Shown here piece by piece: positions 1 to 64,000 of a stretch of 64,000 nucleotides of DNA. Location: the NCBI RefSeq assembly GCF_026130175.1, contig NZ_JAIGNI010000022.1, positions 1-64,000 of the forward strand, read 5' to 3'. The DNA comes from Lyngbya sp. CCAP 1446/10. GTDB taxonomy: Bacteria; Cyanobacteriota; Cyanobacteriia; Cyanobacteriales; Microcoleaceae. The notes under the pieces were generated by a model. That model saw only the letters and a list, made by a program, of their open reading frames with translations, made no database searches and was not told the origin of the DNA. How positions within the stretch are numbered: the stretch's first letter is position 1; the number at the start of each line of letters is the position of its first letter. The position numbers and the translations under genes are program-made.

Positions 1-292
1 TCAGGAGCGCAATGGAATATTGAGAGCGTTCCCTCTATCCTTTCTCTTCGCTGTGCTTATCTCAACGGTCAACTTTCAATTTGATGTATTTGCCAAAGTG
101 AGATGCACCCAGACATTGTTTGTAGTGAAGCGGTTTCAACCGCCGACTCCCGCCAACTCCCCGGCAACAAACACCGGCCCAAGTGGGATCGCGAAGCTGT
201 AATCAGTTACAATCCACCTTAGTAAAGAATTTTTACGAACTCACTGCCCATTACAGCCTTTTGGGCCTGTACTACCCAACCTGCGTGAAAAT
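1..292. other. non-coding stretch upstream of ndhB
   Basis: I see no convincing gene here. A 60-codon open frame at 20-202 has no family resemblance and runs through a dispersed hairpin repeat (core 130-144), so I do not call it. The last 60 bases are the likely leader of ndhB, but I cannot assign a promoter with confidence. Confidence 0.6.
130..144 (+). repeat. dispersed hairpin repeat, copy 1
   Basis: Core GCGGTTTCAACCGCC, an imperfect palindrome, preceded by a TTGTTTGTAGT-like lead-in. Related copies lie at 1965, 14796, 18152, 38936 (inverted), 39041, 40630 and 40694. Confidence 0.75.
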
Positions 293-1864
293 ATGGATTT
301 TGCTACTCTTGCCGCCCAGCTAAATGCTGGAACTATCTTGCCCGAGGGAATCATCATTGTCACCCTCTTGGTGGTTCTCGTCGGCGATTTAATCGTAGGC
401 CGCAGTTCCTCTAATTGGACTCCCTACGTTGCCGTTGCGGGTTTGCTAGCCGCCGTTGGTGCTTTGTGTTTGCAGTGGGATAACGTTAATACCATCTCGT
501 TTCTAGGCGGTTTTAACAGCGATGCCTTGAGTTTGGTGTTTCGCGGAATTATCGCTTTGACTACGGCTGTCACTATTTTGATATCCGTCCGTTATGTACT
601 GCAAACGGGTACTGCTTTAGCGGAATTTATCTGCATTTTGCTCAGCGCTACTTTGGGAGCAATGTTCCTTTCCGGCGCTAATGAATTGGTGATGATTTTT
701 ATTTCGTTGGAAACTCTGAGTATCTCGTCTTATTTGCTGACGGGTTACACAAAACGCGATCCGCGTTCCAATGAAGCTGCTTTGAAATATTTGTTAATTG
801 GTGCGTCTTCTTCGGCGGTGTTTCTCTACGGTTTGTCGCTGCTGTACGGGTTGTCTGGTGGCCAAACTACGCTAAGTGCGATCGCAGCTAATCTGTCTAC
901 TGTGAATGAAGGTCAATCTCTCGGTTTGGTGATTGCTTTGGTTTTTGCGATCGCCGGAATCGCCTTCAAAATCTCCGCAGTTCCCTTCCACCAGTGGACT
1001 CCAGACGTTTATGAAGGTTCACCAACACCCGTTGTCGCCTTCCTTTCCGTCGGTTCCAAAGCCGCCGGTTTTGCCCTAGCAATCCGGTTGTTAACAAGTG
1101 CATTCCCCGCACTTATCGAACAGTGGCACTTCGTATTCACAGCCTTAGCCATACTCAGCATGGTGTTGGGTAATGTAGTTGCCCTCGCCCAGACTAGCAT
1201 GAAGCGGCTTTTGGCTTATTCGTCGATCGCCCAAGCCGGTTTTGTAATGATTGGTTTGGTTGCAGGAACCGAAGCCGGTTACTCCAGCATGATATTTTAT
1301 CTGTTGATTTACCTGTTTATGAACCTAGGCGCATTCGCCTGCATCATCCTGTTCTCCCTGCGGACTGGAACCGACCAAATCAGCGAATACTCGGGCTTGT
1401 ATCAAAAAGATCCTCTGCTAACTTTAGCCTTAAGTATTTGCCTGCTTTCTCTCGGCGGAATTCCCCCCCTGGCTGGATTTTTCGGCAAAATCTATCTGTT
1501 TTGGGCCGGCTGGCAAGCTGGACTTTACGGCTTAGTTATCCTGGCATTAATTACCAGCGTAGTTTCGATTTACTACTACATCCGCGTCGTCAAGATGATG
1601 GTAGTAAAAGAACCTCAAGAGATGTCGGATGCGGTGAAGAACTATCCCGAAGTTCGCTGGAACCTTCAGGGAATGCGACCTTTGCAAGTCAGCGTCGTAC
1701 TAACTTTAGTCGCGACAACATTGGCTGGAATTTTGTCTAATCCTTTGTTTAACTTAGCAAACGATTCAGTCACCAAAACCCCCATGTTGCAATCGGCAAT
1801 TAGTCAGGTTGTACCGACTTATGCTGTGAAAGTTGAATCGAATCTTTTGTCTCGCAACGATTAA
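293..1864 (+). CDS. ndhB: NAD(P)H-quinone oxidoreductase subunit 2 (NdhB)
   Basis: Membrane subunit of the thylakoid NDH-1 complex, which moves electrons from reduced ferredoxin to plastoquinone and pumps protons in respiration and cyclic electron flow. The 523 residues are almost entirely hydrophobic helices (about 13-14 segments) and match the usual cyanobacterial NdhB length. Proton-channel features are visible: the conserved helix around [17 protein letters not shown] (about residues 139-155) and the [19 protein letters not shown] stretch (about 227-245) typical of NdhB/NuoN. It starts at ATG 293. It stands alone and is followed by a strong intrinsic terminator. Confidence 0.97.
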
Positions 1865-1888
1865 TTTTAGTGGGATTTGAAAGATTGG

Positions 1889-1923
1889 AAAGCGCCTAAT
1901 TGTCAAAGATTAGGCGCTTTTTT
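1889..1923 (+). terminator. intrinsic terminator of ndhB
   Basis: A perfect 12-bp stem (AAAGCGCCTAAT at 1889-1900, ATTAGGCGCTTT at 1909-1920) with an 8-nt loop runs into a T tract, 25 bases after the ndhB stop codon. Confidence 0.9.
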
Positions 1924-1926
1924 ATA

Positions 1927-1986
1927 TCTTCAACCTGCGGAGGCAGGTGAGAGTTTGTATAGACGCGGTTTCAACCGCCCGGTCTT
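1927..1986 (+). repeat. dispersed hairpin repeat, copy 2 (long form)
   Basis: The core GCGGTTTCAACCGCC at 1965-1979 is preceded by a GCGGAGGCAGGTG segment and TTTGTATAGAC and followed by CGGTCTT. The same order of segments recurs at 40660-40713 and, more diverged, at 18118-18175 and 39004-39066. Confidence 0.75.
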
Positions 1987-2103
1987 CTGTAATCAAATTC
2001 AAATCGCCGATGATTGTGATATACTATTAGTCATGATTTTTAACCGCAGATTTAAGCAGATTAATACGGATTAACGCAGATAAAATATAGTGGAGGTGTA
2101 AAA

Positions 2104-2721
2104 ATGTTAGTAAAAACCAAGTCAAAGTTTTATACTCCAGATGAGTACCGACAGTTAGAAGAAACTACCGAGTTTAGAAATGAATACCGCGATGGAGAAA
2201 TTGTAGAGATGGCAGGCGGCACAATTAATCACAGCCGGATTATCCGAAATTTGAGTAGAGTTTTGGGAAACTTGCTTGAGGGGCAACCTTTTGAGCTTTT
2301 TCACAACGATTTGCGGCTGTGGATTCCTCGATACCGGCGGGGAACTTACCCGGATATTATGGTGATTGAAGGAGAACCAGTTTTTACGGAAGGACATACC
2401 GACGAGATACTCAATCCAATCATGATTGTGGAAGTCCTTTCTAAGTCTACCAAGGATTTCGATAGAGAGGATAAATTTCGGTTTTATCGCTCGATTCCTG
2501 AATTCCGCGAGTATATATTAGTCAATCAATCCGATTTTTTAGTCGCACAGTATATTAAAAATGAATCGAATCAATGGTTGTTTCAGGAATATGAGGGAGA
2601 ATCGGCAATAGTTGCTTTCGCTACGCTGGGAGTACAAATGTCGATGAGCGAGATTTACAACAAAGTAGTATTTGAAACGGAGGAAACGGAGGAAACGGAG
2701 GAAACAGAAGTACAGGAATGA
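2104..2721 (+). CDS. Uma2 family (DUF820) restriction-endonuclease-like protein
   Basis: Member of the PD-(D/E)XK-fold Uma2 family, which is greatly expanded in cyanobacteria and whose role is mostly unknown. The core is visible: an N-terminal YTPDEYRQLEE helix, EYRDGEIVEMAGG (about residues 27-39), the catalytic-type Asp in YPDIMVIEGE (about 82-91) and Glu in MIVEVLSKSTKDFDR (about 107-121). At 205 residues it is slightly longer than usual because of a C-terminal (EET)n tail encoded by a 9-bp tandem repeat at about 2678-2707. The sequence before ATG 2104 is purine-rich (GGAGG near 2092). It appears monocistronic. Confidence 0.88.
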   Translation: MLVKTKSKFYTPDEYRQLEETTEFRNEYRDGEIVEMAGGTINHSRIIRNLSRVLGNLLEGQPFELFHNDLRLWIPRYRRGTYPDIMVIEGEPVFTEGHTDEILNPIMIVEVLSKSTKDFDREDKFRFYRSIPEFREYILVNQSDFLVAQYIKNESNQWLFQEYEGESAIVAFATLGVQMSMSEIYNKVVFETEETEETEETEVQE

Positions 2722-2826
2722 AATTCAGACTATTGGGTGATGCAATATCCAGCTTGGTAACACTAAAACAATAATAATTTGGTTGGTGGTGAGGAATTTA
2801 GTCCTCTGATTTTTCTGAGGTAAAAA

Positions 2827-3243
2827 ATGGATAACTACCGCATAGTCGAGACTTTGACGGAAAATCAGGTTTCTGACTTGATGGATTTGTACAAAAACGA
2901 GTTTTGGTGCGACAAGCGGAGGCGGGAGGATGTGGTTAAAATGCTCGCTGCTACTGATGTTACCATTGGTTTGGTCGATGAGGGCGATAGGCTAATTGGC
3001 ATTACCCGCGTCATCACCGATTTTGTCTACAGGGCGATGATTTTTGATGTGATTGTCAAGCCGACACACAGAAAAATGGGACTGGGTGCGGTATTGATGG
3101 ATGCAGTTTTCAATCATCCCGAATTGCAAGCCGTGGAGAGTTTTTCGCTTAATTGTTTGCCGAAAATGATACCATTTTACGAGCGCTGGGATTTCACGGA
3201 CGACCTGGGAGAAATTAAGGTTATGCGGCGCAAAAACCGCTAA
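2827..3243 (+). CDS. GNAT family N-acetyltransferase
   Basis: Predicted acetyl-CoA-dependent N-acetyltransferase; the acceptor is unknown. The 138 residues cover a single GNAT domain: beta strands around GLVDEGDRLIGITRVITD (about 54-71), motif A with the acetyl-CoA loop VKPTHRKMGLGAVLMDAV (about 80-97, R-x-x-G-x-G type), and a C-terminal segment MIPFYERWDFTDD containing the conserved Tyr. It lies 105 bases after the Uma2 gene and converges on the ArsC-like gene only 11 bases away. It could modify a small molecule or a protein; the sequence does not say which. Confidence 0.88.
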   Translation: MDNYRIVETLTENQVSDLMDLYKNEFWCDKRRREDVVKMLAATDVTIGLVDEGDRLIGITRVITDFVYRAMIFDVIVKPTHRKMGLGAVLMDAVFNHPELQAVESFSLNCLPKMIPFYERWDFTDDLGEIKVMRRKNR

Positions 3244-3254
3244 ACTCAGCTAAT

Positions 3255-3605
3255 TTAAAGCCCAAGTTTTTCTCTAATCGCATCTGCTTTGAAACCTACT
3301 AAAACAGCAGTTCCATCTTTAACAAAAAGAGGACGTTTCAGCAGCATCGCATCCTTAGCAAAAGCCTCCACCCACTCTTCACTCGTCCAGTCTTGCTTCT
3401 CGTCGCCCAACGCGCGGTAAGATTGACCAGAAGTATTTCGCATTGGTTGAAAACCTAAAGCTTTGACCCAGTTTTGAATTGTTTCGCGATTGGGTGGCTG
3501 TTCTTTTGTGTTGATAAACTCGTAAGTAATGCTGTAATCTTTGAGCCACTGCATAGCTTTTTTGCAGGTGCCGCAGTTCGGGATTCCGTAAACTTGAATT
3601 GACAT
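3255..3605 (-). CDS. ArsC/Spx/MgsR family thioredoxin-fold protein
   Basis: Small protein (116 residues) of the arsenate-reductase/Spx family. The N-terminal redox motif is YGIPNCGTCKKAMQWL, with a CxxC (CGTC) at about residues 11-14. The C-terminal half has the family's RPLFVKDG segment (about 92-99) and a GFKADAIREKL end. Because the CxxC resembles YffB/Spx-like proteins as much as true arsenate reductases, and no arsenic genes are nearby, I call the family and not the activity. A 7-bp tandem repeat array begins immediately upstream of its start. Confidence 0.88.
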   Translation of the reverse strand: MSIQVYGIPNCGTCKKAMQWLKDYSITYEFINTKEQPPNRETIQNWVKALGFQPMRNTSGQSYRALGDEKQDWTSEEWVEAFAKDAMLLKRPLFVKDGTAVLVGFKADAIREKLGL

Positions 3606-3610
3606 ATAAA

Positions 3611-3680
3611 GAAGGAAGAAGGAAGAAGGAAGAAGGAAGAAGGAAGAAGGAAGAAGGAAGAAGGAAGAAGGAAGAAGGAA
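3611..3680. repeat. (GAAGGAA)10 7-bp tandem repeat
   Basis: Ten back-to-back GAAGGAA-type heptamers. This is a typical cyanobacterial short tandemly repeated repetitive (STRR) sequence. The same heptamer recurs at 49023-49093 and, on the other strand, at about 32688-32728. Confidence 0.95.
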
Positions 3681-3740
3681 TCGACTGTACGAGCTTCAGT
3701 AATTAAGAACTTCCTAAACGTCTTAAGAACTCATATACTG

Positions 3741-3803
3741 TTGACTAATGACTCTTGACTAATGACTCTTGACTAATGACTAATGACTAATGACTCTTGA
3801 CTA
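3741..3803. repeat. TGACTAA heptamer tandem repeat
   Basis: Heptamers of the TGACTAA/TGACTCT type repeat about nine times. The array runs into the 3' end of the DUF4332 gene, so its last codons and stop lie within repeat DNA. Confidence 0.9.
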
Positions 3804-4230
3804 ATCTAGCTTGTTGAATCCATTGTTGCACGCGATCGACTGAAGGAGTCAAATCATTGCGCTGCATTGTGGCTACATGGAGTCTGAGGATTTGTTGGTG
3901 CAACCTCTCCACGGGCATTTGAGCCAGTTGAGCCGCAGAAGCAACGCCCGCGTGCAGCAACAGCCCACAATATTGACAGCCTACGCTCGGAATTCGAGCC
4001 AACTCTGCCATTGCTACCCATTTATTAATATGTTTAACGTTAATCTGTAATTGATGTGCTAGCAACACTTTTGCTGCTTGTGTTTTCGTCATCCGAATTA
4101 GTTGTCCGATTGTGGTGATGCCACATTCTTCTAGTTGAGACTGGTTTTCATTGGTCAATCCTGGCAAGTGTTCGATTGGCCAGTCGCGTACTTGCACGGA
4201 AGTTTTAGAGGCTGTGTGAGAAGTTTTCAT
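3787..4230 (-). CDS. DUF4332 domain protein (helix-hairpin-helix-like)
   Basis: The 147 residues fit DUF4332, a helical domain made of helix-hairpin-helix-like units. Two such units are visible: LPGLTNENQSQLEECGITTIGQLI (about 24-47) and IPSVGCQYCGLLLHAGVASAAQLAQM (about 80-105). Both have the 'element reaching the start of a helix, then GI/GV-T/A-S' pattern seen in DNA-binding HhH repeats. Function is unknown; nucleic-acid binding is possible by analogy. The C-terminus reads into a tandem heptamer repeat that supplies the stop codon, so the natural end may have shifted. Confidence 0.8.
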   Translation of the reverse strand: MKTSHTASKTSVQVRDWPIEHLPGLTNENQSQLEECGITTIGQLIRMTKTQAAKVLLAHQLQINVKHINKWVAMAELARIPSVGCQYCGLLLHAGVASAAQLAQMPVERLHQQILRLHVATMQRNDLTPSVDRVQQWIQQARLVKSH

Positions 4231-4622
4231 GTTTTTTACGTGAATTTACTTATACTTTAAAGTCTAAAATATAAAGAGTCAATAGAAACGATCGCCTAGC
4301 GCGCAAAATCAACAACAATCAAACCAACGAATTTGGCTGATTGCGGGTGTTCAATTTTTGCTATATTGCTTGCACTGTAATGCTTATAGCGTTTTTGTGT
4401 TCGCAGTCTGGCAGTGTTCCTGGTGAACACAATCATGTCGGCGATGACGACAAAGACGATCGCCAAGATAGTACCAAAGATCGCAGCCAAAAATCAAATA
4501 AAGATTAGACTTTTACTGAAAATGGCTGCTAAATTTGAAGTCAGGACTTTAATGCTTTAACGCTGAGAATCTAAGGAATGAAGTCCTGACTTCAAACCAA
4601 TTCAAATTTTCACTTGTTACCG

Positions 4623-6008
4623 ATGAAAACTAAAAACTACGATTTGTTAAGAACTACTTTACACCAACGGCGGCAAAAACTTGCCAATTTAGTGAATTTT
4701 CCGGTAATTCTCTGGTCTGGGCGCAGCATTCCTCGGAATTATCCGGCACTTGTTTACCCTTTTCGCGCCAGCAGTCACTTCCTATATTTTGCAGGTTTGC
4801 CGTTAGAAAATGCTGCGATTCGCTTAGAATCTGGCAAATTAGAACTGTTCTTAGATGATGCAGATCCTAGTAGCACACTTTGGCACGGGGAAATGCCGAA
4901 ACGCGCGGAAATTGCTGAACTAATTGGGGCTGATGCTGCTTTCCCCATGACTGAATTAAAAGCGCGCTCCACAAATAGCGCAACGATCGCCCTTCAGGAT
5001 AGCTTGATTCGGTTGCAACAGTCGGATATTCTAAATCGCGCTCTTGCACCGTCCAAAGCGCCAACCGGCATCGATCTAGAATTGACTCAGGCAGTCGTAT
5101 CGCTGCGCCTGAGCCACGATGCAGCCAGTTTGGTCGAATTGCGTCAAGCTGCGGCTGTCACCGTAGCAGCACACAAAGCGGGTATGGCGGCAACTCGAAA
5201 TGCTCGAATCGAAGCGGGGATTCGCGCTGCAATGGAAAGTGTGATCATCTCGGAAAATATGACCTGTGCCTATCCGAGTATTGTCACGGTACAGGGCGAA
5301 GTTCTGCACAGCGAACATTATCACAATCCGCTACAAATAGGAGATTTGCTGTTAGCAGATGTCGGTGCAGAAACATCAATGGGATGGGCGGCTGATGTGA
5401 CTCGCACTTGGCCTGTTTCCGGCAAGTTTTCGCCGACTCAAAGAGCGATTTATGATGTAGTTTTGGCAGCGCACGATGCTTGTATTGAGAAAATTAGTCC
5501 TGGGGTAGAATATCAAGATATTCACCTGTTAGCTGCTCGGATTATGGCAGAAGGATTGGTTGATTTGGGTATTTTGCGGGGGAATGTTGAAGATTTGGTA
5601 GCAATGGATGCTCACGCGCTGTTTTTTGTGCACGGAATCGGGCATTTAATCGGTTTGGATGTTCACGATATGGAAGATTTGGGCGATTTGGCTGGCTATG
5701 CAGCAGGAAGAACGAGAAGCAGTCGGTTTGGGTTGGGATTTTTGCGGCTGAATCGTGTTTTGCGTCCGGGAATGCTGGTATCGATCGAACCGGGTTTTTA
5801 TCAAGTTCCGGCAATTTTGAATAACTCTGAAAATCGCGCCAAATATAAAGAATTTGTAAAGTGGGACGAGTTGGAAAAATTCGCGGACGTGCGGGGCATA
5901 CGCATTGAAGATGATATACTTGTTACCGAAGAGGGTAGAGAAGTATTAACAGGGAAATTGCCAGCGAAAGCTCAGGAAATTGAGGAGTTAGTTGCGGTAA
6001 GTATATAG
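4623..6008 (+). CDS. pepP: Xaa-Pro aminopeptidase (aminopeptidase P family)
   Basis: Metallopeptidase that removes the N-terminal residue when proline follows. An N-terminal creatinase-like domain (about residues 1-165, with NYPALVYPFRASSHFLYFAGL) precedes the C-terminal pita-bread M24 domain (about 170-455). Metal ligands are visible as DVGAE and DVTRTWP (two Asp), HGIGHLIGLDVHDME (His), SIEPGFY (Glu) and IRIEDDILVT (Glu). I chose ATG 4623; the frame opens three codons earlier at a TTG. It is followed 62 bases later by the cyclase gene on the same strand, possibly co-transcribed. Confidence 0.93.
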   Translation: MKTKNYDLLRTTLHQRRQKLANLVNFPVILWSGRSIPRNYPALVYPFRASSHFLYFAGLPLENAAIRLESGKLELFLDDADPSSTLWHGEMPKRAEIAELIGADAAFPMTELKARSTNSATIALQDSLIRLQQSDILNRALAPSKAPTGIDLELTQAVVSLRLSHDAASLVELRQAAAVTVAAHKAGMAATRNARIEAGIRAAMESVIISENMTCAYPSIVTVQGEVLHSEHYHNPLQIGDLLLADVGAETSMGWAADVTRTWPVSGKFSPTQRAIYDVVLAAHDACIEKISPGVEYQDIHLLAARIMAEGLVDLGILRGNVEDLVAMDAHALFFVHGIGHLIGLDVHDMEDLGDLAGYAAGRTRSSRFGLGFLRLNRVLRPGMLVSIEPGFYQVPAILNNSENRAKYKEFVKWDELEKFADVRGIRIEDDILVTEEGREVLTGKLPAKAQEIEELVAVSI

Positions 6009-6070
6009 GGATAGATCGCATTAGGGCGATCGTCCGCAGTTCCAACAGGCGAGACAAAAGATAAAAAAAG

Positions 6071-7759
6071 ATGAACAAAGCTTGGCAAACAGGTATTTTG
6101 ATGCTAGTTGAAAAACTAGCAGCGCAAGTCCAAAAATTTGCAGCGCGGAGACTTGCGCGATTTTTTCGCAACCGTATATCCTCGCCGCCGCCGATGCAAG
6201 CTGCACCTTTGCCCAGCAACGAAGAAGAGAGACTAAAAGCACTTCACAGCTACCAGATTCTCGATACAGATGCCGACGAAGCTTTTGATGATCTAACAGC
6301 TTTAGCATCCCACATTTGCGGCACTCCTATTGCTTTAGTCAGCTTAATAGATGCTAACCGACAGTGGTTTAAATCAAAAGTCGGTTTGGACGCGGTAGAA
6401 ACTCCTAGAGAGTTAGCATTTTGCGCTCACGCTATTTTAAATCCTAACGAATTGTTAGTTATACCCAATGCTCTCGAAGATGATCGCTTTGCGGGGAATC
6501 CGCTAGTAACTGCCAATCCCAATATTCGGTTTTATGCTGGAGCGCCGCTCGTAACTTCTGACGGTTTTCCAATAGGCACTTTGTGCGCGATAGATACAGT
6601 TCCGCGCCATCTCACGCCAGAACAATTAGAAGCGCTGCGGACTTTAGGAAGGCAAGTTATTAGCCAAATGGAGTTGCGAATTAATTATGCTAAATTAAAG
6701 CGCGCCCAGATCCAACAACAACAAGTTGAAGCAAAACTCCGTTCTACTGATGAGCAAATTGTCAATTTTTTAGAAGGAATGAGCGATGCTTTTTTTGCTC
6801 TAGACCTCCAGTGGCGGTTTACTTACATCAATTACAAAGCATCGCAATTTTTGCAGCGTGCGCCGGAAGAACTTTTTGGGGAAATTTTTTGGGAACAGTT
6901 TCCAGATTTAATAAGTTCGGTATTTTATGAAGAGTGTCATGAAGCTGTAGCCAAACAAGTGGGAGTGACTTTTGATGAATATTATCGTCCCTTAAAAGTG
7001 TGGTTGGAAGTCCGGGCTTTTCCCAGTCACGATGGCATTTCTGTATTTTTTCACGACATCACCAAGCGCAAACAGATGGAATCTGCACTCAGGAAACAAC
7101 AGAAAAAAACTGAGAATTTACTGCTAAATATTCTGCCAGAACCCATCGCCAACAGGTTGAGGCGTGAACCGGGGGTAATTGCAGACAAGTTTGAAAAAGC
7201 CACAATTCTTTTTGCTGATTTGGTGAATTTTACCCAAATTTCTACCACTATGTCCGCGACTAAATTGGTACATTTGCTAAATGAAATTTTCTCAACTTTT
7301 GACCAACTTACTGACAAGCACGGGTTGGAAAAAATTAAGACGATCGGGGACGCTTACATGGTAGCGGGCGGTATTCCGATTGAACGCCCAGATCACGCAG
7401 AGGCGATCGCCGAAATGGCGCTGGATATGCTAGTAGCAATTCAGGAATTAAATGTGAAGCTAGAGGCGAATTTTGATATCCGCATCGGGATTAATAGCGG
7501 CCCGGTGGTGGCGGGGGTAATCGGTACTAAAAAATTTATTTATGATTTGTGGGGAAATGCGGTGAATACAGCCAGCCGTATGGAATCTCACGGCATCCCC
7601 GGCCGCATTCAAGTTAGTTTTTATACTTACGATTTGCTGTCAGATAAATATGAATTTGAAGAGCGTGGCTTGATTGAGATTAAGGGTAAAGGGGAAATGC
7701 GGACTTATTTTATGACTGGTAGAAAGATAGCAAGCGAGATGGAAATAGTCGGAGAGTAA
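6071..7759 (+). CDS. GAF-PAS class III adenylate cyclase
   Basis: Predicted cAMP-forming signalling enzyme. Order in the 562 residues: a short amphipathic N-terminus, a GAF domain (about 55-200, [21 protein letters not shown] onward), a coiled segment, a PAS domain (about 232-340, [19 protein letters not shown]) and a class III cyclase domain (about 375-550). Metal-binding Asp residues sit in FADLVNFT and GDAYM. The purine-selecting pair looks like the adenylate type: Lys in [11 protein letters not shown] and Asp in [16 protein letters not shown]. The transition-state Asn and Arg (NTASR) are present, so it should be active. No membrane segment is obvious. The PAS is closely related to two PAS domains of the kinase at 27479. 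Confidence 0.92.
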
Positions 7760-8100
7760 ATATAGCATAGGGAAGTTCGGCAACGGATTTTTTAAGGGAT
7801 TTAACGGAGGTCACGGATAGAGGGAATAGCGGATTTACCGCATGGATTTCAGCAATTAAGAATGTCCTGACGATGATGGCGGTTGCTATAAAGTTAAGAC
7901 TTGAAAGTACCTGAACAATCAGGGGAATTCGGGAGGCTGCGATCGATCGCCAATCAGCCCCGATCGCAAACTAAGCAAAACCGCCGTCACAGATGAACCA
8001 AATCAGATTATGCTATACACACGCAGAGATATCCAAGCAATCCCAGGCGCGGTACTCGACGTTATAAAAATACTAAGTTGAAGTCGTCGGAGCCTTTAAT
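7760..8100. other. intergenic region between cyclase and GntR gene
   Basis: About 340 bases without a credible gene. It contains HIP1-like GCGATCGATCGC and a possible 23-codon frame near 8009 that I do not support. It presumably holds the promoter of the GntR gene, but no clear -35/-10 pair can be assigned. Confidence 0.5.
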
Positions 8101-9084
8101 ATGGTTCAGTTTCATATTCAAACAGATAGTGATATTCCAGCGTCCACGCAACTATTCAATCAAATCAGGTTTGCGATCGCCTCGCGCCAGTTTCCACCCG
8201 GACACCGCTTGCCCAGTACCAGGCAACTAGCAATGCAGACGGGTTTGCACCGCAACACCATCAGCAAAGTATATCGACAACTCGAAAATACCGGACTTGT
8301 AGAAGCCCAAGCCGGATCGGGCATTTACGTCCGCGCTCAAGGCCACGAAGGTGGCAGCAAACTCAAATCCCCGATCCTTGATGAATATCCCCTGGCTAAC
8401 AAAATAATTCAAGAAAGTATGGATCAACTGCTGGGACAGGGCTGTACGCTCAACCAAGCAAGGGAATTATTTTTGGCAGAAATTGACTGGCGACTCAGGT
8501 GTAGTGCGCGGGTGGTCGTCACAGCCCCCACAGAAGACATCGGCGTGGGCGAGCTGATGGCGAAAGAACTGGAACAAGCTTTGCGGATTCCCATCCAGTT
8601 AGTAGCGATGGAAGATTTAGGTACTTTTCTGGATAACATCTCTGCGGGAACTGTAATCACCAGTCGTTATTTTATCGGACAAGCGGAGTTAATTTCGGCG
8701 CCGCGTTCGGTGCGAGTGATTCCCGTAGACATCTATGATTATGTTGAGGAAATTCAGTTAGTGGGGAATTTGCCTAAGGATAGTTATTTGGGTATCGTCA
8801 GTTTGAGTTCGGGAATGTTGCGATCGACTGAAGTGATTATCCACAGTCTCCGGGGCGAGGATTTGCTGGTGATGACGGCTTTGCTGTCGGATGCGTACAA
8901 GATTAACTCGATCGTGCGATCGGCGAGAACAATTTTCTGCGACCAACCGAGCTTTGCTACAGTAAAAGCTGCCATTAACGCCGCCAGAGAGGATATTATT
9001 CGTCCCCCGCAACTGGTATGCTCCGAAAATTATATCGGCTCTAAGTCGATTAATTTGCTCAAGCGCGAGTTGGGCTTGGGGTAA
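8101..9084 (+). CDS. GntR-family transcriptional regulator with unusual C-terminal domain
   Basis: The N-terminal 75 residues are a clear GntR winged helix: QIRFAIASRQFPPGHRLPSTRQLA, then TGLHRNTISKVYRQLENTGLVE (recognition helix) and the wing AQAGSGIYV. The remaining 250 residues are not the aminotransferase domain of MocR types and do not match the FadR, HutC or YtrA effector domains I know. They read as an alpha/beta domain (RCSARVVVTAPTED; ELEQALRIPIQLVAMEDL; DSYLGIVSLSSGM) that could bind a small ligand. Target genes are unknown; no operator palindrome stands out in the leader. Confidence 0.85.
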   Translation: MVQFHIQTDSDIPASTQLFNQIRFAIASRQFPPGHRLPSTRQLAMQTGLHRNTISKVYRQLENTGLVEAQAGSGIYVRAQGHEGGSKLKSPILDEYPLANKIIQESMDQLLGQGCTLNQARELFLAEIDWRLRCSARVVVTAPTEDIGVGELMAKELEQALRIPIQLVAMEDLGTFLDNISAGTVITSRYFIGQAELISAPRSVRVIPVDIYDYVEEIQLVGNLPKDSYLGIVSLSSGMLRSTEVIIHSLRGEDLLVMTALLSDAYKINSIVRSARTIFCDQPSFATVKAAINAAREDIIRPPQLVCSENYIGSKSINLLKRELGLG

Positions 9085-9206
9085 GTCAGTTGACAGTGGA
9101 CAGTTGACAGTTGACAGTTGACAGAAGGAAGAGGGGGAGATTGGGAGATTGGGAGATTGGGAGATAATTGTCTAATTACCAATTACCAATTACCAATTAC
9201 CAAATC
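9085..9206. repeat. cluster of three heptamer repeat types
   Basis: Consecutive short arrays: TTGACAG units (about 9090-9123), GGGAGATT units (about 9136-9165) and AATTACC units (about 9174-9201). A longer reading frame runs through them into the next gene, which is why I place that gene's start downstream at 9238. Confidence 0.9.
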
Positions 9207-9237
9207 TAAATGTGGTGATATCAGAAAGAGGAAAAAT

Positions 9238-11127
9238 ATGACAGTAGCAGCGCGACAAAGCAAGGCACAAATTCTAGAAGTAGAGTTGCAAAAGCACTTG
9301 CAAACAGCCGGATTTAAAAATTTACCGCTTTATATCAGTTGCGATTTTCGAGATGATTCTTTAACCGTTGTGGGAGAACACCCACGCAGTTTAGTTCTCA
9401 AAGCTAAACCGACTTTTGCGGTACTAGAAGCAGCAATTCTCGAAATAGAACCGGAAACTATTCAACAGATTGGACTTTGCTTAAAAATGACTGGGCAAAA
9501 ACAGCCCTATGCTTTCCATTCTTTTACAATGCACAACCCTGTTTTGTCAAGACCCAAAACAGTGGAAGTGCGAAAGAAAACCAAGGAAATACCCGCAGCA
9601 GAAACGGGGATTGTGCTAGCAACAAATGCGGCAGATACGGCGGATGCAGCGGAGGAAATGCCGTTAGAAACAGATATTAAAGAGCAGGGAGATCATGAAT
9701 ATTTTCCTGATTTGTCTGAGAGTTCCAACAATTCCGATCCGATCGCCTTTAGAGTAGCTGCAATTCCTGGAGATTTTGCAGAAAATCCCTTCAATCCGCT
9801 AGACATGGAAGCGGTAACAGTTTCTCAAACACCAAAGTATTCACCGTGGGCGGTGCTGGCGGCGACAGGAATCGTCAGCTTGGCGGCGATAATTTTGGCA
9901 GGGGGTTATTACCTGTTGAGCCGCCCCTGTGTGATCGGAGAATGCCCTGCACTAGCTAATGCTAAACAGTTGAGCGACAATTCGGTAAGGACGCTGAAAA
10001 CTTCCAAGGTTGCTAACAGCCCGGAAGAAGCGCAGGAACAGTTAAAAGGGGCGATCGCACTTTTGGAACCAATTCCCGCTTGGTCAATTCATCGCAGTGA
10101 GGCTCAAACCGCCCTGGAAAGCTATCGCGAGCAAAATCAAAATATCCAATCTGCGATCGATGCAGCGCGTCTGGCACAGTCGGCAGCCCGGAAAACCGAA
10201 AATCCGTCTTATTCTGCCGAGAGTGCGAAGGAAGCGCAGGCTCTGTGGCAAAGTGCGATCGCTCAACTCGGAGAAATCCCCAAAGACAGCCCAGTTTATC
10301 CGTATGCTCAAAGAAAGACGAAGGAATACCGGAAGAATTTAGCAAGTGGAAATCGGCTCCTGGGCGCAGAAACAAAAGCCGAAAAAACGTTGCTTGCAGC
10401 CAAAAGTACAGCTCAAATAGCAGAAGCTCGCGAAGCAGTAGCTCAGACAGCCGAGACATGGGGACAAGTGCAAGCAGGTTGGGAAAAAGCTCTGGACACC
10501 CTAGCAGAAATTCCCGGCAATACGCAATCCTATCAACAAGGTAAACTGCTAGCTCCGAAATACGAAACCAAGCTTTCACAAGCTCGCGAACGCAAAAATG
10601 TTGAAGGAATTTCGGAAAATGCCTACACTCAAGCTGTGACTTTAGCAGCAGAAGCTAGAATTTTTGAGGGCAAAAACGGCTGGTTTAAAGCATCAGAAAA
10701 CTGGCGGAGAGCTTTGAGTTATGCCGAGCAAGTTCCGGTGGCTACTTCTTATTCCCAAAAAGCTAAACCGCTGATCGAATCCTACAAAATTTCATTGCAG
10801 CAAGCTGAAGTTAAGTTGCGGGAAGAAAGGAATCTGCAAAAAGCGCGCACGGATTTGGATAGAACTTGCAAAGGCAAGCCGAAGATTTGCGATTATACTG
10901 TTAGTAGTGGTTTGATTGCGGTGCAGATGACTCCCGGTTATGTGGAGAAGTTGCAACAAACTTTCATTCAGGCAAATAACAATAATTCTGTTAAGACTCG
11001 CCAAGCTGTGGAAAAGCACGTTGAAACTTTGCAAAAGGCCTTGGAGGCGATCGCCGAAAACGCGAAAATTCCGATGCAGGTTTACGATGGCGATGGTAAG
11101 CGGATTGCTAGTCACGAACCGAAGTAA
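9238..11127 (+). CDS. conserved hypothetical protein, single-pass membrane, long coiled-coil C-terminus
   Basis: I do not recognise a named family. The start at ATG 9238 (MTVAARQSKAQ, 629 residues) is preceded by GAAAGAGG; the frame is open further upstream only through repeat DNA. An N-terminal soluble domain of about 95 residues (LQKHLQTAGFKNLPLYISCDF) is followed by a low-complexity acidic linker. A transmembrane helix follows (about residues 203-227, WAVLAATGIVSLAAIILAGGYYL), then about 390 residues of Ala/Glu/Gln-rich helix. In the latter a motif like 'ALWQSAIAQLGEIPKDSPVYPYA' style (bracketed by YR/YK) appears four to five times, resembling tetratricopeptide-like helical repeats. A scaffold or trafficking role is possible but unproven. 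Confidence 0.75.
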   Translation: MTVAARQSKAQILEVELQKHLQTAGFKNLPLYISCDFRDDSLTVVGEHPRSLVLKAKPTFAVLEAAILEIEPETIQQIGLCLKMTGQKQPYAFHSFTMHNPVLSRPKTVEVRKKTKEIPAAETGIVLATNAADTADAAEEMPLETDIKEQGDHEYFPDLSESSNNSDPIAFRVAAIPGDFAENPFNPLDMEAVTVSQTPKYSPWAVLAATGIVSLAAIILAGGYYLLSRPCVIGECPALANAKQLSDNSVRTLKTSKVANSPEEAQEQLKGAIALLEPIPAWSIHRSEAQTALESYREQNQNIQSAIDAARLAQSAARKTENPSYSAESAKEAQALWQSAIAQLGEIPKDSPVYPYAQRKTKEYRKNLASGNRLLGAETKAEKTLLAAKSTAQIAEAREAVAQTAETWGQVQAGWEKALDTLAEIPGNTQSYQQGKLLAPKYETKLSQARERKNVEGISENAYTQAVTLAAEARIFEGKNGWFKASENWRRALSYAEQVPVATSYSQKAKPLIESYKISLQQAEVKLREERNLQKARTDLDRTCKGKPKICDYTVSSGLIAVQMTPGYVEKLQQTFIQANNNNSVKTRQAVEKHVETLQKALEAIAENAKIPMQVYDGDGKRIASHEPK

Positions 11128-11494
11128 GTGCGTTGAAGTGTGTTGAAGTGCGATCGTCCTGGCTCAGCTTAATATCGGCCGCGTCTTGTTTGTGGGGATG
11201 CTAGGTTGAGCTTGTCTGGCTAAACTAGGTGTAGGAGATTTAAATGTAGGGTGCGTCAGCCGGGGATTTTAGGTGTTTTTTGAGAAGCCGATCGCGCTGT
11301 GCACCCTTGAGGGATTTAAATGTAGGGTGCGTTAGTCTGGCGATTGTAGGTGTTGTTTGAGCAGCTAACTGCTGATGTACCGTACTACTTGATACTACTT
11401 CCCAAACAATTGTTGTCGGAGAGTCGATCGAGCCTGTGAGGCAAAATCGGCTAGAATATTTGTTTGTCTATACAATCCGAAAGTATTTAGCGTC
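11128..11494. other. intergenic region with a duplicated ~50-bp repeat
   Basis: No gene seen. A segment beginning ATTTAAATGTAGGGTGCGT occurs twice, at about 11238-11286 and 11311-11361, each continuing with a related CAGCCGGGGATTTTAGGTG-type tail. The last part should contain the rpmF promoter, which I cannot place exactly. Confidence 0.7.
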
Positions 11495-11668
11495 ATGGCA
11501 GTCCCTAAGAAGAAAACCTCCAAATCCAAGAAGAATATGCGTAAGGCCACATGGAAGCGCAAAGCTGTAGTGGCAGCTCAGAAAGCTCTGTCCCTGGGCA
11601 AATCGGTTCTGACTGGGCGTTCCAACAGCTTTGTGTATCCCGGCAATGAAGAAGAGGAGGAAGAATAA
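11495..11668 (+). CDS. rpmF: 50S ribosomal protein L32
   Basis: The 57-codon gene encodes [20 protein letters not shown] at the N-terminus, the hallmark start of bacterial/chloroplast L32 ([12 protein letters not shown]). A basic middle ([19 protein letters not shown]) and an acidic tail of six Glu complete the protein. L32 binds 23S rRNA in the large ribosomal subunit. The length matches cyanobacterial and plastid L32. It converges on queA. Confidence 0.96.
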
Positions 11669-11701
11669 ATAGATTAAAAATTAACCATTGGCATTTCTGA
11701 T

Positions 11702-11815
11702 ATTTTGCACCATTCTCGGTTGACAGGCTTTCCTGGCTGTTGAGCAACACATATATTTTCTTGTGGGTGGCCACTTCGGGCCGCCCTAAAGGAAAGCTTG
11801 AGAATGGTGCTAAAT
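11702..11815. repeat. 114-bp element with nested inverted repeats between rpmF and queA
   Basis: The outer arms ATTTTGCACCATTCTC (11702-11717) and GAGAATGGTGCTAAAT (11800-11815) pair at 15 of 16 positions. Inside, AGGCTTTCCT (about 11725) pairs with AGGAAAGCTT (about 11790). A central stem GGGTGGCC/GGCCGCCC surrounds ACTTCG near 11764-11785. It could be a two-way terminator between the convergent genes, a small non-autonomous mobile element, or a structured RNA. Confidence 0.7.
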
Positions 11816-11820
11816 ATGAG

Positions 11821-12945
11821 TTAATCCTTCCTTACATCCGGTAAAATCAGCATGGCATCGCCAAAAGAATAAAATCTGTACTGGTGATCGATCGCCTCTC
11901 GGTATAAATCCAACAGCCGAGGCCTTCCCACCATCGCACTTAACATCATCATCAAAGTAGAGCGCGGCAAGTGAAAATTGGTAATCATCCCGTCCACAAC
12001 CCGCCACTTGTAACCGGGATAAATAAACAAATTTGTCTGGCCGCAAAAAGGTTGCAAGGAAAAATCGCCACTCGCCGCGGCAGATCCCTCTAAAGCTCGC
12101 ACTGCTGTAGTACCCACCGCAAAGATCCGCCCGCCTCTAGCTTGAGTTTCGCGGATTTTCTCTACGGTGGCGGCCGATACTTCCACCCATTCATTGTGCA
12201 TTTGGTGAGTCGTCACGTCTGCCACCTCCACGGGGCGAAACGTCCCTACTCCGACGTGGAGGGTGACAAAAGTTTTGTCAATTCCCCGCTGCTCCAAGCG
12301 GCTAAACAATTCTTCGGTGAAGTGCAGACCTGCTGTGGGGGCCGCCACCGCCCCAGGTTTTTCGGCATAAACAGTCTGGTACTGTTCCGGCGAAGCTTGG
12401 GACTTGTCAATGTATGGCGGCAGGGGTACATGGCCGTATTCGTCCAAAAACTTCGCCAGAGTCGCATCTGTGGGGATGTCAAACTCTAACAGCCGTCCTC
12501 CTGTTGACTCATCCCTGGCAATTACTGTAGCAGTCAATCGACGATCGACTGCCACAGCGTCGGGAAGGCAACAGCAAGGGCCTGTGGATTCTTCACAGTG
12601 TGGATCAAACTCAATTTTTGCTCCTAATTTTAAGCGTTTCCCTGGTTTAACCAAAGCGAGCCAGCAGTTGTGCTGCCGTTCTTCCATCAACAATATCTCC
12701 ACAGCCGGGCCGTTGGGTTTGTGCCCGTAGAGCCTCGCTGGCAACACGCGGGTGTTGTTCAGTACCAGCAAGTCTCCGGGTTCTAGCAAATCGGGTAAAT
12801 CCCGGAAAATCCGGTGTTGGTGACTGCTGGGAGAGTCTACCACCAGCAACCGAGAACTGTCCCTCGGCACTACGGGATTTTGGGCAATGCGCGAGGGCGG
12901 AAGTTCGTAGTCATAACCGTCCAAAGACCAGTCAATCTCTGTCAT
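11821..12945 (-). CDS. queA: S-adenosylmethionine:tRNA ribosyltransferase-isomerase
   Basis: Transfers and isomerises the ribose of S-adenosylmethionine onto preQ1 in tRNA position 34, forming epoxyqueuosine. Family signatures are present: [25 protein letters not shown] near the N-terminus, [14 protein letters not shown] (about 62-75), [14 protein letters not shown] (about 205-218), [12 protein letters not shown], and the C-terminal [20 protein letters not shown] prefer the ATG at 12945 (MTEIDWSL), six codons inside the longest frame. The partner enzyme gene tgt lies 50 kb away in the same window. Confidence 0.96.
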
Positions 12946-13100
12946 CTGGTGAATTCCTGTCAAAAATCTGTCAACTGGGTAACAAATTGGGTAAAAACCC
13001 CCATCTCAAGTCGGGTGGTTTTCCCCTTGTGGTGGCGGGTAGAGTCCGCGAGTATAGAGGTATAGCATCAGCTTTGCTCATAAGGCTCATAAGGATCGTT

Positions 13101-13490
13101 ATGGAATACCTCTACTACATCGCCAATACTAGCCTTACTCTGAGAGTCGTGGATTACCTACGCACAGCTCATCATCTTCCCTTGCAATTTATCACTGTTA
13201 TTCACCAAATAGACGGCTGGGTGGTGAAGGTGAAAATGAGCCAATATTTAACTCCAGGAATGCACGGAGATTTTCGGGCTTTTATGAACGAACTGGGGAT
13301 TCCTTACGATCCTGAAATTCGCTTGCAGATGGCACTTTGGAGTTTGGAAACCGGACAATCGCCGCTGAGCGTGATGCGTCGCTACCAGGTGGCAGTGGTT
13401 TGTCACGGCAGTCCTGACCGTAAGGAAATTGAAGCGTTTCGCCAACAGTTTGTCAAGGGTCTGGGATATTGCCCGGAAACTTTGGCCTAG
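13101..13490 (+). CDS. conserved hypothetical cyanobacterial protein, 129 aa
   Basis: No family recognised. I start it at ATG 13101 (MEYLYYIANTSLTLRVVDYL), preceded by AAGGATCG, rather than 38 codons upstream. The 129 residues look like a small soluble alpha/beta protein: FITVIHQIDGWVVKVKM gives amphipathic strands, followed by a helical region ending RKEIEAFRQQFVKGLGYCPE. No signal peptide, membrane segment or metal motif is visible. It is divergent from queA with a 155-base gap. Confidence 0.7.
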   Translation: MEYLYYIANTSLTLRVVDYLRTAHHLPLQFITVIHQIDGWVVKVKMSQYLTPGMHGDFRAFMNELGIPYDPEIRLQMALWSLETGQSPLSVMRRYQVAVVCHGSPDRKEIEAFRQQFVKGLGYCPETLA

Positions 13491-13686
13491 ACTGCTACGC
13501 ATATAAATTAACTGTGATGGCAGAGAGAGAGGGGGAGAAGGCGATCGGGGGAGAGGATTTAACGCTGTTTCCACGTCCGTTAAAGTTGAAGAGAGATATG
13601 GGCGGCAGTAAGGGCAAGTTAACAATTAAAAATTACTAAGTGGCATTGCTTTTTGATTTTACCGTGTAATTTTTAATTTGACATTT

Positions 13687-14256
13687 CTAATTACTAAAAG
13701 CCGATCGAATGTATTCTTGCAGGGTGAGCAGGTAATTTCCGGCAAGGACGGATTGAGAGTTAGGCACCGTTAAGGGTGGTACTATGTGCTTCGTGTTTTG
13801 CCGTGAGGGTTCGCACCTGACTAGGGCGACATCAAAGCGACAAGAATTATTTGCTAAATCTGGACGAGTGCTTAAAAATATTTCGGCGGTTTGCCAAAGT
13901 TTGGCTTGTTTTGTGGCACTAACAGCCAGCATTCCGCCAGCATCCCAATTTCTGCGGCGGCGAGTTTTGACCTCTACAAAGGCTAATGTCGGGAATTGGT
14001 GATTGGGAATGCCTGGTTTTTTGGCGCTGTCTTCATCTTTTCCGAGAGCAATGATGTCAATCTCTCCCCAGCGACAGTGGTACTGTCGATGCAGAATTTC
14101 CCAACCTTGCTGCTGTAACCACTCGGCGACTAAGTTTTCTCCCAATGTGCCCAAAACCCTAGATTTTGGGGATTGAGGAGAGTTGGAGTCGGCGGGAGCT
14201 AGGGAAGAGGATCGCTTTCTGGTAAAATTCAATTCTGAACTTTCATCGCTGCCCAT
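13687..14256 (-). CDS. YraN/UPF0102 family nuclease-like protein
   Basis: UPF0102 proteins adopt a Holliday-junction-resolvase-like PD-(D/E)XK fold. The diagnostic segment is present: [40 protein letters not shown] (about residues 35-74), followed by [13 protein letters not shown] (about 89-101). The catalytic-type residues are Glu and Asp of GEIDII and the Glu-x-Lys of VEVKT. At 189 residues it is longer than the usual ~120, owing to a Ser-rich N-terminus of about 30 residues and a C-terminal extension. It is divergent from the pentapeptide gene with only 14 bases between starts. Confidence 0.88.
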
Positions 14257-14270
14257 TAGCTTTAAATTGT

Positions 14271-14783
14271 ATGACTTCTGGAATTCGCCAACATATTTAT
14301 ACTTTCTTGCTGAGTTTTATTATTTTAGCAGTAATTGCCGCTGGGGCGATCGCCATCAATCCCGCACCTGCTTTCGCCTTGGATCGTGACAAAGAAATTC
14401 TAGTTGGCGCTGATTTTAGTGGACAAGTTCTGACTAACGACAGTTTTAATAAAGCTAATCTTCGCAACAGCAATTTTACTAATGCAGATTTACGAGGCGT
14501 AAGCTTGTTTGGTGCCAATATGGAAGAGGCAAATTTAGAAGGCGCTAATTTAAGGGGTGCGACTTTGGATTTGGCTCGCATGATGAACGCAAATTTAACA
14601 AATGCTATCCTTGAGGGTGCTTTTGCTTACAATACCAGACTGGAAGGAGCTGTGATTGACGGTGCTGATTTTACTGAGACACTGCTGCGAGACGATATGA
14701 TCGAAAAACTTTGTAAAGTCGCAAAAGGTACTAATCCGGTGACTGGGAGAGAGACTCGCGAAACTCTGTTTTGTGATTATTAA
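14271..14783 (+). CDS. secreted pentapeptide-repeat protein (thylakoid lumen type)
   Basis: The 170-residue protein has an N-terminal signal peptide (hydrophobic about residues 9-30, cleavage likely after APAFA at 36). It then has about 14 pentapeptide repeats of the A(N/D)LxX type ([34 protein letters not shown]), which fold into a right-handed quadrilateral beta helix. A C-terminal cap follows with two Cys ([17 protein letters not shown]) that could form a disulphide. This resembles the plant and cyanobacterial lumenal pentapeptide proteins. Function is unknown; location in the lumen or periplasm is inferred from the signal. Confidence 0.9.
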
Positions 14784-14784
14784 A

Positions 14785-14820
14785 AGATAGGACGTACGGT
14801 TTCAACCGCCGTGTCTTTTA
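14785..14820 (+). terminator. hairpin (dispersed repeat copy 3) between pentapeptide gene and dnaG
   Basis: AAAAGA at the left pairs with TCTTTT at the right around the core ACGGTTTCAACCGCC (14796-14810). It sits just after one stop codon and eight bases before the other, so it may stop transcription from both convergent genes. It belongs to the GCGGTTTCAACCGCC family. Confidence 0.6.
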
Positions 14821-14828
14821 AAATCTTA

Positions 14829-16826
14829 TTAGCCCCAAGGTACGGAGGTTAAATCGTAAAAATTAACTTGACGCAGCCGCTCTAATTCCTCTATCCATTC
14901 TTGTTCGGCGCAGAGTTGCTGGTAATATTCTATGGCAGCATCGGTTTTCTGCCACATATCGAGTGCAATTCTCCGCCGCTTGATGCTGATGATTTGCTCG
15001 ATACAGGCGATCGCAGATCGAATGACTAAAGGCGCGCGATAAACGTTTCTTTCGGAAAACTCGTTTAAATGAAATAAATGGGAGATTTGATTGAGTTGAG
15101 TAGGATATTCAATGAAGCTATCTTGCAATTTCAATATTAACTCAGTAGGCGCTGCTTGTAAATAGATGTTGTGCAATATTTCTGCATTCAAAATTAAGTG
15201 CCACAAAAATCTGTGGTGAGAAAGGCTAAACTGCACATCTCTAGCTTCTATGGCTTCTCTGACTTCTTGGCGGTATTCGGGACAGTGTAAGTAAATCTGC
15301 AATAATTGCGCTTCTGCTTCTTCTAACAGACTTCGGGCTGCTACTGAAAAGCCTGTTTTTGAGCTTTTGCTTTCGCTGGTACGTTGTTTTTTATATTGTT
15401 TGTTCGGCTTTAGCTTGTTTCTAATTAACAGAGGCATTGTCAAAGCTTCGTCTTGACTCAGCCGCTGTCCCCAATCGCTGACTACTTGATTTAATAAGTT
15501 TTCGGCGAGCATTTTTGTGAGTCGAAAATCTCCTTTGCTGAGGATTTCGGCGCATTTTTGTAGATAATGTGATAGCTGATTGTCATCAGTAATATTGGTT
15601 AATAATTTAATAATTTTTTTGGTAATTTGCTGGGAAGTATCTGCTTGTTTCAAATCTTGATTGACGAGCATTTGTTGCAGTTGCCAGTCGATCCACAATG
15701 GAGCGTTTTCGAGCAATTCTCGATACTGTTCTGGGGAGTATGTTTTGAGATATTCGTCGGCATCTTTGCCGTCGGGAATGTTGAGCACTCGCAGTTGTAC
15801 TTCTCCTTGATAGGCGAGTTGTTCTATTTCTCCAATGGCGCGCTCTGCTGCTTTAGTGCCTGCTTTGTCGGCGTCGAAGTTGAGGATAATTTGTTTAGAA
15901 TCAGTGTACCGCAATAACTGCCGCACTTGGTTTAAACTCAGGGCTGTGCCGAGGGAGGCGACGGCGTTGGAGATGCCCGCTGCCTGAAGTGCGATCGCAT
16001 CAAAGTACCCCTCTACGACGATCGCGCGATCGGCTTTGCTAATGGCTGTTTTGGCTGTATCTAAGCCATATAAAGTCTTACCTTTATCGAACAGTTCTGT
16101 TTCAGGAGAATTGAGGTATTTCGGTTGTTCGTCGCCGAGAGCTCTGCCGCCGAAACCGATGACTCTGCCTTGGGTATCGCGAATGGGAATCATGATGCGG
16201 TTGCGGAAGCGATCGTAATAGCCACTGCCGCCTGATTTGCGTGGTACAATTAGTCCTGCTTGTTCTACTAATTGCGCGGGATAGTTTTTTTGTTCTACTA
16301 AATAACTATACAGTGCTTCCCAACCTTGGGGTGCATAACCTATTTGAAATTGTTGGATAGTTTCTTCGCTGAGTTGGCGATCGGATTTGAGATATGCTAA
16401 GGGTTCTTGTCCTTGGGTTTGCCGCAATGCGTGTTCGTAAAACTTGGCTGTTAGTGCTGAGATTTCATAAAGTTGTTCCCGCAGAGAAATTTGGCGCTGT
16501 AATTCTTGTCGGTGTTCTGGTTCGACTGTTTTGATGGGGACTTGATAATTTTTAGCTAGTTCTAATACGACTTCGCTGAAAGAGCGTTTGTCTAATTCCA
16601 TGAGGAATTTAAAGGCATTCCCGCCTGCACCGCAGCCGAAGCAATAGTACATTTGTTTGGCTTGATTGACAGTGAAACTAGGAGATTTTTCGTCGTGGAA
16701 TGGGCATAATCCGACGAATTCTTTGCCGCGTTTTTTTAAGATGACTCGACCGGAAATAACGTCTACTATGTCGGCTCTTTGTTTGACTTCTTCGATTGTT
16801 TCTGGGTGCAGCCTGGGAACTTGCAT
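14829..16826 (-). CDS. dnaG: DNA primase
   Basis: Makes RNA primers for DNA replication and works with the DnaB helicase, also encoded in this window. An N-terminal CHC2 zinc finger is visible (GLCPFHDEKSPSFTVN ... MYYCFGCGAGG, about residues 38-68). The catalytic core contains the toprim motifs VVEGYFDAIAL (about 269-279) and LNFDADKAGTKAAER (about 313-327). A C-terminal helicase-interaction region follows. At 665 residues the length is usual for cyanobacteria. It starts at ATG 16826 (MQVPRLHPETIEEVKQRADI). Confidence 0.97.
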   Translation of the reverse strand: MQVPRLHPETIEEVKQRADIVDVISGRVILKKRGKEFVGLCPFHDEKSPSFTVNQAKQMYYCFGCGAGGNAFKFLMELDKRSFSEVVLELAKNYQVPIKTVEPEHRQELQRQISLREQLYEISALTAKFYEHALRQTQGQEPLAYLKSDRQLSEETIQQFQIGYAPQGWEALYSYLVEQKNYPAQLVEQAGLIVPRKSGGSGYYDRFRNRIMIPIRDTQGRVIGFGGRALGDEQPKYLNSPETELFDKGKTLYGLDTAKTAISKADRAIVVEGYFDAIALQAAGISNAVASLGTALSLNQVRQLLRYTDSKQIILNFDADKAGTKAAERAIGEIEQLAYQGEVQLRVLNIPDGKDADEYLKTYSPEQYRELLENAPLWIDWQLQQMLVNQDLKQADTSQQITKKIIKLLTNITDDNQLSHYLQKCAEILSKGDFRLTKMLAENLLNQVVSDWGQRLSQDEALTMPLLIRNKLKPNKQYKKQRTSESKSSKTGFSVAARSLLEEAEAQLLQIYLHCPEYRQEVREAIEARDVQFSLSHHRFLWHLILNAEILHNIYLQAAPTELILKLQDSFIEYPTQLNQISHLFHLNEFSERNVYRAPLVIRSAIACIEQIISIKRRRIALDMWQKTDAAIEYYQQLCAEQEWIEELERLRQVNFYDLTSVPWG

Positions 16827-17139
16827 AGGGCTATTTTATGACAATTAAAAGTATGTTTATTTTGAACGATCGCACAATTTGAGTTTTCGTAGAAACCGGG
16901 TTTTTTATGAAAATATTTCGTTACAGCCCGTATCTTCGGCTTAAAAACTCGGTTTATTTGGTCTTAAGTAGGTGGTTACAAATAAACATTAGATGAGGAG
17001 AGGGCGGGTTTTGTACTCATCTTCTCGCTTGTATACGAGTGCTCTTAGCTGAACCCGCTCCTACCAGGGGCGGGTTGACCAACCATCTATAATTCCCACA
17101 AACAATTCACATAAACCCGCCCCACCAAGCGACTATTTC
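16827..17139. other. intergenic region with several repeat fragments
   Basis: No gene seen. It contains an AGAAACCGGGTTTTTTATG copy of the GAAACCCGGTTTC family near 16891 and a GGGCGGGTTTTG segment near 16999. A full GGGGCGGGTT inverted-repeat element lies at 17064-17127. The dnaG promoter should be at its left end. Confidence 0.7.
17064..17127. repeat. GGGGCGGGTT inverted-repeat element, copy 1
   Basis: GGGGCGGGTT at 17067-17076 pairs perfectly with AACCCGCCCC at 17114-17123. The spacer contains ACCAACCATCTATAATT. A second copy with a similar spacer start (CACCAACAATAATT) lies at 54258-54323. Confidence 0.85.
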
Positions 17140-18090
17140 CTAAGATACAAAATTGGATAGCCAATTAAGCAAGTTCAATTCATGAAGAATAATTTGCCTA
17201 GCTTCAGCAATCTTCTCCCTCGCTTCTTGCCAATAATCCGCAGTAGCAATCACTTCTTTAATAAATTCTACTCCCTTTTGATCCAAACTAGGCAAGCGCA
17301 AAAAACTTCCCGCAGGCAACAACTTATCCGCCGCCGCACCGCCGTAATAAATCGGCAAATTCCAAGCTAACAAAGCATCCCAAAGTTTCTCGCTGACATA
17401 CCAATCATTTTCTGCATAATTTTCAATAGCCAAATTGTAATAATAAGGTGCGACGGCGTGCCATTTATTGTTAACCGTGCCATTTCCCCACGCCCAAGTT
17501 GGCAAATTTCGCCCGTAAAGGTCAAAATCTAATTCTGCTTCTTGCAGCAATTTTATAAAATCTAATCTGCGCCGATGGTTGGCGGTGCGACTAACGCCCG
17601 AAGTTATCCAAGAACAGGATTTAGTTTTATTTGGTAGTGGCATTTCGTTCAATTCTCGAAATGAGTTAGAGTGATACCAAATCGCGGGCATATAATCGGG
17701 TTTGGGTGCGAAGTCGTCGGGCCCGGAAACGTAACCGCAATCAAGTTTTGCTTGTTCGTAGTTGGCTTTGGTGATCTCAATTACTTCTGCTAAAGGTGGC
17801 TCTCTAATTAGGTAGATAATGCGTTCTTTGGGAACGTTGCGGAATTTATCTCGAATGTCATTATCTGGATTTTGATGCTTGTATTGGCGTATTTTGTCGA
17901 GCCATGACTGCTGTTTGGGCTGTCGGGGAAAGTCGAATTGATACATGAGTAAAAAATCTGGTTCTGGATGGTTGGCGAGCATTTGAATGTTGCCCCATTT
18001 TCCGAAATTTTCCGGTGTTTGTTGCCACAACCAATCGCTTTGGTTCATGCCTGGGTATGTGGTAATTGTGCCGATAATTTTTGGGGTCAT
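17140..18090 (-). CDS. GT10-like (alpha-1,3/4-fucosyltransferase family) glycosyltransferase
   Basis: The C-terminal half carries the GT10 fucosyltransferase signature: FDLYGRNLP (about 190-198) then YYYNLAIENYAENDWYVSEK and LWDALLAWNLPIYYGG (about 217-252). These match the family's 'Y-x-F-x-L-A-x-E-N ... Y-x-T-E-K ... A-L' GDP-fucose site. The N-terminal half is poorly conserved, as usual. No signal or membrane segment is visible, so it is probably cytoplasmic. It would be the last gene of the minus-strand glycan locus. GDP-fucose as donor is inferred from the family; no GDP-fucose synthesis genes are in this window. Confidence 0.82.
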   Translation of the reverse strand: MTPKIIGTITTYPGMNQSDWLWQQTPENFGKWGNIQMLANHPEPDFLLMYQFDFPRQPKQQSWLDKIRQYKHQNPDNDIRDKFRNVPKERIIYLIREPPLAEVIEITKANYEQAKLDCGYVSGPDDFAPKPDYMPAIWYHSNSFRELNEMPLPNKTKSCSWITSGVSRTANHRRRLDFIKLLQEAELDFDLYGRNLPTWAWGNGTVNNKWHAVAPYYYNLAIENYAENDWYVSEKLWDALLAWNLPIYYGGAAADKLLPAGSFLRLPSLDQKGVEFIKEVIATADYWQEAREKIAEARQIILHELNLLNWLSNFVS

Positions 18091-18117
18091 AAATTGATGT
18101 TTTGCGGGTTCTATTCT

Positions 18118-18175
18118 TGAGTCTGGGTAGGCAGACTTTGTTTGTGTAGTCGCGGTTTAAACCGCCGACTCTTAT
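18118..18175 (+). repeat. dispersed hairpin repeat, copy 4 (long form)
   Basis: The core GCGGTTTAAACCGCC (18152-18166) is a perfect palindrome apart from the final base. It is preceded by TTTGTTTGTGTAGTC and a GGTAGGCAGAC segment. It lies between two co-directional glycosyltransferase genes. Confidence 0.75.
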
Positions 18176-19375
18176 CTAACAAATAATTTGCGATCGCACA
18201 TCCGCATCCACATAACTCAAAATTTTCTCTATTCTATTTTCCCAAGAAAACTGCTTGACAAAATCTAATGTTTCTGCATAACCTTCGCTCCTCCTCGGAT
18301 ATTTGGCTAAACTATCTCGAATGCTTTGCGCAAACCTATATGGGTTATCCGGTTCGCACCAAATTGCAGCTATTTTTCCAGATTTGAATTCCATTAAAGA
18401 TGCAATTTCTGTGGCTATAATTGGAGTTCCCGATGCCATATAATCAAAGAATTTTAAAGGAGATGTGAATGTTGCAGCCTCTGTCTGACAGTGAGGGTGA
18501 GTCAAAACATCCGCCGCTTGCAGCAAGCTGGCTAGTTGATTTTGAGGCAGGTAGCCGAGAAAATTGATGTTCTTGACCTGCTTGTCTGTGGCTAGCTGCT
18601 GGTATGCTGTTACTTGGGATGAGTCACCACCGGCGATCGCAAATTGAACTTCCGGCAACTCCCGCGCCACATCCACCAACATATCCACACCTTTAAATGG
18701 GTAAAGTCCGCCCGCGTAAACTGCTAAATACTGCCTATCATCGGCTAATAATTGCTGTCGCCAATTCTCCGCTGCGACTGTTTGTCTCACCAAAAACAAC
18801 TGGTTAAAACCATTGTGCAGCATAATGACTTTTTCCGCTGGCATCCCATTCTCAATCATGGTATGTCGCACAGTATCAGCAACAGTTACAGCAATTTGAA
18901 ATAAAGGATTGCAAACAATTTCCGGCTCAAACTTCTTATTTTCATGGTGATGTTGTTCGTAGATAGCGGGAATTCCATTTTTGATGGCAGCTTTGACAAA
19001 GTTCCAGTCGCGGCTGTGGACAATTTTTGTCGATTTAAGCAGGTGAATCGGTAAATAGTATTTTGAAACTATTGTACTCGCACTCGTCCACTTGCTGTCC
19101 CAAAAGTCGATCGGCCACGGTACGGGCAAATCTGCTACTTTTAGCTGTTCCTGAAGATTGTAAATTTTGGCAAGTTGATCGTCCGGTTTTCTCGGTCTAA
19201 AAGGAAAAAGCAAATCAACCGGATTCAAAGCACTCCAGCCTTTGCGGAGGTATACCAAAACTGCTGGATAACCGAGATTTGCGGCGGCATTGGCAGAGTT
19301 GGTAACTTGAACTAAGCTGGCTACATTGGGTTGCGGTAAAGTATTTCTGGTAAAAAATACATAATATTTAGACAT
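18176..19375 (-). CDS. glycosyltransferase family 4 protein
   Basis: GT-B-fold retaining glycosyltransferase of 399 residues. The nucleotide-sugar-binding C-terminal domain shows YLAVYAGGLYPFKGVDMLVD (about 212-231), INFLGYLPQNQLASLLQAADV (about 268-288) and the E-x7-E-like donor loop EAATFTSPLKFFDYMASGTPIIAT (about 300-322). The N-terminal domain has HSRDWNFVKAAIKNGIPAIYEQHHHE, typical of GT4. No membrane segment is visible. It lies 18 bases downstream of the ABC exporter gene, consistent with one transcript. The sugar and acceptor cannot be read from sequence. Confidence 0.9.
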   Translation of the reverse strand: MSKYYVFFTRNTLPQPNVASLVQVTNSANAAANLGYPAVLVYLRKGWSALNPVDLLFPFRPRKPDDQLAKIYNLQEQLKVADLPVPWPIDFWDSKWTSASTIVSKYYLPIHLLKSTKIVHSRDWNFVKAAIKNGIPAIYEQHHHENKKFEPEIVCNPLFQIAVTVADTVRHTMIENGMPAEKVIMLHNGFNQLFLVRQTVAAENWRQQLLADDRQYLAVYAGGLYPFKGVDMLVDVARELPEVQFAIAGGDSSQVTAYQQLATDKQVKNINFLGYLPQNQLASLLQAADVLTHPHCQTEAATFTSPLKFFDYMASGTPIIATEIASLMEFKSGKIAAIWCEPDNPYRFAQSIRDSLAKYPRRSEGYAETLDFVKQFSWENRIEKILSYVDADVRSQIIC

Positions 19376-19393
19376 GGATTTTTAACTGATTTT

Positions 19394-21397
19394 CTACTTG
19401 TTAACTGTCTGACGCTTAATCGTACTTTCTATAAATTCTAAAGTCGTGAAAATATTAGCAGCCGAATGATATGATTCTCTGATTAACTCATCTCTTTCTT
19501 CGGGAGAATCAACCATTTCATCTACTAGCAATTTCAGGTAAGCTATCATCGGAGTCAGGCGAGTGCGAATTTCGTAAGAACCTCTAATTAAAGCTTCATC
19601 ACGAGCGGTTTCTTCGGCAAATTGCATTGAATACAAGCGAGTGTAGTAACCTCCCTTGGCGAGCAATTCTTCGTGGGAGCCAATTTCTACTACTTGCCCG
19701 CGATCGATTACGGCGATTTTGTCGGCTTTTTGGACTGTGGAGAGGCGGTGGGCGATCACTAAGGTTGTGCGATCGCAACTCAGTTTCTCGATCGCCGATT
19801 GCACATACCTTTCCGAAACCGTATCCAACGAACTCGTAGCCTCATCTAAAATCAAAATTTCCGGGTTTTGCAGCAAAGCTCTAGCAATAGAAATTCTCTG
19901 ACGCTGCCCTCCCGATAATATCACACCGCGATCGCCAATTTGAGTATCCAACCCCTCCGGCAACAGTTCGATAAACTCATAAGCATTCGCCCCCTGTGCC
20001 GCTTGCACAATTTCTGCCTCAGTCGCTTGGGGCTTAGCGTAAGCAATATTTTCGCGCACAGAAGCATTAAATAAAAACGTATCTTGGCTAACAATACCCA
20101 TCGCTTTTCTGAGACTTTTTAGATCGAATTCGCGCAAATCCGTGCCATCTATCGAGATATTACCTTCTGTAGGATCGTAAAATCTCGGCAATAAATCTGC
20201 CAAAGTTGACTTCCCAGAACCCGAAGTTCCTACCAAAGCCAAAGTAGTGCCGCAAGGTAGAAATAAATCAATTCCTTGAAGGACTAAACTTTTGTGATTC
20301 GGATAACTAAAAGATATTTTATTAAAACTGATTCCCGATCGCAAATGAGTGTAAGGCACAGAACCGTTCAGCATAAACGGCTTGTCATCGCAGCTCAAAA
20401 AATCATTAACCACCTCTACACTAGCCGACGTATTAGCAAATTGACTGCGCCCGCTATTCAACTGTGAAATTAAAGGGATTAATCGAAACAGTACCAATAA
20501 ATAGGTTAATAAAATTGTAGCAATAGACTCTATCTCATTCGCAAATATTGTGCGACCTATAAATACAATCAAAATTATAACTATCAAATTAACAACTTCG
20601 TTAATTGGGGCGATCGCCGCATAATTTACCTGAGCCTGAAAATCCGCTTGTTCTCGCCTTTGAATTAAATGCTTGATCCGCTGATACTCCCTTTCCTCGT
20701 TCCCCGTTGACTTAACCAGCCGAATCCCTGTAATCGTTTCCAACACCCTAACCGAATAATCTTTCGACATTTCAGAAAGAAGGTGGCCAAAATGCTTGGA
20801 ACGGTTAATAATATATTGATTTGTCCAAGCAACTAACGCCAGCAAAACTGTAGCTGTCACCGTCAGTTTCCACGAGATAGAAAGTAGCAGACCCACAAAA
20901 ACCAAAACCGTGATTGAGGTAGTAAACATTCCGATGGCCGTACCAACTGCACTAGCAGTCCGACCAATCTCTCCGCCTAATCTATTAATTAAATCCCCGA
21001 CTTTAGTTTTAGAGTAAAAATCTAAATCTACTTCTAACAACAACCGCAAACCTGCGTCTCGCAAATCAAAAGTCAGAGAGCGGGTCAGAGAAGTAGCTAC
21101 TAAAGTATTGATATAACTCGCAACATTTTTTAAAAAAATTGCCAGCACAACCGCCCCGGTCATCAGCATTAAACGCTGATTTCCGGGCATTCCCTCAAAG
21201 GGATACATCAAAGTTTTAATTAGAGGTGGAGCACCACGCAGCTCGATAGCTTCCTCTAAAAAACTTAAAAGCACTGGTACAATCAGAGTAGTGCTGATAC
21301 CGTTAAATAAAGCGCCAGAAAAGCCCAGCATCACAGTTAAGAGAATCCTGCCGGGATATCGTCTGGCAAATTTTAGGAGTAGCTTATTTGCAGACAT
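19394..21397 (-). CDS. ABC exporter (permease-ATPase fusion) with kinase-like C-terminal tail
   Basis: A half-transporter of the MsbA/HepA type. A six-helix membrane domain (about residues 10-320) is fused to an ATPase domain (about 350-585) with Walker A ALVGTSGSGKSTLADLL, signature LSGGQRQRISIARAL, Walker B ILILDEATSSLD and the H-loop VIAHRLSTV. It probably exports a lipid-linked or oligosaccharide product of the surrounding glycosyltransferases. Oddly, about 80 extra residues follow (about 588-667). They include SYEIRTRLTPMIAYLKLLVDE, which resembles a histidine-kinase dimerisation (HisKA) H-box with Tyr in place of the phospho-acceptor His. Confidence 0.93.
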   Translation of the reverse strand: MSANKLLLKFARRYPGRILLTVMLGFSGALFNGISTTLIVPVLLSFLEEAIELRGAPPLIKTLMYPFEGMPGNQRLMLMTGAVVLAIFLKNVASYINTLVATSLTRSLTFDLRDAGLRLLLEVDLDFYSKTKVGDLINRLGGEIGRTASAVGTAIGMFTTSITVLVFVGLLLSISWKLTVTATVLLALVAWTNQYIINRSKHFGHLLSEMSKDYSVRVLETITGIRLVKSTGNEEREYQRIKHLIQRREQADFQAQVNYAAIAPINEVVNLIVIILIVFIGRTIFANEIESIATILLTYLLVLFRLIPLISQLNSGRSQFANTSASVEVVNDFLSCDDKPFMLNGSVPYTHLRSGISFNKISFSYPNHKSLVLQGIDLFLPCGTTLALVGTSGSGKSTLADLLPRFYDPTEGNISIDGTDLREFDLKSLRKAMGIVSQDTFLFNASVRENIAYAKPQATEAEIVQAAQGANAYEFIELLPEGLDTQIGDRGVILSGGQRQRISIARALLQNPEILILDEATSSLDTVSERYVQSAIEKLSCDRTTLVIAHRLSTVQKADKIAVIDRGQVVEIGSHEELLAKGGYYTRLYSMQFAEETARDEALIRGSYEIRTRLTPMIAYLKLLVDEMVDSPEERDELIRESYHSAANIFTTLEFIESTIKRQTVNK

Positions 21398-21489
21398 GAA
21401 GCATTCCCAGCTAAACAGTACGGCATCTCAAAATATTCTTTAATAACAGACAGTTTTTCTTCCTCCCGTGAGTGGTTTTAAAATAACAT

Positions 21490-22641
21490 TTACAGACCTG
21501 CGATTATATCTGAAAGAATCGGTTTCATTGCTTGAATACTATATTTTTTCATACATCTTTCCCGAGCTTTCATTCCTTGTAAATTAGCCGCTGTCAAATT
21601 TTGAAATATCCATTGAATTTTTTGTGAAATTTGAGCGGGAGAACTCGGATCGACTAAATAACCCGTTCCCCCTAAAATTGTTGGAATATCCCCCACTCGC
21701 GTAGACAAAACAGGCTTAGCCATTGCCATGCCATCTGTCAACTTGAGCGGAAACTGAGCCACGGCTGTGAGAGTTTCTCGCTGAGGAACAACGACAACAT
21801 GAGCCGCCGCTACAACCGACGGCATCGTCTCCACTGGAAACCTTGGCAGTTTAATAATCCAACGCCCCCATTGTTTCACAAGTTTATCATCATAATCATC
21901 ATAAGGACTCCCGCCGACGATCGCTAATTTTAAATCGGGCTCATTTAACTGTTCAAGCGCCATCAAAACATCCTCCACGCCTTTATGAGGTCGCGGTGCC
22001 CCCGGAAACATCAGAACTCTATACCCGGACAAGCCGTAACGCTGTCTGCTCAATTCAGGATTGTATTTAGCAGGGTCGAACATTACAGTATCCTTACCAT
22101 TCGGCAAATATACACCACCAAAACGCTGTTTTAAAAACTCAGTATGAACGGTGACTGCATTAGCACGGTGGATGAGACTTTCCATCCACTTGAGATAGAG
22201 CGGATTATCTGGTTCTCTCAATTGACCGTTGTGTTTAAAAATATCTCGATAAAGTTGTTTGAAAGAAGGACGGTATTTCCATTCATCTCCGCCGTACCAG
22301 CTCAGTTCCCAGTCATCTATATCTAAAATTAGAAAGTGGCGAGTCGTCAGTTTTTTTAGCAGTGATAACCCAAAACTTGTAGGTTTAGGTTTGACTGCAT
22401 AAATAATATCCCCATCTATTTTTTTCCAAAGTTTTTGAGCATCCCTCAAAAACCCCGGATAATTGTTACCAGGTATCGCACATACCCGGATATTTCGGGG
22501 AGGAATAGCATACAATTCCTTGCCAAACTGAAATCCAACAACTTCTACATCACATTGAAGCTCTATCAGGACTTGAGCTAATAAAAAAGCACGAATTGCA
22601 CCTGCTCCTGACAAATCGCTCACTACTAATGAAACTTTCAC
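21490..22641 (-). CDS. glycosyltransferase family 4 protein
   Basis: A 383-residue GT-B glycosyltransferase. The N-terminus MKVSLVVSDLSGAGAIRAFLLAQVLIELQCDVEV is a Rossmann-type start. The C-terminal domain shows RVLMFPGAPRPHKGVEDVLMAL (about 208-229), LAIVGGSPYDDYD and the donor loop FPLKLTDGMAMAKPVLSTRVGDI (about 297-319). It is about 92 bases upstream of the ABC exporter gene, in the same direction. It is diverged from the GT4 at 18176, so the two are not a recent duplication. Substrate unknown. Confidence 0.9.
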   Translation of the reverse strand: MKVSLVVSDLSGAGAIRAFLLAQVLIELQCDVEVVGFQFGKELYAIPPRNIRVCAIPGNNYPGFLRDAQKLWKKIDGDIIYAVKPKPTSFGLSLLKKLTTRHFLILDIDDWELSWYGGDEWKYRPSFKQLYRDIFKHNGQLREPDNPLYLKWMESLIHRANAVTVHTEFLKQRFGGVYLPNGKDTVMFDPAKYNPELSRQRYGLSGYRVLMFPGAPRPHKGVEDVLMALEQLNEPDLKLAIVGGSPYDDYDDKLVKQWGRWIIKLPRFPVETMPSVVAAAHVVVVPQRETLTAVAQFPLKLTDGMAMAKPVLSTRVGDIPTILGGTGYLVDPSSPAQISQKIQWIFQNLTAANLQGMKARERCMKKYSIQAMKPILSDIIAGL

Positions 22642-22930
22642 TGAGTATTTTGTTTATAACATTTGTTTGATTTTCCTACTTAACCGAGCTTTTGTCAAGG
22701 CGATGGGTAGTCACGCACTCCCGACCAAAGAAACCGGGTTTTTAACTAGGACAAAGGGCAGAAAGGAAGTATTTTGGCAAAAAAAAGTGATTAATCCAGA
22801 ACTGTTATTCACTCGATCAATAATTCTCCTAGGTGAATTTTTAGATATATTTTCTGATATGTTGAGGCTAATTTTTTTTATTTTGGGCTAATTTTTGTTG
22901 TTTTTGATGCAGTTTACCAACAAACTTTAA

Positions 22931-23767
22931 TTATTTAAAACGCCAGGGATTGTTAAGTTGATTTGGTAAAAATATTTTAGCAGTGCGATCGACTATTTGA
23001 GTCAAGAACGATCGCGTCACGTTCTTCGCGTACTGAGGGCGGTAAGGATAAGTGCAGTGCATTACTTTAATCGGTTTGTCGATCGCATAAACATCTTTCC
23101 ACTTATCCAAGTAATTGTAAACCGGGGACAAAGTTGTCATTTTCGGTTTCACCGATTCAACAGCCGCCGCAAAAGCTCCCTGGTCTTTCAATAGTAGCAC
23201 ATTTTGATGCGCCACTACCATGTCGAAATATTTCTTAAAGTTTATAAACAATTCCTGAGTTTTACTGCTTTTCGTAAAAGCGATAAATCCGCCATTGTAT
23301 TGAATGCTATTTTCATTTAGCGGCAACCCGACAGACTGCAAAGTTGACAGAATATCCTGCTTGACTCTTAATAAATTTGCAGCTTTAGCAATCGCCGGCT
23401 GCACATCTTCAGTCACCAACAAATCCACCCCATCAAGAAGATCAAACACCTCATCAATTGGCGACAGCAAACAAATATCACAATCCATATAAATAGTTTT
23501 CTCAAATAAAGATTCCCCGTACAAAGCCAGCTTAGCTTGCCGCGACGCTAAAACCGGATTTTCGTGAGACGGTGCAGGTTTCAATATGACATTTCCAAAC
23601 AGCAGAAGTAAAGGATATAAAAATTGAGGGACTCTATCTATTAAAATAATAATGGGTTCGCGGTGAAACTTCCTGACAGACGCCAAAAAATGAACGCAAT
23701 CCTGGAAAGAGTAAAGACCAGTTAATATAGTGATAAATCCCTTGACTGCTAATTTATTTGAATTCAT
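22931..23767 (-). CDS. GT8-like nucleotide-diphospho-sugar transferase
   Basis: The 278 residues look like a GT-A-fold glycosyltransferase. They include an N-terminal KGFITILTGLYSFQDCVHFLASVRKFHREPIIILID strand-helix pair and the metal-binding D-x-D in KTIYMDCDICLLSPIDEVF (about residues 91-109). QYNGGFIAFTKSSKTQELF (about 159-177) is the GT8-style 'NGG' loop, and LLKDQGAF plus VMHCTYPYRPQ complete the pattern. No membrane helix is present. It is separated from the fucosyltransferase gene by 17 bases. The family placement is by motif only; donor and acceptor are unknown. Confidence 0.78.
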   Translation of the reverse strand: MNSNKLAVKGFITILTGLYSFQDCVHFLASVRKFHREPIIILIDRVPQFLYPLLLLFGNVILKPAPSHENPVLASRQAKLALYGESLFEKTIYMDCDICLLSPIDEVFDLLDGVDLLVTEDVQPAIAKAANLLRVKQDILSTLQSVGLPLNENSIQYNGGFIAFTKSSKTQELFINFKKYFDMVVAHQNVLLLKDQGAFAAAVESVKPKMTTLSPVYNYLDKWKDVYAIDKPIKVMHCTYPYRPQYAKNVTRSFLTQIVDRTAKIFLPNQLNNPWRFK

Positions 23768-23784
23768 TGATTTACTTATTTACC

Positions 23785-24708
23785 TCAGTGTGTCCACTCC
23801 CAAAAGCTCTCACTCCAGTCATCTCGATCGTGAAAAATTCCTTGCCATTCATAAAAATGTACAAAATCTTTCAGGTTAATTGTTTTATTGACATTGCGGA
23901 TCATGTAAAGAGGTTTATCTCCATAAAAAGAAGCCCACATAGTATAACTGCTAGGTGGCCCGACAACATAGTCGCACTCAGCCAAAGCATACATATCTTC
24001 AATTAAATGACCACTGCCAAATCCACAGTTAAAATTATCAAATAAACTCAGATTTTGTGGAATATTAGAACAAATCAAAAACTTGATTTTTTTTCCTTCA
24101 AATAGCCTTACCACAGAATTCATGAATTTTAAATATTGCTCAGTTGTGTAAAAGTATCTCCCCTTTTGATGCTGAGCATAATCCCCTTGGCGGATGTGAA
24201 TTCCCACGAGCATATCAGAATTATTTTTTAAATTTAATATCAAACGATCTACATTGATTCTATATCGCTCTAATGGTGCAAAGTATGCTCTAATCGGGTC
24301 GGCGTACTTGTGTAACTTGGGGAGATCTTCTACAAACCAGCCATCTCGAAATAGCCAGCCTTGAAAAAAAATAATTGAACCGTGCTTGATTTGTTCAATT
24401 TCCTGATATTTGAGCCAACTAAAAGGTTGTTGTCGGGTTATTTTTTGCGTATTTAATGTTTTTTTGTTGCTTAAATACTTAACTAATTTGTAATATTTGC
24501 TTCTAACAAGCTTGTTACCTGCTGCGGTAAAATATGGAGGAGGATAACAACACAAAAAATCACCAGCGGTTCCCACAAAGAATTCTGCATATTCGTCAAA
24601 AGCAGGATTGAGAACAATCAAATTATGCTCGATCGCCCAAGCAATGAAATTAGCAAAAAGTAGCAGTCGGTTTCCGAGTTGTCCCGATTTAGCAGATATT
24701 ATTAGCAT
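23785..24708 (-). CDS. GT11-like (alpha-1,2-fucosyltransferase family) glycosyltransferase
   Basis: The GDP-fucose-binding signature of alpha-1,2-fucosyltransferases is present: DMLVGIHIRQGDYAQHQKGRYF (about residues 159-180; H-x-R-x-G-D-Y). The N-terminal SGQLGNRLLLFANFIAWAIEH (about 8-28) resembles the 'G-x-L-G-N' start of GT11, and ALAECDYVVGPPSSYTMWASFYG (about 247-269) the C-terminal block. At 307 residues the length is usual. It lies between galE and the GT8-like gene. The presence of both GT11-like and GT10-like enzymes suggests a fucose-decorated glycan. Confidence 0.85.
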   Translation of the reverse strand: MLIISAKSGQLGNRLLLFANFIAWAIEHNLIVLNPAFDEYAEFFVGTAGDFLCCYPPPYFTAAGNKLVRSKYYKLVKYLSNKKTLNTQKITRQQPFSWLKYQEIEQIKHGSIIFFQGWLFRDGWFVEDLPKLHKYADPIRAYFAPLERYRINVDRLILNLKNNSDMLVGIHIRQGDYAQHQKGRYFYTTEQYLKFMNSVVRLFEGKKIKFLICSNIPQNLSLFDNFNCGFGSGHLIEDMYALAECDYVVGPPSSYTMWASFYGDKPLYMIRNVNKTINLKDFVHFYEWQGIFHDRDDWSESFWEWTH

Positions 24709-24726
24709 TTAGCATATTGTATTTTT

Positions 24727-24752
24727 GGGGCGGGCGTCCCGCCCACCCCACA
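24727..24752. repeat. GC-rich palindrome upstream of the GT11-like gene
   Basis: TGGGGCGGGCGTCCCGCCC is followed by ACCCCA; the two halves form a compact GC stem. It is related in composition to the GGGGCGGGTT elements and could end transcription from galE or be a dispersed repeat. Confidence 0.55.
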
Positions 24753-24807
24753 ACAATTAAATCAAACTTTGCTGTAATGGTAAAGTGCGCCATAAGCACC
24801 CTACATA

Positions 24808-25809
24808 TTAAGGAGAGTGGCGTTTTTGATGCCACTGCCAAGCATGGGATATAATATCCTTAATGTCGGGATATTCTGGAGACCAACCCAAGGTTTTGAT
24901 GGCTTTCTCGCTGCTGCCAACTAAAGCAGGCGGGTCTCCCGGACGCCGATCGCACTCAACAACCTTAATCTCTTTTCCCGTCACTTGGTGAGCCGTTTCT
25001 ATCACCTCTTTTACCGAAAATCCGCCGCCGTTGCCCAAATTAAAGAAATCAGATTTGCCACCATTTAACAAATATTCCAATCCCAAAATGTGAGCAGACG
25101 CCAAATCGTTTACATGAATGTAATCCCGAATGCAAGTACCGTCAGGAGTATCGTAATCGGTGCCGAAAATCGAGATTGAATCTCGTTTCCCCAAAGCAGC
25201 GAATAACACCAGCGGGATTAGGTGAGTTTCTGGATTGTGATCCTCTCCTAACAACCCGTTCGGATCTGCCCCAGCCGCGTTAAAATAGCGGAAACAAACA
25301 GACTTGAAATTGTACGCAGGGTCAAAGTCCAATAAAATCCGTTCTACCATTAACTTAGTAGCACCGTAAGGATTGATCGGATTTTGTGGATGGTCTTCGG
25401 TGAGCGGGATTTGCTCAGGTACGCCGTAAGTCGCGCAAGTAGAAGAAAACACAAATTTCTTGATACCAGCAGCGATCATTGCTTCCAAAAGTGTAATCGT
25501 GCCGATGACATTGTTGCGGTAATATTTAGCTGGATCGGTAACAGATTCGCCGACGTAAGCGTAAGCTGAAAAGTGCATCACCGCAGCAATATCGTGGCTG
25601 GCGAATAGGTTATCGAGTAGGGCGCGATCGTTGGTATCGCCAACTACTAATCCCACTTGCAAAACCTGCTCTACTAAGTCTTGGTGTCCGTAGACTAAAT
25701 TATCCAAAATTATCACACCGTAACCTGCGTTTTTCAGTGCTAATACTGCGTGAGAGCCAATATATCCTGCTCCGCCTGTCACCAAAATTGTTGGTTTTTC
25801 TGTACTCAT
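24808..25809 (-). CDS. galE: UDP-glucose 4-epimerase
   Basis: Interconverts UDP-glucose and UDP-galactose, supplying donors to the glycosyltransferases downstream. It is a short-chain dehydrogenase-type enzyme of 333 residues. The NAD-binding loop is TGGAGYIGSHAVLALKNAGYGV (about 11-32), the catalytic Ser is in FSSTCATYG (about 121-129) and the Tyr-x3-Lys is in NPYGATKLMVERI (about 147-159). The FRYFNAAGADPNG and DGTCIRDYIHVNDLA blocks are typical of GalE. It starts at ATG 25809 and leads the minus-strand glycan locus. Confidence 0.95.
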   Translation of the reverse strand: MSTEKPTILVTGGAGYIGSHAVLALKNAGYGVIILDNLVYGHQDLVEQVLQVGLVVGDTNDRALLDNLFASHDIAAVMHFSAYAYVGESVTDPAKYYRNNVIGTITLLEAMIAAGIKKFVFSSTCATYGVPEQIPLTEDHPQNPINPYGATKLMVERILLDFDPAYNFKSVCFRYFNAAGADPNGLLGEDHNPETHLIPLVLFAALGKRDSISIFGTDYDTPDGTCIRDYIHVNDLASAHILGLEYLLNGGKSDFFNLGNGGGFSVKEVIETAHQVTGKEIKVVECDRRPGDPPALVGSSEKAIKTLGWSPEYPDIKDIISHAWQWHQKRHSP

Positions 25810-26118
25810 TTTATTTTGGGTTGTTTGGTAACTGCAACGGTAGATTGTATTGTGAACAGGGTTTAGTTAAGCCTGTTTATTCCCCGGAGATACCCCTAAA
25901 TCCCCCTTAAGAAGGGGGACTTTGAGAATTCTCTTGTTCCCCATTTCTAAGGGGGATTTGAGAATTCTCTTGTTCCCCATTTTTAAGGGGGATTTGAGAA
26001 TTCTCTTGTTCCCCATTTTTAAGGGGGGCTTTGAGAATTCTCTTGTTCCCCCCTTTTTAAGGGGGGCTAGGGGGGATCTGATTTAACTACTGCAACTGTC
26101 AACTGTCAACTGAAAAAT
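25810..26118. other. intergenic region mostly filled by a tandem repeat
   Basis: No gene seen. The first 100 bases upstream of galE may hold its promoter. The rest is the 36-bp tandem repeat array plus a C-rich segment related to the common cyanobacterial AATCCCCCTT repeats. Confidence 0.7.
25921..26075. repeat. 36-37-bp tandem repeat, four copies
   Basis: Units start at 25921, 25957, 25993 and 26030. Each has the perfect palindrome GAGAATTCTC, then TTGTTCCCC and a TTTTTAAGGGGG-type segment whose C and G runs can pair. There are no spacers, so it is not a CRISPR array. Confidence 0.92.
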
Positions 26119-26322
26119 TCAATCGATAAACTTGAGGCGACCAATTTGGATATAATCAAATATCCGATTGATTTGATATCGATCCTCCTCGGAAATTCTA
26201 TCATCAGATAGGATAGTAGATGTTAAAACTAAATGTTCTCGGCGAGCAATCTTGCCAGACGCGACAATTCGATCGACCATTTGAGAAATTGTTAAATTGG
26301 ATTTGTTTGGAGATGTTCGCAT
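26119..26322 (-). CDS. small conserved cyanobacterial protein, 67 aa
   Basis: No function recognised. After a polar N-terminus, SQMVDRIVASGKIARREHLVL, then LSDDRISEEDRYQINRIFDYI and QIGRLKFID form a short all-helical protein. This pattern (helix, 'ISEEDR', 'INRIFD', 'GRLK') recurs in small cyanobacterial proteins of unknown role, which supports it as real. It starts at ATG 26322. A tandem repeat lies directly downstream. Confidence 0.7.
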   Translation of the reverse strand: MRTSPNKSNLTISQMVDRIVASGKIARREHLVLTSTILSDDRISEEDRYQINRIFDYIQIGRLKFID

Positions 26323-26546
26323 TTATTCGATCGCATTTATGTCAGAATAATTAAAGCTGGTGGCAGTTCTTGATCCAAAAATCGTGCATACCAGACCACA
26401 AGTTTATTTGTGGAACAGCATAAATAATGTATCATAGTTGTACTTCCAAAGATAGATGCGCGGAGTTGAACATTCAGCATTTTGCCTTTGTATAGCTCTC
26501 ACACTAATCAAATTCTATAATAATTTTCCGATAGAGGCAGTTTTAT

Positions 26547-27320
26547 ATGCAGGTTTATCGAATCCCGGTACTGTCCGACAATTACATTTTCTTGCTGCAC
26601 GACCCCGATCGCAACATAGCAGCCGTCGTCGATCCAGCCAGAGCAGAACCGGTATTGCAGCACGTGCGATCGCTCGGAGCCGAATTAACAGCAATTTTCA
26701 ACACGCACCACCACAACGACCACATAGGCGGCAACCAGCAACTGATCGATCGCTTTCCCCAAATTAAAGTTTACGGCGGCGCACAAGACCGAGGCAGAAT
26801 TCCCGGACAACAAGTATTTTTGCATGGGGGCGATCGCGTTGAGTTTGCCGGCAGAACCGCCGAAGTCTTCTTTGTACCAGGCCACACAAAAGCTCACATA
26901 GCCTACTACTTCCCCGCCCGCAACCAAGGGGAAACCGGCGAATTGTTCTGTGGGGACACCTTATTTGCTGGAGGCTGCGGCAGACTGAAAGAAGGCACTC
27001 CGGCTCAAATGCTAGCCTCCCTGGAACAATTGCGAAACCTGCCCGACAATACGAGAGTTTGGTGTGCCCACGAATACACGCTGACAAACTTGCAATTTGC
27101 GATCGGCGTAGATGGTGACAATCCCGATTTGCAGCAGCGCTTAGCCGAAGTTAAAGAAGCGCGCAGTCGATCGCAACCTACCATACCATCATCGATCGGC
27201 ATCGAAAAAAGCACAAACCCATTTTTGCGCTGGGATTTTCCCAACCTCCAATCAGCGGCAAACACCCGCGATCCTGTCCAAACCTTCGCTCGATTGCGCG
27301 GCATGAAAGACAGGTTTTGA
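26547..27320 (+). CDS. gloB: hydroxyacylglutathione hydrolase (glyoxalase II)
   Basis: Hydrolyses S-lactoylglutathione, the second step of methylglyoxal detoxification. Metallo-beta-lactamase fold of 257 residues: the two-metal motif is [12 protein letters not shown] (about 51-62, HxHxDH), followed by [13 protein letters not shown] (His, about 110-122), [17 protein letters not shown] (Asp, about 133-149) and [10 protein letters not shown] (His, about 172-181). The C-terminal NPFLRWD is also characteristic of GloB. It starts at ATG 26547. No partner gloA is nearby. Confidence 0.95.
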
Positions 27321-27478
27321 CGAATACCAAGGGCGACGATAGAATAATTGTACAGGCTTTGACATCTCTCTGAGATTGAATTGTTACCCTGTTTTAATTA
27401 AAATTTCTTCTGAATTATGTCCGTATAATTAATCAGCGCGATTGGCTTAGCCAAAACTCAAACCGTTGTTAGAAATCG

Positions 27479-30400
27479 ATGAAAAATCTAGGCAATACTG
27501 AACCCCAACGGCAAATCGACCCCTGTGTTTCAACGCATTCTAACAACGCGCTTTACCCGGGCGCGCCTTTGCCAACAGATATAGGGATGGTTTTGCAATT
27601 GGCAGACGGCAGCATTCAGGGGTGCAATGCTCGTGCCCAGGAACTGTTGGGGCTCACAGCAGAACAGATGCAGGATTCCTCTTCAATAAACTGTCCGTGG
27701 CAGACTGTGCGTCAAGATGGCTCGGATTTTGCCGGCGAGACGCACCCGGCGATGGTGGCGCTCTCAACCGGGCAGCCAAGCTCAAATTTTATTATGGGCT
27801 TTTATCAACCGCAGGGAGAATTGATTTGGTTGAATCTCAATTCTCAACCTTTATTTCAAGGAGATCGATCGACTCCCTATGCAGTAATTACCACCTTCAC
27901 CGAAATCGCTCAACCTCAGCTACAAGAAGTGACTCAGCCGCCCGTTACGCAACTTTCAGACACCCTCGAAAGTATTTCCGACGGTTTTTTTGCTTTGGAT
28001 CGAGACTGGCGATTTACTTACCTCAATTCTCAAGCGGCGCGGTGGCTGAATCGACTCCCACAAGAGGTGATTGGTAACAGCGTTTGGGAAGAGTTTCCCG
28101 AATCTGTGGGCAGTTTGTTCGAGCAGGAATACCGGCGCTGCGCTGCCGATCGAATTACGGTTAGTTTTGAATCTTTTTATGGGCCGCTCAATGCTTGGTA
28201 TGCAGTACGAGCTTATCCGATCGCATCGGGAATTGCCGTTTATTTTCAAGATATCACCGAGCAAAAAGCGGCTCAGGCTGCTTTTATTAAACAAGCCCAA
28301 ACGGCGCGGCAACAACTTGCAGAAATCGAGGCGATTTATGCTAGCGCTCCGATCGGACTTTGCTTTATCGATACCCAATTCCGATTTGTCCGCATTAACG
28401 ATCGCCTAGCAGAAATTAACGGAATTCCAGCCGCCGCCCACATCGGTAAAACATTGCGCGAAATCTTGCCAGAAATGGCAGATGATTTAGAGCCGCTTTA
28501 CAGACAAGTTATTGAAACTAAAATTCCCATCGCACAGCTCGAAGTTACCGAAAAAAACTCAGCACAGCCTGGTGTAGAACGCGATTGGCTGTTGAGTCTC
28601 TATCCGCTGAAAGCCCAGGACGATCGCGTACAGGGCGTGAATGTGACGGTGTACGAAATTACCCATCGCAAAGCTACCAAAACAGAAATTCAACGGCTTA
28701 ATCAGGAACTAGAGCGCCGAGTTAACGAACTGCAATCAATATTTAATGCTTTACCTGTCGGGATGGCGATCGCAGACGACCCGCATTGTAAAGTAATTCG
28801 CGCTAACCTGTTTGCTCAGTCAATGCTCGCAGTGGCACCGGATGCCAATATTTCTGCAACCGGAGAGCAAGCCGAACTTCTGCCATTCAGACAACTGATC
28901 GACGGACAGGAAATCCCCCTACAAGAACTCCCAATGCAGCGGGCTGCGGCTTCGGGCACCGAAGTGCGGGATCTGGAAATTCAAATTGTGCGATCGGACG
29001 GGATGGTATTAGATTGGTTGGTGAATGCAGTTCCGTTATTTGACGCACAGGGCGCAGTTCGCGGCTGTGTGGCGGCTTTTGTGGATATTAGCGATCGCAA
29101 ACAAGCAGAAGCAGCTTTGCGCCGCTCCGAGGAACGCTATCGCACTTTGTTTGAGTCCCTAGACGAAGGTTTTTGCGTCATCGAAATGCTGTTTGACGAC
29201 AACGAAAAGCCGATCGATTACCGCTTTTTGGAAGTCAATCCGGCCTTCGAGAGACAAACCGGAATCGTAGAAGCGGCAGGGAAAACGGTGCGAGAGCTCA
29301 TTCCAGAAGTCGAAGATTATTGGTTTGAGATTTACGACAAAGTAGCGCTGACAGGGGAACCAGTGCGCTTTGAACAGAGCTCGGAAGTCATGAACCGCTG
29401 GTTTGAGGTTTCGGCGTTCCGCACTCCTGAGCCGCACAGCCGCAAAGTCGCCGTACTTTTCCAAGAAATCACCGATCGCAAACAGGCGGAAAATCTTCTG
29501 CGCGAACACTACAGCAAGTTGCGGATGTTTGTCAAACATTCGCCTGTGGGAGTGGCGATGTTTGACTGCCAGATGTGGTATATGCTGGTGAGCGATCACT
29601 GGCTGGCCAGTTACGGGCTCGGCACTCAAAATATTGTGGGCCGATCGCATTACGATATCTTCCCAGATTTGCCCGATCATTGGAAACAAATCCACCAGCG
29701 CTGTCTGGCGGGAGCAGTCGAAATCTGCCCAGAAGAACCGTTTCCCCGGGCTGATGGCTCGATGGACTGGGTGCGCTGGGAAATTCACCCTTGGCGAACC
29801 AACAGCGGTGAGATTGGCGGGATCATGATTTTTTCGGAAGTAATCACCGAGCGCAAAAACGCTGAACTCGCGCTCGCCAAAGCCAATCATCAAGTCACCA
29901 ATATTCTAGAAAGTATTGCCGATGCCTTTATCGCGTTCGATGCACAATGGCGCTATACCTACGTTAATGCCACTGCTGAAAAACTGATGGCTCGATCGAG
30001 AAATGACTTGCTAGGTCGATCGATCTGGGAGTTATTTCCCGCTGAATCAGCATCGAATTCGACGCTATATCAAGAATTTCATCGAGTCGTTTCCGAGCAA
30101 GTTTCTGTCAAGTTTGAAGAATTTTCGCCCTCGCTTCAAATGTATGTAGAAGTCAGCGCATATCCAGCAGCCGAAGGACTTACGGCTTATTGGAGCGATA
30201 TTAGCGATCGCCGCCGCACAGAAGAAGAACTGCGACAAAAGAATGCGATTTTGAATCTAATTAACGAGTCAGTACCCACCCCAATTTTTGTCAAAGATCG
30301 AGAAGGACGGATTATTTATGCAAATCCAGCCACGCTGGACGTACTGGGCAAACCTGCTGCTGAAGTAATTAGCCGGCGCGATCGCGATTTATACCCAATA

Positions 30401-32578
30401 GCAGAACTAGGAGCCGAAGTCAGCGAAAACGATCTGCGGATTATGGAATCCGGCAAAACAGAAAGCGTCGAAGAATCTCCCGATGGCATTCGGACATTTC
30501 TGGCAATGAAAGCTCCCTACCGCAACGAGGCGGGAGAAGTAATCGGCTTGATTGGCATCTCCAACGACATCACAAATCGCAAACGAGCAGAAGTCGAGCG
30601 GCAAGAACAAACAAAGTTACTGCAAGTAATTATTGACAGCATGGGTGATGGTTTAATTCTTGCCAACCAACAAGGGGAATTTGTGCTGTTTAACCGAGCC
30701 GCCGTGGGGATGTTCGGTCAGCTAACAAATGAAAAATCCCCTCAGGAATGGTCGAGCGCCTACGGACTATTTTTAGCAGACAAAAAAAGTCTTTTCCCCG
30801 AAAATGAACTACCTCTAACCAGAGCAATCAAAGGTGAATATGTCAATGATGTAGGGGTATTTGTCCGCCGCGAAAATTGCGAAGATCGCTGGATCAGTAT
30901 CAGCGGTTATCCGGTAATTGATACTAGCAACGAAATCCAAGGCGGAGTGATTGTCTGTCGCGATATTACAGAACGCAAACAATCAGAAGCAGCGCTGCTT
31001 GAGAGTGAAATACGATTTCGAAATATGGCGAACAACGCTCCATTTATGGTCTGGGTAACAGACTCCACAGGCTACTGCACTTTCTGGAGCGAAAGCTGGT
31101 ATGAATTCACCGGTCAAACTGAGGAAACAGGTTTGGGATTTGGTTGGATAAATGCGCTGCATCCAGAAGACCGAGAACACGCCAAAAACGCATTTTTGAT
31201 GACGAACCAAGGCCAGGAATCTTTCCGGATGGAATATCGTGTCCGACGCCCGGATGGCGGATATTCTTGGGCGATAGATGCGGCGGCTCCCAGATTGTCC
31301 GAAAGCGGACAATTTGAGGGTTATATTGGCTCTATTATCGATATTACAGAGCGAAAACAAGTAGAAATCGAGCGCGATATGGTTCTGCAATTGGAACAAA
31401 ATGCCCGCGCGGAAGCGGAGCGAGCTAACCGGATTAAAGACGAGTTTCTAGCGGTGCTTTCTCATGAGTTGCGATCGCCCCTGAGTCCGATTTTAGGCTG
31501 GTCGCAACTGCTGCTAACAGGCAAGCTGAGCGAGACTCAAGCAGCCAAAGCGTTGGAGACAATCGAGCGCAACGCCAGACTGCAATCTCAATTAATCGAA
31601 GACTTGCTAGATGTGTCTAGAATTCTGCAAGGAAAACTCAGATTGACTGTGGATCCGGTGAATGTCGCAACCATTATCTTGTCTGCTTTGGAAACGGTGC
31701 AATTAGCAGCCGAAGCTAAAAAGATTCAAATCGAAACAATCTTAAATCCCGATGTCGGACTCGTGCTCGGCGATACAAGTCGCTTGCAGCAAGTTGTGTG
31801 GAATTTGTTATCGAATGCGGTAAAATTCACGCCAGAAGGCGGTAGAGTTGAAGTTAGATTAACGCAAGTCGATCGCCAAGAAATTGAAATTCAAGTCGCA
31901 GACACGGGTAAAGGCATTCTTGCCGATTTCTTGCCTTATGTTTTCGAGCATTTCCGACAAGAAGACGGCGCGACTACTCGCAAATTTGGCGGTTTGGGAT
32001 TGGGATTGGCGATCGTCCGCCAACTGATCGAACTTCACGGCGGCACGGTATTTGTAGAAAGCGCTGGAGAAGGTCAAGGAGCGACGTTTACGGTGAGGTT
32101 GCCGCTATTAAATGATGATTCTAGCAAGCAGGAGGAGGCAGCCGTCAATTCGTCTCTGAGTCCCGATATGTCCTCTTTGCCGCTGGCTGGATTCAGAATT
32201 TTGGTGGTAGATGATGAGGCGGACTCGCGCGATTTTGTCGCCTTCGCGCTCGGCCAAGCGGGTGCACAGGTGATGGCGGTGTCTTCTGCTGCTGAGGCGC
32301 TGCTGTCGATCGCCCAAACTGCACCGGATTTACTCGTCAGCGACATCGGAATGCCCGAAATGGACGGATATATGCTGATACGCCACATCCGCACTCAGCT
32401 TGCGCCAGAGTATGGAGATTTGGTGGCGATCGCCCTAACGGCCTATGCTGGAGAAGCGAACGAGCGCCAAGTTTTGCAAGCCGGATTTGACAAACACCTA
32501 TCTAAGCCGATCGATCCAAATGAGTTAGTTGCTACTGTAGTGCGATTGATGGGCGATCGGGCAAAAGAGCGATCATAG
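27479..32578 (+). CDS. multi-PAS hybrid sensor histidine kinase / response regulator
   Basis: A 1699-residue signalling protein with no membrane helix. By eye I count about ten PAS domains from residue 35 to about 1300; most end in a 'DITxRK' linker (DITEQK, ITHRK, DISDRK, ITDRK, VITERK, DISDRR, DITNRK, DITERK). The kinase core follows: HisKA with DEFLAVLSHELRSPLSPIL (about 1320-1338, phospho-acceptor His), the ATPase N box VVWNLLSNAVKFTPEGG, G1 VADTGKGI and G2 FGGLGLGLAIVRQL. A C-terminal receiver (about 1575-1690) has the phospho-Asp in LLVSDIGMPEMDG. The input signals cannot be read. Nearest genes are gloB and rplI, with no obvious functional link. Confidence 0.94.
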   Translation: MKNLGNTEPQRQIDPCVSTHSNNALYPGAPLPTDIGMVLQLADGSIQGCNARAQELLGLTAEQMQDSSSINCPWQTVRQDGSDFAGETHPAMVALSTGQPSSNFIMGFYQPQGELIWLNLNSQPLFQGDRSTPYAVITTFTEIAQPQLQEVTQPPVTQLSDTLESISDGFFALDRDWRFTYLNSQAARWLNRLPQEVIGNSVWEEFPESVGSLFEQEYRRCAADRITVSFESFYGPLNAWYAVRAYPIASGIAVYFQDITEQKAAQAAFIKQAQTARQQLAEIEAIYASAPIGLCFIDTQFRFVRINDRLAEINGIPAAAHIGKTLREILPEMADDLEPLYRQVIETKIPIAQLEVTEKNSAQPGVERDWLLSLYPLKAQDDRVQGVNVTVYEITHRKATKTEIQRLNQELERRVNELQSIFNALPVGMAIADDPHCKVIRANLFAQSMLAVAPDANISATGEQAELLPFRQLIDGQEIPLQELPMQRAAASGTEVRDLEIQIVRSDGMVLDWLVNAVPLFDAQGAVRGCVAAFVDISDRKQAEAALRRSEERYRTLFESLDEGFCVIEMLFDDNEKPIDYRFLEVNPAFERQTGIVEAAGKTVRELIPEVEDYWFEIYDKVALTGEPVRFEQSSEVMNRWFEVSAFRTPEPHSRKVAVLFQEITDRKQAENLLREHYSKLRMFVKHSPVGVAMFDCQMWYMLVSDHWLASYGLGTQNIVGRSHYDIFPDLPDHWKQIHQRCLAGAVEICPEEPFPRADGSMDWVRWEIHPWRTNSGEIGGIMIFSEVITERKNAELALAKANHQVTNILESIADAFIAFDAQWRYTYVNATAEKLMARSRNDLLGRSIWELFPAESASNSTLYQEFHRVVSEQVSVKFEEFSPSLQMYVEVSAYPAAEGLTAYWSDISDRRRTEEELRQKNAILNLINESVPTPIFVKDREGRIIYANPATLDVLGKPAAEVISRRDRDLYPIAELGAEVSENDLRIMESGKTESVEESPDGIRTFLAMKAPYRNEAGEVIGLIGISNDITNRKRAEVERQEQTKLLQVIIDSMGDGLILANQQGEFVLFNRAAVGMFGQLTNEKSPQEWSSAYGLFLADKKSLFPENELPLTRAIKGEYVNDVGVFVRRENCEDRWISISGYPVIDTSNEIQGGVIVCRDITERKQSEAALLESEIRFRNMANNAPFMVWVTDSTGYCTFWSESWYEFTGQTEETGLGFGWINALHPEDREHAKNAFLMTNQGQESFRMEYRVRRPDGGYSWAIDAAAPRLSESGQFEGYIGSIIDITERKQVEIERDMVLQLEQNARAEAERANRIKDEFLAVLSHELRSPLSPILGWSQLLLTGKLSETQAAKALETIERNARLQSQLIEDLLDVSRILQGKLRLTVDPVNVATIILSALETVQLAAEAKKIQIETILNPDVGLVLGDTSRLQQVVWNLLSNAVKFTPEGGRVEVRLTQVDRQEIEIQVADTGKGILADFLPYVFEHFRQEDGATTRKFGGLGLGLAIVRQLIELHGGTVFVESAGEGQGATFTVRLPLLNDDSSKQEEAAVNSSLSPDMSSLPLAGFRILVVDDEADSRDFVAFALGQAGAQVMAVSSAAEALLSIAQTAPDLLVSDIGMPEMDGYMLIRHIRTQLAPEYGDLVAIALTAYAGEANERQVLQAGFDKHLSKPIDPNELVATVVRLMGDRAKERS

Positions 32579-32687
32579 GTTCGATCGAGCGGACACAGAG
32601 TCCTCCGCAATTGCTTCACGACCTTAGCGGAGGACGGGTGAACCAACCAAAAATGATATCTCATCCCTCTTCCTTCATCCCTCATCC

Positions 32688-32728
32688 TTCTTCCTTCTTC
32701 CTTCTTCCTTCTTCCTTCTTCCTTCTCC
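32688..32728. repeat. TTCCTTC heptamer tandem repeat
   Basis: Six heptamers of the TTCCTTC type, the complement of the GAAGGAA family at 3611 and 49023, between the kinase and rplI. Confidence 0.9.
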
Positions 32729-32794
32729 CTTGCGATCGCCCCTCAAACTTCGCTATTATAAAAAGTTGCAGTCAAAACCCCACAAGCAACGATC

Positions 32795-33253
32795 ATGGCC
32801 AAGCGCGTCCAATTAGTTTTAAACAAAGATGTCAGCAAACTCGGCAAAGCTGGCGACGTAGTAGAAGTAGCCCCAGGCTACGCCCGCAACTACCTAGTAC
32901 CCCAAGCATTGGGCTATAGAGCCACCCCCGGCATTCTGAAGCAAGCAGCGCGCCGCCGCGAAGAAGAAAGACTGCGCCAGTTAGAGCTCAAACAGCAAGC
33001 TGAAGTCCGCAAAACCGCCCTGGAAGCAGCCGGGCCTTTCATCATCTCCAAGCAAGTTGGCGAAGGAGACGCGATTTTTGGTACTGTCACCAACCAAGAA
33101 GTAGCAGAGCTGATTTTCAACTCTACCAGTCAAGAAGTCGATCGGCGCGGCATCACCCTGCCCGAAATTCGCGGCACTGGTACATACAAAGCTGAAATCA
33201 AACTTCACGCAGATGTTACCGCCGAAGTTGACATTCAAGTTGTCCCCATGTAA
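32795..33253 (+). CDS. rplI: 50S ribosomal protein L9
   Basis: Large-subunit ribosomal protein that binds 23S rRNA. The N-terminal domain is diagnostic: [32 protein letters not shown] (about residues 5-36), followed by the long connecting helix ([20 protein letters not shown]) and the C-terminal domain with [19 protein letters not shown]. At 152 residues the length is standard. The rplI-dnaB order is conserved in many bacteria and fits the neighbour here. It starts at ATG 32795. Confidence 0.97.
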
Positions 33254-33258
33254 TTAAG

Positions 33259-33450
33259 AGTCATCAGTCATCAGTCATCAGTCATTAGTTGTTAGTCATC
33301 AGTCATCAGTCATTAGTCATTAGCTAAGAACTGAGTACAGCTAACGAAAGACTGAGGACTGCTAACTTGCAGGTTGAAAACTGAAGACTAATAAATCGCA
33401 ACCAATGACCAATGACCAATGACTAATGACTAATGATTGAGGACTATTGA
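33259..33450. repeat. 190-bp heptamer repeat block between rplI and dnaB
   Basis: The whole spacer is made of TCAGTCA/TTAGTCA-type heptamers, then CAATGAC and TAATGAC units. It leaves almost no unique sequence in which a dnaB promoter could lie, so dnaB may depend on readthrough from rplI. Confidence 0.9.
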
Positions 33451-33453
33451 CTA

Positions 33454-36039
33454 ATGAGCGATTTGATGCCGACAAACATAGAGGCAGAGGAAGCAATTTT
33501 GGGCGGGATTTTAATTGACCCCGAAGCGATTTCCCGAATTGCTGAAATTCTGCGGCCGGAGTTTTTTGCCATCACCGCTCATCAAGTCATTTATCGATCG
33601 GCATTAGGGCTATTTTTGCAAGGTCAACCGACAGATTTAATGACGGTAACGACTTGGTTGACCGATCGCAACCAGTTAGAACAAGTCGGAGGACTAACTA
33701 AATTAGCACAATTAGTCGATCGTACAGTTTCAGCAGTCAACATCGACCAATATGCAGCTCTAGTTGAAGACAAATATCAGCGCCGCCGATTGATCGAAGC
33801 TGGCAACAACATAGTACAATTAGGTTACGAGACAGCAGCACCGCTAGAAACAGTCTTAGACCGCGCCGAACAAGAAGTTTTCGGCATCACTCAAGACCGC
33901 CCGCAACAAGATTTAGTATCGATCGGCGAAACCCTAAACCAAACATTTCAAGATTTAGAAAATCGCAATGAAGGCCTGACGCTTCCCGGTATTCCGTGCG
34001 GTTTTTATGATTTAGATGCTATGACAGGAGGCTTTCAGCGATCGGATTTAATCATCGTTGCAGCCAGGCCGGCAATGGGCAAGACGGCCTTTTGTACCAA
34101 CATCGCCCACCACATCGCCGCTGGACAGCAAAAATTTCCGGTTGCCGTTTTCAGCTTAGAAATGTCCAAAGAACAGCTAGTGCAGCGTATTCTTTCCAGT
34201 GAAGCGAAAATAGAAAGTAATAGGTTGCGATCGGGTAGAATCAGTCAAAACGAATGGGAACCAATCAGTACAGCCATTGGCAACTTATCAGAATTGCCGC
34301 TGTTTATTGATGATACTCCCAATATTACCGTGATGGAGATTCGATCCAAAGCCCGCCGCCTCCAAGCCGAACAAGGCGGAACTCTAGGATTGATTTTGCT
34401 AGATTACCTGCAATTAATGGAAGGTAGCAGCGACAACCGCGTGCAAGAATTATCTCGAATTACTAGAGGTCTTAAAGGTTTAGCCCGCGAGCTCAACGTG
34501 CCGATTATTGCCTTATCTCAGTTGAGTCGAAGTGTGGAAGCAAGGACAAATAAGCGGCCGATGATGTCGGATTTACGGGAATGTGTTACTGGTGATACGC
34601 CCGTACTGTTAGCGAATGGTCGCCGAGTTCCAATTCGCGACTTAGTGGGACAAAAGCCAATGGTATTGGCGATGAATCATTTAGAAAAGATTGCGGTGGC
34701 GAAAAGTGACAAGGTTTGGCGAGTAGGAGTCAAGCCTGTTTTTGTCCTTAAGTTAGCCAGTGGTAGAAGCCTCAAGGCTACGGCTCAACATCGAATCTAC
34801 ACAGAGCAAGGTTGGCAAGAGTTAAATTCGGTTCAGGTGGGAAGTCGGGTGGCAATTGCCAGATTTATTCCTGAGCCTCAGAAACCAATTAACTGGAAGG
34901 AACATGAAATTTCTTTGCTAGCTCACTTGATGGGAGATGGTAGCTATCTTAAGGGTCAGCCGCTCAGGTATACCACTGCATCCGAGGAAAATAGTGAAAT
35001 CGTAAAGACCGCTGCTGAGTATTTTGGTGTCCAAGTCAATCGACACGAAAGTAAAGGTAACTGGCATCAATTAGTTTTCAGTGGTAATGGAAACCGTTGG
35101 GAACCCAGGGGAATCAATCTATGGCTGCGAAATCTGGGTATTTTTGACCAACGATCCCATGAGAAACATATTCCCCCAGAAGTATTTCAACTTGATAATC
35201 AGCAAGTTGCGAGTTTTCTGGCCCATCTGTGGGCTACTGATGGCACTTACCACGTCCCTAAATCTGAGAAAAGCGCCACGAAAATTAGCCTTGCGACTTG
35301 CAGCAGTTATCTGGCGCAAGGAGTGGCTGCGCTGTTATTCAGGTTCAACATAGTAGCCAGAATTAGGACTGTTCAACAAAAAAGTCATCGTTGTGTTTAC
35401 CACGTAGATATTTCTGGCAAAGCCATGCAGGACAATTTCCTGGAACAAATTGGTTCCGTAGGCTGCAAAGTAGCAGATGCTGGGCGATTGAAGATGAGAA
35501 TTGCTGGAAAGGTTGCTAATCCTAACCGAGATACTTTGCCTAAAGAAGTATTTCAGACTATTCGTGAGCGTATGCGGGAATGTAATGTTACGACACGCCA
35601 GATGTCTATATTGAGAGAAACAGCCTACGGTGGTTCTGCCCACTTCAGTTTTGCTCCTTCACGAGAAACGGTTTTAGACTATGGCAAACTTCTGGGTAGT
35701 GATGCCTTGGTTCAAAAAGCATCTTCTGACTTGTTCTGGGATGAAGTGATTAATATCTCAGCAGCAGGAGAAGAAGAAGTCTTTGACTTGACTGTTCCTG
35801 GTGTCGAATCTTGGTTAGCTGATGGCATTGTCAGTCATAACTCTGGATCGATCGAGCAAGACGCCGATTTAGTAATTATGCTCTACCGAGATGAATATTA
35901 CAATCCTGATTCGCCCGATCGCGGAATTGCCGAAGTCATCATCACCAAACACCGAAACGGCCCCACAGGAATCATCAAACTATTATTCGATGCCCAATAT
36001 ACCTCATTCCGCAATCTAGCATCTCCGAAGCGCTCTTAA
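33454..36039 (+). CDS. dnaB: replicative DNA helicase DnaB with intein
   Basis: The hexameric helicase that unwinds the replication fork and recruits primase. The precursor is 861 residues; removing the 420-residue intein leaves 441, a normal DnaB length. The N-terminal domain starts MPTNIEAEEAILGGILIDPEA. The RecA-like domain has Walker A ARPAMGKTAF (about 203-212), Walker B LILLDYLQLM (about 314-323) and IALSQLSRSVEARTNKRP. The intein interrupts the DLRE/SGSIEQDADLV block (after residue 376), a known DnaB intein site that contains the arginine-finger loop. Splicing is therefore required for function. It starts at ATG 33454. Confidence 0.97.
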   Translation: MSDLMPTNIEAEEAILGGILIDPEAISRIAEILRPEFFAITAHQVIYRSALGLFLQGQPTDLMTVTTWLTDRNQLEQVGGLTKLAQLVDRTVSAVNIDQYAALVEDKYQRRRLIEAGNNIVQLGYETAAPLETVLDRAEQEVFGITQDRPQQDLVSIGETLNQTFQDLENRNEGLTLPGIPCGFYDLDAMTGGFQRSDLIIVAARPAMGKTAFCTNIAHHIAAGQQKFPVAVFSLEMSKEQLVQRILSSEAKIESNRLRSGRISQNEWEPISTAIGNLSELPLFIDDTPNITVMEIRSKARRLQAEQGGTLGLILLDYLQLMEGSSDNRVQELSRITRGLKGLARELNVPIIALSQLSRSVEARTNKRPMMSDLRECVTGDTPVLLANGRRVPIRDLVGQKPMVLAMNHLEKIAVAKSDKVWRVGVKPVFVLKLASGRSLKATAQHRIYTEQGWQELNSVQVGSRVAIARFIPEPQKPINWKEHEISLLAHLMGDGSYLKGQPLRYTTASEENSEIVKTAAEYFGVQVNRHESKGNWHQLVFSGNGNRWEPRGINLWLRNLGIFDQRSHEKHIPPEVFQLDNQQVASFLAHLWATDGTYHVPKSEKSATKISLATCSSYLAQGVAALLFRFNIVARIRTVQQKSHRCVYHVDISGKAMQDNFLEQIGSVGCKVADAGRLKMRIAGKVANPNRDTLPKEVFQTIRERMRECNVTTRQMSILRETAYGGSAHFSFAPSRETVLDYGKLLGSDALVQKASSDLFWDEVINISAAGEEEVFDLTVPGVESWLADGIVSHNSGSIEQDADLVIMLYRDEYYNPDSPDRGIAEVIITKHRNGPTGIIKLLFDAQYTSFRNLASPKRS
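34582..35841 (+). other. DnaB intein with LAGLIDADG homing endonuclease
   Basis: In-frame intein of 420 residues (residues 377-796 of the precursor). It begins with Cys (CVTGDTPVLL, block A). Block B has the T-x-x-H motif in KATAQHRIYTEQGW. Two dodecapeptides, LLAHLMGDGSY and FLAHLWATDGTY, mark a LAGLIDADG endonuclease. Block F is VFDLTVPGVESWLADG, and it ends in His-Asn (VSHN) followed by Ser as the first residue of the C-extein. All residues needed for standard splicing are present, and both endonuclease acidic residues remain, so it may still be mobile. Confidence 0.95.
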
Positions 36040-36057
36040 ATCAACCATAACTTACAC

Positions 36058-36093
36058 AGAAACCCGGTTTCTTAATAAAAAAACCGGGTTTCT
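36058..36093. terminator. probable two-way terminator between dnaB and the FKBP gene
   Basis: AGAAACCCGGTTT (36058-36070) and AAACCGGGTTTCT (36081-36093) form a perfect 13-bp stem with a 10-nt A/T-rich loop between convergent genes. It is also a member of the dispersed GAAACCCGGTTTC family. Confidence 0.75.
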
Positions 36094-36133
36094 GAACACC
36101 GTCAAAGTTTTACACTTAGTTAGGCTGAGCTAC

Positions 36134-36721
36134 CTAGCCAGCGATTTTCAATAATTCCACATCAAAAATCAGCGTAGCATTAGGAGGAATCACCCCGCCC
36201 GCACCGCGAGCACCATAACCGAGTTCAGGGGGAATAATCAACTTGCGGCGTTCTCCAACTTTCATTGTACCGACACCTTCATCCCAGCCCTTAATTACTT
36301 GGCCGACACCAATTTTGAACTGAAAAGGAGAATTGCGATCGCGCGAACTATCAAATTTCGTGCCATCCTCCAAAGTGCCAGTGTAGTGCACCACAACCGT
36401 CTGACCGGTTTTTGGAGTCGCCCCATCACCCTCTTTCAATTCAACATATTTCAGACCCGAATCTGTGGTGACAGTTTTCTCAGTATTATCAGTCATGTTA
36501 TTGCCAGCGATAGTAGCTGGTTCCTTTGGTAAATTAGCATCAGCTACTAGCAAGCTATCTTCAGTGAAAGACTTCGCTGAGAGGATCTCAAGCGCAGCAT
36601 CGGTTACAGGATTATTCAATTCGGAAGCCACTGCTGTGGATACATAACCGCTCATTTGAGCGACTATCAAAAACACAAAGCAAACCACCACTACCCCCAA
36701 GCTGACCAGAATTCCTCGCAA
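36134..36721 (-). CDS. FKBP-type peptidyl-prolyl cis-trans isomerase, exported
   Basis: Speeds proline isomerisation during protein folding. An N-terminal hydrophobic segment (about residues 4-25, [18 protein letters not shown]) ending near STAVAS suggests a signal peptide or membrane anchor. A ~60-residue linker follows, then one FKBP domain (about 88-194). Active-site residues are visible: [21 protein letters not shown] (Tyr, Asp), [17 protein letters not shown] (Val-Ile, Trp), [24 protein letters not shown] (Tyr, Phe). It is probably periplasmic or in the thylakoid lumen. It converges on dnaB. Confidence 0.93.
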
Positions 36722-37002
36722 AATTAATCCTCCTGATACTTTTAACGGCGATCTCTCAGATATCTAAGACATCTTGTACAACCAGAACTACAAAATTTTA
36801 TCTGAACTTTTCCGCCAAAAGATGGCGGCTGCCAGTTAATTTTAAAGGCAAAAGAAAGTATGAAGTCAGAATGTTTGTAATTCTACCTTTTGCTTTCTAC
36901 ATAAGTGCCTGATTGAGCCTTCTGCGTTCGGGTGACAATTTTATCACACGATAGCAGCAAGCGTGCGATCGGGCGGAGCGAAGCCATCAAAGAGGATCGC
37001 AC

Positions 37003-37329
37003 TCAGCGCCAGTTACGGTTTTCCAAATCCCGCATCTGACGTTCGAGACGATCGAGCCTTCCGCGCAACTCATCCATTTCGGACTGTCGGGGAACGCCCA
37101 TATCTTGCAGCATATTTCGGAGTTGGCGCTGCAACTGCGTATCCCAATTGCCCTGCTCGGACTTGAGATGTTCAGTCACGTCATCGACAAAGGTTTTGGC
37201 TTGTTCGGGATTGATTTTGCCATCTTTGACCCATTGCTCGCTGGCTTCCTGCAATTTCTCCGCCACCAGGGAGGTAGTACCAATGCCCAGCATTACCAGT
37301 TGTTTGAGTAAGTTGCTATTGTTATCCAT
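37003..37329 (-). CDS. phasin-like helical protein, 108 aa
   Basis: A helical protein similar in layout to small cyanobacterial proteins annotated as phasin family. The N-terminal helix LLKQLVMLGIGTTSLVAEKLQEASEQWVKDG (about 6-36) is amphipathic. DVTEHLKSEQ and a strong C-terminal coiled coil MDELRGRLDRLERQMRDLENRNW (about 85-107) follow. No signal peptide is present. True phasins coat polyhydroxyalkanoate granules; no PHA genes are in the window, so the role is only suggested by similarity. Confidence 0.75.
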   Translation of the reverse strand: MDNNSNLLKQLVMLGIGTTSLVAEKLQEASEQWVKDGKINPEQAKTFVDDVTEHLKSEQGNWDTQLQRQLRNMLQDMGVPRQSEMDELRGRLDRLERQMRDLENRNWR

Positions 37330-37545
37330 AGATTTTTCCTACTGTTTGCCCCAAAATACCCGATCGGCTCAGGTCGCCTGCGGTCGCTGCGAAACCCTTT
37401 GTACAATTTAAGTTACATCAGCGCTGACCTACCTTTCTATTTTGGAGCATCCAGCGGCCTGCTGGCGAGTCTAACTCGCCAATGGGCGTTCGGAAAACCC
37501 GCTAAGAAGCCTGCCGACAAAATTACCCAATCACCGTGCTGTCTA

Positions 37546-37902
37546 ATGCCTGAGTGTCCCCGCTGTCACCAACCTGTAGACTCCCGATCGATCGCCTGTG
37601 GGCACTGCAAAACCCCTCTCAAAGCTTTCGGTCATCCGGGTATCCCGCTTTATCGATCGGCATCCGCAGAATTTTTGTGCAATACCTGTATTTACCACGA
37701 AGACGACACCTGCAACTACCCGCAGCGTCCCCTCGCCAAAGAATGTACGCTTTATCACGACAAAGCCGAGCCACTTGTGCCACAGACTACCAATTACATC
37801 AGTGGCGGCCTGCCACAATCAATCAAAAATTGGTGTCAGCGAAATCTCGTTTGGTTGGCTTTATTTGGTTTAATTATTATTAGCATTGCCCTATCCATTT
37901 GA
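37546..37902 (+). CDS. zinc-ribbon protein with C-terminal membrane helix
   Basis: The 118 residues begin at ATG 37546 with a zinc ribbon, MPECPRCHQPVDSRSIACGHCKTPLKAFGHPG (Cys pairs C4/C7 and C18/C21). A second Cys cluster follows, FLCNTCIYHEDDTCNYPQRPLAKECTLY (about 46-73). One transmembrane helix at the C-terminus (about 99-117, LVWLALFGLIIISIALSI) makes it a tail-anchored protein. Upstream frame extension exists but lacks these features. No specific function is recognised; the first cluster probably binds zinc, and the second could too. Confidence 0.8.
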   Translation: MPECPRCHQPVDSRSIACGHCKTPLKAFGHPGIPLYRSASAEFLCNTCIYHEDDTCNYPQRPLAKECTLYHDKAEPLVPQTTNYISGGLPQSIKNWCQRNLVWLALFGLIIISIALSI

Positions 37903-38077
37903 TATAATTGTACCAAGTCTAGAATAGATACACACAAAATTTAGTAACAGGATTGAAAGCCTGTATTGCTTGTCCCCAAAATAGATTATACCTGCGGATG
38001 ACAATCTAAAATCGATAGATTGTATCTGCGGTTAACAATCTAAAATCGGAAATCTAAAATCGGAAATCGGAAATCCC

Positions 38078-38911
38078 ATGACTTCTACAATCATCCCAGA
38101 TTTACAAAAACCTCTTCCCGATCACACCCAATTACCAGAGTCAGACGGAACATTTGTGAAGAACTTTCAAGAACACCCCCAGAGCATAATTCTCACAGAT
38201 TCGATCGGGCCAATTTTGGAGCAGAGACATCCTGACGGACGATATGCGATCGGTCAAGACTGCGGCATCTACTGGCGAGAAACCGAACCCGCAGAAAAGG
38301 GTGCAGAAGCCCCGGACTGGTTCTATGTTCCCGGCGTACCAGCGAAAGTAAACGGTCAAACTCGCCGCTCCTACGTCCTATGGAAAGAGCATTTAGCTCC
38401 GTTAATTGCGATCGAATTTGCCTCCGGCAACGGCTCTGAGGAAAGAGACAAAACTCCTTTGTACAATGAAGCTGGAGAAGTACAAAACCCTGGCAAGTTC
38501 TGGGTTTATGAGCGCATCATCCACATACTTTTCTACGGCATTTTCGAGATAAAAACTAACAAGTTAGAAGTTTATCACTTGGCAGATGGCTGCTATCAAG
38601 AAATAGCTCCCAACGAGCGCGGGCATTATCCGATTGGGCCTTTAGGAGTGGAGTTGGGATTGTGGGAAGGCAGCTATCAGAATCAAACACAAATCTGGTT
38701 GCGGTGGTGGGATTTGGATGGTAATTTACTGCTGATTGGTTCGGAGCGAGCTGAAGTTGAAAAACACCGGGCAGAGCAAGCTGAGACTCAGTTAGAGCAA
38801 GTTGAGACTCAGTTAGAGCAAGTTGAGACTCAGTTAGAACAGGAGCGGCTGGAAAAACAGCGATTGCTCGATCGACTCCGAGCAGCAGGAATCGACCCTG
38901 ACAATGTATAA
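38078..38911 (+). CDS. Uma2 family nuclease-like protein with coiled-coil tail
   Basis: A long-form Uma2 (DUF820) protein of 277 residues. Core elements: LPESDGTFVKNFQEHPQ near the N-terminus, WFYVPGVP (about 81-88), LAPLIAIEFASGNGSEERD (about 106-124, acidic residue in the catalytic strand) and GKFWVYERIIHI. The C-terminal 55 residues form a coiled coil with a near-perfect 21-bp tandem repeat encoding ETQLEQV about three times (nucleotides about 38778-38840). This subgroup differs clearly from the short Uma2 at 2104. Activity is unproven for most members. Confidence 0.88.
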   Translation: MTSTIIPDLQKPLPDHTQLPESDGTFVKNFQEHPQSIILTDSIGPILEQRHPDGRYAIGQDCGIYWRETEPAEKGAEAPDWFYVPGVPAKVNGQTRRSYVLWKEHLAPLIAIEFASGNGSEERDKTPLYNEAGEVQNPGKFWVYERIIHILFYGIFEIKTNKLEVYHLADGCYQEIAPNERGHYPIGPLGVELGLWEGSYQNQTQIWLRWWDLDGNLLLIGSERAEVEKHRAEQAETQLEQVETQLEQVETQLEQERLEKQRLLDRLRAAGIDPDNV

Positions 38912-38935
38912 AAATTAGAAGACTAGGCGGTTGAA

Positions 38936-38947
38936 ACTGTTTCTAGA
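38936..38947 (-). repeat. dispersed hairpin repeat fragment, copy 5 (inverted)
   Basis: GGCGGTTGAAAC is the complement of the GTTTCAACCGCC half of the family core. It lies 25 bases after the Uma2 stop. Confidence 0.6.
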
Positions 38948-39003
38948 CAAACTCTCGTCCGAGCGAGGGACTGAAGAAGATCGCGTAATTTTAAGCGACC
39001 ATT

Positions 39004-39066
39004 CTTCAACCCGCGTCGGCGCGTGAGTGTTTGTGTAGGCGCGGTTTCAACCGTACGTCCGATCTC
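39004..39066 (+). repeat. dispersed hairpin repeat, copy 6 (long form)
   Basis: The core GCGGTTTCAACCGTA (39041-39055) is preceded by GTGTTTGTGTAG and followed by CGTCCGATCT, in the same order as the copies at 1927 and 40660. Confidence 0.75.
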
Positions 39067-39081
39067 ACAGCGGATTAATGC

Positions 39082-39342
39082 CTATTCGCCCGGAATATCA
39101 ATAACTTTTCGCGATCGGCGGACGATCAGAACGCTCACCACCTCACCAGACTTTGCTCCTCGCTGCAAGCGACTCCAATCACCGGCTTTAGCAAATCCCA
39201 ATTGGTGCAAGGTACTGATAGTTTGCAAAACCCCATCGCGGGAACCTGTCACCGCTACCCGCAATATCTCTTGTTCTGCCACTGCTGAGCCGTCATTCGG
39301 ACGATCGGAGTCCTCAGAATTAGGTAAAAATTCTTGTGCCAT
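39082..39342 (-). CDS. small conserved hypothetical protein, 86 aa
   Basis: No function recognised. I start it at the internal ATG 39342 (MAQEFLPNSEDSDRPND). A downstream ordered region, ILRVAVTGSRDGVLQTISTLHQLGFAKAGDWS then GEVVSVLIVRRSRKVIDIPG, has the beta-alpha-beta-beta pattern of a small single domain. The upstream part of the longer frame (Arg/Cys-rich) overlaps a GC-rich hairpin at about 39389-39420 and is unlikely to be coding. The gene is isolated. Confidence 0.65.
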   Translation of the reverse strand: MAQEFLPNSEDSDRPNDGSAVAEQEILRVAVTGSRDGVLQTISTLHQLGFAKAGDWSRLQRGAKSGEVVSVLIVRRSRKVIDIPGE

Positions 39343-39654
39343 GATATTCTCTCTTTGTTTTTGGGCTAGGAAAACCCAAAAACCCAGCCGCCCCGCGCAG
39401 TAACGAAAAGCAGGGCGGCCACAGCGAATGCTAAGATTCTCCATTAGGCCTCCAGACTGCTCGTATCAGTTTGGCGGTTAGCTGTCCGTTGCTGTTGTAG
39501 CAGCTTCGGGCGGAGCGAAGCGGAGGGAGTGCAACTAGATTTTCGGGCCGCCGGGTGCTTCCTTTAAGCAAAGCAACCCATACCACAGAGCATATCCACA
39601 TTGTGTCCCTGCCGTCAAGATGTTACTTGAAAAAGATAAATTAAGAATTTTGGC

Positions 39655-40620
39655 ATGAATTACGTATTTGGCATCGACGGCGGCGGGACTAAAACTATCT
39701 GCATCTTAATGGACGAAAATAGCGTTGTTTTGGGACGTGGCGAAGCAGGGCCGTCAAATTATCAAACGCTGGGAATTGAGAAAGCCAAAGAATCAATTCA
39801 ATTGGCGATCGAACGAGCAGTTATATCTGCTAAAATAGAGCCAAATGTCAATCTCAACATAGAAGCAATTTGTCTGGGACTAGCAGGCGTGGCGCGTCCC
39901 AAAGATCTTGAAATAGTGCAGTTGATAGTGCAGAATTTGCAGTTGACGAATACTTTGCCAATAACCCGATCGCTCTTACCGAGAAATATCGTAATTTGCA
40001 GCGATTGCGCGATCGCACTTGTTGGCGGCACAGGCCATTCAGTAGGTATCGCGGTTATTGCTGGAACTGGTTCGATTATTTTCGGGCAAAACCGTCAAGG
40101 CAAAACTAAACGAGTCGGCGGTTGGGGATATATTTTAGGCGATGAAGGTAGCGGATATGACATCGCCGTTGGTGGTTTGCAAGCTGCTTTGAAGTTCTAC
40201 GATGGACGCGGAGAGTTTACCGCGCTGGCGGAAAAATTTCAAACGCATTTAGGCTTAAATCACCTAGAAGAATTGGTAGATGTCGTTTACAGGCGCGGTT
40301 GGGGAGTCAAAGAGATTGCAGCTTTAGCGCCGATTGTCGATCGAGCCGCAGCATTGGGCGATCGTGTCGCTGACGGCATTATTAATCGTGCTGTGGCAGA
40401 ATTGACATTTTCCACAAAAACAGCCATTTCAGCGCTATTTAGACCAACAGAAGAATTTGAAATTGTTATGATCGGAGGTGTGTGGGGTGGCGAGGCTAAT
40501 TTTCGGGGTAGGTTTGAAAGTGCCATAAGTGCGATCGCCCCGAATGCTAAGGTAATTTTGCCCCGATCCGAACCAGCTTTCGGTGCTGGATTGTTAGCCT
40601 TAAACGCTCTCAAAAATTAA
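39655..40620 (+). CDS. BadF/BadG/BcrA/BcrD-type ATPase, N-acetylglucosamine-kinase-like
   Basis: ASKHA-fold sugar kinase-like protein of 321 residues. The phosphate-1 loop is FGIDGGGTKTICILMD (about residues 4-19). A phosphate-2-type segment lies in IAGTGSIIFGQNR (about 134-146), followed by GGWGYILGDEGSGYDIAVGGL (about 155-175), typical of N-acetylglucosamine kinases. The C-terminal adenosine motif is IVMIGGVWGGEANFRGRF. The likely reaction is ATP-dependent phosphorylation of an amino sugar, perhaps in cell-wall recycling, by family analogy. It starts at ATG 39655. Confidence 0.88.
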   Translation: MNYVFGIDGGGTKTICILMDENSVVLGRGEAGPSNYQTLGIEKAKESIQLAIERAVISAKIEPNVNLNIEAICLGLAGVARPKDLEIVQLIVQNLQLTNTLPITRSLLPRNIVICSDCAIALVGGTGHSVGIAVIAGTGSIIFGQNRQGKTKRVGGWGYILGDEGSGYDIAVGGLQAALKFYDGRGEFTALAEKFQTHLGLNHLEELVDVVYRRGWGVKEIAALAPIVDRAAALGDRVADGIINRAVAELTFSTKTAISALFRPTEEFEIVMIGGVWGGEANFRGRFESAISAIAPNAKVILPRSEPAFGAGLLALNALKN

Positions 40621-40629
40621 GAAGACCGG

Positions 40630-40644
40630 GCGGTTTCAACCGTA
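40630..40644 (+). repeat. dispersed hairpin repeat, copy 7 (core)
   Basis: GCGGTTTCAACCGTA followed by CGTCCC, nearly identical to the end of copy 6 at 39041. It begins nine bases after the sugar-kinase-like gene. Confidence 0.75.
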
Positions 40645-40659
40645 CGTCCCATCTTATCT

Positions 40660-40713
40660 TGAGTCCGCGGAGGCGGACATTGTTTGTGTAGACGCGGTTT
40701 CAACCACCGTCTT
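40660..40713 (+). repeat. dispersed hairpin repeat, copy 8 (long form)
   Basis: The CGCGGAGGCGGACATTG lead, TTTGTGTAGAC and core GCGGTTTCAACCACC (40694-40708) are followed by GTCTT. It is the closest match to the copy at 1927-1986. Confidence 0.75.
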
Positions 40714-40928
40714 GATTGTTTATCTACCTTATCTTCCCGATCGCCCCAATCCGGTCGATTTTCGAGATTTTGCCAAAATTTAAAATTCTTGATTATCTAC
40801 CTTATCTTCCCAACTTGCAGAATTCCCACCTGCCATCATTAAAACATCACATGAATCCGAAACCACAAACAGATTTAGCAGTAGTACATTCCTAAGTAAA
40901 ACAAAACCAAAGCAAGGAGACAAATTAT

Positions 40929-41585
40929 ATGATTACTTCTCAAACATGGCGTTCAGCAACAGCAGCAATCCTCGCAGCGGGCATTACAGTTGCAACCAGC
41001 GCGCCGCTGGTGGTAGCTACTCCGGCCGAAGCTCAACAACGAATTTCACAATTTGATAGCATCCGAATTCCATCGGGTACTGTAATTCAAGTGAGCTACG
41101 AAAAAAAGAAAATTGTTGTCACCCCCGATGAAACTTCACCTTTAACATTAACAGTAGCGCGAGATATCCGCACAGATCAAGGAAGAGTATTAATCCCCGC
41201 GGGTAGCCAGATTGTCGGGGAATTGCGACCTGTTAGAAGGGGCAATCAAAGGGGTACTCAATTTGTTGCCAGCGAGTTAATTGTCAGCCGCCGCCAACGC
41301 TATCGGATTGATGGCTATTCGGGAATTATTACCAGAACCGAAAGAGTGCAAAAAGGTGCTGGAACAGGTTCGGTTGCGCAAGGTGCAGCATTGGGCGCGG
41401 CAGCAGCAGCAGCGCTAGCAGGCATTACCGGCGACAAAGCAATCGCCACTGAAGAAGTATTGGGCGGCGCTGGAATCGGCGCATTAGCCGGAGTATTGTT
41501 GGGGCGGCGCAGCGTTGACGTGATCGTGATTCGCCCGGAACAAGATTTGGCAGTGAGATTGCGATCGGACATCGTGCTGCGGTAA
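40929..41585 (+). CDS. conserved exported protein with glycine-zipper-like segment
   Basis: The 218-residue protein has a signal peptide (hydrophobic about 11-35, likely cleavage after PAEA-Q near 36). A beta-rich domain follows (RIPSGTVIQVSYEKKKIVV; LIPAGSQIVGELRPV; FVASELIVSRRQRYRIDGYSG). A Gly/Ala-rich hydrophobic segment comes next (about 147-195, GSVAQGAALGAAAAAALAG and LGGAGIGALAGVLLG) with glycine-zipper spacing that could insert in a membrane. It ends in a short strand (VIVIRPEQDLAVRLRSD). The 'value must be set by a default plus protective range' layout resembles VirB10/TrbI-like beta domains, but I would not assign that. AAGGAGACAA precedes the ATG. Confidence 0.8.
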   Translation: MITSQTWRSATAAILAAGITVATSAPLVVATPAEAQQRISQFDSIRIPSGTVIQVSYEKKKIVVTPDETSPLTLTVARDIRTDQGRVLIPAGSQIVGELRPVRRGNQRGTQFVASELIVSRRQRYRIDGYSGIITRTERVQKGAGTGSVAQGAALGAAAAAALAGITGDKAIATEEVLGGAGIGALAGVLLGRRSVDVIVIRPEQDLAVRLRSDIVLR

Positions 41586-41622
41586 TATTGGAATCTTCCG
41601 ATTAATTATTTGCAGTAAAACA

Positions 41623-42090
41623 TTGTCGATCGCTAACTTGTGGTCTCCCGATAATTGGCTAGGCATACTATTAAGGTTGTGTCTGGCCATGTTTGTTGGC
41701 GGAATGATTGGATGGGAGCGCCAACTCAGACACAAACCAGCGGGTTTGAGAACTCATATGCTCGTAAGTATGGGCTCGGCACTGTTTGTTTTAATACCGT
41801 TGGCAATAGGTAAAAATGAAAACGAACGAGATGCTATAGAGCGCGTAATTCAAGGCATTGCTGCCGGAGTTGGATTTTTGGGAGGTGGAGAAATCCTGCG
41901 GGAATGTCAGCAGGAAGTAGGCAAACCAGAAGTTCACGGGCTTACCTCTGCCGCCGCTATTTGGGTATCAGCAGCCTTAGGAACGGCGGCAGGATGCGGG
42001 TTGTGGCAACTTTCATTAATTGGCGCTTTCATGTCGCTGTTTGTTTTGAGAGTAATTAAAGAGTTGGAGCGTCGGAGTCGTCGGAAATAG
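41623..42090 (+). CDS. MgtC/SapB family membrane protein
   Basis: The 155-residue protein has four or five transmembrane helices. Family signature: LAMFVGGMIGWERQLRHKPAGLRTHMLVSMGSALF (about 20-54), with the conserved Glu-Arg and Arg-Thr-His pairs. IQGIAAGVGFLGGGEIL (about 79-95) and GLTSAAAIWVSAALGTAAGCG (about 109-129) complete it. It lacks the cytoplasmic C-terminal domain of Salmonella MgtC. Relatives have been linked to Mg2+ limitation or ATP-synthase control; the role in cyanobacteria is unclear. It lies 37 bases after the exported protein gene and may be co-transcribed with it. Confidence 0.92.
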   Translation: MSIANLWSPDNWLGILLRLCLAMFVGGMIGWERQLRHKPAGLRTHMLVSMGSALFVLIPLAIGKNENERDAIERVIQGIAAGVGFLGGGEILRECQQEVGKPEVHGLTSAAAIWVSAALGTAAGCGLWQLSLIGAFMSLFVLRVIKELERRSRRK

Positions 42091-42181
42091 TTTCAGTTAA
42101 AATCGCGTGGCAATCGGACTCTTTGGCAGCAGTTGAAACTGACAGATATAGCCTTTCTCAGAAAGATCAGGTACGCGAACG

Positions 42182-42254
42182 GCATAGGGCATAGGGCATA
42201 GGGCATAGGGCATAGGGCATAGGGCATAGGGCATAGGGCATAGGGCATAAGGCA
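42182..42254. repeat. GCATAGG heptamer tandem repeat
   Basis: About ten heptamers of the type GCATAGG in the spacer between MgtC and the next gene. This is another STRR type. Confidence 0.92.
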
Positions 42255-42375
42255 TAGAGCATACCTCACAACGCTTGAGAACCGCTATAAGAATTAGCAG
42301 AAACCTAATTTATAATATTATTTGGTTTTTGGGCAGAATCAATGTCTATCCAGCCCAAAAACTGAATAAACAGGA

Positions 42376-42588
42376 TTAGTTTTTATCATAAATGTTGGAC
42401 AATTTTATCGATTCCAAAGACTCTTGCCGCACGCGACCCGCCATCGCAGCTAGCTGCAAACTCATAAAAGCATTCAAATCTTCCAAATCACATTTGGCTG
42501 AGGAAAAACTCTGCTGCATTTCATTTTCTGCTTCCAAACTCAGATATCCAGCGGCAATAGCTTGTTGTACAACTTCACGAATCAGCAT
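42376..42588 (-). CDS. small conserved cyanobacterial protein, paralogue A
   Basis: About 70 residues from ATG 42588 (MLIREVVQQAIAAGYLSLEAEN). No named function. It is homologous to the next gene upstream: both share a 'LIR-x5-QA-x3-GYL-L-EAEN' helix, then 'KxDLEDLNAFM-LQLAAM-G-V-QES'. The whole chain looks helical, with no signal peptide. AAGGA lies about 12 nt before the ATG. The pair is probably an operon, with 50 bases between the genes. Confidence 0.78.
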   Translation of the reverse strand: MLIREVVQQAIAAGYLSLEAENEMQQSFSSAKCDLEDLNAFMSLQLAAMAGRVRQESLESIKLSNIYDKN

Positions 42589-42638
42589 GATCAAAATGTT
42601 CCTTACTAAAATTCCAGGTGTCAAAAGCTAAATAATTA

Positions 42639-42869
42639 CTAACAGGAAGTTTCCGAGGCTGTCTCGCCAAACATTTCAAATTGTTTGAGCTCGCGAGACT
42701 CTTGTTTTACCAAGCCCGACATGGCTGCTAGTTGCAAATTCATAAAAGCATTTAAGTCTTCCAAGTCATACTTGGTGGTAGTTAACATCCGCCGCAGTTG
42801 ATTTTCGGCTTCAAGAGTTAAATAACCTAGGCTCAGAGCTTGTTGAGCGAGATCGCGAATCAGTACCAT
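42639..42869 (-). CDS. small conserved cyanobacterial protein, paralogue B
   Basis: About 76 residues from ATG 42869 (MVLIRDLAQQALSLGYLTLEAEN), preceded by GGGAAG at a good ribosome-binding distance. It shares KYDLEDLNAFMNLQLAAMSG and the VKQESRE end with its downstream neighbour, so the two arose by duplication. The C-terminus differs (QFEMFGETASETSC, with a terminal Cys). A regulatory or scaffold role is a guess I do not make. Confidence 0.78.
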   Translation of the reverse strand: MVLIRDLAQQALSLGYLTLEAENQLRRMLTTTKYDLEDLNAFMNLQLAAMSGLVKQESRELKQFEMFGETASETSC

Positions 42870-43035
42870 AACACTTCCCAGTTTTATTTGTTGAATAGCC
42901 TCAGTATCAACGGTTTTCACTGACTCCGCAGTGACGGCTATTGCTCAATTTGTGTGACATTTTTAATGGCCGGCCGTGACAGCCGGACTCCCAAACTGTG
43001 ACTAAGTGTTTGTACGGGTGTGACGGAGATCACGC

Positions 43036-43145
43036 GGGGGAGTGGAAGAGGGGGAAATGGGGAGTGGAAGAGGGGGAAATGGGGAGTGCGGGAGATGGAA
43101 AAATATTCCCTCTTCCGTCTTCCCTCTTCCTTCTTCCTTCTACCT
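43036..43145. repeat. purine-rich repeat block before the ChW-repeat gene
   Basis: Two near-identical copies of a GTGGAAGAGGGGGAAATGGG unit (about 43039-43085) precede TTCCTTC-type heptamers (about 43108-43145). The same G/A-rich type appears in frame inside the PKS gene at about 51838-51880. Confidence 0.85.
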
Positions 43146-43216
43146 TCAGAAGCCTTCTACCTTCAGAAGACGCTCACCGTCTATAATCATCAAGTTAAAT
43201 ATTTACGGCAAGACCT

Positions 43217-44965
43217 ATGGAAGCAGCACATAAAGATTTGTTACAACAAATAGCCAGATTATCGGAAACTTATGGTAATTTAGCCGATCGACTATCCCAA
43301 GCAGCCAAACAACTGCAAGACTCCGGCCTTCCTCTCTCCGACAGCTTACTGCAAGAAGTCGCCACCTACAGCCGAAACTTTGCAGAAGTCCAAAAACAAG
43401 CTCTCCAACTCAATAAATCTGCCCTCACCCCAGGGGAAATTACTTCCCTCAAAGACATTCAAAACTTAGTCGAGAGTGCCGCAGCTTCCGTAGGTAAAGC
43501 AGAAATTCGCGACGCGGCTTTGAAAGTGCTCGATCGAGTATTGGCGATCGCCCACCGTGAACAAAACGACTTCGCGCCCTTACAATCAGTTCATGGCAAA
43601 GCCCGCGAACTGCACCGCGCCATCTCGGAATCAGCCCCAACTCAACTGCATTCCGACGCAGAATCCTTAATCAGCGGCAAACACCCAGTTGCAGCAGTGC
43701 TCGCACTGGTGGAACAGCAAGACAAACTAGATGATGAACAATGGGTTATCCTCGAAGAAACAGTCAGCGCCGCTTTTGGCAAACAAATAGCCGTCGCCAT
43801 TTCCAGAGGCAAATTAACCATTACTGAGATGGTAAAAGCAGCACCGGCTAAAGTCGAACCCGCATTTAAAACAGCGCCCGAACCCAAAATCAGCGCCGAA
43901 CCCTTGCCTGAAGTGATTATCATCCCGTCGGGAAATGTCGCGCCGAAACAAGTTACAGTTGCACCACAAATCCAAATTTTGGAATCCCCCGCCGCGACGG
44001 CCCCCATGCACGAGGTGATTATTGTTCCTAGCGTGGAAGTACCTAAATCCCTGCAAACAACCGGCTCCGGCAACATTGTCTTTGGGGCACCTCGCGACAT
44101 TCAACAAGCGCCTGTAGAGGGCGGTTTGGGATTGAAAGTGTTGGCGCATATTCAAGGAATTGGCGATCGAACTTTCGGTGCTCAAGAATACGCCGGCACT
44201 AAAGCTCAAGGGCGGCGCGTCGAAGGATTTCTGATTAATATCGAGCCACCAATTGCCGGCTTAACAGTCGAGTACATGGCTCACGTCGAAGGTGTTGGCG
44301 ATACTCCTTGGATTAGCGAAGGGGAATTAGCGGGTTTTCGGGGTCAAGCGAAACGAATTGAAGGATTTGCCGTGCGGTTGAGCGGGCCGCAAGCTGATAA
44401 GTATGACGTATTTTATAGCGCTCACATTCAGAATATCGGCGACACCGATGTGTCCTCCAACGGCGATTATTGCGGCACTCGCGGCAAAGGTTTGAGAATT
44501 GAGGGCATCAAAGTTTGGATCGCGCCGTCTGCGAGTTCTCAAGTTGCGGCGCCTGTGGGTTTAAAAGTGTTGGCGCATATTCAAGGAATTGGCGATCGCA
44601 CTTTTAGCGATAAAGAATACGCCGGTACAAAAGCTCAAGGCCGCCGCGTCGAAGGATTTCAAATTAAAATAGATCCTCCGACTGCCGGTTTAAATTTGCA
44701 GTACATGGCTCACGTTGAAGGAGTTGGCGATACTCCTTGGATCTCGGAAGGGGATATCGCCGGTTTCCGGGGTAAAGCTAAGCGAATTGAAGGATTTGCT
44801 GCGCGGCTGACTGGCCCACAAGCTGATAAGTACGATGTATCTTACACCGCTCATATTCAAAATGTGGGCGATACTCCTGTTACTTCTAACGGTCAATATT
44901 GCGGCACTCGCGGCAAAGGTTTGAGGGTTGAAGGGATGACGGTTTGGGTTGAGCCGAAAGCGTAA
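43217..44965 (+). CDS. cytoplasmic protein with six ChW-like (hydrophobic-W) repeats
   Basis: A 582-residue protein. Residues 1-200 are helical with no signal peptide (MEAAHKDLLQQIARLSETYGN). A Pro/Ala-rich linker with two 'EVIIIPSGNV/EVIIVPSVEV' strands follows (about 210-300). Two tandem triplets come next (about 305-435 and 448-578), separated by a 143-residue (429-bp) period. Each triplet has three ~43-residue repeats built like the clostridial hydrophobic-W domain: 'Y-x-AH-x-x-x-x-GD-x-x-W/F/V-x-S-x-G-x-x-x-G-x-x-G-x-x-R-I/V-EG'. The clearest is VEYMAHVEGVGDTPWISEGE. Only the second repeat in each triplet keeps the namesake Trp. Function unknown; a carbohydrate- or surface-binding role is known for clostridial members. 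Confidence 0.85.
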   Translation: MEAAHKDLLQQIARLSETYGNLADRLSQAAKQLQDSGLPLSDSLLQEVATYSRNFAEVQKQALQLNKSALTPGEITSLKDIQNLVESAAASVGKAEIRDAALKVLDRVLAIAHREQNDFAPLQSVHGKARELHRAISESAPTQLHSDAESLISGKHPVAAVLALVEQQDKLDDEQWVILEETVSAAFGKQIAVAISRGKLTITEMVKAAPAKVEPAFKTAPEPKISAEPLPEVIIIPSGNVAPKQVTVAPQIQILESPAATAPMHEVIIVPSVEVPKSLQTTGSGNIVFGAPRDIQQAPVEGGLGLKVLAHIQGIGDRTFGAQEYAGTKAQGRRVEGFLINIEPPIAGLTVEYMAHVEGVGDTPWISEGELAGFRGQAKRIEGFAVRLSGPQADKYDVFYSAHIQNIGDTDVSSNGDYCGTRGKGLRIEGIKVWIAPSASSQVAAPVGLKVLAHIQGIGDRTFSDKEYAGTKAQGRRVEGFQIKIDPPTAGLNLQYMAHVEGVGDTPWISEGDIAGFRGKAKRIEGFAARLTGPQADKYDVSYTAHIQNVGDTPVTSNGQYCGTRGKGLRVEGMTVWVEPKA

Positions 44966-45636
44966 AAACTTAGGTTTATTGTTATCCAAGAAATTTGAGA
45001 AACCAGGTTTATTCCTGAATTTTTGGTACTAACCGAACTTTGTCGCAGAAACCCGGTTTTTGGCCACCCAACGACTCTGAGAAACCGGGTTTCTTCCTAT
45101 ATTGTTGGTACTCCACCGAATTTGTTGGAGAAACCCGGTTTCTGGGCACCCACGACTCTGAGAAACCGGGTTTCTTCCTATATTGTTGTTACTCCACCAA
45201 ATTTGTCGTAGAAACCCGGTTTCTGGGCACCCAACGAATTTCAGAAGCCTGGTTTAGCAGGCAGTTAATAACGTCGCAAAATTTACCCTCGGCTGCGGAA
45301 AACACCGACATCGAATCGATCGACAATAAATCGCAAATAATAGGACTCGACTTGTGAAATCGATATTTTTACTGTGGCTGCATCCTATGTAATTATACGG
45401 TTGCGAAACGGTAGACGCTAGGCATAGAATGTATTTGTAGGTTGAATATGTGTGAGTTGACAGGAGGGTAAAATTTGAGTTAGCCTCGGTTGGTAGAATA
45501 AAAATTTATTTACAGTAAAAAACACAACATTCAGATGCTGGCGATCGCGCTTTTGCCTGAATGGTTAATTAAAAGAAGTCTTAAAAATTCCGTTACACTT
45601 GTTCCTAAGTTTTTAGTTCAATACTCGCAGGTAAGT
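44966..45636. other. repeat-filled region upstream of the NRPS/PKS locus
   Basis: No gene supported. Bases 44997-45255 are an 81-bp tandem repeat. Bases 45256-45636 are mostly unique. TTGACAGGAGGGTAAAATTTG at about 45456 has promoter-like and ribosome-binding-like parts but does not align with a start. The NRPS promoter should lie here. Open frames at 45023-45357 are products of the repeat. Confidence 0.7.
44997..45255. repeat. 81-bp tandem repeat built on the GAAACCCGGTTTC palindrome
   Basis: Units start at 44997, 45079 and 45160, with a partial fourth at about 45242. Each unit has GAGAAACCGGGTTTCTTCC, a variable TTGGTACTCCACCGAATTTG middle and AGAAACCCGGTTTCTGGGCACCC. Single copies of the palindrome occur at about 16891, 22726 and 36058. 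Confidence 0.9.
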
Positions 45637-48600
45637 ATGTCTTTGCCAGCAGCCGACCGTCCCCAATCTGTAGCAACTGATAGCGAATGTTCCTATCAAC
45701 TTTCACCGATCCAGCAGGGGATGTTGTTCGAGGGCCTTTCGGGTCAACAGTCAGGGGTAGATATCGAACAGGTACTGTGCAGCCTGGGCGAAGAATTGAA
45801 TGTTTCAGCTTTTGTCGATGCTTGGCGCCAAAGTGTCGATCGATATCCAGTTTTGAGAACGAGTTTTAGTTGGTTGGATCGAGAGGTGCCGGTGCAAACT
45901 GTACACCAACAAGTCGAAGTGCCAATTGTTGACGAAGACTGGCGCAGTTTGTCGGAGGACGATCGCGCCCGCCAACTCGCAACCTTTTTGCAAGCCGATC
46001 GCCTGCAAGGATTTGACCTAACTCAACCGCCGCTGATGCGTTTGGCTTTGTTCCGAGTTGCGGAAACTCAATACAAACTCATCTGGACTTATCACCATAT
46101 TTTGCTTGACAATACCTCGGCAATAACTGTTTTGCAAGCAGTTTTTACCTTGTACGAAGCCCTGACTGGTGATCGACAATTAGAATTAACAGCGCCAAAT
46201 GGCGATCGAGCTCGCAGCGATCGGATGCAGCCAGATATCTCGAAAACAGAAGAATTTTGGAGGCAATACTTAAGCGGTTTTTGCGATCGTACCCCTTTGG
46301 TTGGCGGTGTTTCCCCGGTAGGGAAGATAGCAAACCCGCAAGAAAATTTACCCTCACCAGAAATCAGGCTTTCTAGCAGTGTTACCGCAGCTTTAAACTC
46401 TCTAATTCAAAAACAACAATTAACCCTGAATACCCTGCTGCAAGGAGTCTGGGCTTTACTCTTGAGCCGCTGTTCCGGTTCGGAAGATGTAGTATTTGGA
46501 TCTATTTGCAACAGTCGATCGCCAAATATAGAAAAAATAGAACCAGCAGTAGGGTTGTTCATCAATACTTTGCCGCTGAGAGTAATTGTCACTCCAGAAA
46601 TGCCAGCGATCGATTGGCTGAAACAACTGCAAAATCAATGGAATGCGGTGCAAGAATACAGTAACGTACCGCTGGCAAAAACTCAAGAATGGAGCGAAAT
46701 CTCCCGCAGCAGCGCTTTATTTGAAAGCTTGCTAGTAGTTGAAAAATGCCAGTTCAATTCTGCCTTGCAATCTCTAGGCGGTAACTGGAACAACCGAGAA
46801 TTTCAGGTTTTAGAACAGACGAGTTTTCCCCTAACAGTTTATGGCTACGGGGGAGATGAATTGCTGCTGAAAATTGCGGGCGATCGCCAGCGGTTCGATC
46901 CGATCGCCCTGACTCGAATGTTGGGACACCTGCAAACTTTGCTCGAAAGTATAGCAGCGAATCCCCAGCAGAAAATCAGCAAATTGTCAATGCTGACAGC
47001 AGCCGAAATTGCTCAATTGCAGGCCTGGAATCAAACTGAGGCAAATTATCCCGACGACAAATGCGTTCACCAATTATTTGAAGCGCAAGTTGAGCGATCG
47101 CCCGATGCCATTGCCGCCGTTTTTCCCCACAATTCCCAACAGCAGCTTACCTATCGCGAACTCAATTCGCGATCGAATCAACTAGCCCATTACTTGCAGG
47201 AATTAGGAGTCGGGCCCGATGTTTTAGTCGCGATTTGCATGGAACGTTCCTTAGAAATTGCGATCGCCGTTTTAGGCATTCTCAAAACAGGCGCAGCTTA
47301 CGTGCCGATCGATCCAGCCTATCCCAAAGAAAGGCTGACTTTCATGTTAGCCGACACCAAAACTCCCGTTATACTCACACAATCTCACTTAGTTTCGGGC
47401 TTGCCGGAACATCAAGCGCGAACCGTTTGTTTGGACGCAAACTGGCAAGAAATCGCCAATTATAGCACCGAAAACCCCGCCAGCACCGTATCTCCTGAAA
47501 ACCTAACTTATACAATATATACATCAGGTTCCACAGGCAAACCCAAAGGAGTTCTCCTCCCGCACCGCGCCCTAGTCAACCTAATTGCGTGGCAACTGCA
47601 AAACTCCACCTTGGAAGACGCAGCCAAAACCCTGCAATTTGCCTCCCTCAGCTTCGATGTCTCATTTCAAGAAATGTTTTGTACTTGGTGTGCGGGCGGC
47701 ACCCTCGTTTTCATCACCGAAGAAATGCGGCGAGATCCACGGAGTTTGTTGCAGCTAATCGACACAGAAAAGATTCAAAGACTATTTCTCCCTTTCATCG
47801 CCCTGCAACACTTAGCCGAAGCCGCCGATAGCTATCAGCTAGTACCCAAATCGCTGCGCGAAGTAGTCACCGCCGGCGAACAGTTGCAAGTCAACCGTTA
47901 CATAGTCAGTTTCTTTCAGCAGCTAGAAAATTGCACCCTGCACAATCAATACGGCCCCTCGGAGAGCCACGTTGTCACAGCTTATACCCTCAGCGGCCCG
48001 CCGGAAAATTGGCCCGCACTGCCTCCGATCGGCCGCCCTGTTGCCAATACGGAAATATATTTGTTACACATGAATGGTGAGCCTGTGCCGATCGGCGTTC
48101 CTGGAGAATTGCACATTGGAGGTATCTGTTTGGCGCGCGGCTACCTCAACCGCCCGGACTTGACTGCTGAAAGATTTATTCCCAATCCCTTAAACGATTT
48201 TAGATTGCCAATTTTAGATTTTAGATTGGAGGAAGATGCACAGAAACCAGAGATTGCTGAAAGCCAAGAAGTATCTAATTCTGCCCGATCGCATCTCCTT
48301 TATAAAACAGGAGATTTAGCTCGCTACCAGCCCGACGGTAATATCGAGTACATCGGACGTATTGACGGTCAAGTCAAAATTCGCGGCTTCCGCATAGAGT
48401 TGGGAGAAATCGAAACTGCACTAGCAAAACATCGGGCCGTCAAACAAGCTGTAGTGCTAGCGCGGGAAGATACACCGGGAGACAAACGATTGGTTGCTTA
48501 TTTAGCAGTCAATCCAGAAGAGCAACTAACAATTGCCGACCTCCGCGTCCAATTGCAATCGCAACTCCCCGATTACATGGTGCCTGCGCTGTTTGTGACT

Positions 48601-49017
48601 GTGGAGGCGATGCCGAAGACTCCCAGCGGCAAAATTGACCGCCGCGCCCTACCAGCACCTGACTCGCAGCGACAAGAACTGTCGCAGGGTTACGCGGCAC
48701 CGCAGAGCGAGTTGGAGAAAGTGCTAGCGGGCATTTGGTCTAAGTTGCTGAAGCTCGATCGCGTGGGGATTCATGACAATTTCTTCGAGATTGGAGGCAA
48801 TTCTCTGATGACTCTGCAAATTGCGGTGCAAGTGCGGGATCTACTACAAAAAGACTTGCCAGTTGTGAAATTGTTCCAGCATCCGACGATCGCCCAATTG
48901 GCCAATTATTTAAACCAAGGAGAAAGTACGAAGCAGTCTAGTAACAAATTTCAAGATAGGGCCGATCGACAAAAAGCTGCTTTTGGTCGCTCGAAGCAAT
49001 CTACTAAAAGAGGCTAA
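45637..49017 (+). CDS. non-ribosomal peptide synthetase, C-A-PCP (loading/first module)
   Basis: First enzyme of the assembly line. I prefer ATG 45637 (MSLPAADRP, about 1126 residues); an ATG at 45535 adds 34 residues. Counting from 45535: condensation domain about 55-480 with HHILLDN near 185; adenylation domain about 510-1030 with YTSGSTGKPKG, NQYGPSES and TPSGKIDRRALP; PCP about 1055-1125 with DNFFEIGGNSLMT (phosphopantetheine Ser). Read against GrsA, the specificity residues are D-V-Q-F-V-A-Q-V-V. This is nearest to proline-type codes (D-V-Q-x-I-A-H-V-V), but His is replaced by Gln, so the substrate is uncertain. A ~26-residue insert lies between A7 and the GDLARY motif (about 886-912). 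A basic C-terminal tail (KQSTKRG) may dock with the PKS. Confidence 0.95.
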   Translation: MSLPAADRPQSVATDSECSYQLSPIQQGMLFEGLSGQQSGVDIEQVLCSLGEELNVSAFVDAWRQSVDRYPVLRTSFSWLDREVPVQTVHQQVEVPIVDEDWRSLSEDDRARQLATFLQADRLQGFDLTQPPLMRLALFRVAETQYKLIWTYHHILLDNTSAITVLQAVFTLYEALTGDRQLELTAPNGDRARSDRMQPDISKTEEFWRQYLSGFCDRTPLVGGVSPVGKIANPQENLPSPEIRLSSSVTAALNSLIQKQQLTLNTLLQGVWALLLSRCSGSEDVVFGSICNSRSPNIEKIEPAVGLFINTLPLRVIVTPEMPAIDWLKQLQNQWNAVQEYSNVPLAKTQEWSEISRSSALFESLLVVEKCQFNSALQSLGGNWNNREFQVLEQTSFPLTVYGYGGDELLLKIAGDRQRFDPIALTRMLGHLQTLLESIAANPQQKISKLSMLTAAEIAQLQAWNQTEANYPDDKCVHQLFEAQVERSPDAIAAVFPHNSQQQLTYRELNSRSNQLAHYLQELGVGPDVLVAICMERSLEIAIAVLGILKTGAAYVPIDPAYPKERLTFMLADTKTPVILTQSHLVSGLPEHQARTVCLDANWQEIANYSTENPASTVSPENLTYTIYTSGSTGKPKGVLLPHRALVNLIAWQLQNSTLEDAAKTLQFASLSFDVSFQEMFCTWCAGGTLVFITEEMRRDPRSLLQLIDTEKIQRLFLPFIALQHLAEAADSYQLVPKSLREVVTAGEQLQVNRYIVSFFQQLENCTLHNQYGPSESHVVTAYTLSGPPENWPALPPIGRPVANTEIYLLHMNGEPVPIGVPGELHIGGICLARGYLNRPDLTAERFIPNPLNDFRLPILDFRLEEDAQKPEIAESQEVSNSARSHLLYKTGDLARYQPDGNIEYIGRIDGQVKIRGFRIELGEIETALAKHRAVKQAVVLAREDTPGDKRLVAYLAVNPEEQLTIADLRVQLQSQLPDYMVPALFVTVEAMPKTPSGKIDRRALPAPDSQRQELSQGYAAPQSELEKVLAGIWSKLLKLDRVGIHDNFFEIGGNSLMTLQIAVQVRDLLQKDLPVVKLFQHPTIAQLANYLNQGESTKQSSNKFQDRADRQKAAFGRSKQSTKRG

Positions 49018-49022
49018 ATCGA

Positions 49023-49093
49023 AGGAAGAAGGAATAAGGAAGAAGGAAGAAGGAAGAAGGAAGAAGGAAGAAGGAAGAAGGAGGAAGAAGGAA
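49023..49093. repeat. GAAGGAA heptamer tandem repeat between NRPS and PKS genes
   Basis: About ten heptamers, with one interruption, of the same type as 3611-3680. They fill most of the 148-base spacer within the biosynthetic locus. Confidence 0.93.
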
Positions 49094-49165
49094 AATTTAT
49101 ACAGTAAGTTGTTGATTTATTTTTGTTTGACGTTCGATTAAATTGATTTTACTTAACTTAAATTT

Positions 49166-52100
49166 ATGAATGATTCAATCGATTCCGAAGAAAATCAAGA
49201 ACTTGACGGCATTGCCATTATCGGCATGGCCGGCCGCTTTCCCGGTGCTGCAAGTGTCACTGAACTGTGGCAGAATTTGTGCGGGGGAGTCGAGTCTACA
49301 ACGTTTTTCAGCGATGCGGAACTAGACCCCAGTGTTGATCCGGCCCTCCAACAAGCTCCAAATTACGTCAAAGCTAGAGGAATTATTGACGGGGCCGATC
49401 GCTTTGATGCTGCATTTTTCGGTGTCAGTCCCCGCGAAGCCGAAATTACCGACCCGCAGCAACGGGTTTTTTTAGAAATAGCTTGGGCCGCCCTCGAAAA
49501 TGCAGGCTGCGATCCCAATACTTTTAACGGTTCGATCGGAGTTTATGCCGGCACTGGCAACAATACTTATTTTCCCAACAACATCGCCGGGCGATCGGAC
49601 ATAATTTCCCGCGCCGGCGAGTTTCAGGTGATGGTAGGGAACGAAAAAGACTACATCGCTACCCGCACTTCTTACAAACTGAATCTCAAGGGGCCGAGCG
49701 TCAGCGTTCATACCGCTTGCTCTACATCATTAGTTGCAATTTGTCAAGCTTTTTATGCTTTGATGAGCTATCAATGCGATTTAGCTCTCGCCGGCGGGAT
49801 TTCGATTACGGCTCCCCAAAATAGCGGTTATTTGTATCAAGAAGGGGGGATGTTTTCTAGCGACGGACATTGCAAACCTTTTGATGCCCAAGCTGAAGGC
49901 ACTGTGTTCGGCAACGCTGCTGGGGCTGTGGTACTCAAGCGTTTGGAAGAGGCGATCGCCGACAGAGATACAATTTATGCGGTAATTCGTGGCGTCGGTT
50001 TAAATAACGACGGGGCGGCAAAAGTCAGTTTTGCAGCGCCCAGCGTGGATGGACAAGCAGAGGCGATCGCGATGGCGCAGGCGATGGCAGGTGTAGATCC
50101 AGAAACCATATCCTACGTCGAAACCCACGGCACCGCAACTCCCCTCGGCGATCCGATCGAAATTGCAGCCTTGACACAAGCCTTTGCTCTCAAAACCACA
50201 GCTAAACAATTTTGCGCGATCGGCTCCATCAAAAGCAACTTCGGACACACGATCGCCGCCGCCGGAGTCACGGGGCTAATTAAAACAGCTTTAGCCCTCA
50301 AACACCAACAAATACCCGCCACTCTCCACTACGAAACACCGAATCCGGCGATCGACTTTGCCAACAGCCCCTTCTACGTCAACGCCGAACTTGCGGAATG
50401 GAAAGCCGGGAAAACGCCCAGAAGAGCGGGAGTAAGTTCCTTTGGAGTCGGCGGTACCAACGCTCACGTTGTGCTCGAAGAAGCGCCGGCACTCACACCG
50501 TCAAGCCCTTCTCGCCCCAGACAGTTGCTGCTGCTATCGGCAAAAACAGCATCTGCTTTGGACGCGGCTACTGCAAACTTGCGATCGCACTTCGCCGAAA
50601 ACCCAGAAATCGATCTCGCCGATGCTGCTTACACCTTGCAAACCGGGCGGCAAGCCTTTAATTACCGCCGTTTCGCCGTTTGCAGCGATCGCTCCGATGC
50701 CCTAGAGTTACTCGCATCCCTGCCACCGCTACGCACTGCCACCCGCTGCACCGAATCGAGAAATCCGGCGGTAATCTTCATGTTTCCGGGACAAGGGGCG
50801 CAATACGTCAATATGGGCTTGAATTTGTACGAATCTGAGCCTTTATTCCGCTCCACGGTCGATCGCTGCGCCGAAATTTTGCAGCCGCACCTAGGCCTAG
50901 ATTTGCGCCAAGTGCTATATCCCGGTAGCGATGAAACCGCAGCCGCCGAGTCTCTCCGCCAAACCTTTTTGACTCAGCCTGCAATATTTACCGTAGAGTA
51001 CGCGCTGGCCCAACTGTGGCAGAGTTGGGGCGTAATTCCCCAAGGTGCGATCGGGCACAGCATTGGCGAATTTGTCGCGGCAACTATCGCCGGCGTGTTT
51101 TCCCTGGAAGATGCGCTGATGCTGGTGGCTGCTAGAGGGCGCTTGATGCAAGATTTACCGGGGGGATCAATGCTGTCGGTACGGTTGCCGGCGGCGCAAG
51201 TCGAAGGGCGCTTGAGTGGGGATTTGGCTGTGGCGGCGGTGAATGCGCCGGATTTGTGCGTGGTTTCTGGGCCCACAGATGCGATCGCACTTTTTGAACA
51301 GCAATTAACCAGCGAAAAGATTGTCTGCAAACACTTGCACACTTCCCACGCTTTCCATTCGCCGATGGTAGATTCGATCGTCGAACCTTTCGCTGAATAT
51401 GTCAAAAAAGTGCAATTGTCAGCGCCAACTATCCCCTTTGTTTCGACTGTAACTGCTAGTTGGATCACCGCAGAACAAGCAACAGATCCGATGTATTGGG
51501 CGCGGCATTTGCGGGCGACAGTGCGTTTTGCTGATGGCATTAAAGAGCTGTGGCAAGATCCGAATCGCGTGCTTTTGGAAGTCGGGCCGAGAACAACGGC
51601 TGCTACTTTGGCTCGCAAACAATCCAAAGATTTGAAAAAACAAGTCGCTATTTCTTCTTTAACCGATAATCCAGATAACAACGCTGAATGGACTGCTTTG
51701 TTGAGTGCCGCCGGACAGCTTTGGCTTTGCGGAGTGTCGATCGACTGGCAGAGTTTTTATCAGGAGGAAACGCGCGATCGCATTCCCTTACCAACTTACC
51801 CGTTTGAAAGCAAACGCTTCTGGATCGAACCCATGCGGAGAGAGGGGGAGATGGGGAGAGTGGGAGATGGGGAGAATTCCCAACGCCCAATGCCCGATGC
51901 CCAATCCCCAATGCCCGATGCCCAATCCCCAATGCCCGATGCCCAACTAACAACTATCAACTCATTACCAATGTCAAATTTACAAGTCGCAACCCAACAA
52001 CTAGCTCGCAAAGAAAGACTCATTCCCCAAATCAAAAATATCTTAGAAGAAACTTCTGGTGAAGATTTAGGCAGCGTCAGCGACGATATGACCTTTTTAG

Positions 52101-54232
52101 AAATGGGTTTAGATTCTCTATCTTTGACTCAAGTAGCGCTGAACCTGCAAAAAGAATTTAAGGTTAAAATTACCTTCCGCCAGCTACTAGAAACTTTCCC
52201 CAGTCTCGAAACTTTATCTGAATTTATCGACGGATCTTTGCCGCCGGAAGTTTTGCCCGCAGCAATTCCCGCAGCAATTCCCGCAGCAATTCCCGCAGCA
52301 ATTGCCGTACCAATTCCCGCAGCAATTCCCGCACCAATTGCCACACCAATTGCAGCCAGCGCCCCGGTAAATCTGCCAGCCCCGCAACCTCAAATCTTGC
52401 AACCCGTACCATCTAGCAACCTCGAATACTTGATCGGCCAGCAGTTGCAGATTATGTCGCGACACCTAGAATTGTTAGGTGGCGGTGTTCCCGCACAGCC
52501 TGCACCGACAGCCCCAACTCAAATGGTGCAGCCCCCCGCACCGGTGCAACATATCCCGCAATCGAGCAATAACAGCAGCACGATCGCCCCAACCGCCCAA
52601 CCCGCACCATCCGCCGAGCCCACCGCCGAGCCCAAAAAAGTATTCGGCGCAGCCGCCCGCATCGATACATCCGATCGCGGTGCCCTAACTCCCTCGCAAA
52701 CTGCATATTTAGAAACATTTGTCAAGCGGTATACGGCGCGAACCCAAAAATCGAAACAGTACACTCAGACTCACCGCCACCACCTCGCAGATCCGCGCGT
52801 AGTTTCCGGCTTTAACCGGACGATGAAAGAGTTGGTTTATCCGATCGTGGTGGGACGATCGTCCGGTTCCAAACTTTGGGATGAAGACGGTAACGAGTAT
52901 GTCGATTTAACCAACGGTTTCGGGTCGAACTTTTTCGGATATTCAGCGCCATTTGTTACAGAAGCGATCGCCGCCCAAATGCAGCGCGGATTTGAAATCG
53001 GGCCGCAAACACCGCTAGCGGGGGAAGTCGCCGAACTCGTGTGCGAAATGACCAAGCACGATCGCGTGGCATTCTGCAATACCGGTTCTGAGGCAGTTTT
53101 GGGTGCAATGCGACTCGCCCGCACCGTCACCGGCAACAGTACAATCGCCATGTTTACTGGCGACTATCACGGGATTTTCGACGAAGTAATCGTGCGCGGA
53201 ACTAAGAAATTGCGATCGCTCCCAGCAGCACCGGGAATTCCCCAATCCGCCGTTGACAATACCCTGATCCTCGACTATGGCGAACCCGAATCCCTAGAAC
53301 TTCTCAGAGCGCGGGCGGGCGATTTGGCAGCCATCATGGTAGAACCGGTACAAAGCCGCCGCCCCGACTGGCAACCGCGAGAATTCCTCCACGAAGTGCG
53401 CCGGATTTGCGATCGAGCCGGTTGCGCCTTCATCATGGACGAAGTGATTACCGGATTCCGAGTAGCACCGGGCGGCGCTCAAGAATATTTCGGCGTACAA
53501 GCCGATATCGGTACCTATGGCAAAGTTGTCGGCGGCGGAATGTCGATCGGGGTAATTGCGGGCAAGTCTGCCTGGATGGACGCTTTTGACGGCGGATTTT
53601 GGCAATTCGGAGATGACTCGTTCCCCGAAGTTGGCGTTACCTATTTTGCAGGAACTTTTGTCCGCCATCCGCTGACTTTAGCAGCCGCCAAAGCATCCCT
53701 CGAATATTTGAAACGGGGCGGGCCTTCATTGCAGCGCGATCTCAATGCCAAAACTGACCAATTAGTTGCAGAATTGAGCGCCATGTTCGATCGCGAGCAA
53801 ACACCTTTCACGGTTAAAAACTTTGGTTCCCTGTTCAAAATCTCCTACCCGCAAGATTTTTCTCATGGAGAATTGCTCTTCTACTCGCTGCGGGAAAAAG
53901 GCATTCACATTTGGGATCACCGCCCGTGTTTCCTGACGCTAGCCCATTCCGACGCAGATATTGCTTTTATCAAGGAAGCATTTAAAAACAGTATTGCCGA
54001 ATTGCAGTCAGCCGGATTTTTAGCCGGTGGATCTGAGGAAGCTGTGAGGGCGATCGAATTCCACAATCACAGTAATATTAATGGAGGAAAGTCCTCAACT
54101 GCTTTCGCCCAAAATGCTCCCGTACCCGGTGCAAAATTAGGGCGAGATCCTAACGGTAATCCCGCTTGGTACGTAGCCGATCCAGAGCGCCCAGGCAAAC
54201 ATTTACAAGTAGGAGATAATTTATCCAATTGA
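49166..54232 (+). CDS. polyketide synthase with aminotransferase, KS-AT-ACP-AMT
   Basis: A 1688-residue type I PKS that should add one C2 unit and replace the beta-keto with an amine. The ketosynthase (about 12-435) has [23 protein letters not shown] and [11 protein letters not shown]. The acyltransferase (about 535-835) has [10 protein letters not shown] and the malonyl-type HAFHSP motif. The ACP (about 955-1025) has [14 protein letters not shown] aminotransferase of the glutamate-semialdehyde class (about 1200-1640) has [15 protein letters not shown] and the Lys in [10 protein letters not shown]. There is no ketoreductase, dehydratase or methyltransferase. The layout matches the PKS-AMT part of McyE- and iturin-type enzymes. 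In-frame repeats occupy both linkers around the ACP. The C-terminal tail ([20 protein letters not shown]) looks like a linker to a condensation domain, supplied by the next NRPS. Confidence 0.95.
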
Positions 54233-54257
54233 TTGTTAAAGTTGGCAATTAAATCCG

Positions 54258-54323
54258 GCAGGGGCGGGTTCACCAACAATAATTGCCTGAAATCGATCGT
54301 CTAAAAAACCCGCCCCCACCAAA
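54258..54323. repeat. GGGGCGGGTT inverted-repeat element, copy 2
   Basis: GGGGCGGGTT at 54261-54270 pairs with AACCCGCCCC at 54308-54317. It lies 26 bases after the PKS stop and before the oxygenase gene, where the stem could reduce readthrough. The spacer starts CACCAACAATAATT, like the copy at 17064. Confidence 0.85.
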
Positions 54324-54400
54324 CGATAAATCTCAATCTACCTGTAAATAATTTTCACATCGGCAATGAATTTCAACTAAACAACACAGGAAAAACCCAA

Positions 54401-55276
54401 ATGCTCCAAACAGCAAAAACTCTTCAAATAGACCGCCGCACAGGCCTGACTCACCAGGAATTTGTCAGCGAGTACCGCAATCCCGGCAAACCAGTTATTT
54501 TCACCGATTTATCAAAAAATTGGCCCGCAGCAGCGAAATTTACCCCAGAGTATTTTGAAGACAATTTTGGCGATCGCGAAATAGAAATAGGTGGCAAGAT
54601 TTACACCCTCACAAAATTGTTCGACTTGCTGAAAAATTCCACCAAAGAAAATCCGGCTCCCTATCCTTTTAAACTCAATGTCCGCAAAGATTTTGCCGAT
54701 TTAGAGCCTGATGTCTCTCCCCGACCGAGCATTGCCAAACCCGATCGCACCCACAGCAGCTTAATCCCGAAAAAGCTGCTCGATAATTTGTACGACTTAG
54801 AAATCTTCTTTGGCGGCCCAGGAGGAGAATTTCCTTATTTGCATTACGATTTTCTAGGGCTTTACGCCTATATCAATCAGATTTACGGAGAAAAAGAATT
54901 TACCATTTTTACGCCGGAACAGCAAAAGTATCTCTATCCGCGCCAGAATTCTCCTTGGGTGTCTGAGATTGAAAACCATCACAATCCTGACTTAAAAAAA
55001 TATCCGCTTTTTGCTGAAGCTACGCCCACAAAAATTACCATCTCAGCCGGTGAAACGCTGTTTATTCCCTGTGGCTGGTATCACACGGCAAGGTCGCTGA
55101 CTTTAACAATTTCCGTAGCATTTGACCAGCTTTGCGAATCAAATTGGGATTTTTTTACGAACGAATGCTGCATTCCTAGAGGTCAAAATTCCTTCAAAGC
55201 CAAAATGATTAAAGCCTATCTAAAAAGTGCAGGTGCCGTGCTTAGTGCTCGCGAAAAATTGATGGGGACAGATTAA
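54401..55276 (+). CDS. JmjC/cupin-8 Fe(II)/2-oxoglutarate-dependent oxygenase
   Basis: Probable hydroxylase acting on the assembly-line intermediate or product. The 291 residues start with an N-terminal PGKPVIFTDLSKNWPAAAKFTPEYF block (about 29-53) typical of cupin-8/FIH-like proteins. The iron-binding facial triad is complete: His148 and Asp150 in PYLHYDFLG and His228 in CGWYHTARSLTL. IFTPEQQKYLYP and ISAGETLFIP are further family blocks. It sits between the PKS and the second NRPS on the same strand, with 168 and 245 bases of spacer. Position implies a tailoring role; the substrate (bound amino acid or free product) cannot be told from sequence. Confidence 0.88.
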   Translation: MLQTAKTLQIDRRTGLTHQEFVSEYRNPGKPVIFTDLSKNWPAAAKFTPEYFEDNFGDREIEIGGKIYTLTKLFDLLKNSTKENPAPYPFKLNVRKDFADLEPDVSPRPSIAKPDRTHSSLIPKKLLDNLYDLEIFFGGPGGEFPYLHYDFLGLYAYINQIYGEKEFTIFTPEQQKYLYPRQNSPWVSEIENHHNPDLKKYPLFAEATPTKITISAGETLFIPCGWYHTARSLTLTISVAFDQLCESNWDFFTNECCIPRGQNSFKAKMIKAYLKSAGAVLSAREKLMGTD

Positions 55277-55340
55277 TAAATTCGATTGTAGCTTGCTTCT
55301 GCGTAGCAGTACAAAGCGAACCCAACATAACTTCTGATTG

Positions 55341-55475
55341 AACCACAGAGGGCGCAGAGCAAGCAGAGAAAAAGGAGAGAAATTCATCGTTCCAATGCTT
55401 ATCGGATTTGATACCCCTATGATTCTCTCTCTCTGCTTACCTCCTCTCTCTGCGCCCTCTGCGCCCTCTGCGGTT
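55341..55475. repeat. inverted repeat of a CACAGAGGGCGCAGAG element
   Basis: AACCACAGAGGGCGCAGAG at 55341-55359 is mirrored by TCTGCGCCCTCTGCGGTT ending near 55475. Another copy of the left arm lies at 59653-59672. The two together flank the second NRPS gene. Confidence 0.8.
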
Positions 55476-55521
55476 AAAAAACATTATCTAGATCAGTTAT
55501 TCTACTGTTAATTAATATCCC

Positions 55522-58500
55522 ATGAAAACAACCGCAGATATACCATCAAAACTAACTGCTGTAGACTTCGATCCCTTCGCAGGGGGAGAACTTTTTGCTT
55601 GCGTACCCCCCACGGAAGCGCAGAAAGAAATCTGGATTGCCGTGCAAATGGGAAATGAGGCAAATTGTGCTTACAACGAATCGATGTGTTTGCGATTGCA
55701 AGGAAATCTCGATCTTGAATCTCTGCGATTTTCCATTCAGGAATTAGTGCAGCGACACGATGCGCTGCGGGCAACATTTAGCCCCGACGGATCGACTCTT
55801 TGCGTTGCTGCGTCGATCGCCCTCGATATTCCAACGATTGACTTGTCAATTTTGGACGATCGCGATCGCGAATCGAAATTAGCTTATTTGCGCCGCCAAG
55901 AAGTCGATCGCCCATTCAACCTAGTCAGCGGGCCGCTGTTTCGCAGTCAAATTATTAAGCTGCAAGAACAGGAACACATCGTTATTATCACCGGTCACCA
56001 CATTATTTGCGATGGCTGGTCTTGGGGCATCTTATTTCCCGATTTGGGAGCAATTTACTCTGCCAAAAAGCAAGGATTAGCCGCCAATCTTCCCCAACCA
56101 GAAAGTTTTACAGAATACGCAATTTTACAAGAAGCACAGTCAACAAGCACCGAAGTTATTGACGCAGAAGACTATTGGTTAAAGCTTTTTTCCGACACAA
56201 CTCCGGTGGTGGATTTGCCGACAGACAGACCGCGGCCTGCTTTGAGAACTTACAATGGTTCGCGGGAAGATTGGGAACTAAATCCCGATCTAGTTGCTAA
56301 CCTCAAACGCCTGGGAAAAAAAGCAGGTTGCAGTTTTTTTACAACTCTCTTTGCTGGATTTGAAGCATTTATGTACCGCTTGTGCGGGCAAGAGGATTTG
56401 GTTGTGGGAATGCTGGCGGCGGGACAGCTTGTTGGAGGAAAAGACAAGCTTGCCGGACACTGCGTGAGCTTGTTGCCGCTGCGCACCCGCATTGACGGGG
56501 AACAGTCTTTTATCGATTATTTGCGATCGCGCCGCACGGGAGTTTTAGATGCACTCGATCGCCAGCAGATTACATTCGGTACTCTGATGAAAAAACTAGC
56601 ATTGCCGCGGGATTTCAGCCGCATTCCGCTAGTGCCTGTAACTTTTAATCTGGACGTACAGCTTACGGAAGAACAGCTTAATTTTCCAGGTTTTAAAGCT
56701 GAAGCTTTCTCGAATCCCAGAACTTATGAAAACTTTGAATGGGCGGTGAATGCCAGCGAAACAAAAAGCAAACTCGTGCTGGAGTGCCAGTACAATACAA
56801 ACATATTTGATGCTGCGACAATCTGCCGCCGCATGGCTGAATTTGAGGTGCTGTTAGAAGCGATCGCAGCCAATCCAAAGCAGAAGATTTCAGAATTGCC
56901 CCTGCTGACAGAAATAGAGCGACACCAGCTCCACGTCGAGTGGAATAACACTTGGGCTGAGTATCCCCAGGATAAGTGCATTCATCAGTTGTTTGAGGCG
57001 CAAGTTGAGCGATCGCCTGATGCTATTGCGGTAGTTTTTGAAGAGGAAAAACTCACCTATCGAGAATTAAATGCAAGAGCCAACCAGTTGGCGCACTATC
57101 TGCGATCGTTGGGAGTGGGGCCAGAAGTGCTTGTGGGGATTTGCGTCGAGCGATCGCTCTTAATGGCGATCGGTCTGTTGGGTGTCCTCAAAGCCGGTGG
57201 TGCTTATGTTCCAATAGACCCTGCTTATCCTAGAGAACGTATTACCTACGTGCTGCAAGATGCTGGCGCACTCGTCTTGCTGACTCAAAAATCTTTACTT
57301 GAAAATTGGCCCGAAAGCGGGGCGCGTCTAGTGTGCGTGGATGCAAATTGGAATGAAATTGCCCAACAGAGTCAAGACAACCCTAACAGTTTAGTAAAAC
57401 CGGATAATCTCGCCTATGTAATTTACACTTCCGGCTCCACTGGCAAGCCGAAAGGCGTGCAAATTCCTCACAGCGCTGTCGGAAATTTTCTCACCTCCAT
57501 GTCGGGCACTCCGGGTTTAGAAGCGTCAGATATTCTTCTAGCCGTCACCACTGTATCTTTTGACATTGCGGCTTTAGAAATCTTTCTGCCGCTGACGTTA
57601 GGGGCTAGCAGTGTTCTAGTCAGTCGAGAAGTGGCTTCAGATGGTAGACAGCTTAGTGCTATTCTCGCTCGAACGGGCGCTACAGTTATGCAAGCAACAC
57701 CCGCTACTTGGCGAATGCTTTTAGAATCGGGGTGGATTGGCAGTTCTAATTTAAAAATCCTCTGCGGTGGTGAAGCTCTACCTCGCGAACTAGCGAATCA
57801 ATTACTCTCTCGTTGCGCCTCACTGTGGAATATGTATGGCCCCACAGAGACGACTATATGGTCGGCTGTTTCTCAGGTGACGGCGGGAGATGAGCCAGTG
57901 CGAATTGGGAGGGCAATCGCCAATACGCAATTCTATATCTGCGACTCTCATTTGCAGCCAGTTCCGGTAGGAGTCAGGGGGGAGTTGCTTATTGGTGGCG
58001 TCGGCTTGGCGCGGGGATATCTCAACCGACTTTCTTTGACTGAAGATAAATTTATTCCTAATCCTTTCAGCGATAAACCAGACGCGCGTCTCTACAAAAC
58101 AGGGGATTTGGCCCGCTACCTGACCGACGGCAACATCGAATATTTCGGTCGCATGGATAACCAGGTAAAAATACGCGGCTTCCGCATCGAACTGGGGGAA
58201 ATTGAAACCCTACTGAGCCAGCATCCCGATGTAAGAGAGACTGCGGTCATCGCCAGAGAGAACGTTGCTCTTGACAAACAATTGGTAGCTTATGTTGTCT
58301 GCCATCAGCAACCCGCACCCGCAATCAGTGACCTGCGCCGCTTCCTGAAAAAAAAACTGCCCGAATATATGGTGCCGGGTGCTTTTGTCGTGCTGGAGGC
58401 ACTGCCGCTGACACCCAACGGTAAAGTTGACCGCCGCGCTTTGGCAACTCAAAAGTGGCAATCTGCCAGCGTTGCACCCGATGAAACAATTTCTGTTACC

Positions 58501-59550
58501 CCCCGCGACAAGTTAGAACTCCAAGTGACCAAAATTTGGGAACAAGTTTTAGGCATCAATTCAGTTGGCATCAGGGACAATTTCTTCGAGGTGGGAGGAC
58601 ATTCGCTGCTAGCAGCGCGCTTGTTAGCTGAAATTGAAAAAGTCTTCGGCAAAAATCTGCCACTGTCTGCTATGTTTCAATCGCCAACAGTTGAGCAATT
58701 GGCTAACATTCTCCGCGAACCGAATTGGTCGTCACCGTCACCGTCAATGGTAGTGATTCAACCGGGAACAGGAAGTTACAAACCCCCTCTGTTCTGCATT
58801 CACGCGCTCGGCAGGGGATTGGAATTTTACCGTCCTTTGCTGAATCATTTGGATCGATCGCAAGCTGTTCTGGGACTGTCTACCCAGATTATGGATGAAA
58901 AACTGGCTCCCCCCAATCGAGTTGAGGAATTGGCAGCTTATTACATCAAAGAAATGCAAGTTTTCCAGCCATACGGGCCTTATTTTCTGTTAGGAGTATC
59001 TTTTGGCGGGACGGTAGCTTTTGAGATGGCTCGGCAACTCAATGCGAAAGGTGAGAAGGTAGCTTTGCTGGGATTTTTGGATACTTACGGCCCGGATGCT
59101 TTCAAACATTTGCCTGAAATAAAAAGCGGTCAACGCGTGATGAAAATGTTACGGCTCAAACCAGGTGTATTTCTGAATAAAGCGAAGAGCAATCTGATGG
59201 GAAAAATCGAGATGCTTACTTTTATTCAGTATAGAATTTTGTGTAAATTTTACCGATTAATCGGGCGTCCCTTGCCGATTTATTTGGAAAATTTCACTCA
59301 TGAAGAACTCAATAATGAGGCATTGAGACACTATGTAGCGGGAGTTTACTCTGGTCGAGCGACTATCTTCAAAGCGGTTGAGAGTGCATCGGTGTTTGGT
59401 GCAGATCGCGAATTGGGTTGGGGCGAGGTAGTTGCTGGAGGAATAGAGATTAACGAGATCCCTAGCGACCATTTGGGGATGTTACAAGAGCCCCACGTTC
59501 GGATACTGGGGGAAAAATTGCAGGCCGCAGTCGATCGCGCTCAAGGTTAA
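55522..59550 (+). CDS. non-ribosomal peptide synthetase, C-A-PCP-TE (terminal module)
   Basis: The last enzyme, 1342 residues. Condensation domain about 25-450 begins VPPTEAQKEIWIAVQMGNEA, a start seen in C domains that follow PKS-aminotransferase modules, and has HHIICDGWSWG near 160. Adenylation domain about 485-980 has YTSGSTGKPKG near 637, NMYGPTETT and TPNGKVDRRAL. Its specificity residues D-I-L-Q-L-G-M-I-W match published glycine-type codes (D-I-L-Q-L-G-L-I-W) at eight of nine positions. PCP about 995-1060 has EVGGHSLLAARL. The thioesterase (about 1090-1340) has LLGVSFGGTVAFEMA with the active Ser. It should add glycine and release the product by hydrolysis or cyclisation. Confidence 0.96.
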   Translation: MKTTADIPSKLTAVDFDPFAGGELFACVPPTEAQKEIWIAVQMGNEANCAYNESMCLRLQGNLDLESLRFSIQELVQRHDALRATFSPDGSTLCVAASIALDIPTIDLSILDDRDRESKLAYLRRQEVDRPFNLVSGPLFRSQIIKLQEQEHIVIITGHHIICDGWSWGILFPDLGAIYSAKKQGLAANLPQPESFTEYAILQEAQSTSTEVIDAEDYWLKLFSDTTPVVDLPTDRPRPALRTYNGSREDWELNPDLVANLKRLGKKAGCSFFTTLFAGFEAFMYRLCGQEDLVVGMLAAGQLVGGKDKLAGHCVSLLPLRTRIDGEQSFIDYLRSRRTGVLDALDRQQITFGTLMKKLALPRDFSRIPLVPVTFNLDVQLTEEQLNFPGFKAEAFSNPRTYENFEWAVNASETKSKLVLECQYNTNIFDAATICRRMAEFEVLLEAIAANPKQKISELPLLTEIERHQLHVEWNNTWAEYPQDKCIHQLFEAQVERSPDAIAVVFEEEKLTYRELNARANQLAHYLRSLGVGPEVLVGICVERSLLMAIGLLGVLKAGGAYVPIDPAYPRERITYVLQDAGALVLLTQKSLLENWPESGARLVCVDANWNEIAQQSQDNPNSLVKPDNLAYVIYTSGSTGKPKGVQIPHSAVGNFLTSMSGTPGLEASDILLAVTTVSFDIAALEIFLPLTLGASSVLVSREVASDGRQLSAILARTGATVMQATPATWRMLLESGWIGSSNLKILCGGEALPRELANQLLSRCASLWNMYGPTETTIWSAVSQVTAGDEPVRIGRAIANTQFYICDSHLQPVPVGVRGELLIGGVGLARGYLNRLSLTEDKFIPNPFSDKPDARLYKTGDLARYLTDGNIEYFGRMDNQVKIRGFRIELGEIETLLSQHPDVRETAVIARENVALDKQLVAYVVCHQQPAPAISDLRRFLKKKLPEYMVPGAFVVLEALPLTPNGKVDRRALATQKWQSASVAPDETISVTPRDKLELQVTKIWEQVLGINSVGIRDNFFEVGGHSLLAARLLAEIEKVFGKNLPLSAMFQSPTVEQLANILREPNWSSPSPSMVVIQPGTGSYKPPLFCIHALGRGLEFYRPLLNHLDRSQAVLGLSTQIMDEKLAPPNRVEELAAYYIKEMQVFQPYGPYFLLGVSFGGTVAFEMARQLNAKGEKVALLGFLDTYGPDAFKHLPEIKSGQRVMKMLRLKPGVFLNKAKSNLMGKIEMLTFIQYRILCKFYRLIGRPLPIYLENFTHEELNNEALRHYVAGVYSGRATIFKAVESASVFGADRELGWGEVVAGGIEINEIPSDHLGMLQEPHVRILGEKLQAAVDRAQG

Positions 59551-59853
59551 CATTGGACAATTGACAGTTGATAGTTCACAGCAAAAACTCCGATCTAATT
59601 TTCGTTGTGAATTATCAACTATCAAATCGTTTCTGGTTGCATCGGAATGATTTAACCACAGAGGGCGCAGAGAACACAGAGGAAGATTGGAGAGAGATGA
59701 ATACAGGACTATGAAGCGTGGATTTTATATGACTCGATTTTACAATTCCGATGCTACCGGATTTGATATTAATTGTTTAAATCTCCATCCTAAAAACTCG
59801 CTGTCAACTGTCAACTGTCAACTGTTAACTGTTAACTGTTAACTGTTAACTGT
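59551..59853. other. intergenic region after the NRPS/PKS locus
   Basis: No gene seen. It contains TTGACAGTTGATAG-type heptamers, one copy of the AACCACAGAGGGCGCAGAG element (59653-59672) and a heptamer array CTGTCAACTGTTAACTGTTAA at about 59803-59850 next to the cobS end. No clear terminator was found. Confidence 0.7.
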
Positions 59854-60651
59854 TTAACCTTCCAAGGCGGCCAAAAGACACAGCAACAAAGCCTCCGTCC
59901 ACTCAACTACAGCACCGTAAGTATCGCCCGTGTGGCCACCCAAACGGTGGTTAAACCAGGCTCCGACAAAAATTCCGATCGCACTTCCGCCCAAAGCCAT
60001 CCCCACCGCCAACAGCCACCGATCGCCCGACAAGACAACTTGCAGTACGCTCAAACTCAGCAGCAACAGCACTCCTGGGATAAAATCAAACGGAGAATAA
60101 ATCGATTCTTTATGAAAAGCTCCCTTACCCTCCGGGCGGAGATAGGGATAACGGGCGATCGCCACCAGTTGCCCCCATCTCCCCCAACCTGCCACACCCA
60201 TCAAAGCCAGCCACCGATAGTTACTCAAGTCCGAGAGAGCGGCAGTTTTCAGCAGGATGATCGCGATCGCAGCCATCGCCCCAAAAGCCCCTGTAACGCT
60301 ATCCCGCATCACTTCCAGCCGGCGCACCGGGTCGGGGACGGCCAGCCCGTCCGCCGCGTCCATTGCTCCATCTAGGTGCAGCCCGCCAGTGATGGCAATG
60401 CCCAAAACTACTACTAATGCCGATCGAGTCAGAGCAGGCATACCCAACAAATGCAACCCAAGATCTGCCAGTCCCAGCATCCCGCCAATCAAAAGCCCGA
60501 TCGCCGGAGCCAAGCGAGCAATGCCCCGAAACTCCAAAGTCCAAGACACCGGCACCGGCAAACAAGTATAAAACGCGACTGCGGCTGCAATGGCAGCGCC
60601 TTGATTCCGGAAAAAGTCGATTGTAGAGCGAACCAATTTATCATCCACCAT
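59854..60651 (-). CDS. cobS: adenosylcobinamide-GDP ribazoletransferase (cobalamin synthase)
   Basis: Membrane enzyme that joins adenosylcobinamide-GDP and alpha-ribazole in the last stage of cobalamin (or pseudocobalamin) synthesis. The 265 residues have about six membrane helices. Family blocks: FYTCLPVP (about 27-34), [35 protein letters not shown] (about 92-126, acid-rich metal site) and the C-terminal [24 protein letters not shown] (about 233-256). The start is ATG 60651. No other cobalamin gene is in the window, and no convincing cobalamin riboswitch was found upstream. Confidence 0.94.
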
Positions 60652-60910
60652 AAGATAGAAAATTTTTCATCTGATATGCAGTTGTCAATCCCTTAGCGTG
60701 TGCCAGAATTGGAGCTGTAACACCCTAGTTTTTTGGATCGGGCATTCCTCCTGTCCGAGATATTTTCCCCGGAAAACCTCTGCCGGCAGCGATCCCGAAG
60801 CTCCGTATCTAAAATGACTAAACTGAAGATCCGCGTTTCCCTTCCCAAGAATTCTAGCTAACTCCCTGATTTCCAAGACGGGAACATACTACAACAGAGG
60901 CTTTTAATCC

Positions 60911-61360
60911 ATGAGTCACGACCAATTGAATAACAGGGTAGTTGCTCCTTGCATCATCGATACAGGCATTGTCGTCAACAAGCGCGATATCAAAAGATTG
61001 CTGTTTGATTTAGGACGTGTCCGCTACCTTCACATCCAAGATGGCAAGATTTACAGCGAAGGAGAAGGTTATGTGCTCGAAGTCTTCGCCAACCCCCACC
61101 GTTCTACCCTGATTGCCAACCATGCGCTTTATTTGAACGTGTATAGTTTTGATTACCTAGAACTGAAACAGTCCCCTGATGAGGGTGCTTATTTTGACCT
61201 GATTCAAGACGGAAGACAGTTGCGTTTAATTCCCCTCTCCAATCCTTTGCAAGAGCAAGTCGCCCGGAATTTGGATGCTGCGGCTTTGGATGCGGTTGTA
61301 GATCAGGTACTCTCAGGCAACTGGGATCTGCAATTAGATGAGGATGATTCTCCGTTTTAA
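60911..61360 (+). CDS. conserved hypothetical cyanobacterial protein, 149 aa
   Basis: No named function. A compact alpha/beta protein with no signal or membrane segment: CIIDTGIVVNKRDIKRLLFDLGRVRYLHIQDGKIYSEGEGYVLEVF (about 14-59), STLIANHALYLNVYSFDYLEL, then an acidic C-terminus (DLQLDEDDSPF). A helix-then-strand layout with 'DxGRVRYLHIQDGKIYSEGEG' is recalled from widespread cyanobacterial proteins of unknown role. It starts at ATG 60911, preceded by ACAGAGGC. It lies about 240 bases before tgt. Confidence 0.8.
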   Translation: MSHDQLNNRVVAPCIIDTGIVVNKRDIKRLLFDLGRVRYLHIQDGKIYSEGEGYVLEVFANPHRSTLIANHALYLNVYSFDYLELKQSPDEGAYFDLIQDGRQLRLIPLSNPLQEQVARNLDAAALDAVVDQVLSGNWDLQLDEDDSPF

Positions 61361-61372
61361 TCACCAGTCAGT

Positions 61373-61420
61373 CGATTTTAGATTTTAGATTTTAGATTTT
61401 AGATTTTAGATTTTAGATTC
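61373..61420. repeat. (GATTTTA) heptamer tandem repeat
   Basis: About seven perfect TTTTAGA heptamers. The same unit occurs in frame in the adenylation domain of the first NRPS, at about 48199-48227. Confidence 0.95.
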
Positions 61421-61598
61421 ACTCTACAGATGAATCTGGGAGATTAAATTTTGGTCTAAAATTTTTGGGCATCTATGAGAGGAGTCCGGGCTGGTCTCGG
61501 TTTTTTGGGCCCCGTCATGGGTTTTTTGTCTCAATCTCAACAACAATAGATTAGATAACACGGACTGCCCAGTAGCGGTTAAGCATCGACGGAGACTA

Positions 61599-62726
61599 AT
61601 GACTGAAGACAACGGGAGATTTTCTTTTAAGTGTGAGGCTAACTGTAGCCATACCCAAGCACGTGCAGGGGTTTTTAGCACTCCCCACGGTATTGTGGAA
61701 ACGCCTAAATTTATGCCCGTGGGGACGCTGGCTAATGTCAAAACGTTGACCCCGGCACATCTAGAAGACGCGGGAGCTCAAATGGTTTTGGCGAATACTT
61801 ATCACTTGCACTTGCAGCCGGGGGAACGAATTGTCGCGGGCGCGGGCGGATTGCACAAATTTATGGCTTGGCCTGGCCCGATTCTGACGGATTCGGGCGG
61901 CTTTCAGGTGTTTAGCTTGAGCCAAATGCGGACTATTTCGGAGAATGGGGTGACTTTTCGAGCCCCCCGCGATGGCCGTATCATTAATTTGACACCGGAA
62001 AAGTCGATCGAGATTCAGAACGAGTTGGGCGCTGACGTGATTATGGCCTTTGACGAGTGTCCGCCCTACCCCGCTACACGGGACGAGGTGGAGGCCGCGA
62101 CAAATCGCACTTACCGCTGGCTGCAACGCTGTATGCAAGCTCACTCGCGCCCGGATCAAGCTTTGTTCGGCATCGTGCAGGGGGGCGTTTTCCCAGATTT
62201 GCGATCGCGCGCGGCAAACCAGTTGGTAGACTTAGATTTGCCCGGTTATGCGATCGGCGGGGTTAGCGTCGGAGAATCGGGGGATTTGATCGCAGAGATT
62301 GTCAGAGTTACTGCGCCCCTGTTGCCGGCAAATAAGCCCCGTTATTTGATGGGAATTGGCACCTATCGCGAAATGGCGCTGGCTGTGGCGAGTGGCGTAG
62401 ATATGTTTGACTGCGTGATTCCGACTCGACTGGGGCGTCACGGGACGGCTTTTGTGCGCGGGGAACGCTGGAATTTGAAAAATGCTCGGTTTCGGGAGGA
62501 TTTTGCTCCCCTGGATGAGTCTTGTCCTTGCTATACCTGCCAAAAATTCAGTCGGGCTTATTTGGCGCATTTGGCGCGGGCTAAGGAAGCACTCAGCTAT
62601 ACTTTGCTGGCGCTGCACAACGTCACGGAGTTGATTCGCTTTACTGGGAGGATGCGGGAGGCGATTTTGGCCGATCGATTTACCGAAGAGTTTGCCCACT
62701 GGCTGACACCGAGTGTCGATCGATAA
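61599..62726 (+). CDS. tgt: queuine/preQ1 tRNA-ribosyltransferase (tRNA-guanine transglycosylase)
   Basis: Exchanges guanine-34 for preQ1 in GU(N) tRNAs, the step before QueA. Catalytic blocks: [34 protein letters not shown] (about 43-76), [14 protein letters not shown] (about 94-107, Asp), [17 protein letters not shown] (about 149-165), [13 protein letters not shown] and the nucleophile Asp in [18 protein letters not shown]. The zinc site is [17 protein letters not shown] (about 307-323) plus a later His. At 375 residues the length is normal. The ATG is at 61599. It precedes psbK by 63 bases. Confidence 0.97.
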
Positions 62727-62789
62727 TGATTGCCTTGGGTGAAGATATGCGACAATTATGAAAATTCTGTTGGATAGGTAGGTTGATTC

Positions 62790-62927
62790 ATGGAAGCTGC
62801 ATTACTCTTAGCAAAACTGCCCGAAGCTTATTCGATTTTTGAGCCTTTGGTTAATGTTTTGCCGGTCATTCCCGTGTTTTTCTTGCTGCTGGCTTTTGTC
62901 TGGCAAGCGGCTGTCGGGTTCAGATAA
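62790..62927 (+). CDS. psbK: photosystem II reaction centre protein K
   Basis: The 45-codon gene encodes [20 protein letters not shown] followed by [20 protein letters not shown] and AVGFR. The [37 protein letters not shown] core is the universal PsbK sequence. Cleavage before KLPEAY would give the usual 37-residue mature subunit with one thylakoid membrane helix near CP43. It follows tgt closely on the same strand, an arrangement I recall from other cyanobacteria. A strong terminator follows. Confidence 0.96.
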
Positions 62928-62941
62928 GTTTCATTTCATTA

Positions 62942-62977
62942 AAAATCAGGGGCAATTCACCAATTGCCCCTGATTTT
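62942..62977. terminator. two-way intrinsic terminator after psbK
   Basis: A perfect 16-bp stem (AAAATCAGGGGCAATT at 62942-62957, AATTGCCCCTGATTTT at 62962-62977) with the loop CACC. T/A runs at both ends suit the convergent psbK and glutathione S-transferase genes. Confidence 0.9.
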
Positions 62978-63012
62978 AGCTGTTAAGTTTTGTTTCGTTC
63001 TGCTTTATGGCT

Positions 63013-63564
63013 TCAGCTACCGATCGCACTTTTAAATGCCGGTCTTTCCGAAATCCGCTTGATGTAATCTACCACAGCCGGATAAGCACTGAGGTCAAGT
63101 TTTAGCATCATCGGAATGTAGGCCAACATTGAGCCGACAGCAGCGTCAGCGACACCGAATTCATCGCCCATTAAAAACTGCTGTTTCTCGAAGATGCGAT
63201 TTAACGGTTCTAACATTTTCGGGGTTTCGCGTTCCCGGCTGGCTTCGACAAATATTCCCGGCCCCAGGGTGGCGTTAGCAAAGATCACCCACTGCACAAC
63301 TTGAGCTTGCTGCTCCAAAGTTTCGGGCATTTTACCATATTTTTGAGCTAAATACAGCAAAATTGCGCCGGATTCCCAAAGTTTAAAATCTCCGTCCACA
63401 ATTGCCGGTACTTTGCCGATCGGGTTAATTTCAAGAAACTCTGGCTGCAAGTGTTCCTCTGCTTGCATATCCAGCATGACAAATTCGTAGGGAACCGCTA
63501 TTTCTTCGAGATACCACTTGACAATTGAGGCCCTGCTGCGAGCTCCGCCGTAAAGTTTGAGCAC
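63013..63564 (-). CDS. glutathione S-transferase family protein
   Basis: A 183-residue protein with a thioredoxin-like N-terminal domain: MLKLYGGARSRASIVKWYLEEIAVPYEF (the Ser/Arg of GARSRAS near the glutathione site), EFLEINPIGKVPAIVDGDFKLWESGAILLYLAQKY (cis-Pro in KVPAI, glutathione-contact ES, about 44-78). A helical C-terminal domain follows, with FLMGDEFGVADAAVGSML (N-capping box DAAV, about 129-146). Probably detoxification or redox defence; the substrate is unknown. It starts at ATG 63564. Confidence 0.92.
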   Translation of the reverse strand: MLKLYGGARSRASIVKWYLEEIAVPYEFVMLDMQAEEHLQPEFLEINPIGKVPAIVDGDFKLWESGAILLYLAQKYGKMPETLEQQAQVVQWVIFANATLGPGIFVEASRERETPKMLEPLNRIFEKQQFLMGDEFGVADAAVGSMLAYIPMMLKLDLSAYPAVVDYIKRISERPAFKSAIGS

Positions 63565-63610
63565 TTAATTTTTGTCCTTTAATGCAATATTTCTGTTATA
63601 CCATTTTTTG

Positions 63611-63768
63611 GTCAGTTGACAGTTGTCAGTTGACAGTTGTTAGTTGACAGTTGTTAGTTGATAGTTGATAGTTGTTAGTTGTTAGTTGTTAGTTGTTAGT
63701 TGATAGTTGTTAGTCAGTATCTAATGACTACTGCCCACTGTCAACGGCCCACTGCCCACAGACAACTG
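63611..63768. repeat. long TTGTTAG/TTGACAG heptamer tandem array
   Basis: About 15 heptamers (TCAGTTGACAG, TTGTTAG, TTGATAG types) from about 63611 to 63713, followed by degenerate CCCACTG-type units up to the mntP stop. Confidence 0.92.
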
Positions 63769-64000
63769 TCAACTGACTAATGGCACTTCTGTCAAGTGCA
63801 GAAACAAGATTCTACTGCCAATAAAAATCAAAATTGCTCCGCCCAAAATTTCAATTTTATTAGCAAACAAATTGCCGCACTTGTGACCGACAAACACACC
63901 AGCAAAGGCTAAAAAGAAAGTAATAAATCCGATCGCAGTCACCGCCGGAGCAATAGAATCTTTCAGAACCGCAAATCCGATACCAACGGCGAGGGCATCG
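63769..64000 (-). CDS. mntP: MntP-like manganese efflux pump, partial (3' end only)
   Basis: The 5' part lies beyond the window; 77 codons are visible to the TGA at 63769-63771. The peptide begins DALAVGIGFAVLKDSIAPA, then AIGFITFFLAFAGVFVGHKC and ILGGAILIFIGSRILF. This matches the second half of MntP (DUF204) membrane proteins, including the conserved Asp-Ala membrane motif and a 'GG-x-x-LI-x-IG' helix. The last residues (VPLVS) run into heptamer repeat sequence. The predicted role is Mn2+ export, important where photosystem II demands manganese. Truncation is from the window edge, not decay. Confidence 0.82.
   Translation of the reverse strand, partial: DALAVGIGFAVLKDSIAPAVTAIGFITFFLAFAGVFVGHKCGNLFANKIEILGGAILIFIGSRILFLHLTEVPLVS

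Follow-up and report, generated by a model that had tools for sequence, protein, structure and literature searches.

The window, a stretch of 64,000 nucleotides from Lyngbya sp. CCAP 1446/10 (contig NZ_JAIGNI010000022.1, positions 1 to 64,000), contains four successive open reading frames on the + strand, at 45535–49017, 49166–54232, 54401–55276 and 55522–59550, separated by gaps of 148, 168 and 245 bp. The first gene is taken to start at 45637, a Met at codon 35 of its frame, and the orthologous frame of a related genome (G203) begins at the same Met. The genes and their parts are:

45637..49017, + strand: NRPS 1, C-A-PCP (frame also open from 45535)
about 45694–47019, + strand: NRPS 1 C domain
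about 47077–48633, + strand: NRPS 1 A domain, proline-like code
about 48721–48912, + strand: NRPS 1 PCP
49166..54232, + strand: PKS, KS-AT-ACP-aminotransferase with a C-terminal tail
51879..51946, + strand: array of 21-bp repeats, in frame, in the linker between AT and ACP (3.2 copies with 95% matches; no domain)
about 52661–54040, + strand: GSA-type aminotransferase, within the PKS frame
54401..55276, + strand: Cupin_8/JmjC oxygenase, Fe(II)/2-oxoglutarate type (H148, D150, K165, H228)
55522..59550, + strand: NRPS 2 with release, C-A-PCP-TE
about 55606–56931, + strand: NRPS 2 C domain, after-aminotransferase clade
about 56992–58425, + strand: NRPS 2 A domain, code DILQLGMIW, Gly
about 58525–58707, + strand: NRPS 2 PCP
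about 58786–59541, + strand: NRPS 2 TE

The original prediction of co-directional C-A-PCP, KS-AT-ACP-aminotransferase (AmT), oxygenase and C-A-PCP-TE genes is borne out by the reading frames and by Pfam. Condensation scores 257 and 303 bits and AMP-binding 281 and 305 bits in the two NRPS genes, and the PKS has ketoacyl-synt (236 bits), Acyl_transf_1 (193 bits) and Aminotran_3 (178 bits). PP-binding is present in all three synthases, and the thioesterase scores 80.5 bits. With complete C-A-PCP and KS-AT-ACP modules and a release domain, the locus is a hybrid NRPS-PKS. The A-domain core motifs and carrier serines are present, as are the KS Cys-His-His residues, the AT motifs GHSIGE and HAFHS (the latter presumably of malonyl type) and the PLP-lysine context of the AmT. 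The expectation that all catalytic motifs would be intact thus holds for these, and it fails at the first C domain, which reads HHILLDN.

It is very improbable that the line is a decaying remnant from which no product is made. NRPS 1 is split into two frames in the draft assembly of T. bourrellyi, and the PKS and NRPS 2 frames are split in the metagenome assembly UBA11344, but the window's four frames are open, with zero internal stops and with their motifs, and full-length NRPS 1, PKS and NRPS 2 are found in two related genomes (G407 and G408). In addition, dN is lower than dS in all 31 domain comparisons that yielded both values; 35 comparisons were run, three gave no dS, and the AmT of G203 was computed separately (dN/dS 0.032/0.230). 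Values against T. bourrellyi are 0.028/0.49 for the KS, 0.035/0.37 for the AmT, 0.081/0.49 for the oxygenase and 0.146/0.49 for the first C domain. The four-gene line is real and is an orphan, a variant of an already known type of assembly line. No acyl ligase, carrier or synthase is present among eight flanking ORFs scanned. Neither a described product nor a characterised cluster with the same gene order appears among the literature matches listed, a literature search for the A-domain code strings gave no match, and megablast against plasmids returned three records only, each covering 1% of the query.

The NRPS 1 A-domain code was read as DVQLVAQVV and is proline-like. The commonest proline code is DVQLIAHVV, from which it departs at two letters, V for I and Q for H; the letter at position 278 is L or F, depending on the alignment column chosen. 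In the excerpt of PMC12283262, Val236 and Gln239 mark 59 of 71 proline domains, and an azetidine code is given as DMQLVSQQVK, with the Q common to the NRPS 1 code; this shared Q and the two departures weigh against the proline assignment. The predicted first residue is proline or one of its close analogues.

The first C domain is full length, with its catalytic His retained and dN well below dS. Its motif departs from HHxxxDG, and the nine orthologues read have HHILLDS; the Gly is replaced there as well, and the second His is kept. One reading is that the domain is an active starter which would N-acylate proline with a small or fatty acid delivered in trans and yield an N-acyl-prolyl peptide, with the remaining steps unchanged. 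This deserves serious consideration, at somewhat less than even odds. The integrity of the domain is in its favour, as are its nearest tree relatives, the first domains of four C-A-PCP-TE proteins beside which no other synthase genes were found; N-butyryl proline is moreover known in the floridanemamides (PMC13252402). Set against it are the replaced Gly in the window and nine orthologues, and the three related loci (G042, G191 and G125) that begin with A-PCP only. The phylogeny may also speak against a starter. In a tree of 40 full-length rows out of 49 found, partial rows being dropped, the domain groups with C domains labelled by eye as after-epimerase (100/99) and with stand-alone first C domains, in a set that included no named starter. 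Among solved chains the best scores are with the McyB, PvdL, bacitracin, surfactin and tyrocidine synthetases; chain 7c1k, presumably a rhizomide starter C, scores 45 bits only, and the CDA chain is absent from matches at 1e-10.

In the PKS the ACP is followed by an Aminotran_3/GSA domain that is a homologue of the MycA AmT, and the C-terminal tail of the PKS is conserved in relatives. The AmT aligns with the solved mycosubtilin enzyme (PDB 6kfm) over 450 residues at 457 bits, in agreement with the GSA-type assignment made earlier. The NRPS 2 A-domain code, DILQLGMIW, is identical to the Gly signature printed in the excerpt of PMC12283262. Ten NRPS 2-type C domains form a clade sister (99/99) to a C domain from another contig (C90) of the same genome, where it is fused behind an AmT. 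Within 1.5 kb upstream of ten C relatives, an AmT is found in four cases, an ACP in one and neither in five. One clade member, G125, belongs to the same line and has no recognised AmT domain; therefore this C type is not strictly tied to a beta-amine.

Genes, domains, motifs, code letters, conservation and fusions are read directly from the DNA, and from these a collinear NRPS-PKS-NRPS line is proposed, in the order proline, malonyl/amine, Gly; the transfer order, the substrates and all of the chemistry are deduced. The probability of this line is roughly 60%. NRPS 1 would load proline or an analogue onto its own PCP. The ketosynthase would receive the prolyl unit and extend it once with malonyl-CoA, and the AmT would convert the ACP-bound beta-ketone to a beta-amine, giving 3-amino-3-(pyrrolidin-2-yl)propanoyl-ACP. 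Such a beta,gamma-diamino acyl unit would be the 'aminostatine' of proline. In NRPS 2, the C domain may then couple it to glycine, and the TE may free the product through hydrolysis or cyclisation.

The order is supported by natural fusions. In a distant relative (G193) a C remnant-A-PCP-KS-AT-ACP-AmT series forms a single ORF of 2547 aa, and the C domain behind the AmT on contig C90 provides the second junction. If this order holds, the KS would elongate an amino acid and the product would contain a beta,gamma-diamino acid. Similar arrangements occur outside the family: in Variovorax RA8 and Spirosoma linguale the series A-PCP-KS-AT-ACP-AmT is annotated as a single CDS, and in Rhizobium CCGE531 it is spread over two adjacent ones, so that all three plasmid matches opened have the amino acid-KS-AmT architecture. 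The Gly signature and the fusions support the combination of an amino acid, a malonate bearing a beta-amine and glycine that had been predicted; its gamma-extended beta-amino unit stands as to the beta-amine and is refined to a beta,gamma-diamino acid with a proline-like first residue.

A non-collinear order is quite unlikely. Here the PKS would be primed with free acyl-CoA or a fatty acyl group and, in the manner of mycosubtilin or laxaphycin, make a beta-amino fatty acid that goes to the C domain of NRPS 1 (Pro) and on to NRPS 2 (Gly), which would supply the donor that this first C domain otherwise lacks. The excerpt of PMC7524897 offers a precedent, a laxaphycin AMT-PKS that starts from FAAL-loaded hexanoate. 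Gene order in G129, with NRPS 2 upstream of NRPS 1, is not collinear, and in Kamptonema the NRPS 2 gene is on another contig; gene order alone is therefore no proof of collinearity. Yet neither an acyl-AMP ligase nor an extra ACP was found in the four ORFs or in ten flanking ORFs scanned, and the line has A-PCP units with Asp235 codes in place of such a ligase. The fused A-PCP-KS frames put the amino acid ahead of the KS, and the after-AmT type of C domain belongs to NRPS 2, not to NRPS 1.

The oxygenase scores 99.7 bits with Cupin_8 and 24.1 bits with JmjC, against a cut-off of 24.0. Aligned to JMJD5, it has a predicted HxD...H triad and 2OG lysine (H148, D150, K165, H228), and a WYH motif was also read. 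The possible hydroxylation suggested at the outset is supported by this gene. In the collinear line the enzyme would be an optional hydroxylase of the conserved proline/diamino part. The beta-carbon of the last residue was rejected as the target, the window's last residue reading as Gly; glycine lacks a beta-carbon, and the oxygenase gene (in three of seven loci read to the end) accompanies Gly as well as Val ends, both of which fit a target in the part that the lines have in common. Two other Cupin_8-like genes, in G191 and G193, separate the AmT-PKS from the following NRPS gene and score 19.6 and 26.8 bits, below the Cupin_8 cut-off of 27.4 bits.

A more specific reading is that the dioxygenase hydroxylates C-2 beside the beta-amine, giving an alpha-hydroxy-beta,gamma-diamino acid from proline. 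This is speculative and rather unlikely. The start of the peptide would then resemble that of bestatin, the pharmacophore of which is an aminopeptidase-inhibitor warhead. If so, the warhead would head a tiny peptide, its C-2 hydroxyl would come from a JmjC-type dioxygenase and not from a tychonamide-type monooxygenase domain, at least three phyla would share an uncharacterised amino acid-KS-AmT family, and the last residue of the family lines would be exchanged through A-domain replacement.

The KS of the line is present in 10 of 60 family genomes (eight of the genus and two related) at 72–100% identity, and a strain-specific line was rejected on this basis; three more family genomes (G352, G404 and G413) have a KS at 64–65%. 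Relatives' loci were scanned with the domains of the window only. Across the loci read the first unit stays the same, and in the seven loci read to the end the last unit is Val in five, Pro-Val in one and Gly only in the window, the contig of G415, which stops inside the PKS, being outside this count. The line is no one-off but genus-wide, mostly with a Val-type last unit and with the oxygenase optional. In support of the proposed transfer order, the A-PCP frame lies 3 bp before the PKS frame in G042, G191 and G125, and in G203, G407, G408 and G397 the PKS-NRPS 2 gap is 175–356 bp with no ORF listed inside. The series of Val, Pro-Val and Gly ends on the same first units lends itself to the study of last-residue change, perhaps via A-domain replacement and module insertion. 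The predicted core, neither acylated nor hydroxylated, is C9H17N3O3, with [M+H]+ 216.134, or 232.129 when hydroxylated (arithmetic). Without acylation, the Gly and Val products would have very low masses, about 215–275 Da (arithmetic), and could easily be missed in peptide screens. Beta,gamma-diamino acids would be reached by a short biosynthetic route if a KS-AmT pair does act on an aminoacyl unit, and no assembly line for these acids is described in the titles and opening abstract lines of the literature matches listed.

Microcystin-type assignment was rejected on general knowledge of that line only. MycA (mycosubtilin/iturin) starts from a fatty acid via an acyl ligase, whereas in the window the KS follows an amino-acid module and no ligase is present in the four ORFs. 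Both have the AmT after the ACP where PKS and NRPS meet, and the window's AmT is a full-length homologue of PDB 6kfm; according to the excerpt of PMC3870968, the MycA type carries out beta-amination of an ACP-bound beta-ketothioester. The cyanobacterial laxaphycin/scytocyclamide lxa system, as described in the PMC7524897 excerpt, has a KS and AT-ACP-AMT start, loads hexanoate by a FAAL, builds 11- and 12-residue rings and has Cupin_8 proteins proposed as hydroxylases. The window line is very short and starts from an amino acid, and a laxaphycin-type assignment was rejected for its other start unit and greater length. In tychonamide and floridanemamide (fma) lines, the AmT is combined with a monooxygenase domain, and an alpha-keto acid start is proposed for fma (PMC13252402). 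An in-line AmT is common to these and the window, and a 3-amino-2-hydroxy pattern could arise here, should C-2 be the site of the oxygenase; a tychonamide-type assignment was rejected, as the window has another start unit, a much shorter line and, by Pfam, no monooxygenase domain beside the AmT. Detoxin/rimosamide lines, compared by description only, form detoxinine from proline and one malonate with oxygenation and ketoreduction. The window appears to share the proline, the single malonate and the oxygenation, with transamination in place of ketoreduction.

In the window, the original prediction of four co-directional NRPS and PKS genes with their respective domains is borne out by four open reading frames on the plus strand and their Pfam matches:

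45535-49017, plus strand, NRPS 1, C-A-PCP (ORF and Pfam)
49166-54232, plus strand, PKS, KS-AT-ACP-aminotransferase (ORF and Pfam)
54401-55276, plus strand, Cupin_8/JmjC oxygenase (ORF and Pfam)
55522-59550, plus strand, NRPS 2, C-A-PCP-TE (ORF and Pfam)

Intergenic gaps are 148, 168 and 245 bp, in that order. Promoter-like sites (12, compared with 15.7 ± 4.0 in shuffles) and terminator-like sites (24, compared with 19.9 ± 4.7) occur at about the same frequency as in shuffled sequences. The line is flanked upstream by a ChW-repeat gene and downstream by cobS. Eight further flanking ORFs that were scanned (FKBP_C, Uma2, a BadF-type ATPase, a weak TrbI, MgtC, one without a match, TGT and GST) include no ligase, carrier or synthase. 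The host genome, 6.75 Mb in 171 contigs, is cyanobacterial. Several other elements were seen in the window: an in-frame 21-bp repeat array within the PKS AT-ACP linker (51879-51946), 7-bp repeat arrays just outside the genes (49021-49087 and 59801-59854), and a DnaB-type helicase gene (33454-36039) that contains an intein in frame (matches to Intein_splicing and LAGLIDADG_3).

At the level of catalytic motifs, the claim that all are intact holds across the line, but the first C domain deviates and reads HHILLDN. Nine orthologues display HHILLDS at this position (Tychonema bourrellyi FEM_GT703, Microcoleaceae UBA11344, Kamptonema sp. UHCC 0994 and the genomes G203, G407, G408, G397, G415 and G129), and DG is kept in four stand-alone relatives. 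The aminotransferase domain (AmT) of the PKS aligns with that of mycosubtilin over 450 residues (457 bits). The oxygenase has residues H148, D150, K165 and H228, all aligned to JMJD5, its best solved relative (71 bits).

The AT motif, HAFHS, is presumably malonyl-type. A-domain codes were taken from alignments, and that of NRPS 1 is DVQ(L or F)VAQVV. Excerpts of PMC12283262 report Val236 with Gln239 in 59 of 71 Pro domains; an azetidine code quoted there also carries Q at position 322, and for this reason the NRPS 1 substrate could possibly be a proline analogue. The NRPS 2 code, DILQLGMIW, agrees in all nine letters with a Gly signature given in the same excerpts, which link that signature in four instances to an additional monooxygenase insert. 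A Pfam scan of the four ORFs found no such insert in the window's line. According to the proposed mechanism, proline would be loaded first, the KS would extend prolyl-PCP by one malonyl unit, the beta-ketone would be transaminated, and the beta-amino unit would be condensed with glycine and freed by the TE.

With respect to the order of transfer, genome G193 has a single 2547-aa ORF consisting of a C remnant, A (Val-type code), PCP, KS, AT, ACP and AmT, and 3 bp separate the A-PCP ORF from the PKS ORF in G042, G191 and G125. Judged by eye, the A-PCP proteins end in tails similar to that of NRPS 1, and both the PKS tail and the start of NRPS 2 are conserved. In a midpoint-rooted tree of 40 C domains, ten NRPS 2-type domains form one branch (100/100), sister (99/99) to a C domain that is fused downstream of an AmT (contig C90, the window's own genome). 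The first C domain groups (100/99) with two C domains labelled by eye as after-epimerase and those of four stand-alone C-A-PCP-TE proteins. Two more C relatives, one in G129 (C1) and one in G101, directly follow an AmT, but neither AmT nor ACP lies within 1.5 kb upstream of the C relative in five of ten loci scanned. G125 (L099, 4238-17711) has the same line; its PKS shows no recognised AmT domain, yet the C type is unchanged, which speaks against a strict AmT-to-C-type rule; its A codes are Thr-like, Gly and Val-type. The C90 contig (~3100-40000, minus strand; L011, L012) carries a second, larger NRPS/PKS line that includes an AmT-C-A-PCP protein. Of four full A codes read there, three start with V or I and not D (VDWIISLAN, VDWVVSLAD, IDWVVSLAD); we take these to be beta-alanine-like.

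KS matches at 1e-180 are found in 13 of 60 family genomes: at 93-100% identity in eight of the window's genus (its own, G415, G407, G203, G408, T. bourrellyi, G397 and UBA11344), at 72-73% in Kamptonema and G129, and at 64-65% in three others; the loci comparison covers the first ten. For the oxygenase, relatives that are 66-86% identical along almost the full protein occur in four genomes besides its own among 61 of the family; 16 others match at 1e-15 only partially (34-39%). Of 386 phylum genomes in a wide sample, 2 match at 1e-30, its own counted. Named contigs with the oxygenase are those of T. bourrellyi, UBA11344 and Kamptonema. A fourth oxygenase locus, from a planctomycete (26%), was left aside. 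Gene order in G129 is oxygenase, C-A-MT-PCP, TubC-C-PCP-TE, NRPS 1, PKS, and Kamptonema has the same parts on two contigs. Both encode a C-PCP-TE protein in which no A domain was recognised (L049, 11599-14223; L129, 8613-11237; TubC_N-C-PCP-TE by Pfam in G129); its PCP must either be charged in trans or remain empty.

Within the genus, the start of the line is constant and its end varies. The NRPS 1 code is proline-like in all eight loci, with I replacing V in G407 and G397. The last module was read in seven, the line being split over two contigs in G203 and UBA11344. Only the window has a Gly-type last code; G407, G408, G397, T. bourrellyi and UBA11344 have DALWLGGTF, presumably Val-type, and in G203 an additional Pro-type module precedes a Val-type end. 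Between the window and T. bourrellyi, NRPS 2 identity is 86% over C, 10-75% across A and ~90% at the PCP, with a 55% dip inside the TE; this pattern suggests replacement of the A domain with its neighbours left in place. A stand-alone C-A-PCP-TE in G195, of the same genus (L097, 7541-11704), has a first C like that of NRPS 1 (51%) and a PCP-TE like that of NRPS 2 (70-73%), and may be a shortened version of the line. A likely phosphopantetheinyl transferase ORF, recognised by eye only, is beside it.

Flanks were identified by Pfam for the window and the G408 cobS, and by matching ORF sequence elsewhere. A cobS-like ORF is downstream in the window, G203, G407, G408 and G397, and a ChW-type ORF upstream in the window, G203, G397 and partly UBA11344. 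The genomic site is not common to all loci, because T. bourrellyi has a different ORF downstream.

Beyond cyanobacteria, a PKS tblastn search of plasmids gave 523 records, all below 60% identity, 26 of which cover at least 80% of the query. Inspection of three of the 15 matches listed, in Variovorax RA8, Spirosoma linguale DSM 74 and Rhizobium CCGE531, showed an A-PCP with Asp235 ahead of KS-AT-ACP-AmT in every case. This argues that amino acid, then KS, then aminotransferase is an architecture of wider occurrence. The next A code in Rhizobium is DILQLGMIW, as in the window, and Variovorax has an annotated 2OG-Fe(II) oxygenase gene upstream. We know of no product from this architecture, and none is named among the matches listed in the literature searched on diamino units.

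The window, T. bourrellyi and UBA11344 each carry the oxygenase gene; in G203, G407, G408 and G397 tblastn did not find it (best E 0.53). Optional hydroxylation would most likely fall on the part of the product shared by Gly- and Val-ended lines, since the oxygenase accompanies both ends and glycine has no beta-carbon. In G191 and G193 the AmT-PKS is separated from the NRPS gene that follows it by other Cupin_8-like genes; these are 50% alike, score 19.6 and 26.8 bits (below the Pfam cut-off of 27.4) and reach at best E 0.003 against the oxygenase family of the window. Excerpts of PMC7524897 propose Cupin_8 proteins as peptide-residue hydroxylases in laxaphycin assembly. For the floridanemamide and tychonamide pathways, the 3-amino-2-hydroxy pattern is attributed, in excerpts of PMC13252402, to an aminotransferase plus a monooxygenase domain. 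Perhaps, as the boldest reading, the window's dioxygenase replaces the monooxygenase domain of those pathways.
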